Positions 1 through 64,000 of a stretch of 64,000 bases of DNA are shown here, piece by piece. Source of the DNA: Clavaria fumosa (taxonomy: Eukaryota; Basidiomycota; Agaricomycetes; Agaricales; Clavariaceae); contig OX637799.1 of the NCBI GenBank assembly GCA_951802425.1, positions 2,418,001-2,482,000 on the forward strand, in the 5' to 3' direction. The notes beneath the pieces are model-generated. The model was not told the DNA's origin, ran no database searches, and was given only the letters and a program-made list of their open reading frames with translations. Position numbers and translations under genes: made by a program. Each line of letters begins with the position of its first letter. Position 1 is the first letter of the stretch.

Positions 1-1107
1 CCTGTCCCTGAGAGCCCCTGGGCAGTCATCTCTTGGGACATTGTTGGGCCTTTCCCCCTCTCACGTGGTCACAATGCGATCCTTGTCATTGTTGACAAGT
101 TTACAAAATGAACTCTCATCAAAGCTATTGGCCTTGACCTCACGGGACTTGGTGCTGCTCGGATCCTTCGAGACCAGGTCTTCTGCGACCATGGAGTCCC
201 GCAGAAAGTTGTGAGTGACCAGGGGACCCAATTCATGTCCAGATTCATGAGGGAGTTCTATGGGATGATTGGAGTTAAGGCGAACCCGAGCACTGCCTTC
301 CACCCACAAACAGATGGACGGGCAGAGTGGGTCAATCAGGAGGTTGAAGTGTATCTCCGGGCCTATGTTGACCATCTGCAGGATGATTGGGCAGAGTGGC
401 TATCCACAGCCGAATTTGCGCTCAATAACCATGAGCACTCGGCCACCGGATTCACACCTTTCTATCTGGAGTATGGCCGGCACCCTTGGAATGGTGGTAT
501 CCAGCCGCCCTCTAAAGTGAACCCTGCAGCAGACGAGTGGATGGCCAAGCTCACGGAATCCCGAAGAGCAGCCAGGGATGCAATGGGGAAGGCAGCAGAT
601 GCGATGAAGGCTAGCTATGATAAAGGAAAGCGCCCGAGTCGTGAATACTCAAAGGGGGACTTAGTCTGGCTGGATACCCGGAACCTGAAAATGGATCGAC
701 CATCCAAGAAGCTTGACAACAAGCGGGCTGGACCCTTCACTATCGAAGAGAAGGTTGGACCAGCAGCATACCGACTCAAGCTCCCCCGAGCATGGCGCAT
801 TCACTGGGTTTTCAATGAGTTGCTACTCACCCCATATATTGCCCCCTCTTTCCCTTCCCAGAACTTGCCTCCACCCCCACCCCCCACGATTGATGACCAC
901 CACTTGGAGTATGAGGTGGAGGAAATTCTTGATGTCAAGAAGGTTGGACGGGGAGTGAAGTATTTGGTGAAGTGGTTAGGATACCCTGCAGAGGAGAACA
1001 CCTGGGAACCTCGTCGCAACCTCACTAACATTGCACTGTTGCTCCGGGACTTCTTCCAGCAATACCCTGACAAGGCGAAGTTGGCAGGTCGAGACGCCCA
1101 GCCTTAA
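1..1107 (+). pseudogene. Gypsy pol C-terminus: integrase core and chromodomain, one nonsense codon
   Basis: The reading frame is open from base 1 to the TAA at 1105-1107 except for a TGA at 109-111. Elements A, B and C have Lys-Arg or Lys-His at the matching site (VDKFTKR), so an Arg CGA has probably become TGA. Integrase core motifs are visible: WDIVGP (first Asp), VVSDQGTQF (second Asp) and FHPQTDGRAE, where the usual QTDGQTE has changed but the Glu is kept. The C-terminal chromodomain reads LEYEVEEILDVKK then YLVKWLGYPAEENTWEP. The protein would insert cDNA and direct it to chromatin. It ends with the sequence LAGRDAQP shared with element B. Confidence 0.9.
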
Positions 1108-1118
1108 GAGGGGGGTGA
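1106..1118 (+). other. Polypurine tract
   Basis: The purine run AAGAGGGGGGTGA lies between the pol stop codon and the first TG of the LTR. This is the expected position of the plus-strand primer for reverse transcription. Confidence 0.75.
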
Positions 1119-1429
1119 TGTCAGGATCGCTTACATAAGCAGGTTGGAAAGACCAAGAAAGGATTGCAAAAGAGTTGCGGGAAGTTTGCGGACGAGTCAC
1201 GTGACCCGAATGGGTGGTGGATTACATAATGGGAAAATCACGTGACCCGGGCCTGGACACATCACGTGACGCACGGGGTCCGAGTGTGGGAACGCCAGCA
1301 ACTCCTGAAGCATTTGCTATATATACCACATCCTTTTCTTACTTGTACTTGTACCCTTTTCCCCTTATGTTAGTATCATCATCATCGACCTTACGTTAAG
1401 TTGTGTGAACCATGAGACTAAGTCTGACA
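1119..1429 (+). repeat. 3' LTR of the first gypsy element (311 bp)
   Basis: Starts TGTCAGGATCGC after the polypurine tract and ends AGTCTGACA. It shares with the LTRs of A and C the CACGTGA motifs, a TATATATA box (about 1318), the CTTTTCCCCTTAT block and the end ACTAAGTCTGACA. It is clearly diverged from them and has only one copy of the sequence that forms a VNTR in element A. Confidence 0.85.
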
Positions 1430-3080
1430 ACATCGCTCTGGGCCTCATCTGAGTAGACATCGAAATAACACCAGGGGAGATAGGAAATATGAAATTCTGA
1501 GCGGACAGAAATGTTGGCAGGGTTCGTAAGGTCATATGCTCGAGTTTACGAGAGGTGCAGAGCTTTTGCGGCTAGGCTACAAGGTCGCGAACTCACTGGT
1601 GCGAGTTTGGCACCATTCTGGTGTTGTGGGGCCAAGTGATTGTGATCGGAACCCAGAGAGGTGATGTCATTCCCACAGTGACCAAGTTGGGGCATGGGAA
1701 GTGGTTGGCACTGATGCCATCAGCACCCACCTTGCCTAATTAGGAGTACTCCTCCCAGGTGAAGGATGCACACTTCGTGACCTTTGTCCATTGGATGTGC
1801 AGTCCTCCCTGTGTCCTATCTTGGCCTGGAAACTTGGCTAAGCTCAACTAGGACTGGAATGGGGTCTAGTAGAGCATGAGTCATGTTCTATTAATAATTC
1901 TGTGCTATTGCAGAATGAGACAGATAAGACTAAAATGAGATAAGGTCGCGATTGGGGTCTAGAAGTGTCCAGAAAGCCGCGGAAATGATCAGGAGAGACT
2001 GTGGGGTGTTTCCCCGCATTCTCCTGGCGTTAGATCGCCGATATTGAGTCAGTATGACTCAATATGATTTTTTTAGATAAGCTGGAATGTTCAAGACAAA
2101 ATATCTCAACGAGGAGATAAGATAAAATTATGATCATATCTGATATGTAAAGCCACTGAATTCACCTTAATTTAGAGTTCTTAAACGGTATGTTAGGATT
2201 ACTACTTAAGAAGCCATGTTGTATTCTTCTGAATGTAGTAGGTACACGAATTTGAGTATAAATAGCTGACAGAACTTCGCGTTCCAGGCATCTTTACATA
2301 CCCACATATCTGTCAAACCATCCTGCAAAAGGACTAAGTGTTAGTCTAGCCCCCCAGGGAGCTAAGGACTCTTTTAGTTAAACTAAGGACTGAGTCTAGT
2401 TTAGCTAGATACAGTAATCGCTGACTAAGGACTTAGTCTGGTCTAGTGCAGATGGTACCCAAAGGTACCTATGCCTCGGGACTGCCGCCCTGTGCCGGCT
2501 CCCCTCGGCGCGGTAAGTATTGAACGAGATATGAATATTTTGGTATATGGTACAAGGTACTCTACTGTACAATGTACCAATGTATTCATCAGAGTAAGTA
2601 GTGAATAACTAGCCAAGTATTGAGAATTGAGGGAAGGTTTATAGAGCTAGAATGGTTTACAAAGCCAGGAGAATCTCATGAACTCTTTTAGCTTAATTCT
2701 CCCTTCACTGGTTAGCTAGTTATTTACCATTCGATTTTTGACCTATCTATGTTGATTTGGCTTAAGTGTACAATACCTATGGATTGGTCAGTCATTGAGC
2801 CATAGTATCAGCCTGTGGAGTGATACCAGGTTGAGGTAGACTATGGGGGATCAATGGCTAAGCCCATGGGATGTTGTGACTTAGGTTACTAATAATAATA
2901 ATATCTGCCCAATGCAATGCCTTGCTAGCAATGTTGGTTCCAATACTGTTAGCAGGAAGGTATGGAACTGGAGGATCTACTAGTCCTGTAGACCAACTGC
3001 ATAAAGAATTGAGGACCTGTCTGAGTCATCCTGACTCTCACTGACTCAGTTCTGACTGCACCCAGTACCAGAACCATAAC
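1430..3080. other. Unassigned 1.65 kb, no supported gene
   Basis: No convincing open frame or recognised transposon protein. Visible structure: a perfect inverted repeat at 2041-2065; a TATAAATA box at 2257-2264; four imperfect copies of an AAGGACTNAGT-type motif at 2329-2446; a GTAAGT at 2514; and a short AAT microsatellite near 2890. The TATA box followed by a repeated leader and a splice-donor-like GTAAGT resembles an LTR or a promoter region, but no partner copy is present. Confidence 0.5.
2041..2065. repeat. Perfect 11-bp inverted repeat containing two TGA(G/C)TCA sites
   Basis: Arms ATATTGAGTCA and TGACTCAATAT flank a 3-nt loop, GTA. Each arm contains the 7-bp site bound by fungal Gcn4/AP-1 type bZIP proteins (TGAGTCA/TGACTCA). 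Whether it is functional is unknown. Confidence 0.7.
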
Positions 3081-3225
3081 AGTCATGTGATAGCTGTTAA
3101 TAACTACCAATGGTGTATGTACCTCAAAGTAATCACATGATGTTATTACTAAGGAGTCCAGTCTAATGACTAAAGAGAGTTATGTAACACTTATCTGATT
3201 GATGGGTGAGATAACCCATTCCAAC
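3081..3225 (-). repeat. Fragment of an N-type LTR (TGTTGGAAT... family)
   Basis: Reads on the minus strand as TGTTGGAATGGGTTATCTC and continues to the AGCTATCACATGACT block. It matches the first half of the LTRs at 14974-15290 and 26240-26559. The TATA half is missing, so this is a truncated relic. Confidence 0.8.
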
Positions 3226-3283
3226 ATAAATTTGGTAAAATCACCAGAATATTAATATAAAACAACCTGATGGGTGTCCATTT
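3226..3283. other. Short spacer ending in a target-site duplication
   Basis: AT-rich spacer between the LTR scrap and copia-H. Its last five bases (3279-3283, CATTT) are repeated immediately after the element at 9042-9046. Confidence 0.8.
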
Positions 3284-3567
3284 TGTTGAGTTCTGTGATG
3301 ATGAGGAACTCTGTTTACATAATAGATACCTATTCTGGACATTGTTTACCTCTATTTGGCCAAAAAGCGGCTGAAGACCTGTGTCAGAGGCAATCAGTAG
3401 AGTTATCTCTTACTGAGTGCCTCTGGCCCAGGTATGTCATGTTTTGTACATTTCTATGCCTTGAATACATCTCTTACTGAGTGCCTCTGGCCCAGCTAAC
3501 ACTTTGTTAGCTTCTGGTGACCCTCCCTGGGCACCATCTCGAGGTTTTGGCCTATCTGGCCTTCTCA
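3284..3567 (+). repeat. Copia-H 5' LTR (284 bp)
   Basis: TGTTGAGTTCTG...GGCCTTCTCA. It contains two copies of the sequence CTCTTACTGAGTGCCTCTGGCCCAG about 75 bp apart, so the LTR has an internal duplication. Identical to the 3' LTR except for one base. Confidence 0.95.
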
Positions 3568-3583
3568 GATTATGAGACCCAGC
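3568..3583 (+). promoter_or_regulatory. Copia-H primer binding site (tRNA-Met anticodon arm type)
   Basis: GATTATGAGACCCAGC directly abuts the LTR end. Its complement contains GGUCUCAUAAUC, which reads as a tRNA-Met anticodon loop (CAU) and its stem. Drosophila copia is known to prime from a tRNA-iMet half cut in the anticodon loop, with a site of the same type. The same block follows the copia-I-type LTR at 23908. Confidence 0.7.
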
Positions 3584-4417
3584 TTCTAGGCCACTCTGAT
3601 CGATTATCTGACCTCACCAATCGGTTCTGCACCCTCAAAAACCCCATATTCACCCACCTGGACCTCCTGGATCACTTTAGATCACTTGGATCAACCACTT
3701 TTCGGTGTAGGGGTACTTTTTGGTGTGATATCTCGACTTCTACGAAGTAAACCCCACTACTATTTGTATTCGCCGCACCTAGGGCTCATTCTCTTTGCAA
3801 GAAGTTGTTCTACCACGCCACACCTTTTTATAAGGTTATCGCGTCCCCTTCGACCGCTATCGTGCGCGCAAGAATCGCCTCATCGACCGAATTTCTGGTC
3901 TACCTTCCTGGTACCTGGACGGTGAAGACGATCCGTATCGCATGCGCAAAATTCACCCCATCGACCGCCTCTCTCTGCTGGTCTTTCAACTCTGCTTCTG
4001 GGTAACACCCAATTCATCCTTCCATCATCTTCTGTTGGGTTTAACTGTTAGTACAGTTGGACATTGGTCTACTGAAGAGTGACTAGAACAAGGTGACGTA
4101 CAGTGAAGTGCTACCTCCCCGGGCCTCGTTTTGAGTGTTACCCTGGTTGCCTTTGCACCTCTCTCTGTACGCAGTGTGTAGGGAGATTGGGCTGGCGGGT
4201 TTACAGTTGCCTCCCCTTCCATTTGGAAGTTGCTCCACTATCAACTACCACTGCTAACACCGATTTCGTCAATCTGAGAGTGGACTGGTGTTTGATTAGA
4301 AACCAGGCCTGACGTTCGACCTCGTAGTACCAGGAACCTGTCCACGTGCTCCCATACCCACATATTTCGCTTTTTTCACCCATTTTTCATTTCCTACCAC
4401 CATCTATCACAACCATC
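3584..4417 (+). other. Copia-H leader, no gene
   Basis: An 834-bp untranslated leader between the primer site and gag. Only short open frames without family features are visible. It resembles the long leader of copia-I in length but not closely in sequence. Confidence 0.7.
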
Positions 4418-7400
4418 GTGTCTTCTGACAACAAAAACACCTTCCCCTGTCTTAACAACACCAACTGGGGACAATGGGCTGACAATATGGAAGCCTATCT
4501 CAGCACCAAGGAACTGTGGGAGTATGTGGATGGCTCTTGTGTGCAACCAAGCCTTGTGGACCCTACCACACCCTCTTTAGAGGAGAAGAAGGAGCTGAGT
4601 GATTGGAGAAGGAAGTCTGCTAGGGCTTCTGGGGAGATCTGGCTTGGTTTAGAGGATAGTCAGAAGGTCCATGTTAAGGATCTCAAGGGTGACCCTGTTG
4701 CCATGTGGAAAAAGCTAGAGTCTGTGCACCTCCAAAAACGTCCTGGAGCCCATTTCAATGCCTATGATGCCCTCTTCAACATCAGAAAAGAAGAGAATGA
4801 GAGTTTACCTTCTCTCATGGCTAGGGCAGATAAGGCACTCCAGGATGTTAAGGCACTTAGACCTTCCACATTCACCCTTGCAGACTTGGACCAGGAGCTG
4901 CTCTGTATGACTCTCATCAGAGCTTTGCCTGCAGAGTACAATAACTTTGCATCATCCTTGCTTCTTATTGACTCCCTGGACCTTGCCAAGCTCCAGTCTG
5001 CCTTTCAAAATGAAGAGAGCCAACGTCTTGCCCGTGGCCTTGCCAATCCTGCCCTTGCCATGCCTGCATCTGCTTTGCAGAAACCAGCTTCCCACCTGTC
5101 CTGCCTCTTCTGTGGCATTCCTGGCCATGCTGAGGACAACTGCTTCAGAAAGCAATCTGCTTCTGTGCAGGCCAAACAGGAGGTTGCAGAGAGGAGGAAA
5201 AAGGGCAAGAAGGACAGACCCAGGCAGCAAATTGCCAGAGAAGCAACTCAGGACACTCCTGTACAACAAGGCAATTCTGCCTGTGTTGAGTTTGCTGGCC
5301 ATGCAAGTGCTCTCACTTCCTCTAATCATGCTCTTTGGCTGAAATCTCCTGCTTGCAATCAATGGAATACTGACACAGGTGCCACATCACACATGACCCC
5401 CCATCATCATTGGTTTTGTTCATACATCCCACATGTGGTTGCAATTCAACTTGCTGACCACTCTATTGTCTACTCTGCAGGCTTGGGATCAGTTGAATTC
5501 CAGCCTGTTGTGAATGGGATAAAGATGTGCCCTGTTGTGTTCCATGATTGTTTGCATGTACCAGACTTGGGCAGCAATTTGCTGTCTCTGTTCCACCTTA
5601 CTAGATCAAAGGGATACTCTGTGTCCATAGAGAAAAATCTAGTCTCTTTCTTTCATGGTGGTCAGATGGCTTTTACAGCCACAGTCAACATGCATAATGT
5701 TGGGTACCTTGATGGTCATGCCATAGTGCCCAACCAAGTAGAAAGTGCCAAGGCTGCCAGCACCTGTCCCATGGACCTCTCTCTGTGGCATCAGCAATGT
5801 TCTCATCTTAACATTGCTGACCTCAAGCTTATGCACCTCCACAAGATTGTCTCAGGGATGACTATCCACTCTCAGAGTGCCCCTGACCCAATCTGTGAGC
5901 CTTGCATCCTTGGGAAGCAACATCATCATGACATTCCCAAGACTGCCACATCCAGGCAGTCCAGGCTTCTTGGACTTGTTCACTCTGATGTGAAGGGCCC
6001 TCTTCCTGTAGCTAGCAGGGAGGGGTATCGCTATTGGCAGACCTTCATTGATGACAAGTCCAGATACCTGATTGTTGCTTTTGTGAGGCTCTCAATGCCT
6101 TCAAGCAGTACAAGGCATTGGTGGAGAACCAGCTTGATTGCCACATCAAGATGTCCAGGGATGACAAAGGAGGGGAGTATATCTCCAAGGAGTTCAATGA
6201 GTTCTGCGCAGACCATGGTATTATGCGTCAGCACACTGAGCCTAATGAGCCTCACCAGAATGGAGTTGCAGAGCGGTCAAATAGAGACATTGCTGCCTCC
6301 ACCACTGCACTCCTGGTTCAGGCCAAACTCCCTCCCTCCTTCTGGCCCCTTGCTGTTGCAGCCTATGTGCACACCAGGAACAGGACTCCATCTGCTGCCC
6401 TTCAGGGGGACACCCCTTACCATATTTGGACAGGGAAGAAGCCAGACATATCGCATTTCAGAATCTTTGGTTGCCTGGCCTATGTGCTGGTGCACAAAGA
6501 AAAGAGGAAAGCTTTGCAACCTCACTCCAAGAAATGCATCTTTGTTGGCTACCCTGAAGGTGTCAAAGCATGGAAGTTCTGGGATCCTGTCAGCAAGCAG
6601 ATTATCATCAGTAGCCATGCAGCCTTTGATGAACGATGTTTCCCTGGCACTTACTCTGGTCCTATTCAGCTTGCCTCTGATTCCCTCCCTCCTGTGGTTG
6701 GCCCACCCTCTCCTAAGTCTGTGGTGGTGCTCCATCAAGGGGGTGATGAGGATGAGCAGGACTATGATGTACCACCTCCACCAGTGCCCATGGCTGCTCA
6801 GAATGATGATTCTGCTACTGTGCCTATTGAACCACCTCCTGCCCTAGTTCCTGCACCCTCAAGACGCTTGAATCCACCCAGAATGGCTCGTCCTAAGGGC
6901 TCCCTCAATGAGAATGTCCTCCATGGTCATCAGAAGTCTCCCACTCCTCCTCCTCAGCTACCTTCTCCTTCTCCTGCTAGCAGTGATGATGAGCTCCTGC
7001 TCACTGCTCCCATGGTCTCTGAACAGGAGCATGCTGATCTGGTCATGACTGGTCTCCAGTATCTTATGCATGATCAGACACATGATTTCCTTACCATGGA
7101 TCAGGCTTGGGAGTTTGCACTCCAGTCTGTTGAGCATGCATTCAAAACTGCTTCACATGATGGAGAGCCTAGTTCTTACCATGAGGCTATGCAGAGAACT
7201 GCAGAGGAGAGAAATCTGTGGCACAAGGCTGCTGTAGATGAAATCCAGGCCTTGGTAGACAATGGGACCTTTGAGCTTGTTAAGCTGCCCCCAGGGCAAA
7301 AGGCTATAGGCAGCCGATGGGTGTTCAAGGTCAAGAGAAATGCAGATGGGTCTGTGGAGTGCTACAAAGGTCGTGTAGTTGCCAAGGGCTTCTCTCAGCG

Positions 7401-8733
7401 CCCAGGCTTCGATTTCACTGAAACCTTTGCTCCCACTCCCAAATGGGCTGCTCTCAGAGCCATTCTGGCACTGGCTGCTTTTGACGACCTCCACCTTGAG
7501 AGTGTTGATATCTCCTCTGCATTCTTAAATGGAGATCTCAAGGAGGATGTCTTCATGCATCAGCCAGAGGGCTTTGTGGAGAAGGGCAAAGACTGGGTGT
7601 GGCATCTCAAGAAGTCTATCTATGGCTTAAAGCAGGCTGGGAGATGCTGGCACCAGAAGCTCAATCAGGTCCTTGAAAGCATGGGCTTCAAGAGGATCAC
7701 TTGTGAGCACAGCATCTGGGTGTACCAGCAGGGAGATGCAAGGGTCATTGTCCCAGTCTTTATAGATGACATGACCATTGCTGCTAAGTCTATGGAGACC
7801 ATTGAGGAGATTAAGTCTGGTCTTAGGAAGCACTTCAAGCTTCGAGATCTAGGACCTACCTCATGGCTGCTGGGTGTGGAAATATCCAGAGACCGCCCCA
7901 AGCACTCCATTACACTCTCCCAAAACCAATACATCCATACCCTGCTTGAACGCTTTGGACTGTCTGAGTGCACACCTGTCTCAACTCCCCTAGACCCTGG
8001 GACCAAGCTCAGTGCCTCTATGTCACCCACCACACCTGAGGAGACTGAGGAGATGTGCTCTGTGCCATACCTGCAGGCTGTGGGCTCCCTCATGTACCTG
8101 GCTGTTGCCACTCGTCCAGATATTGCCTATGCAGTGGGTGTTCTTGCAAGGTTTAGTAAGAACCCTGGTCTGGCTCATTGGAAGGCAGTGAAGCACCTGT
8201 TTCGCTACCTGAAAGGGACTATGGATCTGAAGCTTACCTATGCACCAGATCCTAGTTCACCTGAGCTGTTCACTACATTCAGTGATGCAGACCATGCAGG
8301 CAATCCTGACAATGGCAGGTCTACTGGGGGCTATGTGGTGAAGATGGGCACTGGAGCTATTAGCTGGTCCAGCAGACTACAGGGGATTGTTGCACTCTCT
8401 ACCACAGAGGCAGAATATGTTGCTGCCACATCTGCTGGTCAAGAGATCCTCTGGTTGCGCAACCTGTTCCAGGAGATGGGATACCCTGTCTCAGGCTCAT
8501 CCACCCTGTTGCTTGATAGTGCATCTGCCCTTGCTGTTGCTAAGAATCCTGAACATCATGGCAGGATGAAGCACCTGGATTTGCGCTTTTATTGGCTCAG
8601 AGATGAGGTTGATAAGGGAGCCATATCTCTGAAACATGTTGGGACTGCAGCTATGGCAGCAGACATCTTGACCAAGGCTCTTGGCAGAGTCAAGGTCATG
8701 GAGATGCTGGAGATGCTTGGATTGAAAAGATGA
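4418..8733 (+). pseudogene. Copia-H gag-pol polyprotein, frameshifted in integrase
   Basis: The first frame runs from about 4418 to about 6085, the second from there to 8733. Gag is followed by the zinc knuckle CLFCGIPGHAEDNC, protease WNTDTGATSHMT, integrase HHCC zinc (WHQQCSH ... CEPCILGK) and the core (HSDVKGP, SRDDKGGEY, HQNGVAERS). RT has DISSAFLNGD and FIDDMTIAA; RNase H has FSDADHAGN and ends ADILTKALGR. Near 6083 a deletion of non-triplet length removes the segment before EALNAFKQYKAL and shifts the frame. At the position matching the ATG of copia-I gag (MSGS...) this copy has GTG (4418-4420), and no better upstream ATG exists. Autonomous activity is unlikely, but the damage is small. 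Confidence 0.9.
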
Positions 8734-8757
8734 GAGAGTTGCCTCATCAAGGGGGTG

Positions 8758-9041
8758 TGTTGAGTTCTGTGATGATGAGGAACTCTGTTTACATAATAGA
8801 TACCTATTCTGGACATTGTTTACCTCTATTTGGCCAAAAAGCGGCTGAAGACCTGTGTCAGAGGCAATCAGTAGAGTTATCTCTTACTGAGTGCCTCTGG
8901 CCCAGGTATGTCATGTTTTGTACATTCCTATGCCTTGAATACATCTCTTACTGAGTGCCTCTGGCCCAGCTAACACTTTGTTAGCTTCTGGTGACCCTCC
9001 CTGGGCACCATCTCGAGGTTTTGGCCTATCTGGCCTTCTCA
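8758..9041 (+). repeat. Copia-H 3' LTR (284 bp)
   Basis: Follows the purine-rich run ATCAAGGGGGTG. It matches the 5' LTR at 283 of 284 positions by eye. A third copy of this LTR sits in the opposite orientation at 13940-14223. Confidence 0.95.
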
Positions 9042-9220
9042 CATTTACTGTCAAATTTGTGTGGGATTCTGTGTAGTGGCTGTTGAGGTATGAGTGAAAC
9101 ATTTGTGTCCCAAAAAGGCAGGACTTTGCTGCAGTGCACAGCATGAATGAATGAATGAATGAAAAATGCAGTGCCAACCCAGAATAAAAGAACGAATCCT
9201 TCCTTTTTTGGAAGGACTCA
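9042..9220. other. Spacer with ATGA microsatellite
   Basis: Begins with the right-hand copy of the copia-H target duplication (CATTT). It contains about five ATGA units at 9143-9163 and an AATAAA at about 9182. No gene seen. It separates copia-H from the leader of copia-I. Confidence 0.6.
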
Positions 9221-9876
9221 TAATCTCAACATCCTGTGGACAGATTCCTCCCAAACTTTGTCAGACACTTTGCCTTGACCCCATCCATCATCCTACAAGG
9301 TTTCAGACCAATCTGTCAACTCATTCCTGAGATCTTGCACCCTGCCTATTTCGCTTCTGGGACCCTATCACAACTTTGCCCATATCTCAGTAACCGTTGC
9401 TGGGATACCTTTGATCCTTTGAGGTCCCAGTATACCCTAGGGCCTCTACCGGGATACCAGATTTCAGCCGATTCGCACCAGCAATTCACCCGCAATCGCT
9501 ATTTCGAACTTTGCCTCACAGACACCCTCCTGTGACAAATTCCATCATACCTCACCAACCCCTTATCATATCCTTTGCCATTTGGGGTACCAATACTGCC
9601 CATCGACATCCACCAGCTCCCGAGGTTCGCCGCCAATCGCACCACTCGTTCGCTCGCAATCGCCACTTTTGTCGTTGTCCACCAAACTCCACTCAAATCA
9701 AATTGTGGTCATATCTCGCTCAAAACCCCACGTATCCCTATGCCCTTTCGCCCATCAATTGGGATCCTATATCTCCACTAGCCCACGGAGTTTGCACGAA
9801 ATCGCATCACCCATTCCCTCGTTATCGCACATTTCCTCAACACTCCATTTTGCATTTTTAGTCCTTTGTTGGAGAG
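9221..9876 (+). other. Copia-I leader, no gene
   Basis: A 656-bp leader beginning CTCAACATCCTGTGGAC. About the first 310 bp match 24105-24430 closely. Only short open frames are present, none with a recognisable domain. Confidence 0.75.
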
Positions 9877-11056
9877 ATGTCTGGTTCCATCCCAGACTTC
9901 CCTAAGCTGTCTGACAGCAATTATAAGGAGTGGAAGACTAATATGAAGTCTTCCCTCCAGGCTCTTGGAGTGTGGAGAGTGGTTACTGGAGAGAGGACTA
10001 GGCCTAGTCCAGAGTCTGGAGACTTGGACAAGTTCTTGCAGGACTTTGACAAGGCTGCTGGGTGGTTAAAGATGAGGGTTGAGATGAGCCAGATGGCTCA
10101 TTTTGAGGGGTTTGAGGATGATCCCAAGGAGATTTGGGATAGGTTGGGTGCTGCCCATGTCTCCAAGAAGCCAGCACTTCGCTTTAATGCCTATGCTGAG
10201 CTCTTCTCCATCACAAAGAAGAAGGAGGAGACTTTGACTGGACTGATGGGAAGGATTGAGACTGCCATGCAGGCCATTCGCTCTTTGAGGCCTGACAGCT
10301 TTACTGTGGCAGAGTTGGATGATGAATTGCAGGCCATGGCAATGATTCGTGCCCTTCCAGCCAAGTACCAGGCCTTTCACTCATCCCTCATGCTCCTGGA
10401 AAGGATTGATAAGAGGACACTCCAGGAGGCTTTCAAAAATGAAGAGATCCAGTGCCAGTAGGCTGAGAATGCCTCCCCTGCTTCTCCTGCTCGTTCCCTT
10501 GCTACCTCTGCCTCTGCCTCTGCCTCCACCTTTCAGGCAAAGCAGAACACTCCCAGCCCTCGTCCTGTGTATAACTGCAATTTCTGTGGAAGGGTTGGAC
10601 ACACCATGGACAGGTCCAGGCAGTTTGCTGCTGCTAGATTGAAGGCACAGGGACAGGGTATGAGTGGACAGGGGATGAGTGGAAAGACTGGGAATTCTGG
10701 AGAGCAAGCTGCTCCAGCTCAGGAGTTTGCAGGGAATGCAAGTCTTTGCTCCTTTGAATGTTTGGCAAGGACTGACATGGAATGGACTGCAGACTCAGGT
10801 GCTTCAGCTGACATGACTCCAAATAGGGATTTTATCCATGAATATTTGCCCTATTGTGTTCCTATTTGTTTGGCTGATGGAAATGTGATCTATTCAAAGG
10901 GAGTAGGTGTGGTGCACTTTATACCTGATGTGGGAGGTAAGGATGCAAAGATGGTGACATTTACTTGTGTCCTGCATGTTCCAGACCTTGATAGCAGCCT
11001 CCTGTCCATCCTATACCTCACCTGCCACTGCCACTATGTTGTGTCCATTGATTCTT
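9877..11056 (+). pseudogene. Copia-I gag and protease
   Basis: Starts at ATG 9877 (MSGSIPDFPKLSDSNYKEW). An in-frame TAG at 10459-10461 stands where the related fragment at 27542-28034 has CAG (Gln). The same frame then continues through a knuckle CNFCGRVGHTMDRS, where the last Cys of CCHC is Ser, and a protease motif WTADSGASADMT. It stops making sense near 11056, where the sequence switches to the inverted block. Gag would package RNA and protease would cleave the polyprotein. Confidence 0.88.
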
Positions 11057-12675
11057 TGTTCCTAATCTTTCAATGCTTCCATCTGCTTTCCTCTTTACCT
11101 TAAACACCCATCCAGATCCAATGGCCTTCCTTCCAGGAGGCAACTTCACCAATTCCCAAGTACCATTCTCTAAATGCATTTGGTACTCTTCCTCACATGC
11201 CTTCTGCCAAAGATGAGCATCAGGACATTTCATTGCCTGTGCATAGTTGTGCAGGTCTGCTCCAGAAACAAGACCAGCAAAGTCAACCACCTCCTCCTCA
11301 TCATCATTCTCCCTTAAGTTCATCTCATCTCCTGAAAGTGAAGTCTCCTCAGTCATAGGTTCAGGTGAAGGTCTAACTTTCCACCATTCACCTGGAGGTC
11401 TCCTGAGATGAGGCTCTCTTCTCAGAGCAAGTGGTGGACTGGGAGGGTGAACCTCAGGAGCTGGAGAGTCTTCTCTCATCTCAGAGGTTGCCATAGGATT
11501 AACTTGTGCATCCAAATCAGGCTCATCCATTACTTGGATATAGTCAGAGACTGGTTTGGGGACTGGAGGTTTGGTTACCCTTGGCAAACTGTCCTGCTGG
11601 TGATGTCTCTTGTGAGGGAAGTGATGTTCATCAAACTCAGCCCTCTCACTGATCACTGTTTTCTTGGTGGTAGGGTTATAGAACTTCCAGCCTTAGTACC
11701 CCTCTGGATAACCAATAAAGATGCACTTCTCCATGTGTGAACCAAGAAGTGGCCTCTTGTCCTTCTGTATGTGCACATATGCTTGGCAACCCCAAACTCT
11801 CAAATGGGACACATCTGGTTTCTTCTTGTGCCAAACAGCGTATGGTGTTGTACCATTCAGAGTTGAAGTGGCACATCTATTTCTCACATGCACAAAGGCT
11901 GCAAGTGCCTCTCCCCAGAATTGCACAGGTAATCCAGACTCCTGCAGGAGGGTAGTTATTCCATCCTGTATGGTGCGGTTGGCTCACTCTGCTACTCCAT
12001 TCTGCTGAGGACAATTCCTGGTTGTGTGCTGTCTCTGCACACCTTCAGCCAAAGTGTCATACAAGAATGCATTGGACATGTACTCCCCCCTTTGTCATCT
12101 CTAATGGTCTTAACCTTACATCCCAAATATCTCTCTGCATAAGCTTAAAATTGCTTGTATGCAGTAAACACCTATATCTCTCTGCATAAGCTTGAAATTG
12201 CTTGTATGCAGTAAACACCTCACTCTTTGCTTTTAGCAAATACACCACCCAGAACCTTGAAGCATCATCAATAAAGGTCACCCAATATCGATATCCAGAG
12301 TGTGTCCTAACACTCAATGGACCATGAACATCAGAATGCACTTGTTCCAAAAGTTCAGTTGCTCTGTGCTGAGACAAAGGGAATGGATTGGCATGCATCT
12401 TTCCAGCTAGGCATGGCTCACAAAAGCCAGTTGGCAAAGACTTGGACTGTAGCTTAAATCCAGTCACCAAAGAATCCCTGGCCATTCTTAGCACTCCATC
12501 CATGTGTTGATGGGCCAAACAATGGTGCCACAAAGCATAATCCATAGGAGAGGTTGCTGACAAGTGGGCTTGCTCTCTCACTGCCTCTGTTCTGCCATTC
12601 AGAGAGGCATTGTTGTTAAGATGAATAGAAGCAGTAAACTTGATTTGGCCATTTTGTCCAAAGTAATAAGGCTTG
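11057..12675 (-). pseudogene. Inverted block of copia-I: integrase and N-terminal RT
   Basis: Read on the minus strand from about 12675 downward the order is: end of protease (GQIKFTASIHL), integrase zinc site (WHHCLAHQH ... CEPCLAGK), core (VHSDVHGPL, FIDDASRFW), VWGCQAYVH, a Pro-rich linker, then the RT entry (NGTWELVKLPPGRKAIGS, VFKVKRKADGSIER). The continuation of that RT (YSQQPELDYTEVFAPT) lies on the plus strand after 12680. The breakpoints are estimated to within about 15 bp. Stops and a 47-bp tandem duplication damage the block further. Confidence 0.9.
12127..12220. repeat. 47-bp tandem duplication inside the inverted integrase
   Basis: Two adjacent copies of a 47-bp unit beginning ATATCTCTCTGCATAAGC differ at one base. 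The duplication adds sequence to the integrase of copia-I after the segment VFTAYKQFQAYAERY and breaks the frame there. Confidence 0.92.
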
Positions 12676-13804
12676 TTTTGTGGCCAAGGGATATATAGCC
12701 AGCAACCTGAACTGGATTACACTGAAGTCTTTGCTCCTACCAGTTGTGCTCCTGCTATCAGACTCATCTTGGCACTGGCAGCAATTGAGGATATGCACTT
12801 GCACACTGTGGACATTTCTCATGCTTTTGTGAATGGGAAGTTGGATGAGGAAATCTATATGGAGCAACCTCAGGGATTTGTTCAACCTGGCTATGTGTGC
12901 AAACTGCATCGCTCCCTCTATGGCCTGAAGCAAGCTTCAAGAGTCTGGAATAACATTTTTGTGCCTGTCTGGGTGGATGACATTACATTTGCATCAAAAT
13001 CTCAGTCATCCATCAATTCATGCATTCAGGAGTTGGGGAAACAATTTGATCTGAGGAATTTGGGTCCAACCACTTATCTGTTGGGGATAGAAATTAAGAG
13101 AGATTATGCAAATCACTCAATTTCACTGTCCCAAAAGCAGTACATCCTAGATGTGTTGGAAAGATTCAAGATGTCTGACTGTTGTCCTGTTTCCACACCC
13201 ATTGACCCTGGATTGCAATTGGAAAAGGACATGGGTGCCAGTACACCTGAGGAGATAGCTGCCATGAAGGAAATCCCATATCTGAATGCAGTTGGTGCTT
13301 TGATGTACTTGGCTGTGTCCACCAGACCAGACATTGCATATGCATGTGGTGTCCTTGCAAGATTTTCATCTAATCCTGGTCTTGCACACTGGAAAGCAGT
13401 TAAACATCTGATGAGATACATAAAGGGGACTGTGGATGTGAAGTTGACTTATGGACCTTCATCCTCTGGTGAACTGTTCACATCATTTTCTGATGCTGAC
13501 TTTGGAGGATGCAAGCAGTCTGGCAAGTCTACCAGTGGGTATTTGATTAAAGTTGGGACAGGTGCTGTAAGCTGGAGGAGCAAATTACAGCCAATTGTGG
13601 CCTTGTCCACCACAGAGGCTGAGTATATTGCTGCAGTTGAAGCTGGAAAGGAGATGTTATGGATGCACAATATTCTTAGTGAATTTGTTTATAAACCCAT
13701 ACATACCTACTGCAGAGATGCCTGCAGATATTTTGACTAAAGGACTGCCTAGGACACAGGTTGAAGTGTGTAGGCACCTCATGGGACTTCAGGAAGAGAT
13801 GTGA
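12676..13804 (+). pseudogene. Copia-I RT and RNase H
   Basis: Frame with TEVFAPTSCAPAIRLILALAA, DISHAFVNGKLDEEIY, LYGLKQASR, WVDDITFAS (catalytic Asp pair), and RNase H FSDADFGGCK and ALSTTEAEY. Compared with copia-H about 25 codons are missing between KQASRVW and the VDD motif. A second deletion removes much of RNase H after 13690, before ADILTKGLPR. It ends at TGA 13802-13804, followed by ATCAAGGGGGAG, a polypurine tract. Confidence 0.9.
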
Positions 13805-13817
13805 GATCAAGGGGGAG

Positions 13818-14406
13818 TGTTAAGTGTGATAACCCATCCTTCCTTCACATTAGTTTTACCTTCCTAAGTTGTGTAATTGTTGCCCAGGACTCTTTCCTTT
13901 CATCCTGAGGCATTATGTAACTATTGTTGCTTATGTAAGTGAGAAGGCCAGATAGGCCAAAACCTCGAGATGGTGCCCAGGGAGGGTCACCAGAAGCTAA
14001 CAAAGTGTTAGCTGGGCCAGAGGCACTCAGTAAGAGATGTATTCAAGGCATAGGAATGTACAAAACATGACATACCTGGGCCAGAGGCACTCAGTAAGAG
14101 ATAACTCTACTGATTGCCTCTGACACAGGTCTTCAGCCGCTTTTTGGCCAAATAGAGGTAAACAATGTCCAGAATAGGTATCTATTATGTAAACAGAGTT
14201 CCTCATCATCACAGAACTCAACAGTAAGCATGGATACTTCGCCACAGAGTCCAGTTTCAGTCCCTCAGTGACTTGTACTGGACTATAGTTGAGTATCCCC
14301 TCATGTACTTCATTTACCTATGTACTTTTACTAATATAGTGACTTGTACTGGACTCTATGAGGCTCTAGGAGCCCTGTCCTCCCATCTCCTCAGGTCTGT
14401 TTGACA
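13818..14406 (+). repeat. Copia-I 3' LTR, split by a solo LTR
   Basis: TGTTAAGTGTGATAACCC...GTTTGACA, about 300 bp once the 13940-14228 insertion is removed. It matches the LTR at 23670-23907. It carries an internal duplication of GTGACTTGTACTGGAC. Confidence 0.88.
13940..14223 (-). repeat. Solo LTR of copia-H type with target duplication GTAAG
   Basis: Full 284-bp copia-H LTR on the minus strand, flanked by GTAAG at 13935-13939 and 14224-14228. The related LTR at 23670 has the uninterrupted sequence CTTATGTAAGCATGGATAC, an empty site. This confirms insertion followed by LTR-LTR recombination. Confidence 0.95.
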
Positions 14407-14627
14407 TTAGAGGTACATATGCCATTGGTAGTTATTATTAGCTATCACATGACTGTAGTAGTATATAAGCAGAGTACCAGCTGTAGTAGATACCCCAGCT
14501 GGTTATCACAAGTTGTACTCCAGTCACCACTACTGCTACCAAACTGACCTTGCTCCTCACCATTGCCATCGTCATCCCTCAATATGATCCTAACCAATCA
14601 TCACTGATAACCAGTTTCTATAACACC
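14407..14627 (+). repeat. 5'-truncated N-type LTR
   Basis: Matches the second half of the LTR at 14974-15290, including GCTATCACATGACT, the GTATATAAG TATA box and the end CAGTTTCTATAACA. The first ~90 bp are missing at the junction with copia-I. Confidence 0.85.
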
Positions 14628-14973
14628 TAAAGTTTTTTTTGTGAATGCCACTGCATTTGTCAGGGCTTGTAGACTTTGTAGGTCTCAAACCTTTGGCATG
14701 TCATTGTCAAGCAAGTCTGCATGTGCAGCCTCTGCTTCTTTCAATGTCCCCAACACCACCCAGGAGGATCTCCTCTCTGTCCTGGATGTCTTCAGTAAAA
14801 AGAAGGTGGACACCCTGGCTCTGCACTGACTGTACAATCTAAAAATCAACCTGCTGGAGGGGCAATCTCCTCCACCAGGTACAGTCTATTCTCTGTTGCA
14901 GTCTAAACTCAGCAAACTCAGCAAGTTTCTGGACAAGCATCTTCACATCAGTTTTATATGTCTGAGCTGTTCT
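14628..14973 (+). pseudogene. Gypsy K: protease-RT linker
   Basis: Reads VNATAFVRACRLC ... EDLLSVLDVFSKKKVDTLALH, a TGA, then LYNLKINLLEGQSPPPG and LSKFLDKHLH. This is the conserved approach to gypsy RT (DVFSK...ADTLAPHRPYDL-type). The TGA at 14827-14829 stands where relatives have Arg. Confidence 0.82.
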
Positions 14974-15290
14974 TGTTGGAATGGGTTATCTCACCCATTG
15001 ATCAGATAAGCATTACATAATTCTCTTTAGTCATCAGACCGGACTCCTTAGTAATAATGTCATGTGATTACTTTGAGGTACATATGCCATTGGTAGTTAT
15101 TAATAGCTATCACATGACTGTAGTAGTATATAAGCAGAGTACCAGCTGTAGTAGATACCCCAGCTGGTTATCTAAAGTTGTTCTCCAGTCACCACCACTG
15201 CTACTGACTTGACCTCGCTCCTCACTGTTGCCATTGTTGTCTCTCGATAGGATCTTAACTGATCAACACCGATAACCAGTTTCTATAACA
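14974..15290 (+). repeat. Solo N-type LTR with target duplication GTTCT
   Basis: TGTTGGAATGGGTTATC...TTTCTATAACA, 317 bp, flanked by GTTCT (14969-14973 and 15291-15295). It interrupts the K RT frame between FICLS and the following RT block. It has a TATA box GTATATAAG near 15126. Confidence 0.92.
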
Positions 15291-15938
15291 GTTCTCTGCA
15301 TGAAGCCTGTTCTCTTCATCCAGAAAAAGAACAGAACATTTTGACTCTGTGTTGATTTCCATGGTCTCAATAAAGTGACCAAAAAAGACTGTTATCCACT
15401 TCTGCTAACCAAAGATCTTCTTGATGTTCCAGGAAAAGCCTGAATCTACACTAAACTCAACCTCCAACATGCATACCACCTGGTCCATATTGCTGAGGGT
15501 GATGAATGGAAGACCGCATTCTGCACCCAATACAGATCCTTCAAATGGTGTGTGATGCCTGTTGGGCTCACAAATGCACCCGCCACCTTCCAGCATTTCA
15601 TGAATGACATCTTCTCCAACCCCCTTGACATGTTCATGGTCATCTATCTCAACAACATCCTCATCTACTCCAAGGACCCAAATCAACACACTGAGCATGT
15701 CCAAGAAGTACTCTGAAGGCTCCAGAAGAATAGTCTCTTCCTGAACCCAGCTAAGTGTGAATTTCACACTGAAACTGTGGAGTACCTTGGATTTGTTTTA
15801 TTTCCAGCCAGACTTTCTATGGATACAGCTAAAGTTAAAGCTATACAGGAATGGCCCACTCTGTGGAAGGTCAAAGACGTACAGTCCTTCCTCAGATTCA
15901 CTAATTTCTATCACCATTTGATCAATGGATACTCCAAT
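15291..15938 (+). pseudogene. Gypsy K: reverse transcriptase core with mutated active site
   Basis: Shows [60 protein letters not shown] and then [11 protein letters not shown], where active RTs have YLDD. Both catalytic Asp codons have become Asn (CTCGACGAC-type to CTCAACAAC), two CpG to CpA changes. It continues to VEYLGFVL and VKDVQSFLRFTNFYH, with several stops (for example TGA at 15714-15716). Confidence 0.88.
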
Positions 15939-16253
15939 TGTTAGACAAATTGGTCTAGCTGGATGCTGGTTAAAGGTTGCTGATTGGTGAGGATCCTATC
16001 AAGGGACAACAACAAGGGTACAAGGTCACTTCAGTAGTGGTAGTGGTGAACTGGGGCACAAACTTGGATAACCAGCTGGGGTGACTACAACTCTACTTAT
16101 ATACTGCTGTGGTCATGTGATAGCTATTAATAACTACCAATGGCATTAGTACCTCTCAGTAATCACATGATGTTCTTACTAAGTGGCCTGGACTGATGAC
16201 TAAAGAAGATTATGTCCTTATCTAATTGATGGATGAGATTACCTAATCCAACA
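15939..16253 (-). repeat. Solo N-type LTR with target duplication CCAAT
   Basis: 315-bp LTR on the minus strand, flanked by CCAAT at 15934-15938 and 16254-16258. Removing it and F restores the K frame INGYSNVIAPMNHLTHKNL. Confidence 0.92.
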
Positions 16254-16294
16254 CCAATGTCATTGCTCCAATGTGTCACGTCCGTGCCGCTCCC

Positions 16295-16312
16295 TTCCGG
16301 TCTGGACCGGAA
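16295..16312. promoter_or_regulatory. CGG/CCG palindrome in element F LTR
   Basis: In the 3' LTR the matching site (22229-22246) is a perfect 18-bp palindrome with arms TTCCGGTCC and GGACCGGAA. Here one CpG has become TpG. CGG triplets in inverted orientation are the classic target type of Zn2Cys6 proteins, and this element encodes one. The link is inference. Confidence 0.5.
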
Positions 16313-16447
16313 ACACGATCTCCAGTCCCGGACTTTCCATCTCCGGCCCCGACCGCCAACCTCCAATCTCCGGATCCGACCTCTGACCTCCGGTCTCCGG
16401 ACCCGGACCTCCGAACTCCCGCTCTGGTGCCTCAGCATCTGAGGGTA

Positions 16448-16469
16448 CCTGCCCCACATGTGGGGCAGG
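16448..16469. promoter_or_regulatory. 22-bp perfect palindrome in element F LTR
   Basis: Arms CCTGCCCCACA and TGTGGGGCAGG meet without a spacer. The same palindrome is intact in the 3' LTR at 22382-22403. It could be an operator or an RNA hairpin; nothing in the sequence decides between these. Confidence 0.6.
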
Positions 16470-16822
16470 CACCAAACCCACCTCCGGGGATAGTTCCCCA
16501 AGAGGCTGTCCTGATCCCGATCCCGATTCCCGATTCCCGATCCCGATCTCGGATTCCCAAATCCGACTTCCCAACAGTTGTGAACCGACGTCCATGGTTA
16601 CTCCACCAGCAATGAACTCCGAGCATGGAAACCGGACAATCCACGCAGTTGCTAGGCTGCGTAGTTACCATCCTGACGGTAGCAGTATCTGACTCCGGGA
16701 TCAGGAAACTGATCCCCGTCGCTATCCCGTTGTTCCGTAGTAAGTCCCGCGATGTATCTCCGGGCCATTCTCCGTAACTACTGTCAAAACTCTGGGTTGC
16801 TGGAAACGCCCCGGACTCGTAG

Positions 16823-16867
16823 TATATATACCTACCTACTTCGTAGAGTATTCTGCAGTCTGGATAC
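16823..16867 (+). promoter_or_regulatory. Element F TATA box and predicted transcript start
   Basis: TATATATA at 16823-16830. AGTCTGGATAC at 16857-16867 begins 34 nt after the start of the TATA box and is the complement, with one CpG to TpG change, of the primer site at 17494-17504. The 3' LTR copy (22791-22801) keeps AGTCCGGATAC and pairs perfectly. The 5' end of the RNA is therefore predicted at about 16857. Confidence 0.65.
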
Positions 16868-17493
16868 CACCCTCGTATACCCACGTACACTCCTCCTGTA
16901 TACCCCCGAACTCCTCCGCACCTCCATCCCTCCATCCCTCCGTATCTCCGCACCTCTGTACTCCCATCCAACTCCCCGACTCCCGTCCCTCTGTCTATCT
17001 CCGCACCTCTGTCCTTTCCGCCCGCCACCTTGTAATTTGTATCATGTCTAATCCGACCCTCGTCCTCTGTCTCCTACGTCAGTTGTGCTAATTCCTGACT
17101 GACCCGACCGACTCCGGACCAACTCCTGACCAACTCCTGACTTCCACCCGACACCCGGAATCTGTCCTGACAGCCCACACCATCCATCCGTCTCCTCTAC
17201 TTAGTCACTTGTTCAAACCCGAACTCCATCCGAACTCCATCTCCACCCTCCTGTCCATCCCTCATCTCAAGTCCAACCCGGACGACTCACCCGAGCACCG
17301 GACCCGAGATCCCGAACTCCCGCAACTCCGAAATATGGGACACCCAGGACTCAGTAAGGGTGTCGTTTCAATACGTTCGCCAAAGTCCCGTCCGAACCCC
17401 GAAGTCCACACCCGGACATCCCGGACACCCCGAACCCGAACTCCGAACTCCGACTGGACTTCACCCTGACCCTCTGAGCACGCACGTAACAGT

Positions 17494-17504
17494 GTATCCG
17501 GACT
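17494..17504 (+). promoter_or_regulatory. Element F self-priming primer site
   Basis: GTATCCGGACT lies 2 nt inside the 5' LTR. It is the exact reverse complement of AGTCCGGATAC in the LTR, just downstream of TATA. It has no TGG start, so it does not fit a tRNA 3' end. This is the arrangement known from Tf1/sushi elements. Confidence 0.68.
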
Positions 17505-20500
17505 CCCGCTTTCTAGTCCTGAAAAATTCCTTCACCTGACACAGTTGACCTCCAACTCCCTTAGTAGACAAAGGCCGACACCCCATTTCCACAACTCCAA
17601 GTGAATCGTCAATTCCCGACATCACTATCCTGACCAGCCAAGAATACTCCGCTGCCCCGCTAAAACTCGCTGATGCAATCCATGCCACTACAAAGTCCAC
17701 CAGACCAAGTCCCGGCATAATCGCGAGTTAGGGAACCCGAACCCCTTCAATGGATCCGACCTCCGAGAAACTCCGAAATTCCGAAAAATTCTCAAGTCAA
17801 TATTTTTTGACTTATGAGCTCTGCTTCGGCGCATTTGCGATTTCCACCCTGTCTGATCTTTTGTCAATTACCTCTGCCCATCTCCGTGTAGTTCAGTCTC
17901 CGTAGTCCCCAAACTCCGACTGACCCCGGACATCGCACTTGTGCGTCTGGAAAACACCAATCTGACCAAATCCGACCTCTCCGACTCTGCCCCGTCAATC
18001 CTGGCAACTCCCGATGGATTGTTTTACATCCGTCAAAATCCGATCCCATCTCCGACCTACTCCCCGACCTCAGGAATCATTTCCCAAGATCTCCTCGTCA
18101 CTCCGATCGACTCAACCTCCTCCGCAGTCCTAGGATATTACTGACTCACCCGCCAGAACCCGTTGGTTCATTGGGTCAGAGACAGTGCCAATTTCCGGAC
18201 TACCGGACACAAAGTAACCCACTCCATGATCACCGAACTTCGGAGATCAAAATCCTTTTGTTCCGGACTTAGTCCCGGGACGAAACCTCCGTCCGGTTCC
18301 ATCCCCCGGAACCTGCGGACCTCTCCGACATAATTCCGGAAGTCTGCAACCCCACCGACGTGCCCACCAAGTCAAGTGTTGACTGACACATTGGCTCCGT
18401 TCGACCGCAAGGTCAATACTGGAAGCAGGAAAAGAGACCGCAATATGGCACAATCAATTCCTGCTCCCGCCCGGAACTCCGAGTCTTTCCGAGATCCCAT
18501 TACGTCTGAATCCGGTTTATCCACCACCCGTCCGCTTAACTCCGCATATGGAGTATCTGTCCCCCCTAGACGGTTGTCTCCGCTTCGGCGAAGAACTCCT
18601 GGGTCGTTAATCCGAACCACCCGGAAACCGCAAACCAATTCCGCAACACCCGGAATTCCTTAAGGCGTCCCCGGAAGTGCAAAGATCTTTTATGGCAATC
18701 GATCTCCGGCTCGCCTTCCATTCGTCCGCATCATAGAAGCAACTTATGGAAAACCCACGCCTCAGACCCACTCATGGTCCCTCGATTGGCTCATGCCTTT
18801 CCACCCGACTAGTGCCATTTCGGCATTTCAACATTCCGACACCCCGCCAAATCCGAACTTCCTCTGACTGATCTCCGACACCTCCGAATATTGTCCGACA
18901 CCTCCGATCCCACGCACTTACGCGCACCCTGGGGAAACTCCTTCCGAAACCAAGGAAGTTGAATAACCCGGACACCCGACCCCACCCGGAAGGCCGCCAT
19001 GGTCCTAGGAAACAGTTTTGTCACCCAGGACTGGCCTGAAGCCCTGCAAGGCTAAGGAAAGTACTTACTCCGAAGCTGCGCAAACCCTGTCCGGAGAATT
19101 ATTCTCCGCGATTCCGATTCCCCAACTCCGTGGTACAGCTAATATGAACTAGGCGATATCCCTCACCCGGAAACTCTCCGCAAAATGTCTCGAGCATTCG
19201 AGACGTTGAAGGTTCAATGCTTGCTACACTTTCCACCCCGGCGACTGTCATCTCCGACGGTCGCCACGATTTTCCGCGATCTCCACATCCGGAAAATCGT
19301 TTCCGGTCATACTCCACTCCCGGACTTTCTATTCCGGCATAGTCGAACTACTCACGAGGAACTCCTGACAGTTGTTCAAAACCCTCAGTCTTTGCGCCTC
19401 GAAGGATTTGTTATCCTGGCTTAGGCATTCACTGACTATGAGAAACCCGAACAGGCAGAAACCACTCGGACTTTGACTGTGTCGAGTCCGGCGACCGGAG
19501 TCCCTTTCCGACCTTATTCCACCCGCCCTGGTAATCCGATCCCGCTCCGGAATCCGAAACCAAAATCCGAAACTCCGTCTCGATGGGACCTCTGCCCTAA
19601 GAGGGGGAGAGTGGCTATGCCATTCTAGGCTTTGAAGCAATTTCCGACCCACACCTTTGGCAAAACCACTCGAAATCCTCCTCCGGGCATCGTACCTCGT
19701 AAACTCTGAAACCCGACCTGAAACCCAAACGCTCGCATGAGCAAAACCTGACCACTAGACGCGAACTTGCAGGCCCTGCACAAGCGAAATCCGACTGTCC
19801 GGACTTTATCCCAGACCCCTCCGACTGGACACCCGGACTTAGTTTCCAAACGTCCTACAAGTCCTACAGTCTCGACATGACCACCCGAAAGCTGGTCAAC
19901 TCGGACTTACCCGGAAATCCGACCCACCGGGATTATGCGTGGCCCGGCCATCTGCAGAGTTCCGCAATTCCTGCGTGAACTGCAGAGATCAAGTCCTCCG
20001 GTTTAGGCCTACAGACTCCCCCGCAACATCCGACTCCGGAGAAATCACGGAAATCAACCTCCGTACATATTTTACCGAACCATCCGAACCCGGTTGCAAG
20101 CCAGGGATCATTATCCCAATGCGAGACACAGCCACCCAAGGAGTTGACTAATTCCTTTGTCACTCAAGTCTTTACAGACATGGGATTCCGACACACGTAA
20201 TATCCGACCCCAAATCCGAAATCTGTCCCACCACCGGAATTTGCGAATCAGCAATACTCCGAGCCCTGGAATTTCCCCGATCTTCGGGAATAAGAAATTC
20301 CACCCGAGCCTATCTGAACCTGTTTCCGGCGCCGCTTCCCATCCCATTGTCAAGCTGCCGAAACACATATCCGACCCCCGAAATCCGAACCCGGACATCC
20401 GTCCATCCGACCCTTGGAGCAACTTAGCGCAGTAATGCTATGACCTCCGAAGTGCCATCCCAAGGAACAAGTTTCATTCGTATTCTGACTTCCGGCACAA

Positions 20501-20649
20501 ACTCCGAATCCCGGAATCCGAGCCCCGACATCTCTCGACTCACAGGTTTTGAAGTCCAACTCCTGCATAGGAGCTGGTCGCAGATTTTTTACTCTGCATA
20601 TCCGACACCACCCGGAACTTACTCCGATCTCCGCCATTTCCACGCATGA
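17505..20649 (+). pseudogene. Element F gag-pol remnant, integrase recognisable at the end
   Basis: Most of this 3.1 kb is too shifted to assign, and gag and RT are not recognised. Near the end, pieces of integrase appear in adjacent frames: RNSCVNCRDQVLRF (CxxC of the zinc site, about 19965-20010), KELTNSFVTQVFTDMG, then after a one-base shift IPTHVISDPKSEIC (about 20180-20220; second catalytic Asp and the Ser-Glu that follows). The last frame ends FEVQLLH ... PPGTYSDLRHFHA at TGA 20647-20649, which could be a chromodomain relic. Confidence 0.7.
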
Positions 20650-20715
20650 CTTAATTCACACAAGTCCGAGCGCAAAAGCAAAGTACATTAAGTAAGAATC
20701 AAGGAAACTATGTAC

Positions 20716-21997
20716 TTATGCAGGCAACTTGTTGCCTGCAGCTGCTTTCTCCGCCGGAGCCGGCCCCGGCTCCGATCCCTCCCTCACATCCGTATCCGCC
20801 GCCTTTGCGGGTCCCGGACCCGTGCCCGCCGTCTTTTCCGCAGCTGGACCCGGACCCGCTCCCTTATCCAACCCCTTCCCCACATCTGCCTCCGTCCTTT
20901 TTCCTGGACCCGCATCCGTCTTCCTCCCGACCCCCGGACCCGCTTTCCCCTCCGCTCCCGTCTCCGGCTCTGCATCTGGCATCTCCGCGTCTTCCTCCAA
21001 CTCCGGAATTTCGAACCCGGACTTCGCGAGACTCGCACGGATGTTCTCCTCAACACTGATCGAGACTTGCTCGATAATGTGGTCCCACCGCTTCGTCATC
21101 ACCTCCCGGTGTAGGGACCGGTGTAGGGCCCGACCATCGGCTGCTGCCAATTCCTTCACGAAAATTTCCCCCGTCTCCTTGACAGTGGCTCGGAGAGCCC
21201 ACAACTCCCACACGAGCCACTGCGCCGCCTGCAGGAACGTAGTCCCCGCAGCAATCTCCCCCGGCATCGGCCCCGGCTCCGACCCCACCGCCCGTTGTTT
21301 TTTCCGCGCCGGCACCTCCGCCTCCGTCTCCACCGCCTCGTCCGATCCCGGACTTGCGGCTCGCTTCTCCACCCGCTTCCCCGCTTTCTTCCCCCGTTCC
21401 GGCTCTCCCAGCCAATTGCACACTATGTGCTTTTCGCGACATTCGTCGCAGCTCTTGACCCGACCGGGTCCGGTACGCTGGCAAAGCTGCCGGAAATTCG
21501 TTAGCCCGGTCCCCGAAATCCCGAAACCCGGAAATCCGACTCACCAAGCCCTTTTTAGCGCACCTCAGGCATGCCTCGTCTGTGGCCCGCTGGGCTGCCT
21601 CGACCTTTTCCGCCCGTTTCTGGGCCTCCCGCTCCGTCACCGTCCGTGACGACTCCGCCTCCTGCTGCAAGGCCACTGCCTCCGCAGCAGTTCCTCCGAC
21701 CCTCTTAACCGCTGGCCTCGCAGCCACAATTTCCTCCCGTCAGGCCCGAGCCCGCTCCCCCAATTCCGCCTCCTTCCGCTCCCGCTCCTCCGCTTTCCGC
21801 CTCGCTCGTTCCGCCTCCTCCGCCTCCTTCCGCACTCGCTCCTCCGCCTCTCTCCGAATACGCTCCGCTTCCTCCACCTCCTGCCTTTTCTGCTCCTCTG
21901 CCTCTTTCGCCTTCCACGTCCGCTCCGCCTCCAACGCCGCCATCTCCGCCCGCAACTTCTCAATTTTTATTTCATAGTTGTCTCCGTTGTCTGCCAT
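20716..21997 (-). pseudogene. Element F accessory gene: coiled coil plus Zn2Cys6 cluster (antisense, one nonsense codon)
   Basis: Starts at ATG 21997. Exon 1 is 21997-21545; a 58-nt intron (21544-21487) has donor GTGAGT, branch-like CTAAC and acceptor CAG; exon 2 is 21486-20716. The spliced frame is 407 codons with a single TGA at 21742-21740, in a charged helix where CGA is the likely original. Residues 1-140 are Glu/Arg/Ala-rich coiled coil. Cys 143, 146, 153, 164, 167 and 174 fit CX2CX6CX10CX2CX6C, the fungal Zn2Cys6 binuclear cluster, and the intron falls inside it. The C-terminal third is Gly/Pro/Ala-rich after IIEQVSISVEENIRASL. The gene is convergent with pol (67 nt between ends) and sits before the 3' LTR, as in D and E. 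Probably a DNA-binding regulator; its targets are unknown. Confidence 0.8.
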
Positions 21998-22194
21998 GCC
22001 TGATGGTGGTGGTTCAGGTCTAAGGAGAAAAACCGGACTTAGGGCATGAGCCCAGACTTATATATCCGGGCTCGGAGATTCAAACTCCGCCTGAAATTCC
22101 CGATCCGACACTCCGCGGAATACTCTGATCCCATCAGAACCTGATCTTCTCCAATCTCCCGGTTCTGATCTAAAGGTCTCAAGGGTTCGACCTT
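21998..22194 (-). promoter_or_regulatory. Putative promoter of the element F accessory gene
   Basis: On the minus strand GATATATAAG (about 22065-22056) lies about 60 nt upstream of the accessory ATG at 21997. This suggests the gene has its own promoter and is not read from the element's LTR promoter. Confidence 0.5.
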
Positions 22195-22204
22195 AAAGGG
22201 GAGG
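22195..22204 (+). other. Element F polypurine tract
   Basis: AAAGGGGAGG lies 3 nt before the 3' LTR. It fixes the plus orientation of F independently of the decayed pol. Confidence 0.75.
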
Positions 22205-22207
22205 CAC

Positions 22208-23482
22208 TGTCACGTCCGTGCCGCTCCCTTCCGGTCCGGACCGGAAACACGATCTCCGGTCCCGGACTTTCCATCTCCGGCCCCGACCGCCAACCTCCGA
22301 TCTCCGGATCCGACCTCCGACCTCCGGTCTCCGGACCCAGACCTCCGAACTCCCGCTCTGGTGCCTCAGCATCTGAGGGTACCTGCCCCACATGTGGGGC
22401 AGGCACCAAACCCACCTCCGGGGATAGTTCCCCAAGAGGCTATCCTGATCCCGATCCCGATTCCCGATTCCTGATCCCGATCTCCGATTCCCAAATCTGA
22501 CTTCCCAACAGTTGTGAACCGACGTCCATGGTTACTCCACCAGCAACGAACTCCAAGCATGGAAACCGGACAATCCATGCAGTTGCTAGGCTGCGTAGTT
22601 ACCATCCTGACGGTAGCAGTATCTGACTCCGGGATCAGTTTCCTGATCCCCGTCGCTATCCCGTTGTTCCGTAGTAAGTCCCGCGATGTATCTCCGGGCC
22701 ATTCTCCGTAACTACCGTCAAAACTCCGGGTTGCTGGAAACGCCCCGGACTTGTAGTATATATACCTACCTACTTCGTAGAGTATTCTGCAGTCCGGATA
22801 CCACCCTCGTATACCCACGTACACTCCTCCTGTATACCCCCGAACTCCCCCGCACCTCCGTCCCTCCATCCCTCCGTATCTCCGCACCTCTGTACTCCCG
22901 TCCAACTCCCCGACTCCCGTCCCTCTGTCTATCTCCGCACCTCTGTCCTTTCCGCCCGCCACCTTGTAATTTGTATCATGTCTAATCCGACCCTCGTCCT
23001 CTGTCTCCTACGTCAGTTGTGCTAATTCCTGACTGACCCGACCGACTCCGGACCAACTCCTGACCAACTCCTGACTTCCACCCGACACCCGGAATCTGTC
23101 CTGACAGCCCACACCATCCATCCGACCTCCGGAAATCATCTCCGAACTCCGGAACTCCGTATCCCTCCTTCCTGGCCTCCGTCTCCTCTACTTAGTCACT
23201 TGTTCAAACCCGAACTCCATCCAAACTCCATCTCCACCCTCCTGTCCATCCCTCATCTCAAGTCCAACCCGGACGACTCACCCGAGCACCGGACCCAAGA
23301 TCCCAAACTCCCGCAACTCTGAAATATGGGACACCCAGGACTCAGTAAGGGCGTCGTTTCAATATGTTCGCCAAAGTCCCGTCCGAACCCCGAAGTCCAC
23401 ACCTGGACATCCCGGACACCCCAGACCCGAACTCCGAACTCCGACCGGACTTCACCCTGACCCTCTGAGCACGCACATAACA
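22208..23482 (+). repeat. Element F 3' LTR (1275 bp)
   Basis: TGTCACGTCCGTGCCGC...CACATAACA. It is better preserved than the 5' LTR at several CpG sites (for example the perfect CGG/CCG palindrome at 22229-22246 and AGTCCGGATAC at 22791-22801). It contains an extra 57-bp block near 23124. Confidence 0.93.
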
Positions 23483-23487
23483 CAATG

Positions 23488-23669
23488 AACCACCTCACCC
23501 ATAAGAACTTACAGTGGCATTGGTCCAATGACTGCCAGTCTGCTTTCAACTCTCTAAAAATTGCATTCTCCTCCACTCTGATCCTCTAACACTTTATCCC
23601 CAGAGCTCTGCTTATAGTTGAAACTTACACCTCAGACTACACTGTTGCCACAATTCTCTCTACAGTTGC
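23488..23669 (+). pseudogene. Gypsy K: RNase H start
   Basis: Reads MNHLTHKNLQWHWSNDCQSAFNSLK, then a stop, then RALLIVETYTSDYTVATILS. This matches the connection-to-RNase H region of gypsy elements (QQAFDTLK..., ETDASDYA...). It continues the 15291-15938 block and ends where a copia-I-type LTR begins. Confidence 0.82.
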
Positions 23670-24430
23670 TGTTAAGTGTGATAGCCCATCCTTCCTTCAC
23701 ATTAGTTTCACCTTCCTAAGTTGTGTAATTATTGCCCAGGACTCTTTCCTTTCATCCTGAGGCATTATGTAACTGTTGTTGCTTATGTAAGCATGGATAC
23801 TTCGCCACAGAGTCCAGTTTCAGTCCCTCAGTGACTTGTACTGGATTCTAGGAATCCAGATAGGCTCTAGTAGCCCTATACTCTCATCTATTCTGGTCTT
23901 CTTAATAGATTATGAGACCCAGCCTCTGAGCGCTCAAATCGACAATATTTCAAGAACTACTTATCAATCACTTCGCGGGTTTGACCATCTGATTCTACGC
24001 CTTCAGTTACCCCAGGATAAGGAGTCTTAGGCCGCTAGCTTCATGGATTGGCTCGCAGTGCACCTGCCCCCATCTGAAACACTCACCTCCTATTTTCACC
24101 ATTCCTCATATCTCAACATCCTGTGGACGGATTCCTCCCAGACTTTGTCAGACACTTCGCCTCGACCCCATCCATCATTCTACAAGGTTTTAGACCGATC
24201 CGTCAACTCGTTCCCAAGATCTCACCCTTGCCTATTTCGCTTCTGAGACCCTATCTCAACTTTGCCCATATCTCAGTAACTGTTGCTGGGATACCTTTGA
24301 TTCTTTGAGGTCCCAGTATACCCTAGGGCCTCTATCAGGCTGCCAGACCTCAGCCAATTCGCACAAGCCATTCGCCCGCGATCGCTATTTCGAACTTTGC
24401 CTCACAGACATCCTCCTGTGACAAATTTCA
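23670..24430 (+). mobile_element. Copia-I-type 5' end: LTR, primer site and leader
   Basis: The LTR 23670-23907 (TGTTAAGTGTGATAGCCC...CTTAATA) is followed by GATTATGAGACCCAGC, the same tRNA-Met-type primer site as copia-H, and a leader matching copia-I up to about 24430. It has no gag. It also preserves the empty site for the solo LTR in copia-I. Confidence 0.85.
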
Positions 24431-24479
24431 TTCCCTTGCTTGCAAGGGTTCTGGGACCCCCATAATGAAGCTGCTTTTT
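24431..24479. other. Short junction sequence
   Basis: Unassigned bases between the copia leader and the helicase remnant. No structure seen beyond the short inverted pair TTGCTTGCAA. Confidence 0.4.
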
Positions 24480-26239
24480 GTCTCACCCATGTTCAACCAA
24501 TGATCCCGTGACTAGATTATTATGTAATAGTACTAAGAGCCCTCCATTTGTGTCCACCATTCTGTAGTTATTCTATTAAGTTCCTCTAATTGAACATCTT
24601 CTGCCATTAGAGCTGTGTCATGTGCTTTGTGAAATATGTCCTCTTTGAAATCCTGCAATAATCAGATTGTCAAGCGTCCTGAACTCCGAGACAATGTGAC
24701 ATAGAGATTGAAGAGGGATAGAGTCCTGCTCGGTGGTGTTGCAATGTCAACCAGCACATAAGGTATTGTTTGTCCTTGTGATCGATAGTCTGTGAAAGCA
24801 TATGCACCTGTGGTTGGAAATTGTCTTCGTTTCACTGTGCGTACCACTGTTTTCCCTGCTTGTTTGACCTTGATCTGCATTCTTGCCATTGCTGGTTCCA
24901 CTGGAATGACAGACTCTGATAGACCTTCCAATTGCAAGGCTCGAGTCCGGTTCAGCCACACCAAGACGTATGCCGGCACATACTTCAGCTCAACGACCTC
25001 TGTGTCTCCAAAGGGGGGCTCTTCTGGATGCAAAAGTATGTTGACAATGACTCCCCTTGCTCCGTTGGTCACATCCAGGTCTGTTTCGATGTTGCTGGTT
25101 ACCATGACTTTCATGCCGATTGCAAGTTCAACCTTTGCTGGTAAGTCTCTTCATCTTCCACCTCGTTGGTTCCTCCCTCTCCCTGCTAATGCAATTTTTT
25201 CAGCCATTGTCAATGGCTGTCCTTTAACAGTGTCTTCGGCATGGCAGATGAACAGACGCTCTCCCCTGTCAGAGCATCCTTTGCACACAGCCATGTCGTT
25301 CCACAATTCTCGCACAGCATGGCAGGGTGTCACGAGTGCAGCGTTTGACCAATCGCTCAAATCGAAGTCGCATGGCAGTGAGTCGTTCCTCTCCCCAATG
25401 ACCAGCGTGCGTAGCATCTTGATATCGCTTTCCTCGACTCTCCCATGCCTGCCTGAGGTGCACAAGGAACTTCCACCAAACCTCATTGGTTACCCTCATT
25501 TGTTGCTTTAGCATGACCACTGTCTGAAATTCCTTGTAGATCTTCCGTCCCAGCTGCGCTTCAACTGTATCATTGACCCTGTCAATTGGATGATATAATG
25601 CCTCTGTTGCCTTCGTTGCCACAGGAGGGAACTGGTGAAGGTCACCGCTGAGTATAACATTCACCCCACCAAATGAGTGATTTAAGTCCTCTGAGCTCAT
25701 TCCCATTTTTCCAATGCTGACATTGTGTGAAAGGAGGAGCCCAATGAATGTCTTCGCCAACATCGAGTATTCATCAATAATCAGATATTGGTAGTTCCTC
25801 CAGAATTTTTGAAGTTTGCCTTTTGCCTTGTCACTCAGTCTGTTGCTCCCCTGTGTTCAAATACATCCAATGGTGTATGTAGTCTTCCCGTCTATGAGTG
25901 ATGCTGCCACTCCTGTGTATGCTGATTTCAGCAACATAAAAGTTGCTCCCCAATGTGCGAAGCTCTCTGTTATTGACTGAATAACTTTGGATTTCCAGTT
26001 CCTCCTTTGCCATACAGGATTATTTGCAATGGAGGTGGGTGTCTTCCTGCCAATGTTTGCTCCAGATGCCATATGACAATGTTATGTGCATGCCATTGTT
26101 CCATGTTCAGGAGGGATAGAGGAAGTGCTGTCAATGATGCCTCTGATGCGAATCAGTTGTCTGTGAGTTCCCCTTCTTCCATGGCCACAGTCAGTGCAGA
26201 GAGCATTGAATCTGTTAGTAGCTCGAGTTGCACACTGCT
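24480..26239 (-). pseudogene. Helitron/Pif1-type DNA helicase remnant
   Basis: Superfamily 1 helicase motifs appear in order on the minus strand: YGKGGTG (Walker A, about 26014-25995) followed by a one-base loss; KSAYTGVAASLIDGK; DEYSM (Walker B, about 25783-25769); GDLHQFPPVAT; LKQQMRVTNEVWW; GAYAFTDYRSQGQTIPYVLVDI and LYVTLSRS (motifs V/VI); then LEELNRITTEWW. This order and wording is typical of the helicase domain of Helitrons and related Pif1-like proteins. Several frameshifts break it. No Rep (HUH) domain is in the window, so the source element is not proven. The 5' side is cut by element N. Confidence 0.85.
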
Positions 26240-26559
26240 TGTTGGAATTGGGTTTTCTCACCCATTGATCAGATAAGCATCTTACTCTATTCTCTTTAGT
26301 CATCAGAATGGGCCCCTTAGTAAGAACATCATGTGATTATGTAGAGGTACTAATGCCATTGGTAGTAATTATTAGCTATCACATGACTGCAGTAGCATAT
26401 AAGTAGCTCACCAGATTTAGTAGATACCCATCTGGTTATCCAGTTTTGTGCCCCGGTTCACCACTACTGCTACCGACTTGACTTCACTCATCATCACCAT
26501 TGTCGTCCCTCAATAGGATCCTCACTGATCAGCACACCGACAACCAGATTCTATTAACA
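26240..26559 (+). repeat. Element N 5' LTR (320 bp)
   Basis: TGTTGGAATTGGG...AGATTCTATTAACA. TATA box GCATATAAG near 26396. ATCTGGTTA at 26430-26438 starts about 32 nt after the TATA box. Confidence 0.9.
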
Positions 26560-26568
26560 TAACCAGAT
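26560..26568 (+). promoter_or_regulatory. Element N self-priming primer site
   Basis: TAACCAGAT directly abuts the LTR end and is the reverse complement of ATCTGGTTA at 26430-26438 in the LTR. It is 9 nt and perfect, and has the same geometry as in A, B, C and F. Confidence 0.6.
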
Positions 26569-27294
26569 ACCAACCTGTGCACCTCCTCAATAATGTCTTT
26601 GTCCCCATCGACCGACATGACCCAAAGCTGGCCACAAGAACTGGACAACCTACTTTCCATGTGCCCGACCAGCACCCCCTCCGCTATCATCGTCTGGGTT
26701 ATTTCGCTGATCACCACATGGCGCGCATCAGTAAACTCTTTGTTCACATCAATCCTCAAGTGCCTCACTCATCTTGAGCAGTGTATGGATGACACTAATG
26801 CCCTACTCAATGAACTCGATACCAACATGTCCAACACCCACACCCGCCTCGTCGATGCTGAGACCACTGTTGCTGCTGCCCGTGCCAGCGTCACTGCTCC
26901 CTCACAGGTCGAGCAACCCGAGGCACCTCCACTGCACCTGGCCGCTATACCAAGTGCGACAAGTGCCACACTCACGGTCATATGGCACCCAATTGCTGCA
27001 CCGCCAACCCCTCTGCCGTCTGACACCACATTGTGCAGAACAAGAAGCAACGGGCTCAGCGCCCCTTCGAGGCGCCTCCCCCTGCCGCCCCTTACTTCCT
27101 GCCACCACTTGGACTGACACCCTACTACTATCTGCCACTGCCACTCTATGCTGCCTCCACGACTATCACTGCCGAGGCCTCTGAATTGCGCTGCCGGATT
27201 GCGCAATCCAATCGAGACCGCCGCCGTGCTTGCACACCCGCTGTCGCCACTGCTCCTGCCTGAATCCTTATCGATGGATTCGATTACAGGGGAG
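26569..27294 (+). pseudogene. Element N gag-like region with zinc knuckle
   Basis: A Ser/Thr-rich frame (from about 26593) contains a coiled stretch MDDTNALLNELDTNMSNTHT. In a shifted frame CDKCHTHGHMAPNC (about 26955-26996) is a perfect CX2CX4HX4C retroviral-type knuckle, followed by a Gln/Pro/Ala-rich tail. No protease, RT or integrase sequence is present. The frame change just before the knuckle may be decay. Confidence 0.72.
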
Positions 27295-27541
27295 TGTTGG
27301 AATTGGGTTTCTCACCCATCAATCAGATAAGTGTCTTACTCTATTCTCTTTAGTCATCGGACTGGGCCCTTTAGTAAGAATGTCATGTGACTATGTAGAG
27401 GTACTAATGCCATTGGTAGTTATTATTAGCTATCACATGACTGCAGTAGCATATAAGTAGCTCACCAGATGTAGTAGATACCCATCTGGTTATCCAGTTT
27501 TGTGCCCCAGTTCACCACTACTGCTACTGACTCAACTTCAC
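27295..27541 (+). repeat. Element N 3' LTR, truncated (247 bp)
   Basis: Follows the purine run ACAGGGGAG. Matches the first 247 bp of the 5' LTR and stops at CAACTTCACTCATCA, where an inverted copia gag fragment begins. Confidence 0.88.
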
Positions 27542-28034
27542 TCATCAGTCCTTGCCAAACATTCAAGGGAGTGAAGACTTGCATTCTCCTGAGCTGGGGC
27601 AGCTTGCTCTCCAGAAGTCCCAGTCTTTCCACTCATCCCCTGTCCACTCATCCCCTGTCCCTGTCCCTTCAATCTAGCAGCAGCAAACTGCCTGGACCTG
27701 TCCATGGTGTGTCCAACCCTTCCACAGAAATTGCAGTTATACACAGGACGAGGGCTGGGAGTGTTCTGCTTTGCCTGAAAGGTGGAGGCAGAGGCAGAGG
27801 TAGCAAGGGCACAAGCAGGAGAAGCAGGGGAGGAATTCTCAGCCTGCTGGCGCTGAATCTCCTCATTTTTGAAAGCCTCCTGGAGTGTCCCTTATCAATC
27901 TTTTCCAGGAGCATGAGGGATGAGTGAAAGGCCTGGTACTCGGCTGGAAGGGCACAAATCATTGCCATGGCCTGCAATTCATCATCCAACTCTGCCACAG
28001 TAAAGCTGTCAGGCCTCAAAGAGCGAATGGCCTG
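27542..28034 (-). pseudogene. Inverted copia-I gag fragment
   Basis: The minus strand matches copia-I 10273-10780: SLRPDSFTVAELDDELQAMA, then (after a frame change) an Ala/Pro/Leu-rich stretch, and CNFCGRVGHTMDRS with Ser in place of the last knuckle Cys. CAG is kept where copia-I has TAG at 10459. No LTR is attached. It lies exactly between truncated element N and truncated element D. Confidence 0.9.
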
Positions 28035-28054
28035 GTAGCTGCACGATTACTCCA

Positions 28055-28664
28055 ATGGCTTTGGAGGCTACCCACGAGCTGCCTACCACCGTTCAAGAAT
28101 GACCGGCGTCCGTTGTTCAGTCACAACCTGAAGAACCCACCCAAATCACAGCCAGTCAAGCTTTGTCCCCATGTGAAGAAGCTGAGTCCCTTGTAGAGCA
28201 GCTCGGCTACCCGTGCTTCAACTGTCCTTGCCACCATACTTACCAAATTCTTAACAATACTCATCGCCAGTACGAAACTGGGACTCTTGATGAAGAATTG
28301 GTGTATCTCATAGAGACTACAAACCTTTATGAGCCTTTGGTTAGATTGATGGACAGATTCTGTGCTAATCCACAGAACCGATTGTACGAGAGTGAGCAAC
28401 AGTATCCAGGGACAACTGACCATGGAGTTCCCACTCCTCCTGACCTGGATACCCCCTCGTGACCTCTGAGACAGATTCAACCTGCTAGAGGACTCCAGGA
28501 TATGGCCCTGCTCTTCCAGGTCGTGGCCCAATCTCTTCAGAATTTCGCGAATCCTACTGCACCCGACGAGCGACCTGCCATTGTCTCTAGAATCCCTAGG
28601 TACACCGCCCCCCGTAGCAGCTGGCCCACTTGGACGCAACCAGCCACTACTCCCAGTGGTCCCA
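28055..28664 (+). pseudogene. Element D gag, N-terminal part
   Basis: ATG 28055 opens a frame (MALEATHELPTTVQE) that runs 203 codons with TGA at 28100 and 28460, both in Arg-like contexts. It contains YPCFNCPCHHTYQILNNTHRQYETG and LLFQVVAQSLQNFANP. It ends at GTAAGT (28665). The frame phase (one base over) fits the acceptor at 35288, after which the known gag frame continues. The protein family of this part is not recognised. Confidence 0.65.
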
Positions 28665-29366
28665 GTAAGTTTAGTATACTAAAACATGGTAATAGTACAA
28701 ATTTATGTTTAACTTTTGACAGTATATCTGAAGTACACTAGTTAGTGTGCTGCACTACCAAATGCCTAGTTGACTCATGTACAACCTTAGTTTACTAAAT
28801 GCAACCATTACTGAGTATTACTGTGCAGCTACAGCTGCCCAATAACACTCTCAGTTCACTAAATGCAGCTGTCACTGAGCACTGTAGTATATTACTGTAC
28901 AGCTACAGCTGCCCAATAACAGTCTCAGTTCACTAAATGCAGCTATTACTGACCACTGTATTATATTACTGTACAGCTACAGTTGCCCAATAACACTCTC
29001 AGTTTACTAAATGCAGCTATTACTGAGCATCTGTACAAGTGAATTTAATTAACTAAAGTCAGCAATTACTGATATACTGTAAATGTAGTGAACTTTTACA
29101 CTGTAATTTCTGCACACTATACACAACTTGAGTCTACTATTTGTGATGTAGATAGTTAATGGTGCAGTAGTTACAAGCAGGTTTAATGATCTTGGTTGTA
29201 ATACTTGTGAATTAAATCATTAATTTGAGCACAGCACTTGTAATTATGATAATGTAAACATGGTAATGTACTGCTGCAGCTTCAGCAAGTTAATTCAATT
29301 ACATAATGTTTTAATTTGAGGCCATATTTTGATGTTTATATAAGCTGAATTTCAACATAGAGGCAT
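28665..29366 (+). other. AT-rich intron-like spacer of element D, first half
   Basis: Starts GTAAGTTTAG and has no coding frame. It contains a tandem repeat (28794-29036). The second half is 35013-35288 after element A. Without A the spacer is about 978 nt, ends CCCTATAG and is in phase for splicing. An inserted AT-rich element is the alternative explanation. Confidence 0.5.
28794..29036. repeat. Tandem repeat of 64-74 bp, about 3.5 copies
   Basis: Units begin ACTAAATGCAGC(T) at 28794, 28858, 28932 and 29006. They share TTACTGTACAGCTACAG and CCCAATAACACTCTCAG. Confidence 0.88.
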
Positions 29367-29725
29367 TATCAGACTGGGTCTCACACAACTTAAGCGTAAG
29401 GTCATGATGACAATACTAAGATAAGGGGAAAAGGGTACAAGAATGGAAAAGACGTAGTATATATAGCGAACGCTTCGGCATTTGCCGGCGTTCCCATGCT
29501 TCGGCATTTGCCGGCGTTCCCACGCTTCGGCATTTGCCGGCGTTCCCATGCTTCGGCATTTGCTGGCGTTCCCACGCTCGGATCACGTGATGCGCCCAGG
29601 CCCAGGTCATGTGATCTTACGATTATGTAATCTGACCACAGCCACAGGTCATGTGACCTTCCAACAACCCTCCCCAGTTTCTCCACAACTGCACTTTGGG
29701 ATGGCTTACATAAGCGATCTTAACA
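29367..29725 (-). repeat. Chromovirus A 3' LTR (359 bp) with expanded VNTR
   Basis: In sense, TGTTAAGATCGC...CCCAGTCTGATA, so the ends are TG...TA. It holds four tandem 26-bp units (29471-29574) where the 5' LTR has one. CACGTGA sites and TATATATA are present. Confidence 0.93.
29471..29574. repeat. 26-bp VNTR, four copies, within the LTR of A
   Basis: Unit CGCTTCGGCATTTGCCGGCG plus TTCCCA, alternating CG/TG at the first bases and with one CTGG variant in the last unit. The LTRs at 34718, 43074 and 54874 each have one unit. Confidence 0.95.
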
Positions 29726-29736
29726 TCACCCCCCTC

Positions 29737-32700
29737 TTAAGGCTGGGCGTCCTGACCAGCTAGCTTGGCCTTGTCGGGGTGGGAGAGGAAGAAGTCCCGG
29801 AGAAGCAATGTTACGTTAGTGAGGTTCCTACAGGGCTCCCAAGTGTTTTCCTCCACTGGATATCCCAACCACTTCACCAAGTACTTCACCCCACGTCCCA
29901 CCTTCTTAACATCAAGGATCGCCTCCACATCATACTCCAGGTGGTCGTCATCAATTGTAGGGGGTGGAGGGGGAGGCAGGTTCTGAGAAGGGAAGGAGGG
30001 GGGGTGGTATGGTGTCAACAGCAACTCATTGAAGACCCGATGGATGCGCCAGGCCCAAGGGAGCTTGAGGCGATACCCAGCAGGTCCCACCTTCTTCTCA
30101 ACTGCAAAGGGGCCTGCTCTCTTGTTGTCAAGCTTTTTACAGGGCTGGTCCATCTTCAAGTTTCTAGTATCCAGCCAGACCAGATCTCCCTCAGAGTACT
30201 CCTGACTTGGGCATTTCCCCTTATCGTAGCTCTTCTTCATCGCTGCCACCGCTTTCTCCATTGCCTCCTTGGCTGCTCTTCGGGACTCCGTGAGCTTAGC
30301 CATCCACTCGTCCGCTGCCAGGTTCACCTCAGAAGGTGGCCGGAGCCCCCCATTCCATGGGTGTCGTCCATAATCGAGGAAGAAAGGTGTCTGTCCTGTC
30401 GCTGAGTGCTCACGATTATTAAGAGCAAACTCCGCAGTGGACAACCATTCAGCCCAGTCATCCTGGAGATGGTCCACATAAGCCCGGAGATAGATCTCCA
30501 TCTCCTGGTTCGCCCGTTCCGTCTGTCCATCAGTCTGTGGATGAAAGGCAGTACTTGGATTTGCCTTTACCCGGATCATGGAGTAGAACTCCTTCATGAA
30601 GCGGGACACAAACTGGGACCCCCAGTCACTCACAACCTTGTGAGGGACTCCATGGTCACGAAACACTCGATCCCGGAGGAGATGCGCCACTCCAAGTCCT
30701 GTGAGGTCGAGCCCAATCACTTCGAGCAGTGTCCGTTTCGTGAATTTGTCGACAATAACAAGGATGGCATTATGTCCACAGGAGAGGGGGAGGGGACTGA
30801 CTATGTCCCATGAAATCACCGACCAGGGACCATCGGGCACCAGATGGGGGTGCAGTGGGGCAGCACGCTTGGTATGGTCGGGCTTCGTCCGCTGGCATGT
30901 CTCACACCCCTGGGCATACTGATCCGCATCTTTTACCATGTCCGGCCACCAATAACCCTTCACTAGTGCTGCTCTCAACTTCCGGGGCCCAGGGTGTCCA
31001 GCAGCAGGGAGGTCATGCTCAAACTCGAGAACGGCCTCACAAGCTCCTAGGGGGACCCAAGTGACTATCCCCTTCCGCCAGAGTCCAGCACGATCTCGTG
31101 TCCACTCATCATCAAGCTCCTCCAGCTTCTGTATGTGTACCGCGCTATTTTTCTGGAGTAGCATCTCCATTTCCGATGTGAATGACACACGGACTTCCGT
31201 TTCTGGGAAAACCTGCACCGGTGCATCCTCCTCCACCATCTCTCCATAGTCCGGTCTCTGGGAGAGTGCATCTGCCTTTGTATTCGACTTGCCAGTGCGA
31301 TACTTTATCTCAAAGTCAAAGCACTGGAGCTCTCCAACCCAACGAACCTGCCTCGGCTTCAACTTCTGGGGCTTCCGGAAGTACTGGAGGTTTGCATGGT
31401 CCGTCCAGATCTCAATCGTCTCCTCTGCTCCAATGAGGTATGCTCGCCACTCGCGAAGTGCCCGAATCACAGCCAAGAACTCCTTGTCATACACATTGTA
31501 GTTCTTCTCAGCTGCAGTGAGGGCCTTGGAGATATAGTCAACAACTCTCCAGGTTCCATCCATCTGCTGCTGCGAGAGCACTCCACCAGTTGCCAGGTTG
31601 CTTGCATCTGTCTCTACCTTCCATCTCCCTTTGTCCTGAGGCAGAGCCAAGACCGGGGCCAATACGAGTGCCTGGCGGAGATCTCGGAAGGCTGCTTCCT
31701 CCTCCTCCTCCCATTTCCATGGAACATTCCCAGTCAGCCGGAAGAGTGGCTTTGCCCGGGCAGAAAGATTCGGGATGTGCTGGCGGAGGTAGTTCAGCAT
31801 TCCATTGAACCTCTGGACATCCTTCACATTCTTGGGACGTGGCCAATCTCGGACTGCCGCACCCTTGGCCGGATCATGCTCTAGTCTGTTGTGGGAGATC
31901 TTCATCCCCAGGAAGATGATCTTGCTCTTCTCAAACTCGCATTTACTGAGTTTGAGACACAACCCATTCTCTCCAAACTTCCTCAAGACCCGATCCATCC
32001 AGTACTGGTGTGTAGCCAAGTCCTCTGCAAACACAATGACATCATCCACATAGGCCCTCACATGTCCTCCTGCAATCTCCTCCCTCAACACATGATTCAT
32101 GAAGCGTTGGAAGGTAGCAGGGGCATTCTGCAGTCCAAACCACATGACAGCTGGTTCGAAGAGTCCACGGGGTGTCAGGAAGGCACAGCAGTGCTGGTGC
32201 TCGGGCCAGACCTGCATAGATGGGAAACCTCCCTTTGCATCAATCTTAGAGTAGATCGATGCTCCTTTAAGCACATCCACTGTGTCTCGGATGCGGGGGA
32301 GGGGGTACTTGTCCTTGATCAGGTGTGCATTCAGCCTCGAGTAGTCGATGATTGGCCGCAGTTTGTCCTTCTCATGTTTGAAGAAGAAGGGGCTGGCATA
32401 CGGGGATTTTGAGGGCTGGATTCGTCCAGAAGCAAGCTGCTCATCCACCCAACAGTTCATCTCCACCATCTCCTGCCGTGTCAAAGAATACAGCTTGGAG
32501 GAGAGGTGCTCAGGGTCCTTTTTGAACTCGATCTTAATATCGAAGTCTGGTCGGGAGCGGGGAAGTTCATCCCACTTCGCTTCACTAAACACCAAAGGGT
32601 AGCGGCTGGGCCAATCGGGGGTAGGGCCAGAGTTGGGAAAACGGGTGTCCAGAATACTCGTGGATGCGAGGGTACTCGTTTTCAGGGGTGCAGAGGCTCG

Positions 32701-34143
32701 AGGGGATGGGGAACACTGTGGGGGGCAGCGGGTAAGGCTCAGCTCTGCCTTCTGCCAGTCGATATCCGGGTTATGCCGCTTGAGCCAGTCATGCCCAAGG
32801 ATGACCTTGTGGGACTGGGTCTTTCCCAGCAGAAGGTGGATCCGCTCCTGGTGGTCACCAACTCTCACCAGCACCTCTATCCCATACCGGACCTTTCCAT
32901 TCCTGTTCTGTGTCCCATCCACATTATACATGGTGATTGGGTTCAGCAGGAGAGATGGCTCCAGTCCCACTCCTTTCGCCCACTCCAAATCCATGAAGCA
33001 GTTGGTGCACCCTGAGTCAACAAGGGCCTTCATTGTGGTCCCTTTGCCAGTGCTGAAAGCCTCCAAGTGCACCTGGATGGCTAGCTCTCGTGGCACATGT
33101 TTCCGCACTTCTGGCTGCACTCTGGTTAGGCGCTCTGCCAGTCTCACTTCCTCCTTCACCTCAGCCCCAATTCGGGTATGTCTCCGCTGCAAGATAGTAT
33201 ATCGGGGTATACTTGCAGCAGGCACAGGGACGGAAAGGGGGCTGGCACACTTCTTCTCCCCAGTGGGAGTCCTCCTCTCTCTCTCACACAGCTCTATGCA
33301 GGCTCGGAGCTGTGCAATCTCTTTCTCATATCCCTCTGCCATTTGGGGGGCACATGGTGCTGCCCGGGTTTGGGCCCTTGGGACCTGCAGACGCGTATCA
33401 GGCAGGGGGCAGAAACGGACAGCATGGCCAGTCTGGTGGCATCGGAAACAACATCTCTCATCAGCAGGGGCCCATCCTCAGGCCATGGCCACATCTGGAG
33501 TACACAGCAGAGGGGTCACAAGAGGTTGTGAAACAGTCACAGCAGGTCGTGGTGTCCGTTCCGTGAGTATCCCATCCAGTCGCCTTTGCTGGGCATCAAG
33601 CCTCTCAGCCAGCACCTTCCATTCTCCATATGTCTCTGGCATCGGGGAGACACCATAGATTCTCTCCACCAACCTCCTACTCAGGTTCAACTCCAGCCAA
33701 TGGACTAGGATTCCTGAGTCCTTCTCTGCACTCAACTTCGCCCGTCGGAACAGCATCTCGAATTTTGCGAAGAACTCTGGTGCTGTCATGGCACCCTGTT
33801 TCAGCCCTGCAATATCGGCAAGGGCAGTCGCACGGTCATTCGGGTCATCGAATGCGCGCTTCATCTCCTCCACAAACTCTGCCCAGGTTCCGGCCTCGCC
33901 ACTACCCAGGATCTCCTCTGCCTTCATATTCGCCCACTCTGCAGCGAATCCTTCTCCAGTAATTTTGCTCAGAGCAAGAAGGACCTTCACCAGGTCCACA
34001 GCATAGACAGTCGGGTTCGCCATAAACAGGAGGCGAAGGGATCGGAGGAACGTACGGAAGTTCCTTTTCTGCCCATCAAAGGGGGCAACAGATAGGTCAA
34101 GCCTCATAGGTTGGGCTACAGGCGGGGCGACATGGTCTGCCAT
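29737..34143 (-). pseudogene. Chromovirus A gag-pol polyprotein (1469 codons, one in-frame TGA)
   Basis: ATG 34143 (MADHVAPPVAQPMRLDLSVA) opens gag. TGA at 33480-33478 (codon 222) stands where the related C copy has CGA (Arg). The same frame then continues to TAA 29739-29737. In order: knuckle CFRCHQTGHAVRFC; protease ALVDSGCTNCF; RT with AYVDDVIVF (32052-32041); RNase H KVETDASNLATGG; integrase HHCC (HDLPAAGH ... CETCQRTK); core WDIVSPLPL, VVSDWGSQF, HPQTDGQTERAN; chromodomain LEYDVEAILDVKK ... YLVKWLGYPVEENTWEP. Gag and pol share one frame, unlike B and D. The TGA could be a natural readthrough signal, but the sibling's CGA argues for a mutation. Confidence 0.93.
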
Positions 34144-34717
34144 CACAGGCCCTGGATGCTGTAAATAAAGTTCCAGGCCTTGGGCACTCAGGATTTCTTT
34201 GATCTCTTAACAGTCCTGTCCTCTTAGGCTGCTCTTCTGTGTACTTATGTACCTATAGAACTCTTATTCTATGAAACTTTTGTTAACGTGGGGCCCAAAT
34301 GGTGTCCCAGGTGGTCGCTCCACAACTCCTAATGAGTTGCCCGTGCGCCCTTCTGACAATGGTCACAGAGCAAGGGCCCTGTCCACTGGACCAGGAAACT
34401 ACAGAAAGACTATGTAGGGGCCTTTCCTTGCCCTGTACACTACACGATTCGCTGGTACGTAGCTGTAAAACAAAGTTCCGGGCCTTGGGCACTCGGTATC
34501 ACTTGGGGAGGGTCACAGTTGACTTCCTCCTGGTCTGGTCATGTGTATCTACACACAGTAAAAATTTTGCGCGGTTCTGTTACACACCGCGGGCAGGGTA
34601 AAGGAGAAGAGGATGATAGGGGCTGAGCTGTGACAACGTGTCACAGTTTGAAATTAAGGGTCCAGGCTAGCCGGGTTAGGACACGGGGCTAGGGTGGACA
34701 GGCGGATCTTAGTATTA
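34144..34717 (-). other. Chromovirus A leader with conserved hairpin
   Basis: A 574-bp untranslated leader. It contains two copies of an AAAGTTCC(A/G)GGCCTTGGGCA block (near 34168 and 34473) and a perfect inverted repeat at 34628-34646 (arms CTGTGACA and TGTCACAG). Both features are also in C near 54330-54640 and at 54784. These may be packaging or dimerisation signals. Confidence 0.65.
34706..34716 (-). promoter_or_regulatory. Chromovirus A self-priming primer site
   Basis: In sense, AATACTAAGAT starts 1 nt after the 5' LTR. It is the exact complement of ATCTTAGTATT inside the LTR (34773-34763), which lies about 43 nt downstream of TATATATA. A tRNA site would begin TGG; this one does not. 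Confidence 0.72.
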
Positions 34718-35007
34718 TATCAGACTGGGTCTCACACAACTTAAGCATAAGGTCATGACGACAATACTAAGATAAGGGGAAAAGGGTACAAGAATGGAAA
34801 AGACGTAGTATATATAGCGAACGCTTCGGCATTTGCCGGCGTTCCCACGCTCGGACCTCTCGGATCACGTGATGCGCCCAGGCCCAGGTCATGTGATCTT
34901 ACGATTATGTAATCTGACCACAGCCACAGGTCATGTGACCTTCCAACAACCCTCCCCAGTTTCTCCACAACTGCACTTTGGGATGGCTTACATAAGCGAT
35001 CCTAACA
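34718..35007 (-). repeat. Chromovirus A 5' LTR (290 bp)
   Basis: Same ends as the 3' LTR, one VNTR unit, and an extra ACCTCTCGG. Adjacent to target duplication GGCAT. Confidence 0.93.
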
Positions 35008-35012
35008 GGCAT

Positions 35013-35288
35013 TTGATAAATATTTGTCTGTATTTGAGCTTATTTATTCCATATCAACAAAACACAGTCATTGAGTCTAGTTAACTATTTGATAGCAACT
35101 ACTGCACCAAGTTCATTATGCTCAAACATATTCCTGGAGAAATTGCTGTGGCTCACAATAACTAAATTTGATGTCAGCAATTACTGGCAAAAGTTAAACA
35201 TAATTATGTACTTTTGCCAGGGTTTAGTGTATTTTCTTAACTGGGACTATTGCTACTCCAAGCAGGGCACTCCCTCATGACCCTATAG
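35013..35288 (+). other. Element D intron-like spacer, second half
   Basis: AT-rich, no gene. CTTAAC near 35236 could serve as a branch site, and CCCTATAG ends at 35288, in phase with gag. Confidence 0.45.
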
Positions 35289-36586
35289 GGATCGAAGCAA
35301 CAGTTCAACCTGCCCCTCACCTTGAAGTACCAGTCGAACCCTTCCGTATTCCTCAACTGAAAATGCAACCAGTACCCCTGATGGAGACGCAACCAGCATC
35401 CTGCCCCCCATCTCAGGTTGAAGCCCCACAGGTCCCTCTGATCCCTCCTATGCCTCCACACCTTGCCGCCACGCTTCGAGATGAGGCTCCTGGTACCCAC
35501 CACCACCACCATTATTACCAAGCTCCTCCTTCTGAAGGACCATCGGCTTGAGATGCCTTTGCTCAAGAATCGAAACTCGATACCAGGCGCCCCAAACCAT
35601 TTAATGGTCATGACCAGTGTAAATGGAAGCCTTTTGTCACAGAATGCCTTATGACTTTCTTCACAAAACCCATAACCTTCCAGGGAGACCATGAGAGGGT
35701 TACTTTCGTGGCCTCTTACCTCACAGACACCACGCAGAGCCACTACACCTCCCTCCTTCAATTCAATGCTGAACATCCGGCCCTACACTCCTGGGAAGGA
35801 TTCATCCACAAGTTTGGAGGAATGTTTGGAGTGGTTAACACACAGATTGAAGCTGACCAGAACCTCTGTATGTTGCAGATGGGCGAAAACAAACAGTTCT
35901 CAAACCACATTATCCATTTTGAATCATTTGCCTTCGAATCTAACTGGAATTCAGCTGCTTTGCAATCGGAGCTCTATTGTTTGCTGTCCACATGCATAAA
36001 AGAGGCCATGAAAGTCATTCTGCAACCTACGATGTACCAAGAACTTCGAGATTTGGTGATGCAAATAGACCAGAGGCACTGGGAGTATGAGAGTGAGACT
36101 CGCCAAACTCAAATCCATGCTAACCCTCCTGCTCCTTGTCCCCCTGCTCAACAAGGTGGAAATCATCCCTTTACTCAACAAGGTGGAAATTGCAACTTTC
36201 AAACAATGTCGCGACCCTATCCCGCTGCTGGCAACAACCCTACAACGCCCCAACCAGCTGCAGGAAACCCCACGACCACACTGTGACCTGCCAATCTGCC
36301 TCGCCAGCTGAATCCGAACCCGAATCCACTCTATGTGCCCCTCAGCAATGAAGAACGAGAACGACGCCATCAGGGAAACCTATGTTTGAGATGTGGAAAG
36401 CCAGGACATTTTAGCGCAGCATGCCCCGACTGATGAGTAGCAGGATGGGCCATGTTTATGCTCGAGGAAGGAGAGGAAGACTTTCAGGAAGCATATGAAG
36501 TTGAGGAAGAAGTGGAAGAGCATGAGGATGACCTGCACGAAGAGTTAAATGAGGAAGCGGCTCAGGAGCTTCTGGGGGAACTCTGA
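35289..36586 (+). pseudogene. Element D gag, main part with zinc knuckle
   Basis: One frame from 35289 to TGA 36584-36586, with TGAs at 35549, 36284, 36430 and 36433. It contains RPKPFNGHDQCKWKPFVTEC and FVASYLTDTTQSHYTSLLQFN, a retrotransposon gag fold, and then the knuckle [14 protein letters not shown] (about 36385-36426). An acidic Glu/Asp-rich tail precedes the end. Pol lies in the -1 frame and overlaps at a GGGGG run (36574-36578), so frameshifting is the likely route to Gag-Pol. Confidence 0.85.
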
Positions 36587-39500
36587 GTCGTGATGATGAA
36601 CCAACCCCCATACTCGCGTGGGCCACGACTAGTTCCTCCTCTTCTCAGTTTCTTTGCGACTTGTCTAATACACCTATTGCTTCCCAGTCCTCCCAGTCTT
36701 TCCTCATAAAAACACAAATCCCAGATTTTGGCTCAATTCCTCTCAATACTCTTGTGGATTGCAGCGCATCCATGAATTTCATGAATTTCACACTCGCGAA
36801 CACCTGTCTGAACCTCCTAATGCCGCTCCCACAACCTTTACCACTTCAATACTTTGACGGAAGTTCTTCCAGTTCAAACATCACTCATTATGTCCTTGCT
36901 AATATGAAATTTCCTGACAATACCATCCAATCCATCAAGTTCCTTGTCACCAAGACCCATCCTCTCACCCCTGTGGTTCTAGGACTTGATTGGTTGCGAA
37001 CCTGGAACCCCAAGATCAATTGGACTAACCTCTCCCTTAGTTTCGGACAGACAGCCCACTCCGCGACTATCCCCCTCACCATTCTGGATGTGAAACCCCT
37101 GAGTAAACCCTCCCCCAACCTAGTGAACTCGACCCCGAAACCCCCTAAACCCTTACGAGTTCAACTAGTCAAGGCCACTAGGCTTTGTCACTTGGAGCAA
37201 CAAGGAGAATTTATAGGACTCCTGTATTTCCAACCTGCAAACAACCCCTACGACGACGAATCCTTGCTCACGAGTTCTGCGACCACCCAAACCTCTCCCC
37301 CAAAACCAGAAGAAATAGTTCCACAAGAGTACCACAACTACATGGACGTATTTTCCGAAGCCCTAGCCCAGGAACTACCTCCGCACCGCAACTACGACCA
37401 CCGAATCGAACTTGAGGAAGGTGCGACACCTCCTCACGGGAAACTATACAACATGTCAGAAGTGGAGTTAAAGACATTGAAGGATTATTTGGATGACATG
37501 TTGGAGAAAGGCTTCATTTGGCCATCAAAGTCACCCACAGGCACACTGGTACTCTTTGCAAAAAAGAAAGATGGAAGCCTTCATCTCTGTGTCGATTACT
37601 GGGGCCTCAACAAGATAACCTGAAAGAATCGCTACCCAATCCCCTGAATCAAGACTCTCGTCGACCAATTACAATCAGCCAAAGTCTATTCAAAAATTGA
37701 CCTTCATGCTGGGTACAATAATGTGAGGATAGCTGAAGGAGATGAGTGGAAGACTGCCTTCCGCACCCGCTATGGCGCGTTTGAATATCTTGTTACGCCT
37801 TTTGGACTCACAAATGCACCTGCGACCTTTCAGCATCTCATGAACGATATATTCCACGACTTGGTTGACGTTAATGTAGTAGTCTACCTCGACGACATCC
37901 TGATTTACTTGGACAACCTCGAACAACATTGCGACCATGTCCGAGAGGTCCTACGACATCTATGTAAGGCAGACCTACACGCGCGACCTGAGAAATGTGA
38001 TTTCCACACTGTGACAGTTGAATACCTCAGGGTTATAGTGTCTCCCAATGGAATTGCTATGGACCCTTCGAAGATACAGGCTATTCTAAGTTGGCCCATA
38101 CCCACGAAGATCCACGACCTTCAGAGCTTCTTAGGCTTTGCTAATTTTTATCAAAGATTCATAGATAACTATTCTGGCATTGTTATTCCACTTACATGAC
38201 TCCTCTGGAAGGATACACCTTGGGAGTGGAGCCCGCGATGTCAACAAATCTTTGAAACACTCAAGCAAGCCTTTACCAAAGCTCCCATCCTCCAACACTA
38301 TGACCCCGATGACCCCATTACCCTAGAATGCAATGCTTCTGATTACGCCATAGCAGCCATTCTCTCCCAAACTGATCCTGTGACTAACGAGCTATGTCCT
38401 ATTGCCTTCCATGCATGTACAATGATCGCCGCAGAACTCAACTACAACATTTATGACAAAGAGCTCCTCGTGATACATGAAGCGTTCAAGCAATGGAGAG
38501 TGTACCTCGAAGGCGCGAGATACCAAATCCAAGTTTTCTCTGATCACAATAACTTGCGATATTTTACCACCACGAAACAACTCAGCCACTGACAGGCCTG
38601 CTGGGCAGAGTATCTTTCCAGTTTCGACTATGTGATTCATTATCAAGCAGGAAAGCTAGGCACGAAGCCAGATGCCCTCACGTGGTGACCCGATGTCTAC
38701 CCGAAGAAATCCGACCAACCCACGACCAATGCACAAAACAATAAAGTCATGATACCACTGGAACTCCTTCGAGCAGCCGTCATCCTCAACAAAGAAGCTC
38801 TATTCTCATGAATCTGACACACTCCTCATGACCTTTACTTCTCCAGAAAGTCTCAAGACACTTCACAAGGTCGCGACAAGGCATTCTCGCTTTCACCTGA
38901 TGGTTCACTATTACTTCGAGATGGCAAAATATATGTTCCTGACCACGACACTCTCCGATTCGATATTCTATGCTCCAACCATGACCACAAATTACGAGGA
39001 CATCCAGGTATAAGGAAGACAACCCAGCTAATAAATAGGTTGTTTTTCTGGCCAGGACTCAGAAAGGACGTAACCGCCTACATCTGTGGTTGTCACACCT
39101 GTGCAAGGGCAAAACCTGTCTGACACAAACCCTACGGACTCCTCAAGCCCTTGCCCATAGGTGAACAACCTTGGTCTTCAATTTCGATGGACCATATCGA
39201 AGCCCTCCCCCTCTCTGCAACCTTTGACTCGATTCTTGTTATCGTCTGCTGACTTATGAAGCAAGCAATCTTTATCTCCTCCAACACTACCGACACAGCG
39301 AAGGAACTGGCCCAACACTTCATCACCCACGTCTTCTCAAAGCATGGGCTACCTGCGGACATAGTGTTGGATAGAGGAAGATTATTCATTTCTAAGTTTT
39401 GGTCTTCATTATGTCAGGCTCTGGATATTACTTCCAATCTCTCCACAGCCTACCATCCTGAGACCGACGAACAAACCGAACGGGTCAATCAAATACTCAA

Positions 39501-40251
39501 GCAATACATATGAATCTATATGAACTACCAGCAGGACGATTGGACCTACCAACTTCTGCTTGCCAAGTTCGTATACAATAATACCCCCCATAGTGCGACT
39601 GGTGTCTCCCCGTTCTTCGCAAACAAGGGATACCACCCAAGACTCACGATTTCCCTCAAAGGGATACCCGCACATGAGGCCCACATGGTCGCAACCAATC
39701 TCAAGACGCTCCATCAGCACTTACAAGATCAACTCAAGGTCGCAAACAAGGCCTATTCGCGCTTCACAGACAGGAAGAGAGAGATTATGCCGGATTGGAA
39801 GGAAGGGACGAAAGTGTGGTTAGACCTGCGAAATGTGAAGATGAAGAGACTGATGAAGAAACTGGATTCGAAACGAGCCAGACCTTTCTCTATACTCACG
39901 AAAGTTTCGACTCACGCTTATCGCCTCCAGTTGCCAAAATCGATGCAAGGAATTCACGATGTCTTCCATGTTTCATTACTCGAGAAGGTCTACAATGACG
40001 CCTTCCCCCAGTGACAACAACAACCCCTGCCCCCTATCGAAGTTGATGGTGAACAACACTACGAAGTTGCCAACATACTAGATTCTCAAAGGAGGGGTAG
40101 GAAAGTGCTCTACCTCGTATGTTGGGAAGGTTACGGACCTGAGGATGACACCTGGGAACCCATCGAATCACTTTCCAGCTCGAAAGAACTCCTCGAGGAC
40201 TTCCACGCAGCATACCTGGAAAAAGCTCGCGCAACTCATGCAACTCAATAA
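36580..40251 (+). pseudogene. Element D pol: protease, RT, RNase H, integrase, chromodomain (11 TGA codons)
   Basis: The frame stays in phase from LSRDDEPTPIL to TAA 40249-40251 with no frameshift. It is broken by TGA at 37621, 37645, 38197, 38590, 38686, 38809, 38815, 39121, 39250, 39511 and 40012, and by no TAA or TAG. Protease NTLVDCSAS (Asp-Ser-Gly changed), [14 protein letters not shown], RNase H LECNASDYAIAAI (Asp-Ala-Ser changed to Asn-Ala-Ser), integrase zinc HPGIRKT ... CGCHTCARAK, core [31 protein letters not shown], chromodomain YEVANILDSQRRG ... YLVCWEGYGPEDDTWEP. E has CGA or CGG at several matching sites. Confidence 0.92.
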
Positions 40252-40354
40252 CATTTTCCTCATCTCCCTTTTCGTCTTTTCTTCTCACTTTCACACTTCA
40301 GAATCACAACAGAATATATACGCAACAAAAATACAACAAGAAAATTTTTATCTA
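40252..40354. other. Tail-to-tail spacer between D pol and the accessory gene
   Basis: 103 bp between the two stop codons. The equivalent spacers are about 98 nt in E and 67 nt in F. Confidence 0.7.
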
Positions 40355-42361
40355 CTAGTCACGAGCCCTTTCCTTCCCCTTTTGCGACCCTCCTGCCCCT
40401 TCCCCACCTTCTATACCTGCTTCATTCATTTCCTCTTCCTCTCCCTCTTTGTCCTCCAACAACTGCCCAGTCTGATCGACCCGTGGGAACCCCATTAACT
40501 CGGCGCGCAACTGATCTTGCTCCTTCTCCACCCATTTTGTCACCAATGACAACTCCACCCCACTCGACAGCTTACGAAGTAACTCTTCGTAACCAAAGAA
40601 CACCACTTCTAAACCATGACGCCCCCATGCACGGAATTCGCTGATTCGTCCATGTAACGCCAGCAAAACCCTGTCCATCCCTAGCAGACTGTCAAACATC
40701 AACTTATTTTTAAATCCAAATGGGTCACTTACTTTCTTTCTCCCCACGCAACCTTTCTAAAGCACTCCTCATCTCCTGCGATTCTCCCCACGCTTCCTCT
40801 AATATCTTCAATGATTCTGAAAACGAAGATCAACATATTTTGACCATCATAATTATGGGACTTACCCTTGTAGTCTCCTCGCAACTTCTCCAACTCAAGT
40901 TGCACCTCTTCCAACTTGCGTTGCATTCCCCGGAGATTGACCTCTTGTTCTAATAAGGAAAAGAAGAAATAAGTTTAAGTATGCATAAAAAACAAATAAA
41001 ACTCACCTTGCCATTCCCCATGGAGAGCCTCGAAATCTCTCTCCACCTCCTCCTTCCACGCCGTCAACTCTGCGACCTTTACATCCACCCCACTGGATGC
41101 AGATGCCTTTGTCGAGTCCACTCCCATTTCCTTAACCTCTCTGCCCTTCCCTACAGACTCGTGACTTTAGTAAAGTCATGGAATACTAGGAAAATATTGG
41201 AACTTACCTTTTCCGCCCTTTTGCATCTCTCCCCCCCTCACTACCTCCAAATCTCGGCACGCCTCCTTCAACTTTTCCTCTTGCCCTGGATGATACAAAA
41301 TTTAATTGGCGATGCGATAACATAAAAAGCAATTACTACTCCAGTAATCCCTCTGGAGGATTTCAAAATTCCTTTCGAATTCCTCGAATTCGTCCCTTAC
41401 TGCAGCCAACTCCACCTCCAGCTCCGCCTCCCTCAAGGACTTTGGCACCCACACTATCTTCTGCATGGGCTCCGCGACTTGCTGTTGGAGCGTCGCAAGC
41501 TCCCTCTCGAGATTGGCCCTTGGGACCAAAGTCCCCGCGACCTTCTCCTGTTCCTCCACCAACTCCCTTGATGATGCTGGCTTCGCGACTCACCTCCTTG
41601 TTGACAGACCAGGCGTCAGTGACTGCGACCTTGTCCTCACCCGTTTTCCATGTCCTGCTTGTGTTGGGGTCCCTGGAATCGGTAGGATGGGAAACTTTCC
41701 CCCCACTCAGCTCACAGCCTTGGGCGTCACTGTGCCCACCGTTTCCGATCCTTCTGCGCACTTCAGTGCCTCATCAATCTTCGCATCATCCCAACCGTAT
41801 TCATTCTTGACGTGCCATCGCCGAAATTCCTGGACCCATGAGCATTTCCCATGGTCCTCCGTGCACTGACGACATTTGCTGGCAGCACTGCGCTCGCACT
41901 GCCGGCCTTTTGCGACACAGTTGTCGCAATCCTGTGATTCAGCAATTAGAAGAGATGGAGGAATGAGAAATACTGCTATGCACCTCTCGCTCCATCCCAT
42001 TCCACTCCTTATTTTCTTTCACTGATCCGATTTTCTTCCATGACTTTAGGAACTTCGTGGGCGACAGATCAGTCTTGTCCGTGACATCGCCCCCCACTTT
42101 GCTGGGGCTTGCGATGTCGTCCGCCGTCCTGCTTGGGCCCGCGACGTCGCCTGCTGCCTCGCCCATGCCTGTGACGTTCCCTCACGCCTTATCACGACCC
42201 GCAGCTTCACTTCGACGGCACGCACATCGCGCCTGTTCAGCCTTTTAACAGGCCAGTGCATCTGCCAGAACCCCCTTGTTGATGACGGGCTCTGTCTCAT
42301 CGAAGATGTGCAGTTCGCACTTGAGTTCAGTTTTGTGTTGTTTTACAAAGGTGGAGACCAT
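40355..42361 (-). pseudogene. Element D accessory gene: Zn2Cys6 protein with many introns (antisense, broken)
   Basis: ATG 42361 lies in CCACCATGG. Exon 1 (42361-41984) has TAA at 42247 and TGA at 42184, where E has CAA and CGA. Intron 1 (41983-41932, GTGCAT...CACAG, 52 nt) contains a stop, so splicing is required. Exon 2 begins with the intact cluster CDNCVAKGRQC ... CRQCTEDHGKC (CX2CX6CX7CX2CX6C) and later has a TGA in AVS*VG where E has CGA. Further short coiled-coil exons with GTAAGT/GTGAGT donors follow. The last exon (about 40747-40355, TAG) keeps GLEVVFFGYEELLRK and PRVD, matching E. Same site and direction as in E and F. Confidence 0.82.
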
Positions 42362-42477
42362 GGTGGTTGGACTTAGAGAAAATTCTCAGGTGTCGTGACC
42401 TGATCAACAAACATTGCATTGACTAATCATCATGTGACTTCCACTCTTGCAGGGCTCGAGGCTTGAAGGGGGGGTAA
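42362..42477. promoter_or_regulatory. Upstream region of the D accessory gene and polypurine tract
   Basis: 116 bp between the accessory ATG and the 3' LTR. It ends with GAAGGGGGGGTAA (42465-42477), the purine tract on the plus strand. E has the same distance and wording (60500-60615). Confidence 0.65.
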
Positions 42478-43073
42478 TGTCAGGACCCATCCATTTTTAC
42501 CTATCCAATTCGACTCTATCATCACATACGGACATCCTGACACCCCCTCACCACCTTGTGGACCACCCTACGCACTTCTGAAACCCGCCTTCTCTTTCCG
42601 GAAGCCTCCCCGACCTCCCCCGCATTCACACAACACTCATGACCACCATGCCATACTTGTGACATCTCCCTCCACCTCACCCATGCGTATACTCTGCCTG
42701 GACCCACCACCTCGACACATGATACGCTGTTGCACATCTTCTTCAGCTGACACATGACTTGCCACGCAGCACCCCTGGCGCCACCACTACTAGCGCTAAT
42801 ACATTACCAGCGTTATCCACGTGACTTCCCACCCAAGCGTCACCTGCATCACTAGCATCACCTGCGTCACCACCACCACTCACGTGACCACCCTTGGACC
42901 TCATGACCTTAATGATGAAACACACCACCGGTGGCCAGTTGAGCACTACTTCAAATTATGCTTCCTTTCTTCTCCCCAGTCATCTATAACTATGATACTC
43001 ATGACCAAAGCACCTCTTCGTAGTTATAGTTACCCATATGATTATTTAACTAAGTCGTGACCCATGACCAGTC
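42478..43073 (+). repeat. Element D 3' LTR, first part
   Basis: TGTCAGGACCCATCC..., matching the E LTR (59014-60499). Cut by element C at CAGTC and resumed at 55167. Confidence 0.9.
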
Positions 43074-43361
43074 TATCAGACTGGGTCTCACACAACTAAA
43101 GTGTAAGGTCATGATGACAATACTAAGATAAGGGGAAAAGGGTACAAGAATGGAAAAGACATAGTATATATAGCGAACGCTTCGGCATTTGCTGGCGTTC
43201 CCACGCTCGGACCTCTCGGATCACGTGACGCGCCCAGGCCCAAGTCATGTGATCTCCCGATTATGTAATCCTCCACCACAGGTCATGTGACCTTCCAACA
43301 ATCTTCTCTAATTTCTCCACAACACCTCCTTTTGGGATGGCGTAGGTAAGCAATCCTAACA
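43074..43361 (-). repeat. Chromovirus C 3' LTR (288 bp)
   Basis: In sense, TGTTAGGATTGC...CCCAGTCTGATA. Ends match those of A. Confidence 0.93.
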
Positions 43362-43387
43362 TCACCCCCCTCTTAAGGCTGGGCGTC

Positions 43388-44725
43388 TCAACCAGCTAGC
43401 TTGGCTTTGTCAGGGTGGGCAAGGAAGAAGTCCCGGAGCAGCAGTGCTACGTTGGTGAGGTTCCTATGGGGCTCCCAAGTATTTTCCTCCACTGGATATC
43501 CCAACCACTTCACCAAGTACTTCACCCCACGCCCCACCTTCTTGACATTAAGGATTGCCTCCACATCGTACTCCAGGTGGTCATCTTCAATTGTAGGGGG
43601 TGGAGGGGGAGGTAGATTCTGGGAAGGGAAGGAAGGGGGATGGTATGGCATCAACAGCAACTCGTTGAAGACCCGATGGATGCGCCAGGCCTGAGGGAGC
43701 TTGAGGCGATACCCAGCAGGTCCCACCTTCTCCTCAACTGCAAAGGGGCCTGCTCTCTTGTTGTCAAGCTTTTTAGAGGGCCGGTCCATCTTCAGGTTTC
43801 TAGTATCCAGCCAGACCAGATCTCCCTCAGAGTACTCCCGACTTGGGCGTTTCCCCTTATCATAGCTCTTCTTCATCGCTGCCACTGCTTTCTCCATTGC
43901 CTCCTTGGCTGCTCTTCGGGACTCCGTGAGCTTAGCCATCCACTCATCCGCTGCCGGGTTCACCTCAGAAGGTGGGCGGAGTCCCCCATTCCAAGGGTGT
44001 CGTCCATAATCGAGGAAGAAAGGCGTCTGTCCTGTCGTGGAGTGCTCACGATTGTTAAGAGCAAACTCAGCAGTCGACAACCACTCAGCCCAATCGTCCT
44101 GGAGGTGGTCCACATAGGCCCGGAGATAGATCTCCATCTCCTGATTCGCCCGCTCTGTCTGTCCATCAGTCTGTGGGTGGAAGGCCATACTCAGGTTTGC
44201 CTTTACTCGGATCATAGAGTAGAACTCCTTCATGAACGGAGACACAAACTGGGAGCCTCGGTCACTCACAACCTTATGAGGGACTCCATGGTCGCGAAAC
44301 ACTCGATCCCGGAGGAGACGCGCTGCTTCAAGTCCTGTGAGGTCAAGTCCGATCGCCTCGAGCAGTGTCCGTTTTGTGAACTTGTCAACGATGACAAGGA
44401 TGGCATTATGTCCACGGGAGAGGGGGAGTGGACCGACTATGTCCCATGAGATCACTGACCAGGGACCATCAGGAACAGGGTGGGGGTGCAGTGGGGCAGC
44501 ACGCTTGGTACGGTCGGGCTTCGTCCACTGGCAGGTCTCACACCCCTGGGCATACCGATCTGCATCTTTCACCATGTCCAGCCACCAATAACCCTTCACC
44601 AGTGCCGCTCTCAACTTCTGGGGTCCAGGGTGTCCAGCAGCAGGGAGGTCATGCTCAAACTCGAGGACGGCCTCACGAGCTCCTAGGGGGACCCAAGTGA
44701 CTATCCCCTTTCGCCAGAGTCCAGC
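43388..44725 (-). pseudogene. Chromovirus C pol, integrase and chromodomain part
   Basis: Starts at the B insertion point (LWRKGIVTWVPLG). Shows HDLPAAGHPG ... CETCQWTK, WDIVGPLPLSRG, VVSDRGSQF, HPQTDGQTERAN and the chromodomain LEYDVEAILNVKK ... YLVKWLGYPVEENTWEP. It stops early at TGA 43390-43388 (LAG*), where the first element and B have CGA (LAGRDAQP). Confidence 0.92.
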
Positions 44726-45254
44726 TGTCAGTCCGAGTCCCTCACAGAAGCGAGAAGGGGAAAGAAGCTCGATTTCAACGTGAGGGCCTACACTCATTAC
44801 AAGGCGTTATATATACTGGGAGAAGGGGGCTGTGTAGGGAGTGAGTCATAAGTAAGAGGAACGAGGCTACGCGCTCTGTGTCGCGCAGGATAGGGGAGGC
44901 AACAAAGGGAAAAGGGGACGCCGAATAAGGAAGGTAGCGGTGAGGTACGAATGTGGGGAGGACGACAGAGGGAATGCTTGGCGCGGTCTTGGCTGCCCGA
45001 GGGGAGACCTCAATTAAGCCCGTTTAGGTTAGATTGGTTGATGGGGCATGTCAGAGGCATTTTAGCTGATCCGCCTCCATCACGAATTGCAAAGCGTGGG
45101 AAATCGCAAGGAACGTGGGTGGGGGCACGTGATGGGTGCTGGTCGCGGGCCTATAAGCGCCAGGGGGGTCGCGTGGTCCCGTACTCGGTCCTCGTAACTG
45201 GAACCTAGCACGTTGCGGACTTAGTGACGGCGGCTTACATAATGGATCCTGACA
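44726..45254 (-). repeat. Chromovirus B 3' LTR (529 bp)
   Basis: Plus-strand ends TGTCAGTCCGAG and GATCCTGACA, so the termini TGTCAG/CTGACA form a 6-bp inverted repeat. It differs from the 5' LTR at CCGAA/CCAAA, GCATG/GCACG, GCACG/GCGCG and ACATA/ACGTA. Confidence 0.95.
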
Positions 45255-45265
45255 TGGCCCCCTCC

Positions 45266-48200
45266 TCAAGGCTGGGCGTCTCGACCGGCCAATCGCGCCT
45301 TATCCGGGTGTTTGAGGAAGAAGTCGCGGAGGAGAATTGCGGTGTTGGTAAGGTTCTGGCGGGGTTCCCAAGTATTCTCTTTGATGGGGTAGCCTTGCCA
45401 CTTTACCAGATACTTCACTCCTCGTCCTACTTTCTTCACATCCAGGATCTCTTCGACCTCATACTCCAAATGGTCGTCGTCGATGGTCGGGGGGGGCGGA
45501 GGTGGTCGGGCTTGAGAAGCGAAAGAAGGAGGGATGAACGGGGTGAGGAGCAACTCATTAAATACGTCATGGATTCGCCAGGCCGGGGGCAGCTTGAGGC
45601 GATAACCAGCTGGCCCCACCTTCTCTATGATGACGAAGGGTCCAGCGCGTTTGTTGTCGAGTTTCTTGTTTGGGCGGACCATTTTCAGGTTTCGCGTGTC
45701 GAGCCAAACTAAGTCTCCCTTCCCATACTCGCGGCTGGGTCGTTTTCCGCTGTCGTAGCTTTTCTTCATTGCTAGCGTGGCTTTCTCCATGGCTTCTTTG
45801 GCAGCACGTCGCGACTCTTCCAACTTCGCCATCCACTCGTCTGCAGCTGGGTTCACTTCTGTCCGCGGGTGTATACCTCCATTCCAGGGGTGTCGGCCGC
45901 AGTCCAAGAAGAAGGGTGTATAGCCTGTCGCGGAGTGTTCCCGGTTGTTCAACGCAAACTCTGCTGTGCTCAACCACTCTGCCCAATCATCCTGGAGATG
46001 GTCGACATATCCTCGCAGGTAGGTCTCGATCTCCTGATTTACTCGCTCTGTTTGTCCGTCAGTTTGGGGGTGGAAGGCGGTACTCGGGTTAGCCTTTATC
46101 CCAATCATCCGGTAGAATTCCTTCATGAATCGAGAGACGAATTGTGGGCCACAGTCGCTGACAACCTTCTGGGGAATTCCGTGGTTCCGGAATACTCGGT
46201 CGCGGAGGATCCTCGCAGCTCCCAGGCTGGTCAAGTTGAAACCGATCGCTTCGATGAGAGTGTGCTTGGTGAATTTGTCTACGATTACAAGGATGGAGTC
46301 GAACCCGCAGGACTGTGGTAACGGTCCTACTATGTCCCAGCTGATCGCCCACCATGGGCCGTTTGGGACTGGGTGCGGGTACAGAGGCGCGGCGCGTTTG
46401 GTTCGATCGGGCTTGGTTCTCTGGCAACCTTCGCACCCGGATACGTACTTCTCCACATCCTTCACCATCTCGGGCCACCAGTAGGCCTTGACCATTGCGG
46501 CTTTCATTTTCTTTTTTCCGGGGTGTCCTGCGGTGGGGAGGTCATGTTCATAGTTGAGCACCACCTCGCGAACGCTCGCGGGTATCCACACGGTGTTGTT
46601 TCTCCACCAAAGCCCGAGGCGGTCTTGCGTCCAACTGTCATCAATCTCCGTGGGCTTCGTGACATATTCCGCGCTCTTTTTCTGGAGGAGCGTCTCCATT
46701 TCCGAGGTAAAGCTGGTGCGGACGTTCATGTCAGCGGGGAGCATCTGGACAGGGGCATCTTCTTCGGCAGCGTCTCCGTAGTCTGGCCTTCGCGAGAGGG
46801 TGTCGGCTTTGGTGTTGCTCTTGCCCGTCCAATACTTGATTTCAAAGTCAAAACTTTGGAGTTCTCCGTACCAGCGTACCTGTCGTGGCTTCAGTTTTTG
46901 GGGCTTTCTGAAGTATTGCAGGTTGGCATGGTCTGTCCAAATCTCGAAGGTCTTGTCCACTCCCACTAGATATGCTCTCCACTCTCTTAGAGCCCTGATG
47001 ACCGCGAGGAGTTCTTTGTCGTAGACATCATAGTTTTTCTCGGCAGCTGTGAGGGCCTCGGAGATGTAGTCGACCGGTCTCCAGGTTCCATCAGGCTGCT
47101 GCTGCGAAAGAACACCACCCGTCGCGAGGTTACTCGCATCCGTTTCTACCTTCCATCTGCCCGAGTCCTGGGGTAGGGCGAGGACTGGGGCTGAGACAAG
47201 CGCTCCTTTCACATCCAGGAAGGCCGTGACCTGTTCGCTCTGCCAACACCAGGGGACGTTGCCGGTGAGCTTAAACAGGGGCTTGGCTCGCGTGGACAGG
47301 TTGGGGATGAATCTCCGCAAGTGGTTGACCATTCCCAAGAAGCGCTGGAGTTCTTTGATGTTTCGGGGCACTGGCCAGTTTCGGATAGCTTCTGCCTTGG
47401 CCGGGTCGTGCTCGAGGCGATTATGCGAGAGCCTGAGCCCAAGGTAGAACACCTCAGCCTTCTCGAACTCACACTTGCTTAGCCAGAGGCATAGCCCATT
47501 TTCACGGAATCTCTGCAGTACCCGATCCATCCAGTAGCGGTGGGTCGCGAGGTCGTCTGCGAAGATGATGACGTCATCGATGTACGCGAGTACGTGTCCG
47601 CTGGCGATCTCCTCTCTCAGGATGTGGTTCATGAACCTCTGGAAGGTCGCAGGGGCATTCTGGAGTCCGAACCACATTACCGTAGGTTCGAACAAACCTC
47701 GCGATGTTAGGAACGCGCATCTCTCCTGGTGCCCCTCCCACAACCTCATGGACGGAAATCCCCCCTTCGCATCGATCTTGGAGAAGATCCTGGCTCCACG
47801 CAGCTTGTCTACACAGTCGCGGATGCGTGGCAACGGGAACTTGTCTTTGATCAAAAATGAGTTGAGGCGCGAGTAGTCGATGATCGGTCGGAGTTTGTCC
47901 TTTTCTTGCTTAAAGAAGAACGGACTGGCATAGGGCGATTTGGAGTGTCTTATCCTTCCTGATGCGAGCTGTTCGTCAATCCACCTATTCATCTCAATCG
48001 TCTCTTCTCTCGTCAGCGAGTACAGTTTGGAGGATAAGTGGCCCGGGTCCTCGCGGAACTCGATCTTAATGTCAAAATCGGGTCGCGGTTTAGGTAACTC
48101 GTCCCACTTGGCTTCACTAAAGACCGTTGGGTATAGTGACGGCCAGTCAGGCATGTCTCCGGTGTCCGAAAAGCGGATATCCATGGTTGTTCGCAGTGCA

Positions 48201-48813
48201 TTGTCCCAATCACTGCTCCTTGGGTAGGCCCAGGGACTCGTGAGGAGCGGGTCGAGGTGGCAACTCGCGGGGCAGCGTTTGAAGGAGACCTTCCCCAGTG
48301 GCCAATCGATCTCCGGGTTGTGTTTGGATAGCCAGTCGTGTCCCAGGATGATCTTGTGCGACTTGGCTGTTCCGAGCAAGAAGTGTATTCTCTCTTGGTG
48401 GTCCCCTATGGTCAACAGGAGGTCGATGCCGTAGCGAATAGGCCCGCTTTTGTTTGCCGATCCATCCACATTGTATACCTTGATCAGGTTCTGCAGCGGC
48501 ACAGGTTCTAGTCCAAGCTCCCTGCACCAGGCTAGGTCCATGAAGCAGTTAGTACATCCCGAATCGATCAGGACTTTAACGCCTCCCCACTCAGCCGTGG
48601 TTAGAGTCTCAAAGTGCGCCGGTAGGGTCAACTCTCTCTTTCGCTTCTTTGGTTTCTCCTCCGCGACTTTTGTTGTTCTGTTGTCCTCAAGTTCATTCGC
48701 GCTCCGGGCATGTCTCCGTTGCAAGATCGTGTATTTGGGTATACTTGCTACGGGTACAGGGGTGGGGGCGGGAACGAGACTTGTACTGTTACAGAGACGC
48801 CAGTTCGGACTTA
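45266..48813 (-). CDS. Chromovirus B pol polyprotein
   Basis: Open without stops to TAA 45268-45266. The frame extends upstream past 48724 and overlaps the end of gag in the -1 frame, so no pol start codon is needed. Domains: protease VLIDSGCTNCFMDLAW, RT LAYIDDVIIFADD (about 47584), RNase H KVETDASNLATGG, integrase zinc HDLPTAGHPGKKK ... CEGCQRTK, core WDIVGPLPQS, VVSDCGPQF, HPQTDGQTERVN, chromodomain LEYEVEEILDVKK ... YLVKWQGYPIKENTWEP. All catalytic residues I can check are present. It makes cDNA and integrates it; the chromodomain should bind a methylated histone. Likely functional. Confidence 0.93.
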
Positions 48814-49881
48814 CTGCGTCTCTCCTCCAAAATCCTGCTCCTGGGTGGGAGCCGGCGGGAGCTGTTGTTGGTGTTGCTGGGCCTGTGGGGCACCAGCCAT
48901 CTGCCTTTCTCTCTCGTAGATCGCGAGCCTGTCGCGAAGTAGCGCGAGTTCGTTCTCATATTCTTCCACTTCTACTGGGCCAGGGACCATCGCATGTACC
49001 TGCGGCCTCGGGACATAGGGTCGCGAGTCCGGGAGGTGGCAGTTGCGGGCAATGTGTCCTACCTGGCCACAGCGGAAGCATCGACGCTTGGCCGCAGGAG
49101 CTCGCGTCTGGTCTACGATCATCCGGTCACCGGCACCAGCGGGACGGGGCATGATCTGTGGAACAGGAGCGCGTTGCTGCTGTTGTGGAGCGGAGGGGAA
49201 GCGAGGCGCGGGTCGTGGGGGGTTCTGGTTCGGATAGCGCGGGGGTGTAGGCAGCGGTCGCGACTGTTGGAACTGAGGCGGGGCCGGGCGGCTGGCGTTC
49301 TGCTCGCGGATGATCGCGTCAAGCCGTCGTTGCTGAGCGTCCAGGGTCTCGACCAGATGCTTCCACTGGGCATAGGTAACTGGCATGGGGTTGAAGTTGT
49401 AGACCCGCGTGGTCAACCTCCGGTTGAGATTCGTCTCCAGCCAGTGGATGAGCACGTCAGAGTCGTCGACCAGGTCCAGTTCCGCCTTGCGCATCAGCGT
49501 TTCGAAAAGGGCGAAGAACTCTGCGGCTTCCAGTGCTCCCTGTTTCAGCTTCGCTATGTCGTTTAGGGCGGTCGCAGTAATGTTTGGGTCGTCGAAGGCT
49601 CTCCGCAGATCCACAACGAAATCTTCCCAAGTTCCTGCCACTCCAGCATTCAGGATCTCGTCACCTCGCATGTTCGCCCATTCCACAGCGAACCCTTCTC
49701 CTGTAATCTTACTCAGCGCAAATAGGATCTTGTTCAGGTCACTGGCATAGAGCCCCTGGTTTCCCAGGAACTGTAGTCGGAGGGACCTGAGGAAGGTCCG
49801 GAAGTTCTTCTTGTTTCCATCAAAAGAGGGAACGGCTAGGTCCAGCCTCGGCATTGGGGCTGCGGGGACGGCGTCCGCCAT
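48811..49881 (-). CDS. Chromovirus B gag (356 aa)
   Basis: ATG 49881 (MADAVPAAPMPRLDLAVPSFDG) to TAA 48813-48811. Capsid-like helical region (FLRSLRLQFLGN, AEFFALFETLM, LIHWLETNLNRRL), Pro/Gln-rich linker, then knuckle C268-X2-C271-X4-H276-X4-C281. The frame is also open upstream of the ATG through a Pro-rich stretch that overlaps the 5' frame. Pol follows in the -1 frame. The stop lies inside CAGTAAGTCC, where GTAAGT also resembles a splice donor. Confidence 0.92.
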   Translation of the reverse strand: MADAVPAAPMPRLDLAVPSFDGNKKNFRTFLRSLRLQFLGNQGLYASDLNKILFALSKITGEGFAVEWANMRGDEILNAGVAGTWEDFVVDLRRAFDDPNITATALNDIAKLKQGALEAAEFFALFETLMRKAELDLVDDSDVLIHWLETNLNRRLTTRVYNFNPMPVTYAQWKHLVETLDAQQRRLDAIIREQNASRPAPPQFQQSRPLPTPPRYPNQNPPRPAPRFPSAPQQQQRAPVPQIMPRPAGAGDRMIVDQTRAPAAKRRCFRCGQVGHIARNCHLPDSRPYVPRPQVHAMVPGPVEVEEYENELALLRDRLAIYERERQMAGAPQAQQHQQQLPPAPTQEQDFGGETQ

Positions 49882-50695
49882 TTCGGGTGCGGGCGAGGGC
49901 GGCGGCGAGGGTTCTGGCGGCGATGGATTCGTGGGTTGGGGTCGCGGTTCCGGCTCTGGAGTCGCAGGTGATTGTGGTGGTGGTGGTGGCGACGGTGCTT
50001 GCCGGGCTAGGCGCTCGTCTAAACTCGCGAAGTCTACGGGGGGTTTGGTATGAACTGGTGGTGCTGGGGGGAATGGGGTTGATAGGACGGGGGATGAAAG
50101 CGAGGGGTCGGTATTTGTGGACGATGAACTGTTCGACTCCGAGGAGGGTAAGCTCTGTCTGGATCTCCACGGAAACGTACGTGGGTTCGTTCGTCGACTC
50201 GTCGTTGTCGCTGTTTATGTAGTCCTCGAGGTCGTCGAGGTTAACGTCGATGGTGCTGTGTGCGGGCGATCTCGTGCCTGAGGTCGCGGAGTCTGGTAAT
50301 GCAATTGCTAGGGCTTCTCTCAATCTCTGCTCTCGTCTGCTCTGTTCTTGTGCGTATAGCCTTCCGAAATAAGGCGCGAGTCTTCTTTCCTCCTCAATAA
50401 TCCACAATTCGAAAGGGCGTAGCTCTCGCGGTCTCAGTACCGCAGTTTCCGTCTCTGAGACGTCGGATTCCGTCGGTGTGTCTGGGTAGAATTCAGTTCG
50501 TACGCGAGTATCAAAGCACCTCGCCCAATATTCGTCTTCTCCAAAGTCCAGGACCGTGGTGAGCCACTCGTCCGTTATGTCCTCGTTACGCGTTGGATAC
50601 GCCAGGGTGATTCTCTCGTCGTTCTGTTGCACATGACGGGCAGGGGGTAAAGAGAAAGCTAGGCCAACCGGGGGTTGACAGGGTCGAGGTAGCAA
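49820..50695 (-). CDS. Chromovirus B extra 5' open frame (up to 291 codons, unknown)
   Basis: A stop-free frame between the leader and gag, overlapping the gag start by 62 nt in another frame. It has no early ATG; TTG or a frameshift/fusion would be needed. The sequence looks protein-like: WLTTVLDFGEDEYWARCF, FELWIIEEERRLAPYFG, an acidic segment DLEDYINSDNDE. A and C have no counterpart. It could be an N-terminal gag extension joined by frameshift, or a separate protein. I do not recognise it. Confidence 0.5.
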   Translation of the reverse strand: MLPRPCQPPVGLAFSLPPARHVQQNDERITLAYPTRNEDITDEWLTTVLDFGEDEYWARCFDTRVRTEFYPDTPTESDVSETETAVLRPRELRPFELWIIEEERRLAPYFGRLYAQEQSRREQRLREALAIALPDSATSGTRSPAHSTIDVNLDDLEDYINSDNDESTNEPTYVSVEIQTELTLLGVEQFIVHKYRPLAFIPRPINPIPPSTTSSYQTPRRLREFRRAPSPASTVATTTTTITCDSRAGTATPTHESIAARTLAAALARTRNGGRRPRSPNAEAGPSRSLF

Positions 50696-50702
50696 GGGGT
50701 GG

Positions 50703-50712
50703 ACGTTGAAAT
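50703..50712 (-). promoter_or_regulatory. Chromovirus B self-priming primer site
   Basis: In sense, ATTTCAACGT begins 2 nt after the 5' LTR. It is the exact complement of ACGTTGAAAT at 50770-50761 in the LTR, which starts about 34 nt after the TATATATA box (50804-50797). This implies an RNA 5' end at about 50770. Confidence 0.72.
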
Positions 50713-50714
50713 TG

Positions 50715-51243
50715 TGTCAGTCCGAGTCCCTCACAGAAGCGAGAAGGGGAAAGAAGCTCGATTTCAACGTGAGGGCCTACACTCATTACAAGGCGTTATA
50801 TATACTGGGAGAAGGGGGCTGTGTAGGGAGTGAGTCATAAGTAAGAGGAACGAGGCTACGCGCTCTGTGTCGCGCAGGATAGGGGAGGCAACAAAGGGAA
50901 AAGGGGACGCCAAATAAGGAAGGTAGCGGTGAGGTACGAATGTGGGGAGGACGACAGAGGGAATGCTTGGCGCGGTCTTGGCTGCCCGAGGGGAGACCTC
51001 AATTAAGCCCGTTTAGGTTAGATTGGTTGATGGGGCACGTCAGAGGCATTTTAGCTGATCCGCCTCCATCACGAATTGCAAAGCGTGGGAAATCGCAAGG
51101 AACGTGGGTGGGGGCACGTGATGGGTGCTGGTCGCGGGCCTATAAGCGCCAGGGGGGTCGCGTGGTCCCGTACTCGGTCCTCGTAACTGGAACCTAGCGC
51201 GTTGCGGACTTAGTGACGGCGGCTTACGTAATGGATCCTGACA
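50715..51243 (-). repeat. Chromovirus B 5' LTR (529 bp)
   Basis: Same ends as the 3' LTR. TATA box near 50797-50804 in sense. Next to target duplication CCAGC. Confidence 0.95.
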
Positions 51244-51248
51244 CCAGC

Positions 51249-54200
51249 ACGATCTCGTGTCCACTCATCATCAAGCTCCTCCGGCTTCTGTATGTGTACC
51301 GTGCTATTTTTCTGGAGTAGCGTCTCCATTTCTGATGTGAATGACACACAGACTTCTATTTCTGGGAAAACCTGCACCGGTGCATCCTCCTCCACCATCT
51401 CTCCATAGTCTGGTCTCTGGGAGAGTGCATCTGCCTTTGTGTTTGACTTGCCAGTGCGATACTTGATCTTGAAGTCAAAGCACTGGAGCTCCCCAACCCA
51501 ACGAACCTGCCTTGGTTTCAACTTCTGGGGCTTCCGGAAGTACTGGAGGTTTGCATGGTCCGTCCAGATCTCGATCGTCTCCTCTGCTCCAATGAGGTAT
51601 GCTTGCCACTCGCGAAGTGCCCAAATCACAGCCAAGAACTCCTTGTCATACACATCGTAGTTCTTCTCAGCTGCAGTGAGGGCCTTGGAGATTAGTCAAC
51701 AACTCTCCAGGTTCCATCCATCTGCTGCTGCGAGAGCACTCCACCAGTTGCCAGGTTGCTCGCATCTGTCTCTACCTTCCATCTCCCTTTGTCCTGAGGC
51801 AGAGCCAAGACTGGGGCCGATACGAGTGCCTGGCGGAGATCTCGGAAGGCTGCTTCCTCCTCCACCTCCCATTTCCATGGAACATTCCCAGTCAGCCGGA
51901 AGAGTGGCTTTGCCCAGGCAGAAAGATTCGGGATGTGCCGGCGGAGGTAGTTCAGCATCCCATTGAACCTCTGGACATCCTTCACATTCTTAGGACGTGG
52001 CCAATCTCGGACTGCCACACCCTTGGCCGGATCATGCTCTAGTCTGTTGTGGGAGATCTTCATCCCCAGGAAGATGATCTCACTCTTCTCAAACTTGCAT
52101 TTACTGAGTTTGAGACACAACCCATTCTCTCCAAACTTCCTCAAGACCTGATCCATCCAGTACCGGTGTGTAGCCAAGTCCTCTGCAAACACAATGACAT
52201 CATCCACATAGGCCCTCACATGTCCTCCTGCAATCTCCTCCCTCAACACATGATTCATGAAGCGTTGGAAGGTAGCAGGGGCATTCTGCAGTCCAAACCA
52301 CATGACAGCTGGTTCGAAGAGTCCACGGGGTGTCAGGAAGGCACAGCAGTGCTGGTGCTCGGGCCAGACCTGCATAGATGGGAAACCTCCCTTTGCATCA
52401 ATCTTAGAGTAGATCGACGCTCCTTTAAGCACATCCACTGTGTCTCGGATGCGGGGGAGGGGGTACTTGTCCTTGATCAGGTGTGCATTCAGCCTCGAGT
52501 AGTCGATGATTGGCTGCAGCTTGTCCTTCTCATGTTTGAAGAAGAAGGGGCTGGCATACGGGGATTTCGAGGGCCGGATTCGTCCAGAAGCAAGCTGCTC
52601 ATCCACCCAACGGTTCATCTCCACCATCTCCTGCCGTGTCAAAGAATACAGCTTGCAAGAGAGGTGCTCAGGGTCCTTTTTGAACTCGATCTTAATATCG
52701 AAGTCTGGTCGGGAGCGGGGAAGTTCATCCCACTTCGCTTCACTAAACACCAAAGGGTAGCGGCTGGGCCAATCGGGGGTAGGGCCAGAGTTGGGAAAAC
52801 AGGTGTCCAGAATACTCGTGGATGCGAGGGTACTCGTTTTCAGGGGTGCAGAGGCTCGAGGGGATGGGGAACACTGTGGGGGGCAGCAGGTAAGGCTCAG
52901 CTCTGCCTTCTGCCAGTCGATATCCGGGTTATGCCGCTTGAGCCAGTCATGCCCAAGGATGACCTTGTGGGACTGGGTCTTTCCCAGCAGAAAGTGGATC
53001 CGCTCCTGGTGGTCACCAACTCTCACCAGCACCTCTATCCCATACCGGACCTTTCCATTCCTGTTCTGTGTCCCATCCACATTATACATGGTGATTGGGT
53101 TCAGCAGGAGAGATGGCTCCAGTCCCACTTCTTTCGCCCACTCCAAATCCATGAAGCAGTTGGTGCACCCTGAGTCGACAAGGGCCTTCATTGTGGTCCC
53201 TTTGCCAGTGCTGAAAGCCTCCAAGTGCACCTGGATGGCTAGCTCTCATGGCACATGTTTCTGCACTTCTGGCCGCACTCTGGTTAGGCGCTCTGCCAGT
53301 CTCACTTCCTCCTTCACCTCAGCCCCAATTCGGGTATGTCTCCGCTGCAAGATAGTATATCGGGGTATACTTGCAGCAGGCACAGGGACAGAAAGGGGGC
53401 TGGCACACTTCTTCTCCCCAGTGGGAGTCCTCCTCTCTCTCTCACACAGCTCTATGCAGGCTCGGAGCTGTGCAATCTCTTTCTCATATCCCTCCGCCAT
53501 TTGGGGGGCACATGGTGCTGCCCAGGTTTGGGCCCTTGGGACCTGCAGACGCGTATCAGGCAGGGGGCAGAAATGGACAGCATGGCCAGTCTGGTGGCAT
53601 CAGAAACAACATCTCTCATCAGCAGGGGCCCATCCTCGGGCCATGGCCACATCCAGAGTACACAGCAGAGGCATCACAAGAGGTCGCGAAACGGTCACGG
53701 CAGGTCGCGGTAGGGTTGCGGTGGGTCGCATGGGGGTCACAGTGGGTCGCAGTGTCTGTTCTGTGAGTATCCCATCCAGTCGCCTTTGCTGGGCATCAAG
53801 CCTCTCAGCCAGCACCTTCCATTCTCCATATGTCTCTGGCATCAGGGAGACACCATAGATTCTCTCCACCAACCTCCTACTCAGGTTCAACTCCAGCCAA
53901 TGGACTAGGATTCCTGAGTCCTTCTCTGCACTCAACTTCGCCCATCAGAACAGTGTCTCGAATTTCACAAAGAACTCTGGTGCTGTCATGGCACCCTGTT
54001 TCAGCCCTGCAATATTGGCAAGGGCAGTTGCATGGTCATTCGGGTCATCGAATGCACACTTCATCTCCTCCACAAACTCTGCCCAGGTTCCGGCCTTGCC
54101 ACTACCCAGGATCTCTTCTGCCTTCATATTTGCCCACTCTGCAGCAAATCCTTCTCCAGTAATTTTGCTCAGAGCAAAAAGGACCTTCACCAGGTCCACA

Positions 54201-54304
54201 GCATAGACAGTCGGGTTCGCCATAAACAGGAGGCGAAGGGATCGGAGGAACATACGGAAGTTCCTTTTCTGCCCATCAAAGGGGGCAACAGCTAGGTCCA
54301 GCAT
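51249..54304 (-). pseudogene. Chromovirus C gag-pol, gag to RNase H
   Basis: ATG 54304 (MLDLAVAPFDGQKRNF) follows a deletion of about 40 bp relative to A. TGA codons at 53947, 53602 and 53248 match Arg CGA in A. A 2-nt loss near 51694 (GACTAATC for GACTATATC) shifts the frame after WRVVD. Recognisable: knuckle, ALVDSGCTNCF, AYVDDVIVF, KVETDASNL and the RNase H to DEWTRDRAG, where B interrupts. Joined to 43388-44725 it forms the full pol. Confidence 0.9.
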
Positions 54305-54873
54305 TCTGTAGCACTGTAAAATAAAATTCTGGGCCTTCGGCACTCAGGATTTCTTCGATCTCTTAACAGTCCTGTCCTCTTAGGCTGCTCTTCTGTGTAC
54401 TTATGTACCTATAGAACTCTTATTCTATGAAACTATTGGTAGCGTGGGGCCCAAATGGTGTCCCAGGTGGTCGCTCCACAACTCCTAATGAGTTGCCCGT
54501 GCGCCCTTCTGACAATGGTCACAGAGCAAGGGCCCTGTCCACTGGACCAGGAAACTGCAGAAAGACTATGTAGGGGCCTTTCCTTGCCCTGTACACTACA
54601 CGATTCACTGGTACGTAGCTGTAAAACAAAGTTCCGGGCCTTGGGCACTCGGTATCACTTGGGGAGGGTCACAGTTGACTTCCTCCTGGTCTGGTCACGT
54701 GTATCTACACACAGTAAAACTTTTGCGCGGTTCTGTTACACACCGCGGGCAGGGTAAAGGAGAAGAGGATGATAGGGGCTGAGCTGTGACAACGTGTCAC
54801 AGTTTGAAATTAAGGGTCCAGGCTAGCCGGGTTAGGACACGGGGCTAGGGTGGACAGGCGGATCTTAGTATTA
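54305..54873 (-). other. Chromovirus C leader and self-priming site
   Basis: Untranslated leader like that of A, with the same hairpin near 54784-54802. The primer site (AATACTAAGAT in sense, plus strand 54862-54872) complements ATCTTAGTATT in the 5' LTR (54919-54929), exactly as in A. Confidence 0.72.
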
Positions 54874-55161
54874 TATCAGACTGGGTCTCACACAACTTAA
54901 GCGTAAGGTCATGACGACAATACTAAGATAAGGGGAAAAGGGTACAAGAATGGAAAAGACGTAGTATATATAGCGAACGCTTCGGCATTTGCCGGTGTTC
55001 CCACGCTCGGACCTCTCGGATCACATGACACGCCCAGGCCCAAGTCATGTGATCTCCCGATTATGTAATCCTCCACCACAGGTCATGTGACCTTCCAACA
55101 ATCTTCTCTAATTTCTCCACAACACCTCCTTTTGGGATGGCTTAGGTAAGCAATCCTAACA
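54874..55161 (-). repeat. Chromovirus C 5' LTR (288 bp)
   Basis: Same length as the 3' LTR at 43074; differences seen are mostly CpG (for example GCGTAAGG, CACATGAC). Ends at target duplication CAGTC. Confidence 0.93.
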
Positions 55162-55166
55162 CAGTC

Positions 55167-56125
55167 AGGTTCGCAACCTTATTTATGTTTCCCTTACCCC
55201 TCACGACCTTAGTAGAATATGCACATGGTCACTTATGACTAGCTATACCCTGTACTACTATAGTTCTGTTGCTTGGCGACCTCTGTACTTTTCCTTTTCT
55301 GTTATACTCTCTGTAAGTACATATATAAAGTCTCACATGTACTTACGGTACTCTAGACTTGATATTGATGCACTTTGGTTTAAGCTTGAGGCCACGATGC
55401 CCTTTGAGCTTGGAACCATCGCGATTGATAGGTCTTGTCTCTCTTGGTGACCTCAAGATCATCAAGACACTTCTACTCTATTCTAACTTGTCCTCCGCGC
55501 TCATATAAACTTGCACACTTAAGTATTCTCTCCTATTCGTCTTGATACTGATTCCTTCGAACCTCACAGGTTCTCTCATCAGTTGACAAAGTCATTGCCT
55601 TCACTGATACACCTCTCGACATTGTCGTGACTACCCGCAACTCTCTCAACATCATCGTGACTACCTGTGACTCTCTCAACATCATCGCGACTACCCGTGA
55701 CTCTCTCAACATCATCGCGACTACCCGCGACTCTCTCAACATCATCGCAATTACCCGCGACTCTCTCAACATCATCGCGACTACCCGTGACTCTCTCAAC
55801 ATCATCTATTTCTCCCTCCTCATCTATTTCTTCCTTCACGCTTCATTGGTCGACTTCGCAACCTTCTCAGCATTACCTATTTCTCTCAACTTGTCCTTTT
55901 CCCTCTCTATACTTCATCTACTGACTTCGCGACCTTCTCAGCAACATCTCCCTCCTCTCTACTTGTCTCTCTTCATTCTCACATCTTCTTAGATGTCCTC
56001 GCGACCTTCTGGGACTGAGCATTATCAACTGTGCTCAACAGTTGATTGGTCTTAACAAGTTTCCAGAACTGGTCACCAACAAGTCGACCTTTGGTATTAC
56101 TTACAAGATGGGACAGGCCCTAACA
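55167..56125 (+). repeat. Element D 3' LTR, second part
   Basis: Continues the D LTR after C to GACAGGCCCTAACA, the same end as the E LTR. TATA GTACATATATAAAG near 55318. Total D LTR about 1555 bp. Confidence 0.9.
55621..55800. repeat. 30-bp tandem repeat, six copies, in the D LTR
   Basis: Six units of about ATCATCGCGACTACCCGTGA plus CTCTCTCAAC with CpG to TpG/CpA variants. The E LTR has only a diverged single unit here. Confidence 0.93.
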
Positions 56126-56541
56126 CAGTGTTACAACCGTTACCTGCATTACCAGCATTACCCATGTGACCTCCTGCCCAAGGTCACCTGCATCACTACT
56201 GTCACCCATGTGACCACTCTTATGACCTCACGACCTTAACACTCAAATGCACCACCAATGGTCAGCTGTATATTCCTTTCAAATATGCCTTCCTTCTCAT
56301 CCCCAGTAGTCTATAACTACACTAGTTATGATCCGAAGACTCCCCTGTAGTTATAGTTACATATATGATTATTTAACCAGGTCACAACCTTACCTATGCA
56401 TTCCTAACCCCTCATGACCTTAGTAGAGCATGTGCATAGTTACTATATGACTAAACATACCCCGCACTACTATAGTTCTGTTGCCTGGCGACCTCTGTAC
56501 TTTCCTCTTTCGTTATACTCTTCTGTATGCATGTATATAAG
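56126..56541 (+). repeat. D/E-type LTR fragment
   Basis: Begins mid-LTR (GTTACAACCGTTACCTGC; compare E near 60150) and ends at the TATA region CATGTATATAAG, where J starts. A truncated relic of an older copy. Confidence 0.82.
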
Positions 56542-56879
56542 TGTCAACAACTGTCGGGTTGACTCTCAGAGTTTCGAGGGACTTGGTTGGAGTTGGCTGA
56601 AAGAAAGCAAGGTGAGAATGTGATTGGGAGTAACAACCTAAGGGAAGTTGTTACATGCATAGCTGCTTATATATTACAGAGGCATGAGTCATGGTGAGTC
56701 ACAACAAGAGGCAATCGACATGTGTGAGCAGTGAGGTGCAGCATGAGTCATATGTGATAGGGTGAAAGAGGGGTAGCATGCAGCATGTGACGAGTGAAAG
56801 GGAAGGGTGTGTGCGTGGTGTGAAGAGCAAAAGAGGGGGTGTGATGTGAGAAAGGGGATCATGTGATAAAACTCTAACA
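56542..56879 (-). repeat. Gypsy J 3' LTR (338 bp)
   Basis: In sense, TGTTAGAGTTTTATC...ACAGTTGTTGACA, preceded by the purine tract GGGAGGGGACTA. TATA-like TAATATATAAG near 56676. Confidence 0.85.
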
Positions 56880-57166
56880 TAGTCCCCTCCCAGTGGTCCG
56901 ACGTCCCGACGGACTCGTCAGGCTTCCAGGCTCTCTTCGCATTCGTGTCATTGCAGTTCGGCTGGTGGTTTGGCTTCAGTGGGGGGGTCAATACTCGTAT
57001 CACGTGTATTGGGCACAAGGGGGTGTTCGTAGGCATCGGGGATGATCCACGGGGATATTACATCAGTTGTGACTGGTATGATCCAGGGGGGGCCTCCTCG
57101 TTGGTGGTGCACAGCCCATTCTTCTCAGAGGACTGGTTTGGGCAGCAGGGGAATTTCGAAACGTAG

Positions 57167-57664
57167 TCATAAGCTCCAGCAATTTAACCAGAGCTTGACG
57201 AGGGTGGGGGAGGTGCACAGGACTTGTTGTTGTTGTTCAAACTGAAGTCCTTGGAGTTCAGTCCACATAGCGCAGCTGAAGCTGACACTAAGCCGTTCTG
57301 CCATCCTGTGGAGCCATACATCGTCTTCGGGCTCAAGGAGGTCCCTGTTTAGTCGGAACTGGGGCATCCGAGCTGGGGGATCATCTGTCATGAGTGGGGG
57401 AGGGTCTAACCCCAATGTTCTACATGCGTGGGGAATCTGCACCACATCCAGGATGTGGCGCATATGGGCGGTGGTACCAGGTGACGAGGGCAGGCCTTCA
57501 AGTGTCACTGGCATGAGTCGCAAGTCCGGTGCAGGTTGTAGGCATGTGGTTTCCGGGGGTGGCAGGCATGGCAGGCGGTTTGGCCATCCAGCTGCCTGGC
57601 AGGCGAAGTACAGCGGTCCTGGCGTCCCTCGGCAGGGGGTTGTGGGTGTGCGGTCGGGCGGCAT
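57167..57664 (-). CDS. Gypsy J downstream open frame (165 aa, unknown)
   Basis: ATG 57664 to TGA 57169-57167, between the pol end and the LTR, in the same direction as pol. Pro/Leu-rich N-terminus (TPTTPCRGTPGPLYFACQ), then DDVWLHRMAERLSVSFSCAM. No transmembrane helix or zinc motif is obvious. It could be an accessory protein or chance. The opposite strand also has a 110-codon frame (57390-57722), so the coding strand is uncertain. Confidence 0.4.
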   Translation of the reverse strand: MPPDRTPTTPCRGTPGPLYFACQAAGWPNRLPCLPPPETTCLQPAPDLRLMPVTLEGLPSSPGTTAHMRHILDVVQIPHACRTLGLDPPPLMTDDPPARMPQFRLNRDLLEPEDDVWLHRMAERLSVSFSCAMWTELQGLQFEQQQQVLCTSPTLVKLWLNCWSL

Positions 57665-57780
57665 GGTAGAGGGGAAAAGGGGCAGGTTTATAGAGGGAGG
57701 GGAGAAAGCGTTAGACGAATGATGTCGTTTGTGGCTTTAAGCCTTTTGTTTCCATTCAGGGTTGTTGAGCATGTGAGCAT

Positions 57781-58985
57781 TCAAACAAAAGACACTGTGA
57801 GAGAACATGCTGCCTGAGGGTGCTTGTGGTGGAAGTCCGCGATGGCCTTGGCCGCATCTTTCAGGTTCGCCTTAGGTTCCCACATGTTGTCCTCATGGGG
57901 ATAGCCTGTCCACTTGACAAGGTATTGTAGTTTCCATCTATGCCTCTGACTTTTCAGTACCTCTTCCACATCATATTGTATGTGGTCATCAATTAGTTTG
58001 GGGGGTGGGCGTTTATCTGGTGTCTGATTAGGGAATTTACCTTCTACATATGGCATGAGCAGTGCTTCATTGAATACTGGGTGAATCTTCCATGTGACTG
58101 GTAGGTTGAGTCGGTATGCAGATGGTCCCACTTTTTCTACTACTGCGAAGGGGCTGACTCTTCTGTCTGTGAGTTTTTCTGATGGTCACTCCGTGTTTAG
58201 GTTTGTGGCATCTAGCCAGACCAGGTTTCCCTTTTTGTAGTCAAGTGTTTTTTTGTTTTGTGTTTGTCATAAGTGGTTTTCATGTACTGTGCAGCTTTTT
58301 CCATGGCTTTCTTTGCGTTTTCTCTGGCTTTCTGTAGTTTCATGGCAAAGTCAGAGGCTTCTGGTGTGTGTGGCGTGTCGGGCAGGCTAATGTTCCCCAT
58401 ACAAGGGTGGAATCCATAATTTAGGTAGAAAGGGCTATACTTGGTGGCGGAATGTTGCCAGTTGTTTAGAGCAAATTCTGCTGTGGGTAACCAGTCTGAC
58501 CAGTCGTCTTGCATGAAGTCAACATATGATCGCAAGTATATCTCGATATCCTGGTTCATCCTCTCGGTTTGTCCATCAGTCTGTGGATGGTAAGCCGTAC
58601 TTGGGTTTCCTTTTATACCAATGATCTTGTAGAACTCTTCCATGAAGTTTGATACAAATTGAGACCCTCGGTCACTTATTACTTTGCAGGGTACTCCATG
58701 GCTGCGAAGGACTCGATCTTGCAAGATCCTGGCTGCTCCTAGAGCCATGAGTTTTGTGTCCATAGCCTCTAGCAAAGTCATCTTCATAAGCTTGTCACAT
58801 ATCACAAGGATGGTGTTGTGCATAGCAGATTTTGACAATGGCCCGATAAGGTCCCAAGTAATCATGTGCCATGGGCAAGGTGGTATCGCATGTGGATGTA
58901 GAGGTGCACGTCATTTCATATGGTCAGGTTTTGTTCTTTGGCATTTCTCACAACCAGCTACATATTCCATTACGTCCTCCTTCAT
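57781..58985 (-). pseudogene. Gypsy J pol: integrase and chromodomain, frameshifted
   Basis: Integrase zinc end WPGMKEDVMEYVAGCEKCQRT, a TGA in HMK*RAPLHPH, core MITWDLIGPLSKS, VISDRGSQF, YHPQTDGQTERMN, then a frame break near 58250-58170, and the chromodomain IQYDVEEVLKSQRH ... YLVKWTGYPHEDNMWEP to 57781. Ends LTVSFV. Confidence 0.87.
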
Positions 58986-59013
58986 TCCTGGCCAAGTAAA
59001 TTGTCGAGCAACA

Positions 59014-60499
59014 TGTTAGGGCCTGTCCCGTCTCGATAGTAGTGCCGGAGATCGACTTGTTGGTGACCTATGCTGGAAACTCGCTAAGACCAATCAACTG
59101 TTGAGCACAGTCGAGAATGCTCGGTCCCGGAAGGTCGCGAAGACGTCTGAAAAGATGTAAGAGCGAAGAAAGACAAGTATAAAGGAGGAAGACGTCGTTG
59201 GGAAGGTCGCGAAGTCGGTAGACGAAGCATAAAGGAGGAAATTGACGAGGAGGGGGGAAATGGGTGATGCTGAGAGGGTCGCGAAGTCGACCGATGAGGC
59301 GTGAAGAAAGGAATAGACGAGGTGGGAGAAAGTGATAATGCTGAGAAGGTCGCGAGGTCGACCGACGAAGCATAGAGAAGGAAAAAGACGAGGTGAAAGA
59401 AATAGAGAATGTTGGAAGGATCGCGGTGGTCGCGACAGTGTTGAGAAATGTGTCAGTGAAGGCGATGACTTTGCCAACCGATGGGTGAACCTGTAGGGTT
59501 CCAAGATCAGTACCAAGACGAATAATAGAGAATACTTAGATCGTGCGAGTTGTAGGAGCACAGAGGGTGAGTTAGAACAGAGTAGAGTGTGTTTTGGCGA
59601 TCTTGTGGTCACCAAGAGAGACAAGACCTATCAATTGCGATGGTTCCAAGCTCAAAGGGCGTACTAGCCTAAGCTTAAACCAATGTGCGTCAATATCAAG
59701 TCTAGAGTACCATAAGTACATGCGAGACCTTATATACGTACGTAGAGAGAGTATAACGAAAAAGGGAAAGTACAGAGGTCACCAGGCAACAAGACTATAG
59801 TAGTACGGGGTATGTTTAGTCGTAAAGTGACTGGGCGCGTGTTCTACTAAGGTCGCAAGGGGTTAGGTATGCATAGGTAAGGTCGCGAAGATGACCTGTC
59901 ACGGGTCGCAACCTAGTTAAATAAGTATATACATCGCTATAACTACGGAGGGATTCTCAGATCATAAGTAACATAATTATAGACAACTGAGGAGAAGAAG
60001 GGACGCATATTTGAAGTGTACATACAGCTGACCATTGGTGGCGCGTTTGAGTGTTAAGGTCGCGAGATCATAAGAGCGATCACATGGGTGACACTAGTGA
60101 CGCAGGTGACCTATGGGCGGGTAGTCACGTGGGTAACGCTGGTAATGCAAGTAACGGTCATAACGCTGGTAACGTATTGGCGCTGGTAGTGGTAGCGCCG
60201 GGGGTGCCACGTGGCAAGTCACGTGCTGGTGGAAGTAGACGCGTATCGGTGTGTAGCGCGTAGGATTGGTGGGTCCGGGTGAAGTATGTGCGTAGGGTGA
60301 AGTAATAGGAAGCATCGCGAGTACAGCATGGTGGTCGCGAGTGTCGTGTGAGCGCGGGGGAGGTTGGAGAGGCTTCCGGAAGGAGACAGCGGGTCCTGGA
60401 AGTGTATAGAGGGACTAGCGAGGTTGTAGAGGGTCGTCGGGAAGCTCGTGGATGTGGGTGAAGTCGGCTTGGGCAAGGAAAAATGAATGGGTCCTGACA
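59014..60499 (-). repeat. Element E 3' LTR (1486 bp)
   Basis: In sense, TGTCAGGACCCATTC...GACAGGCCCTAACA. Contains TATATAAGGTC near 59735 and a tandem array with period about 72 bp around 59120-59430. Confidence 0.92.
59120..59430. repeat. ~72-bp imperfect tandem array with GTCGCGA cores
   Basis: GTCGCGA at 59134, 59206, 59278 and 59349, and a GATCGCGG variant at 59419, so spacing is 71-72 bp. More GTCGCGA sites occur singly near 59429, 59882, 60058 and 60333. Confidence 0.8.
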
Positions 60500-60615
60500 T
60501 TACCCCCCCTTCAAGCCTCGAGCCCTGCAAGAGTGGAGATCACGTGGTGATTAGTCAGCGCGATGTTTGTTGATCAGGTCACGACACCCGAAATTTTTCT
60601 CTAAGTCCAACCACC
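60500..60615. promoter_or_regulatory. Polypurine tract of E and upstream region of its accessory gene
   Basis: In pol sense GAAGGGGGGGTAA abuts the LTR. On the plus strand this 116 bp leads to CCACCATGG at 60616. No clear TATA box within it; a promoter could extend into the LTR. Confidence 0.6.
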
Positions 60616-62724
60616 ATGGTCTCCGCTTTCATCAAACAACACGAAACTGAAACCAACAAGGACGAGAACGAGGTCACGCGCGAAATGCGCATATACGATG
60701 AAACGGAACCCAGCCTCAATCTGGGGATCCTAGAAGACGCGCTGGCCCGTCAAAAGGCTGAGCAAGAGCGATGCGCGCGTCTTCGCGAAGCCACGGGCTG
60801 CCGCAAGACACGAGGCAACGTCACGAGTACGAATAAGACTGTGAGCGACGTCGCGGAGTCAAGCGGGGTGGTGGAGAACATCACGGGCGAGGCTGACCTG
60901 TCGCCCGCGGACTTCCTAAAAGCTTGGAAGAAAATAGGGTCAGTGATGGAGAACAAAGAGTGGAACGAAAGGGAGCGAGAGGTGCGTAATAGTAGTTCTC
61001 ATTCCCATTCGTTTCTTCTGATTGTTACATTCCAGGATTGCGATAACTGCGTCGCAAAGGGCCGACAGTGTGTGCGCAGCACTGCCGGCAAGTGTCGCCA
61101 GTGCGCAGAGGACCATGGGAAGTGTTCCTGGGTCCAGGAATTTCGTCGATGGCGCGTCAAGGCCGAATTTGGGTGGAGCGATGTGCAAATCGATGAGGCT
61201 CTGCGGCAGGCAGAAGCACCAGGATCAGCTGCGACAGCGACCCCAACAGTCGTGAGTCGAGTGGGAGCCAAGCTCCCCACTATTACGATTCCGGGGACCC
61301 CAATGCGAGCGGTACGCGGAAAGCGAGCAAGGACAAGGTCGCGGTCGCCGATGCCTGGTCCATCAACAAGGAGGCAAGTGGCGAAGCCGTCGTCATCGAA
61401 GGGGTTGGTGGAGGGAGGAGGAAAGGTTGCGGGGACCTTGGTCCCCAGGACGGATCTGGAACGGGAGCTCACAACGCTCCGTCAGCAACTCGTGGAACCC
61501 ACGAAGAAGATAGCGTGGGTATACAAGTCGCATCGGGAGACGGAATTGGAGGTGGAATTGGCGGCGGCTAAGCGTGAGTTGGAGGCATTACGGTGGGGCA
61601 AGAAAGGTGAATATCAGTTTGTCCTGGTTCCCGTAGTTTCATACTGAGCTCACGACTTTTATTGGCAAAGGCAAGGAGGTCGCGGAAGTCACGGAATTGA
61701 CGACGCGGGCTGAGGGAGCGGAAAAGGAGTTTGAGGCACTCCATGGGGAGTGGCAAGGTAAGTTTTTACTCGAATTGTTGCCTTGTAGATTGACTTCCAT
61801 GTGATTCAGACCAAGAAGTCGAGTTGAGAAACGCGCGCCGGGAGTTGGAGAAGTTGCGGAAGGAGAAAGAGGGTAAGTGAAATAGTCACGAGTATGAAGT
61901 TGACTCATTCGCGTCTATAGGATTGTTAATGGGGGCGGAGGGGACGTGCAAGGAGTTCGAGGAGGTGAGCAGGGTGATTGCAGCGATGAAAAAGGAGGCG
62001 GAAGGTAAGTCATCATTCTACTCCGTGAGATCGCGAATTAATCTTCTTATTGGTTTAGGTTGGAGGGTGGAGTTGGGGGACGTCCGGCGAAGATTGGAAG
62101 AGACCGAAGAGTCGGAGAACAGTAAGTTTTAGTGGTTGCGGGTATGAAGGTGGACTAATCTGTTATTTGTGTTTATCTAGACCATAAGGTCGAGCTGGAG
62201 GAGGCTGAGGAATCGGAACGAAGTAAGTTCCATAGTCGCGAGTATAACACAAACTAATCTTTGTTTTGTAGGTTTGTTCGCAACTGTAGAGAGGATGGAA
62301 AAGGAGTTGAAGGCGTTGAGGGAGCGGGAAAAAGGTAAGTCCTCGCGGGTTTTGTTTTTAGCAACAAACTGAAGATTGGTTTTTAGAGTTGCGCGACCAA
62401 TGTGCGAGTATGGTCGGTGAGCTCCGCGAGGCTCGCTTTCGAGGACGGCGAGGCCTCGAGACGGTCTTCTTCGCCTATGAAGACCTTTTGATGAAGTCGC
62501 CGGAAGAACTCTCGTCGTGGGTAGAGCAATGGGCAGAGCAGGAGCAACGTCGCGTGAGGAGGGAGCTGTTGGATATTCCAAGGGTGGACAATTGGGGTTT
62601 TGAGTTGAAGGCTCCCGAGGCTGGAGAGGAGGAGAAGGGGGAAAAGGAAAAAGTCGCGAGTGTGGAAGGTGGGGAAGGAGCAGAAGGGTCGCAAAAGGGG
62701 AAGGAAAAAGCTCGCGACCAGTAG
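60616..62724 (+). CDS. Element E accessory gene: Zn2Cys6 coiled-coil protein, nine exons (558 aa)
   Basis: Exons 60616-60981, 61036-61606, 61671-61757, 61810-61872, 61921-62004, 62059-62121, 62181-62222, 62272-62334 and 62387-62724. They add to 1677 nt in one open frame. Introns are 48-64 nt with GT..AG ends, mostly GTAAGT. Exon 2 opens with C124-X2-C127-X6-C134-X7-C142-X2-C145-X6-C152, a fungal Zn2Cys6 cluster, then basic Ser/Arg sequence (KRARTRSRSP). Exons 2-8 encode Glu/Lys/Leu heptad-rich coiled coil. Exon 9 has GLETVFFAYEDLLMK and IPRVDN, shared with D. Convergent with pol, stops about 98 nt apart. Likely a nuclear DNA-binding protein; role in the element's cycle unknown. A captured host gene is the alternative. 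Confidence 0.82.
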
Positions 62725-62822
62725 ATAAAAATTTTCTTGTTGTATTTTTATTGTGTATATTTGAATTGCTGTGAAGTCCGAAGTGAGAAAGTGACGAAAA
62801 AACGAGAAAGAGGCGAGGAAAA

Positions 62823-64000
62823 TTATTGAGTTGCACGAGTTGCACGAGGTTTTTCCGGGTAGGTCGCGTGGAAGTCCTTGAGGAGTTCCTTCGAGCCGGA
62901 AAGTGATTCTATTGGTTCCCAGGTGTTGTCCTCGGGTCCGTAACCTTCCCATCGTACGAGGTAAAGCACTTTCCTACCCCTCCTTCAAGAATCTAGTATG
63001 TCGGCGACTTCATAATGTTGTTCGCTGTCGACCTTGATAGGGGGCAGGGGTTGCTGTTGCCGCTGGGGGAAAGCGTCGTCGTAGACCCTTTCGAGTAACG
63101 AAACATGGAAAACGTCGTGAATTTCTCGCATCGATTTCGGTAACTGGAGACGATATGCGTGAGTCGAAACTTTCGCGAGTATGGGGAAAGGTCCGGCTCG
63201 TTTCGAGTCCAATTTCTTCATCGGTCTCTTCGTCTTCACATTCCGCAAGTCTAACCACACCTTCGTTCCTTCTTTCCAGTCCGGTGTAACCTCTCTCTTC
63301 CTGTCCGCAAAGCGCGAGTAGGCCTCGTTCACGACCTTGAGTTGATCTCGTAAGTGCTGATGGAGTGTCTTGAGATCGGTCGCGACCATGTGGGCTTCAT
63401 GCGCGGGTATCCCTTCGAGGGAAATCGTGAGTCTTGGGTGGTATCCCTTGTTCGCGAAGAACGGGGAGACACCAGTCGCGCTATGAGGGGTGTTATTGTA
63501 TACGAACTCGGCGAGCGGGAGTTGGTAATTCCAGTCATCTTGCTGGTAGTTTGTTTTGTATATATTCGGATATATTGCTCTAGAACCTGGTTGACTTGTT
63601 CTGTTTGTCCGTCGGTCTCGGGATGGTAAGCTGTGGAGAGATTTGAAGTAATATCCAAAGCTTGGCATAACGAAGACCAAAACTTAGAAACAAATAATCT
63701 TCCTCTATCCGACACTATATCTGCGGGTAGCCCATGCTTTGAAAAGACGTGGGTGACGAAATGCTGGGCTAATTCTTTCGCGGTGTCAGTAGTATTGGTA
63801 GAGATGAAAATCGCTTGTTTCGTAAGTCGACAGACAATGACGAGGATCAAGTCAAAGGTCGCAGAGAGAGGGAGGGCTTTGATATGGTCCATCGAAATTG
63901 AAGACCAAGGTCGCTCACCTATGGGCAAGGGCTTGAGGAGTCTGTAGGGTTTGTGTTGGACGGGTTTTGCCCTTGCGCAGGTGTGACAACCACGGACGTA
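62823..64000 (-). pseudogene. Element E pol: integrase and chromodomain
   Basis: From the window edge: CHTCARAKPV, SMDHIKALPL, KELAQHFVTHVFSKHGLPADIV, VSDRG, YHPETDGQTEQVN. A small insertion near 63556 (ATACAAAACAAACTACC against ATATGAACTACC in D) shifts the frame. Then NYQQDDWNYQLPLAEFVYNN and the chromodomain start YEVADILDS, TGA at 62987-62985, RRGRKVLYLVRWEGYGPEDNTWEP, TAA 62825-62823. Better preserved than D. Confidence 0.9.

Follow-up and report, generated by a model that had tools for sequence, protein, structure and literature searches.

How can a gene with many introns persist inside a retrotransposon, and what might it do there? Both questions are raised by a locus in the fungus Clavaria fumosa, in a stretch of 64,000 nucleotides that we analysed as a whole (contig OX637799.1, positions 2,418,001 to 2,482,000; hereafter the window). 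Here a gypsy retrotransposon, element E, carries between the end of pol and its 3' LTR a gene on the opposite strand. We followed this antisense gene through the same genome (48.8 Mb, 17 contigs) and compared its copies with each other, with the pol genes beside them and with the LTRs of the family.

The antisense gene and its element

Translation reproduces the gene as a preliminary description of this locus had given it, with nine predicted exons that form one frame of 558 aa on the strand opposite to gypsy, from an ATG at 60616 in CCACCATGG context to a stop codon that ends at 62724 (plus strand). The exons measure, from 1 to 9, 366, 571, 87, 63, 84, 63, 42, 63 and 338 nt. All eight introns are GT-AG and 48-64 nt long, and introns 2-8 are all in phase 1. 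Exons 3-8 encode 29, 21, 28, 21, 14 and 21 aa, which are whole heptads in five of the six. A sense-strand ORF at 62177-62908 lies opposite exons 7-9. Along the window, the order at element E is an LTR (59014-60499), a PPT (GGGGGGGTAA) just inside it, the antisense gene and then the minus-strand pol. The features are as follows.

59014 to 60499, minus strand: element E's 3' LTR (1486 bp), which contains GGTCGCGA sites and, at 59202-59425, a tandem array
59133 to 60340, plus strand: eight GGTCGCGA sites, at 59133, 59205, 59277, 59348, 59428, 59881, 60058 and 60333
60500 to 60615, plus strand: leader of 116 bp, from the LTR edge (PPT) to the ATG
60616 to 60981, plus strand: exon 1, with the ATG; kept in aligned copies and in predicted proteins P0001 and P0003-P0009
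61036 to 61606, plus strand: exon 2, with the six-cysteine cluster (61039-61125), a WVQEFRRW block and a basic stretch
61671 to 61757, plus strand: exon 3, coiled coil, 29 aa
61810 to 61872, plus strand: exon 4, coiled coil, 21 aa
61921 to 62004, plus strand: exon 5, coiled coil, 28 aa
62059 to 62121, plus strand: exon 6, coiled coil, 21 aa
62181 to 62222, plus strand: exon 7, coiled coil, 14 aa; one exon fewer here in copy L039
62272 to 62334, plus strand: exon 8, coiled coil, 21 aa
62387 to 62724, plus strand: exon 9, a conserved block modelled as three helices, then a charged tail
62725 to 64000, minus strand: C-terminal end of pol (integrase, SH3_Tf2-1), broken, running on past the window
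35552 to 40014, plus strand: gag-pol of element D, same family as E, decayed
40358 to 42350, minus strand: diverged second antisense gene, in element D, with a cluster match at 41566-41931 and an exon 9 match at 40358-40657; 5' end approximate
55164 to 56541, plus strand: older LTR of the same family, in opposite orientation to the LTR of E and 79-83% identical to it in longer pieces; TCGCGA sites kept, low CpG

Element E itself is dead: its pol has stops and a frame change, another gypsy interrupts its gag, and the 15 kb examined contain no 5' LTR, although the antisense frame is intact. Gag, RVT_1, RT_RNaseH, Integrase_H2C2 and SH3_Tf2-1 domains were matched in pieces of E and of another copy, L013, and matches of the family to Asp_protease_2 and rve fell below the cut-off. 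Retrotrans_gag and a C-terminal Chromo domain were seen in L013; in E a stop precedes the chromodomain. Because L013 shows this chromodomain beside gag, RT, RNase H, integrase and SH3_Tf2-1, the family is, by its predicted domains, a Ty3/gypsy chromovirus. LTR pairs were found in the family, and one copy (C12:924) has a 5-bp TSD (CTGTA). As for the neighbours in the window, element D (35000-43300) is a decayed chromovirus copy of the same family in the other orientation to E, with an antisense gene of its own, and the apparent pol of another gypsy (57781-59013) encloses the LTR of element E. Two minus-strand open frames of 1246 and 1229 aa (29737-33477 and 45266-48955) are, judged by length and setting, probably the pol of other, younger gypsy elements.

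Linkage to pol and selection on the frame

The same genome holds at least 97 DNA matches to the antisense gene and, at the protein level (E<=10), 151 matches to the cluster domain (150 of them listed) and 116 to exon 9, the latter including weak matches and pieces of one place. We scored 150 of 1473 candidate pol matches, of which 91 belong to the family of element E (>=70% identity) and 59 to other gypsy families, and paired exon 9 with pol by coordinates. A convergent exon 9 on the opposite strand lies within 3 kb of 83 of the 91 family matches (two of the 91 are pieces of one copy) and of 0 of the 59 others, and in 81 of the 83 pairs its distance from pol is 323-452 bp. With the cluster domain as partner and a limit of 5 kb, the counts are 70 of 91 and 1 of 59. 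Exon 9 was found on the same strand within 6 kb for one pol match. The preliminary description was right, therefore, to treat the gene as part of the gypsy element; the genome search also looked for a gene confined to a host locus unlinked to gypsy, and found it linked to the family pol. Capture by a single copy only is ruled out by the same 83 matches.

Seen from the gene, the scored pol matches include a partner for 84 of the 116 exon 9 matches and none for the other 32. We read three of the partnerless places: L039 (C11:2832738-2835044) is an intact gene of another type, and at L040 and L041 a truncated remnant is still joined to the LTR side. Near-identical places to L039 occur in C4, C1 and C2; the distance to the contig end is about 8.5 kb for the C4 place and about 66 kb for the C11 place. 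L041 (C3:69996-71795) and 23 similar places among the matches listed are short, nearly alike 5' remnants (residues 1-52), with stops in most, and some of them lie near contig ends. Relatives elsewhere comprise nine predicted proteins, P0001-P0009 (sources ena, jgi and src). P0003-P0009 are relatives of exon 1, most of them ending in intron 1; in P0009 we argue that intron 1 must be spliced, because read-through puts the cluster out of frame. In viral contigs, 15 stretches matched the pattern used to search for relatives and 0 were confirmed.

Seventeen of the 21 regions cut from the genome were aligned (L033, L034, L035 and L038 are partial), and dN/dS was computed on 15 of the 17, with L036 and L037 left out. 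Copies of different gene types have a median dN/dS of 0.27 (range 0.20-0.43; 94 pairs with dS>0.2), against 0.985 and 1.08 in shifted-frame controls. Recent pairs (dS<=0.2, n=11) give 0.45, a higher ratio such as dead copies should show. Of the length changes relative to the window copy, 40 of 48 in exons and 7 of 57 in introns are multiples of three, a count that leaves out features under half the window copy's length. The GT-AG donor and acceptor sites are kept in nearly every aligned copy; the chief departure is at the acceptor of intron 2, kept in 12 of 17, where an apparent alternative AG six bases apart keeps the frame. In this intron (61607-61670) the TAG acceptor of other types is TGG in window-type copies, and the next AG lies six bases on. 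The frame conservation across independent copies whose absence would have refuted the preliminary description is thus seen, and by its pattern of substitutions and indels the antisense gene is a protein gene under purifying selection.

Read on the exon map of the window copy, two of the 17 aligned copies (the window's own and L013) contain neither a stop nor a frame break. L039, read with a map of its own (eight exons, 575 aa), is intact as well, which makes three intact copies of two types, with dS of 0.73 between the types. An in-frame stop before the last codon is present in 14 of the 17, and 14 of the 27 stops are changes from CGA to TGA; CpG decay of this kind is the usual mark of methylated transposons. 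Taken together, these observations show how a multi-exon gene, unexpected in retroelements, can persist there, on the antisense strand and under long-term selection. The introns would be retained through reverse transcription of the sense RNA because they lie on the antisense strand.

Gene types, protein and LTR motif

Between gene types, median dS in exons 1-8 is 0.935, against 0.274 in the RT of the same copies, and the gene has the larger value in 62 of 63 pairs; for pairs within a type the medians are 0.116 and 0.194, and the gene has the larger value in 6 of 28. Segment pools here cover 12 rows and 53 inter-type pairs, and sign counts 14 rows and 91 pairs, with L019 and L021, which are not a clade in the trees, placed in one type by hand. 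Identity to E along pol and gag is 82-98% in 13 copies. L025, L027, L029 and L030 mostly drop to about 65-79% in exons 1-8, and L019, L021, L037 and L038 are mosaics against E. The divergent island can reach beyond the gene: the half of the L025 LTR next to the gene has diverged too (66-77% to E). The types were named from the gene alignment, ahead of the trees, which have 14 rows. In the exons 1-2 trees, type A (seven rows) and type E (four rows) are clades with 100/100 support. RT, aligned for 15 of 20 loci (L023, L031, L034 and L035 are without RT, and L033 is interrupted), rejects the type A and type E clades (p-AU 0.013 and 7e-43) and unites L025 with L027, across gene types, with support of 98/92. 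The number of inner-exon modules also differs between types. On these comparisons, the antisense gene is a hypervariable module swapped between pol backbones. No other coding part of the element diverges as fast or is exchanged as much, which hints at an arms race or at a role in telling self from non-self.

What kind of protein does it encode? The spacing of the six cysteines in exon 2, CX2CX6CX7CX2CX6C, fits the spacing rule of fungal Zn2Cys6 proteins (PF00172), and the basic stretch in the same exon is one that we take to be NLS-like. All six cysteines are present in 18 of 20 rows (L021 lacks one, L030 the whole region), and the cluster block is the strictest part of the gene, with dN/dS of 0.12, against 0.16 in RT and 0.25-0.32 in the other parts. 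The long coiled coils of the preliminary description hold up, in that a single heptad register runs over residues 263-462 (200 residues), with LIVMFA at 60% of a/d positions against 20% elsewhere. Its "textbook" zinc cluster and GAL4-type regulator stand for the cysteine spacing and not for family membership. At E<=1, a Pfam scan of the antisense protein gave no Zn_clus match, no bZIP family and no DUF1985; an NCBIfam scan of the window exons given found nothing, and a PDB sequence search with the cluster found nothing significant (best E 1.3). The structure model of exon 2 is poor (pLDDT 55.7). The top PDB match in Foldseek is the Zn2Cys6 protein PPR1, at E=7, and hhalign to four yeast domains aligns the six cysteines with P 0.023 and a probability of 2%. 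The exon 9 model (pLDDT 74.5, three helices) has no Foldseek match with E<=0.001. We therefore call the protein Zn2Cys6-like, a likeness short of proven membership.

The LTRs have a recurrent motif of their own. The commonest 8-mer across 15 LTRs is GGTCGCGA, seen 98 times against 0.8 expected; all 15, of several gene types, carry it, and the LTR of element E has eight sites against 0.06 expected, partly within a 71-bp tandem array. TCGCGA occurs 112 times in LTRs against 4.85 expected (5.1 per kb) and 33 times in introns of the antisense gene against 0.73 (5.4 per kb; none in introns 1 and 6). It is enriched about 6-fold both in exons (78 against 12.7, 2.7 per kb) and in pol/gag (67 against 11.4, 2.5 per kb), and once the definition of the motif allows for decay, the enrichment in introns (79 against 35.6) does not exceed that in exons (206 against 82.2). 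CpG decay in 22 LTRs (one partial) is 0.218 at the motif, 0.341 at other CGCG (p 0.0013) and 0.369 at the rest (p 4e-6), p-values in which neighbouring CpGs and copies are non-independent and four control words have 0 usable sites; the decay-tolerant definition gives 0.222 against 0.380. TCGCGA accounts for 28.6% of the CpGs that remain in the older LTR at 55164-56541, which is not one of these 22; over the window's first 34.5 kb the share is 1.3%. Where the LTR of element D can be aligned (42478-43068) it lacks a strict GGTCGCGA site, and TCGCGA is seen 12 times against 2.0 expected in another gypsy, one that does not have this antisense gene. Because the motif forms arrays in LTRs and loses CpG more slowly, the data point to GGTCGCGA as a functional or bound site. 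Its binder could be a host factor, and slow CpG loss can also reflect selection in active lineages, not protection.

Possible roles and known systems

We give roughly even chances to the reading that this conserved gene of a chromovirus family, with nine predicted exons and antisense between pol and the 3' LTR, encodes a protein that acts in trans on the LTRs of the family and probably keeps up their transcription against host methylation. More tentatively, we speculate that the element carries a self-serving epigenetic regulator: arrays of the CpG-containing GGTCGCGA, in LTRs and in introns, would be bound and shielded from methylation in trans by an antisense, exon-modular zinc-cluster protein whose ancient types are swapped between backbones like immunity or specificity cassettes, a system like that of VANC in Arabidopsis, here in a fungal LTR element. 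The antisense transcript would start in the 3' LTR and be spliced; such a start is likely because only 116 bp separate the LTR edge and the ATG. Its product would be a nuclear dimer that attaches through its zinc cluster to GGTCGCGA/TCGCGA sites, both those of LTRs and those of introns, and binding would keep the motif CpGs unmethylated and the LTRs active, including those of copies without the antisense gene. Gene types would move from one backbone to another through gene conversion or when element RNAs recombine, and new types may escape interference from decayed copies or host counter-measures. With moderate confidence we think an activator or anti-silencer of the LTRs more likely than a repressor, because we see the combination known from VANC: a conserved enzyme, a variable modular regulator, and arrays of a motif in introns and other noncoding DNA. 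Several findings count against a trans-regulator. The motif is common to all gene types and does not co-vary with the protein, TCGCGA is enriched in exons, pol and gag as well, a motif-rich gypsy lacks the gene, and the LTR of element D lacks a strict site. The window copy itself gives no sign of acting, because the pol of element E is dead.

Could the protein instead hold its own element back? A self-repressor would bind or titrate LTR factors and dampen sense transcription, for latency or copy-number control, and the gene types would then be immunity groups. The anatomy of HBZ is shared (antisense, 3' end, presumed 3' LTR start, multi-exon, coiled coil; PMC3185765, in the part available), and the types are old and exchanged, as immunity groups would be. 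We nevertheless think this unlikely, though well worth keeping in mind, since by our reasoning element-level selection favours activators more directly, slow CpG loss at the motif suits protected rather than silenced sites, and GGTCGCGA is present regardless of gene type. An accessory factor of the replication cycle, serving nuclear import, chromatin tethering or targeting of the integration complex, would make sense of the basic stretch and coil, and the integrase chromodomain in the family (L013) means that targeting matters, but it leaves the LTR motif array, CpG retention and type exchange unexplained and seems improbable to us.

It is also conceivable that antisense RNA is the product, acting as dsRNA or siRNA against the sense transcript, as proposed for antisense transcripts of other retrotransposons in the part of PMC7264820 available; codon-level selection, frame-keeping indels and conserved cysteines make this very doubtful. 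A host gene or gene family, kept for the host and hitch-hiking with the element, might leave just such places as the 32 partnerless exon 9 matches and the intact L039 with its near-identical places. However, 83 of the 91 family pol matches carry the gene, nearly all at the narrow spacing given above, the truncated L040 and L041 still have their LTR side, and 16 Pfam Zn_clus places were found in the same genome, none at the listed loci of the antisense gene. We therefore reject a host Zn2Cys6 gene, and we find hitch-hiking in any form hard to credit. The stops in most aligned copies might suggest that the frame arose by chance or was captured as a passenger and has no function, but dN/dS is 0.27 between types, frames are intact in two types well apart in dS, over half of the stops are of the kind that post-insertion CpG decay would give, and the ratio in recent pairs is what dead copies should show. 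We regard this as the least credible account, and at the family level it is ruled out by the contrast between 0.27 and about 1 in shifted frames and by exon changes in multiples of three. The many copies of several types beside matched pol and LTRs in one genome offer a test bed for the question of whether anti-silencing or immunity regulators are encoded by LTR elements themselves.

An antisense accessory gene between pol and the 3' LTR is of a known kind, from plants and from Boty brtn, on the portions of PMC7264820, PMC11963269 and PMC8365987 available. The preliminary description had placed antisense ORFs in plant elements, which is correct, and precedents also exist in a fungus (brtn, PMC7264820, in part) and in HTLV (HBZ). 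In the Boty element of Botrytis cinerea/Sclerotinia, called BcGypsy1 in PMC8365987, brtn is an additional gene that lies in antisense orientation after pol and before the 3' LTR (PMC7264820, PMC8365987). Likened by description, it shares with our gene a fungal LTR retrotransposon, the antisense orientation and the position, whereas a zinc cluster, introns and type exchange are absent from its descriptions in the available parts of those two papers. The antisense ORFs of Retand/Tat elements with TRP28 (PF04195), Grande gene23, RIRE2 and PvRetro13 are likewise accessory genes at the pol-3' LTR position, in most family copies and with predicted DNA binding or nuclear location (PMC7264820, PMC11963269, as excerpted). 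Unlike our gene, they belong to plant elements and have other domains, Retand is of a non-chromovirus lineage, and their descriptions, in so far as available, include neither nine exons nor a six-cysteine cluster.

Among the literature matches listed (titles and abstract starts, with few subscription journals covered), no report of a fungal LTR element with an antisense zinc-cluster gene appeared, nor did a precedent for the zinc-cluster coil protein, the nine-exon modularity or the type exchange, or for a VANC-like system in an LTR element or in a fungus. The hypervariability and exchange of the antisense gene and the LTR motif array go beyond the preliminary description and are new here. The protein resembles fungal Zn2Cys6 proteins (GAL4-type, PF00172) in its CX2CX6CX7CX2CX6C spacing and in having a basic stretch and coil downstream, and differs from them in lacking a Pfam match. 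HBZ of HTLV-1 (HBZ/APH proteins) is a regulator with a coiled-coil zipper, made from a spliced antisense transcript that starts in the 3' LTR (PMC3185765, in part). It is like our gene in being antisense, at the 3' end and coiled-coil, the LTR start and splicing being predicted in our case, and unlike it in being a bZIP rather than zinc-cluster protein, in belonging to a retrovirus and in repressing Tax-driven LTR transcription. VANC, of Arabidopsis VANDAL elements, is a variable protein with repeats and changing exon structure, encoded beside a conserved transposase, and its target is a short motif that recurs in tandem both in noncoding DNA and in introns (PMC5735166, PMC10398659, in the parts available). 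VANDAL is a DNA transposon and VANC has DUF1985, which the antisense protein lacks; VANC and its motif vary together between families, whereas here all sampled types share GGTCGCGA. What the two have in common is a variable modular protein beside conserved enzymes, with a tandem motif in noncoding DNA and sites in introns.
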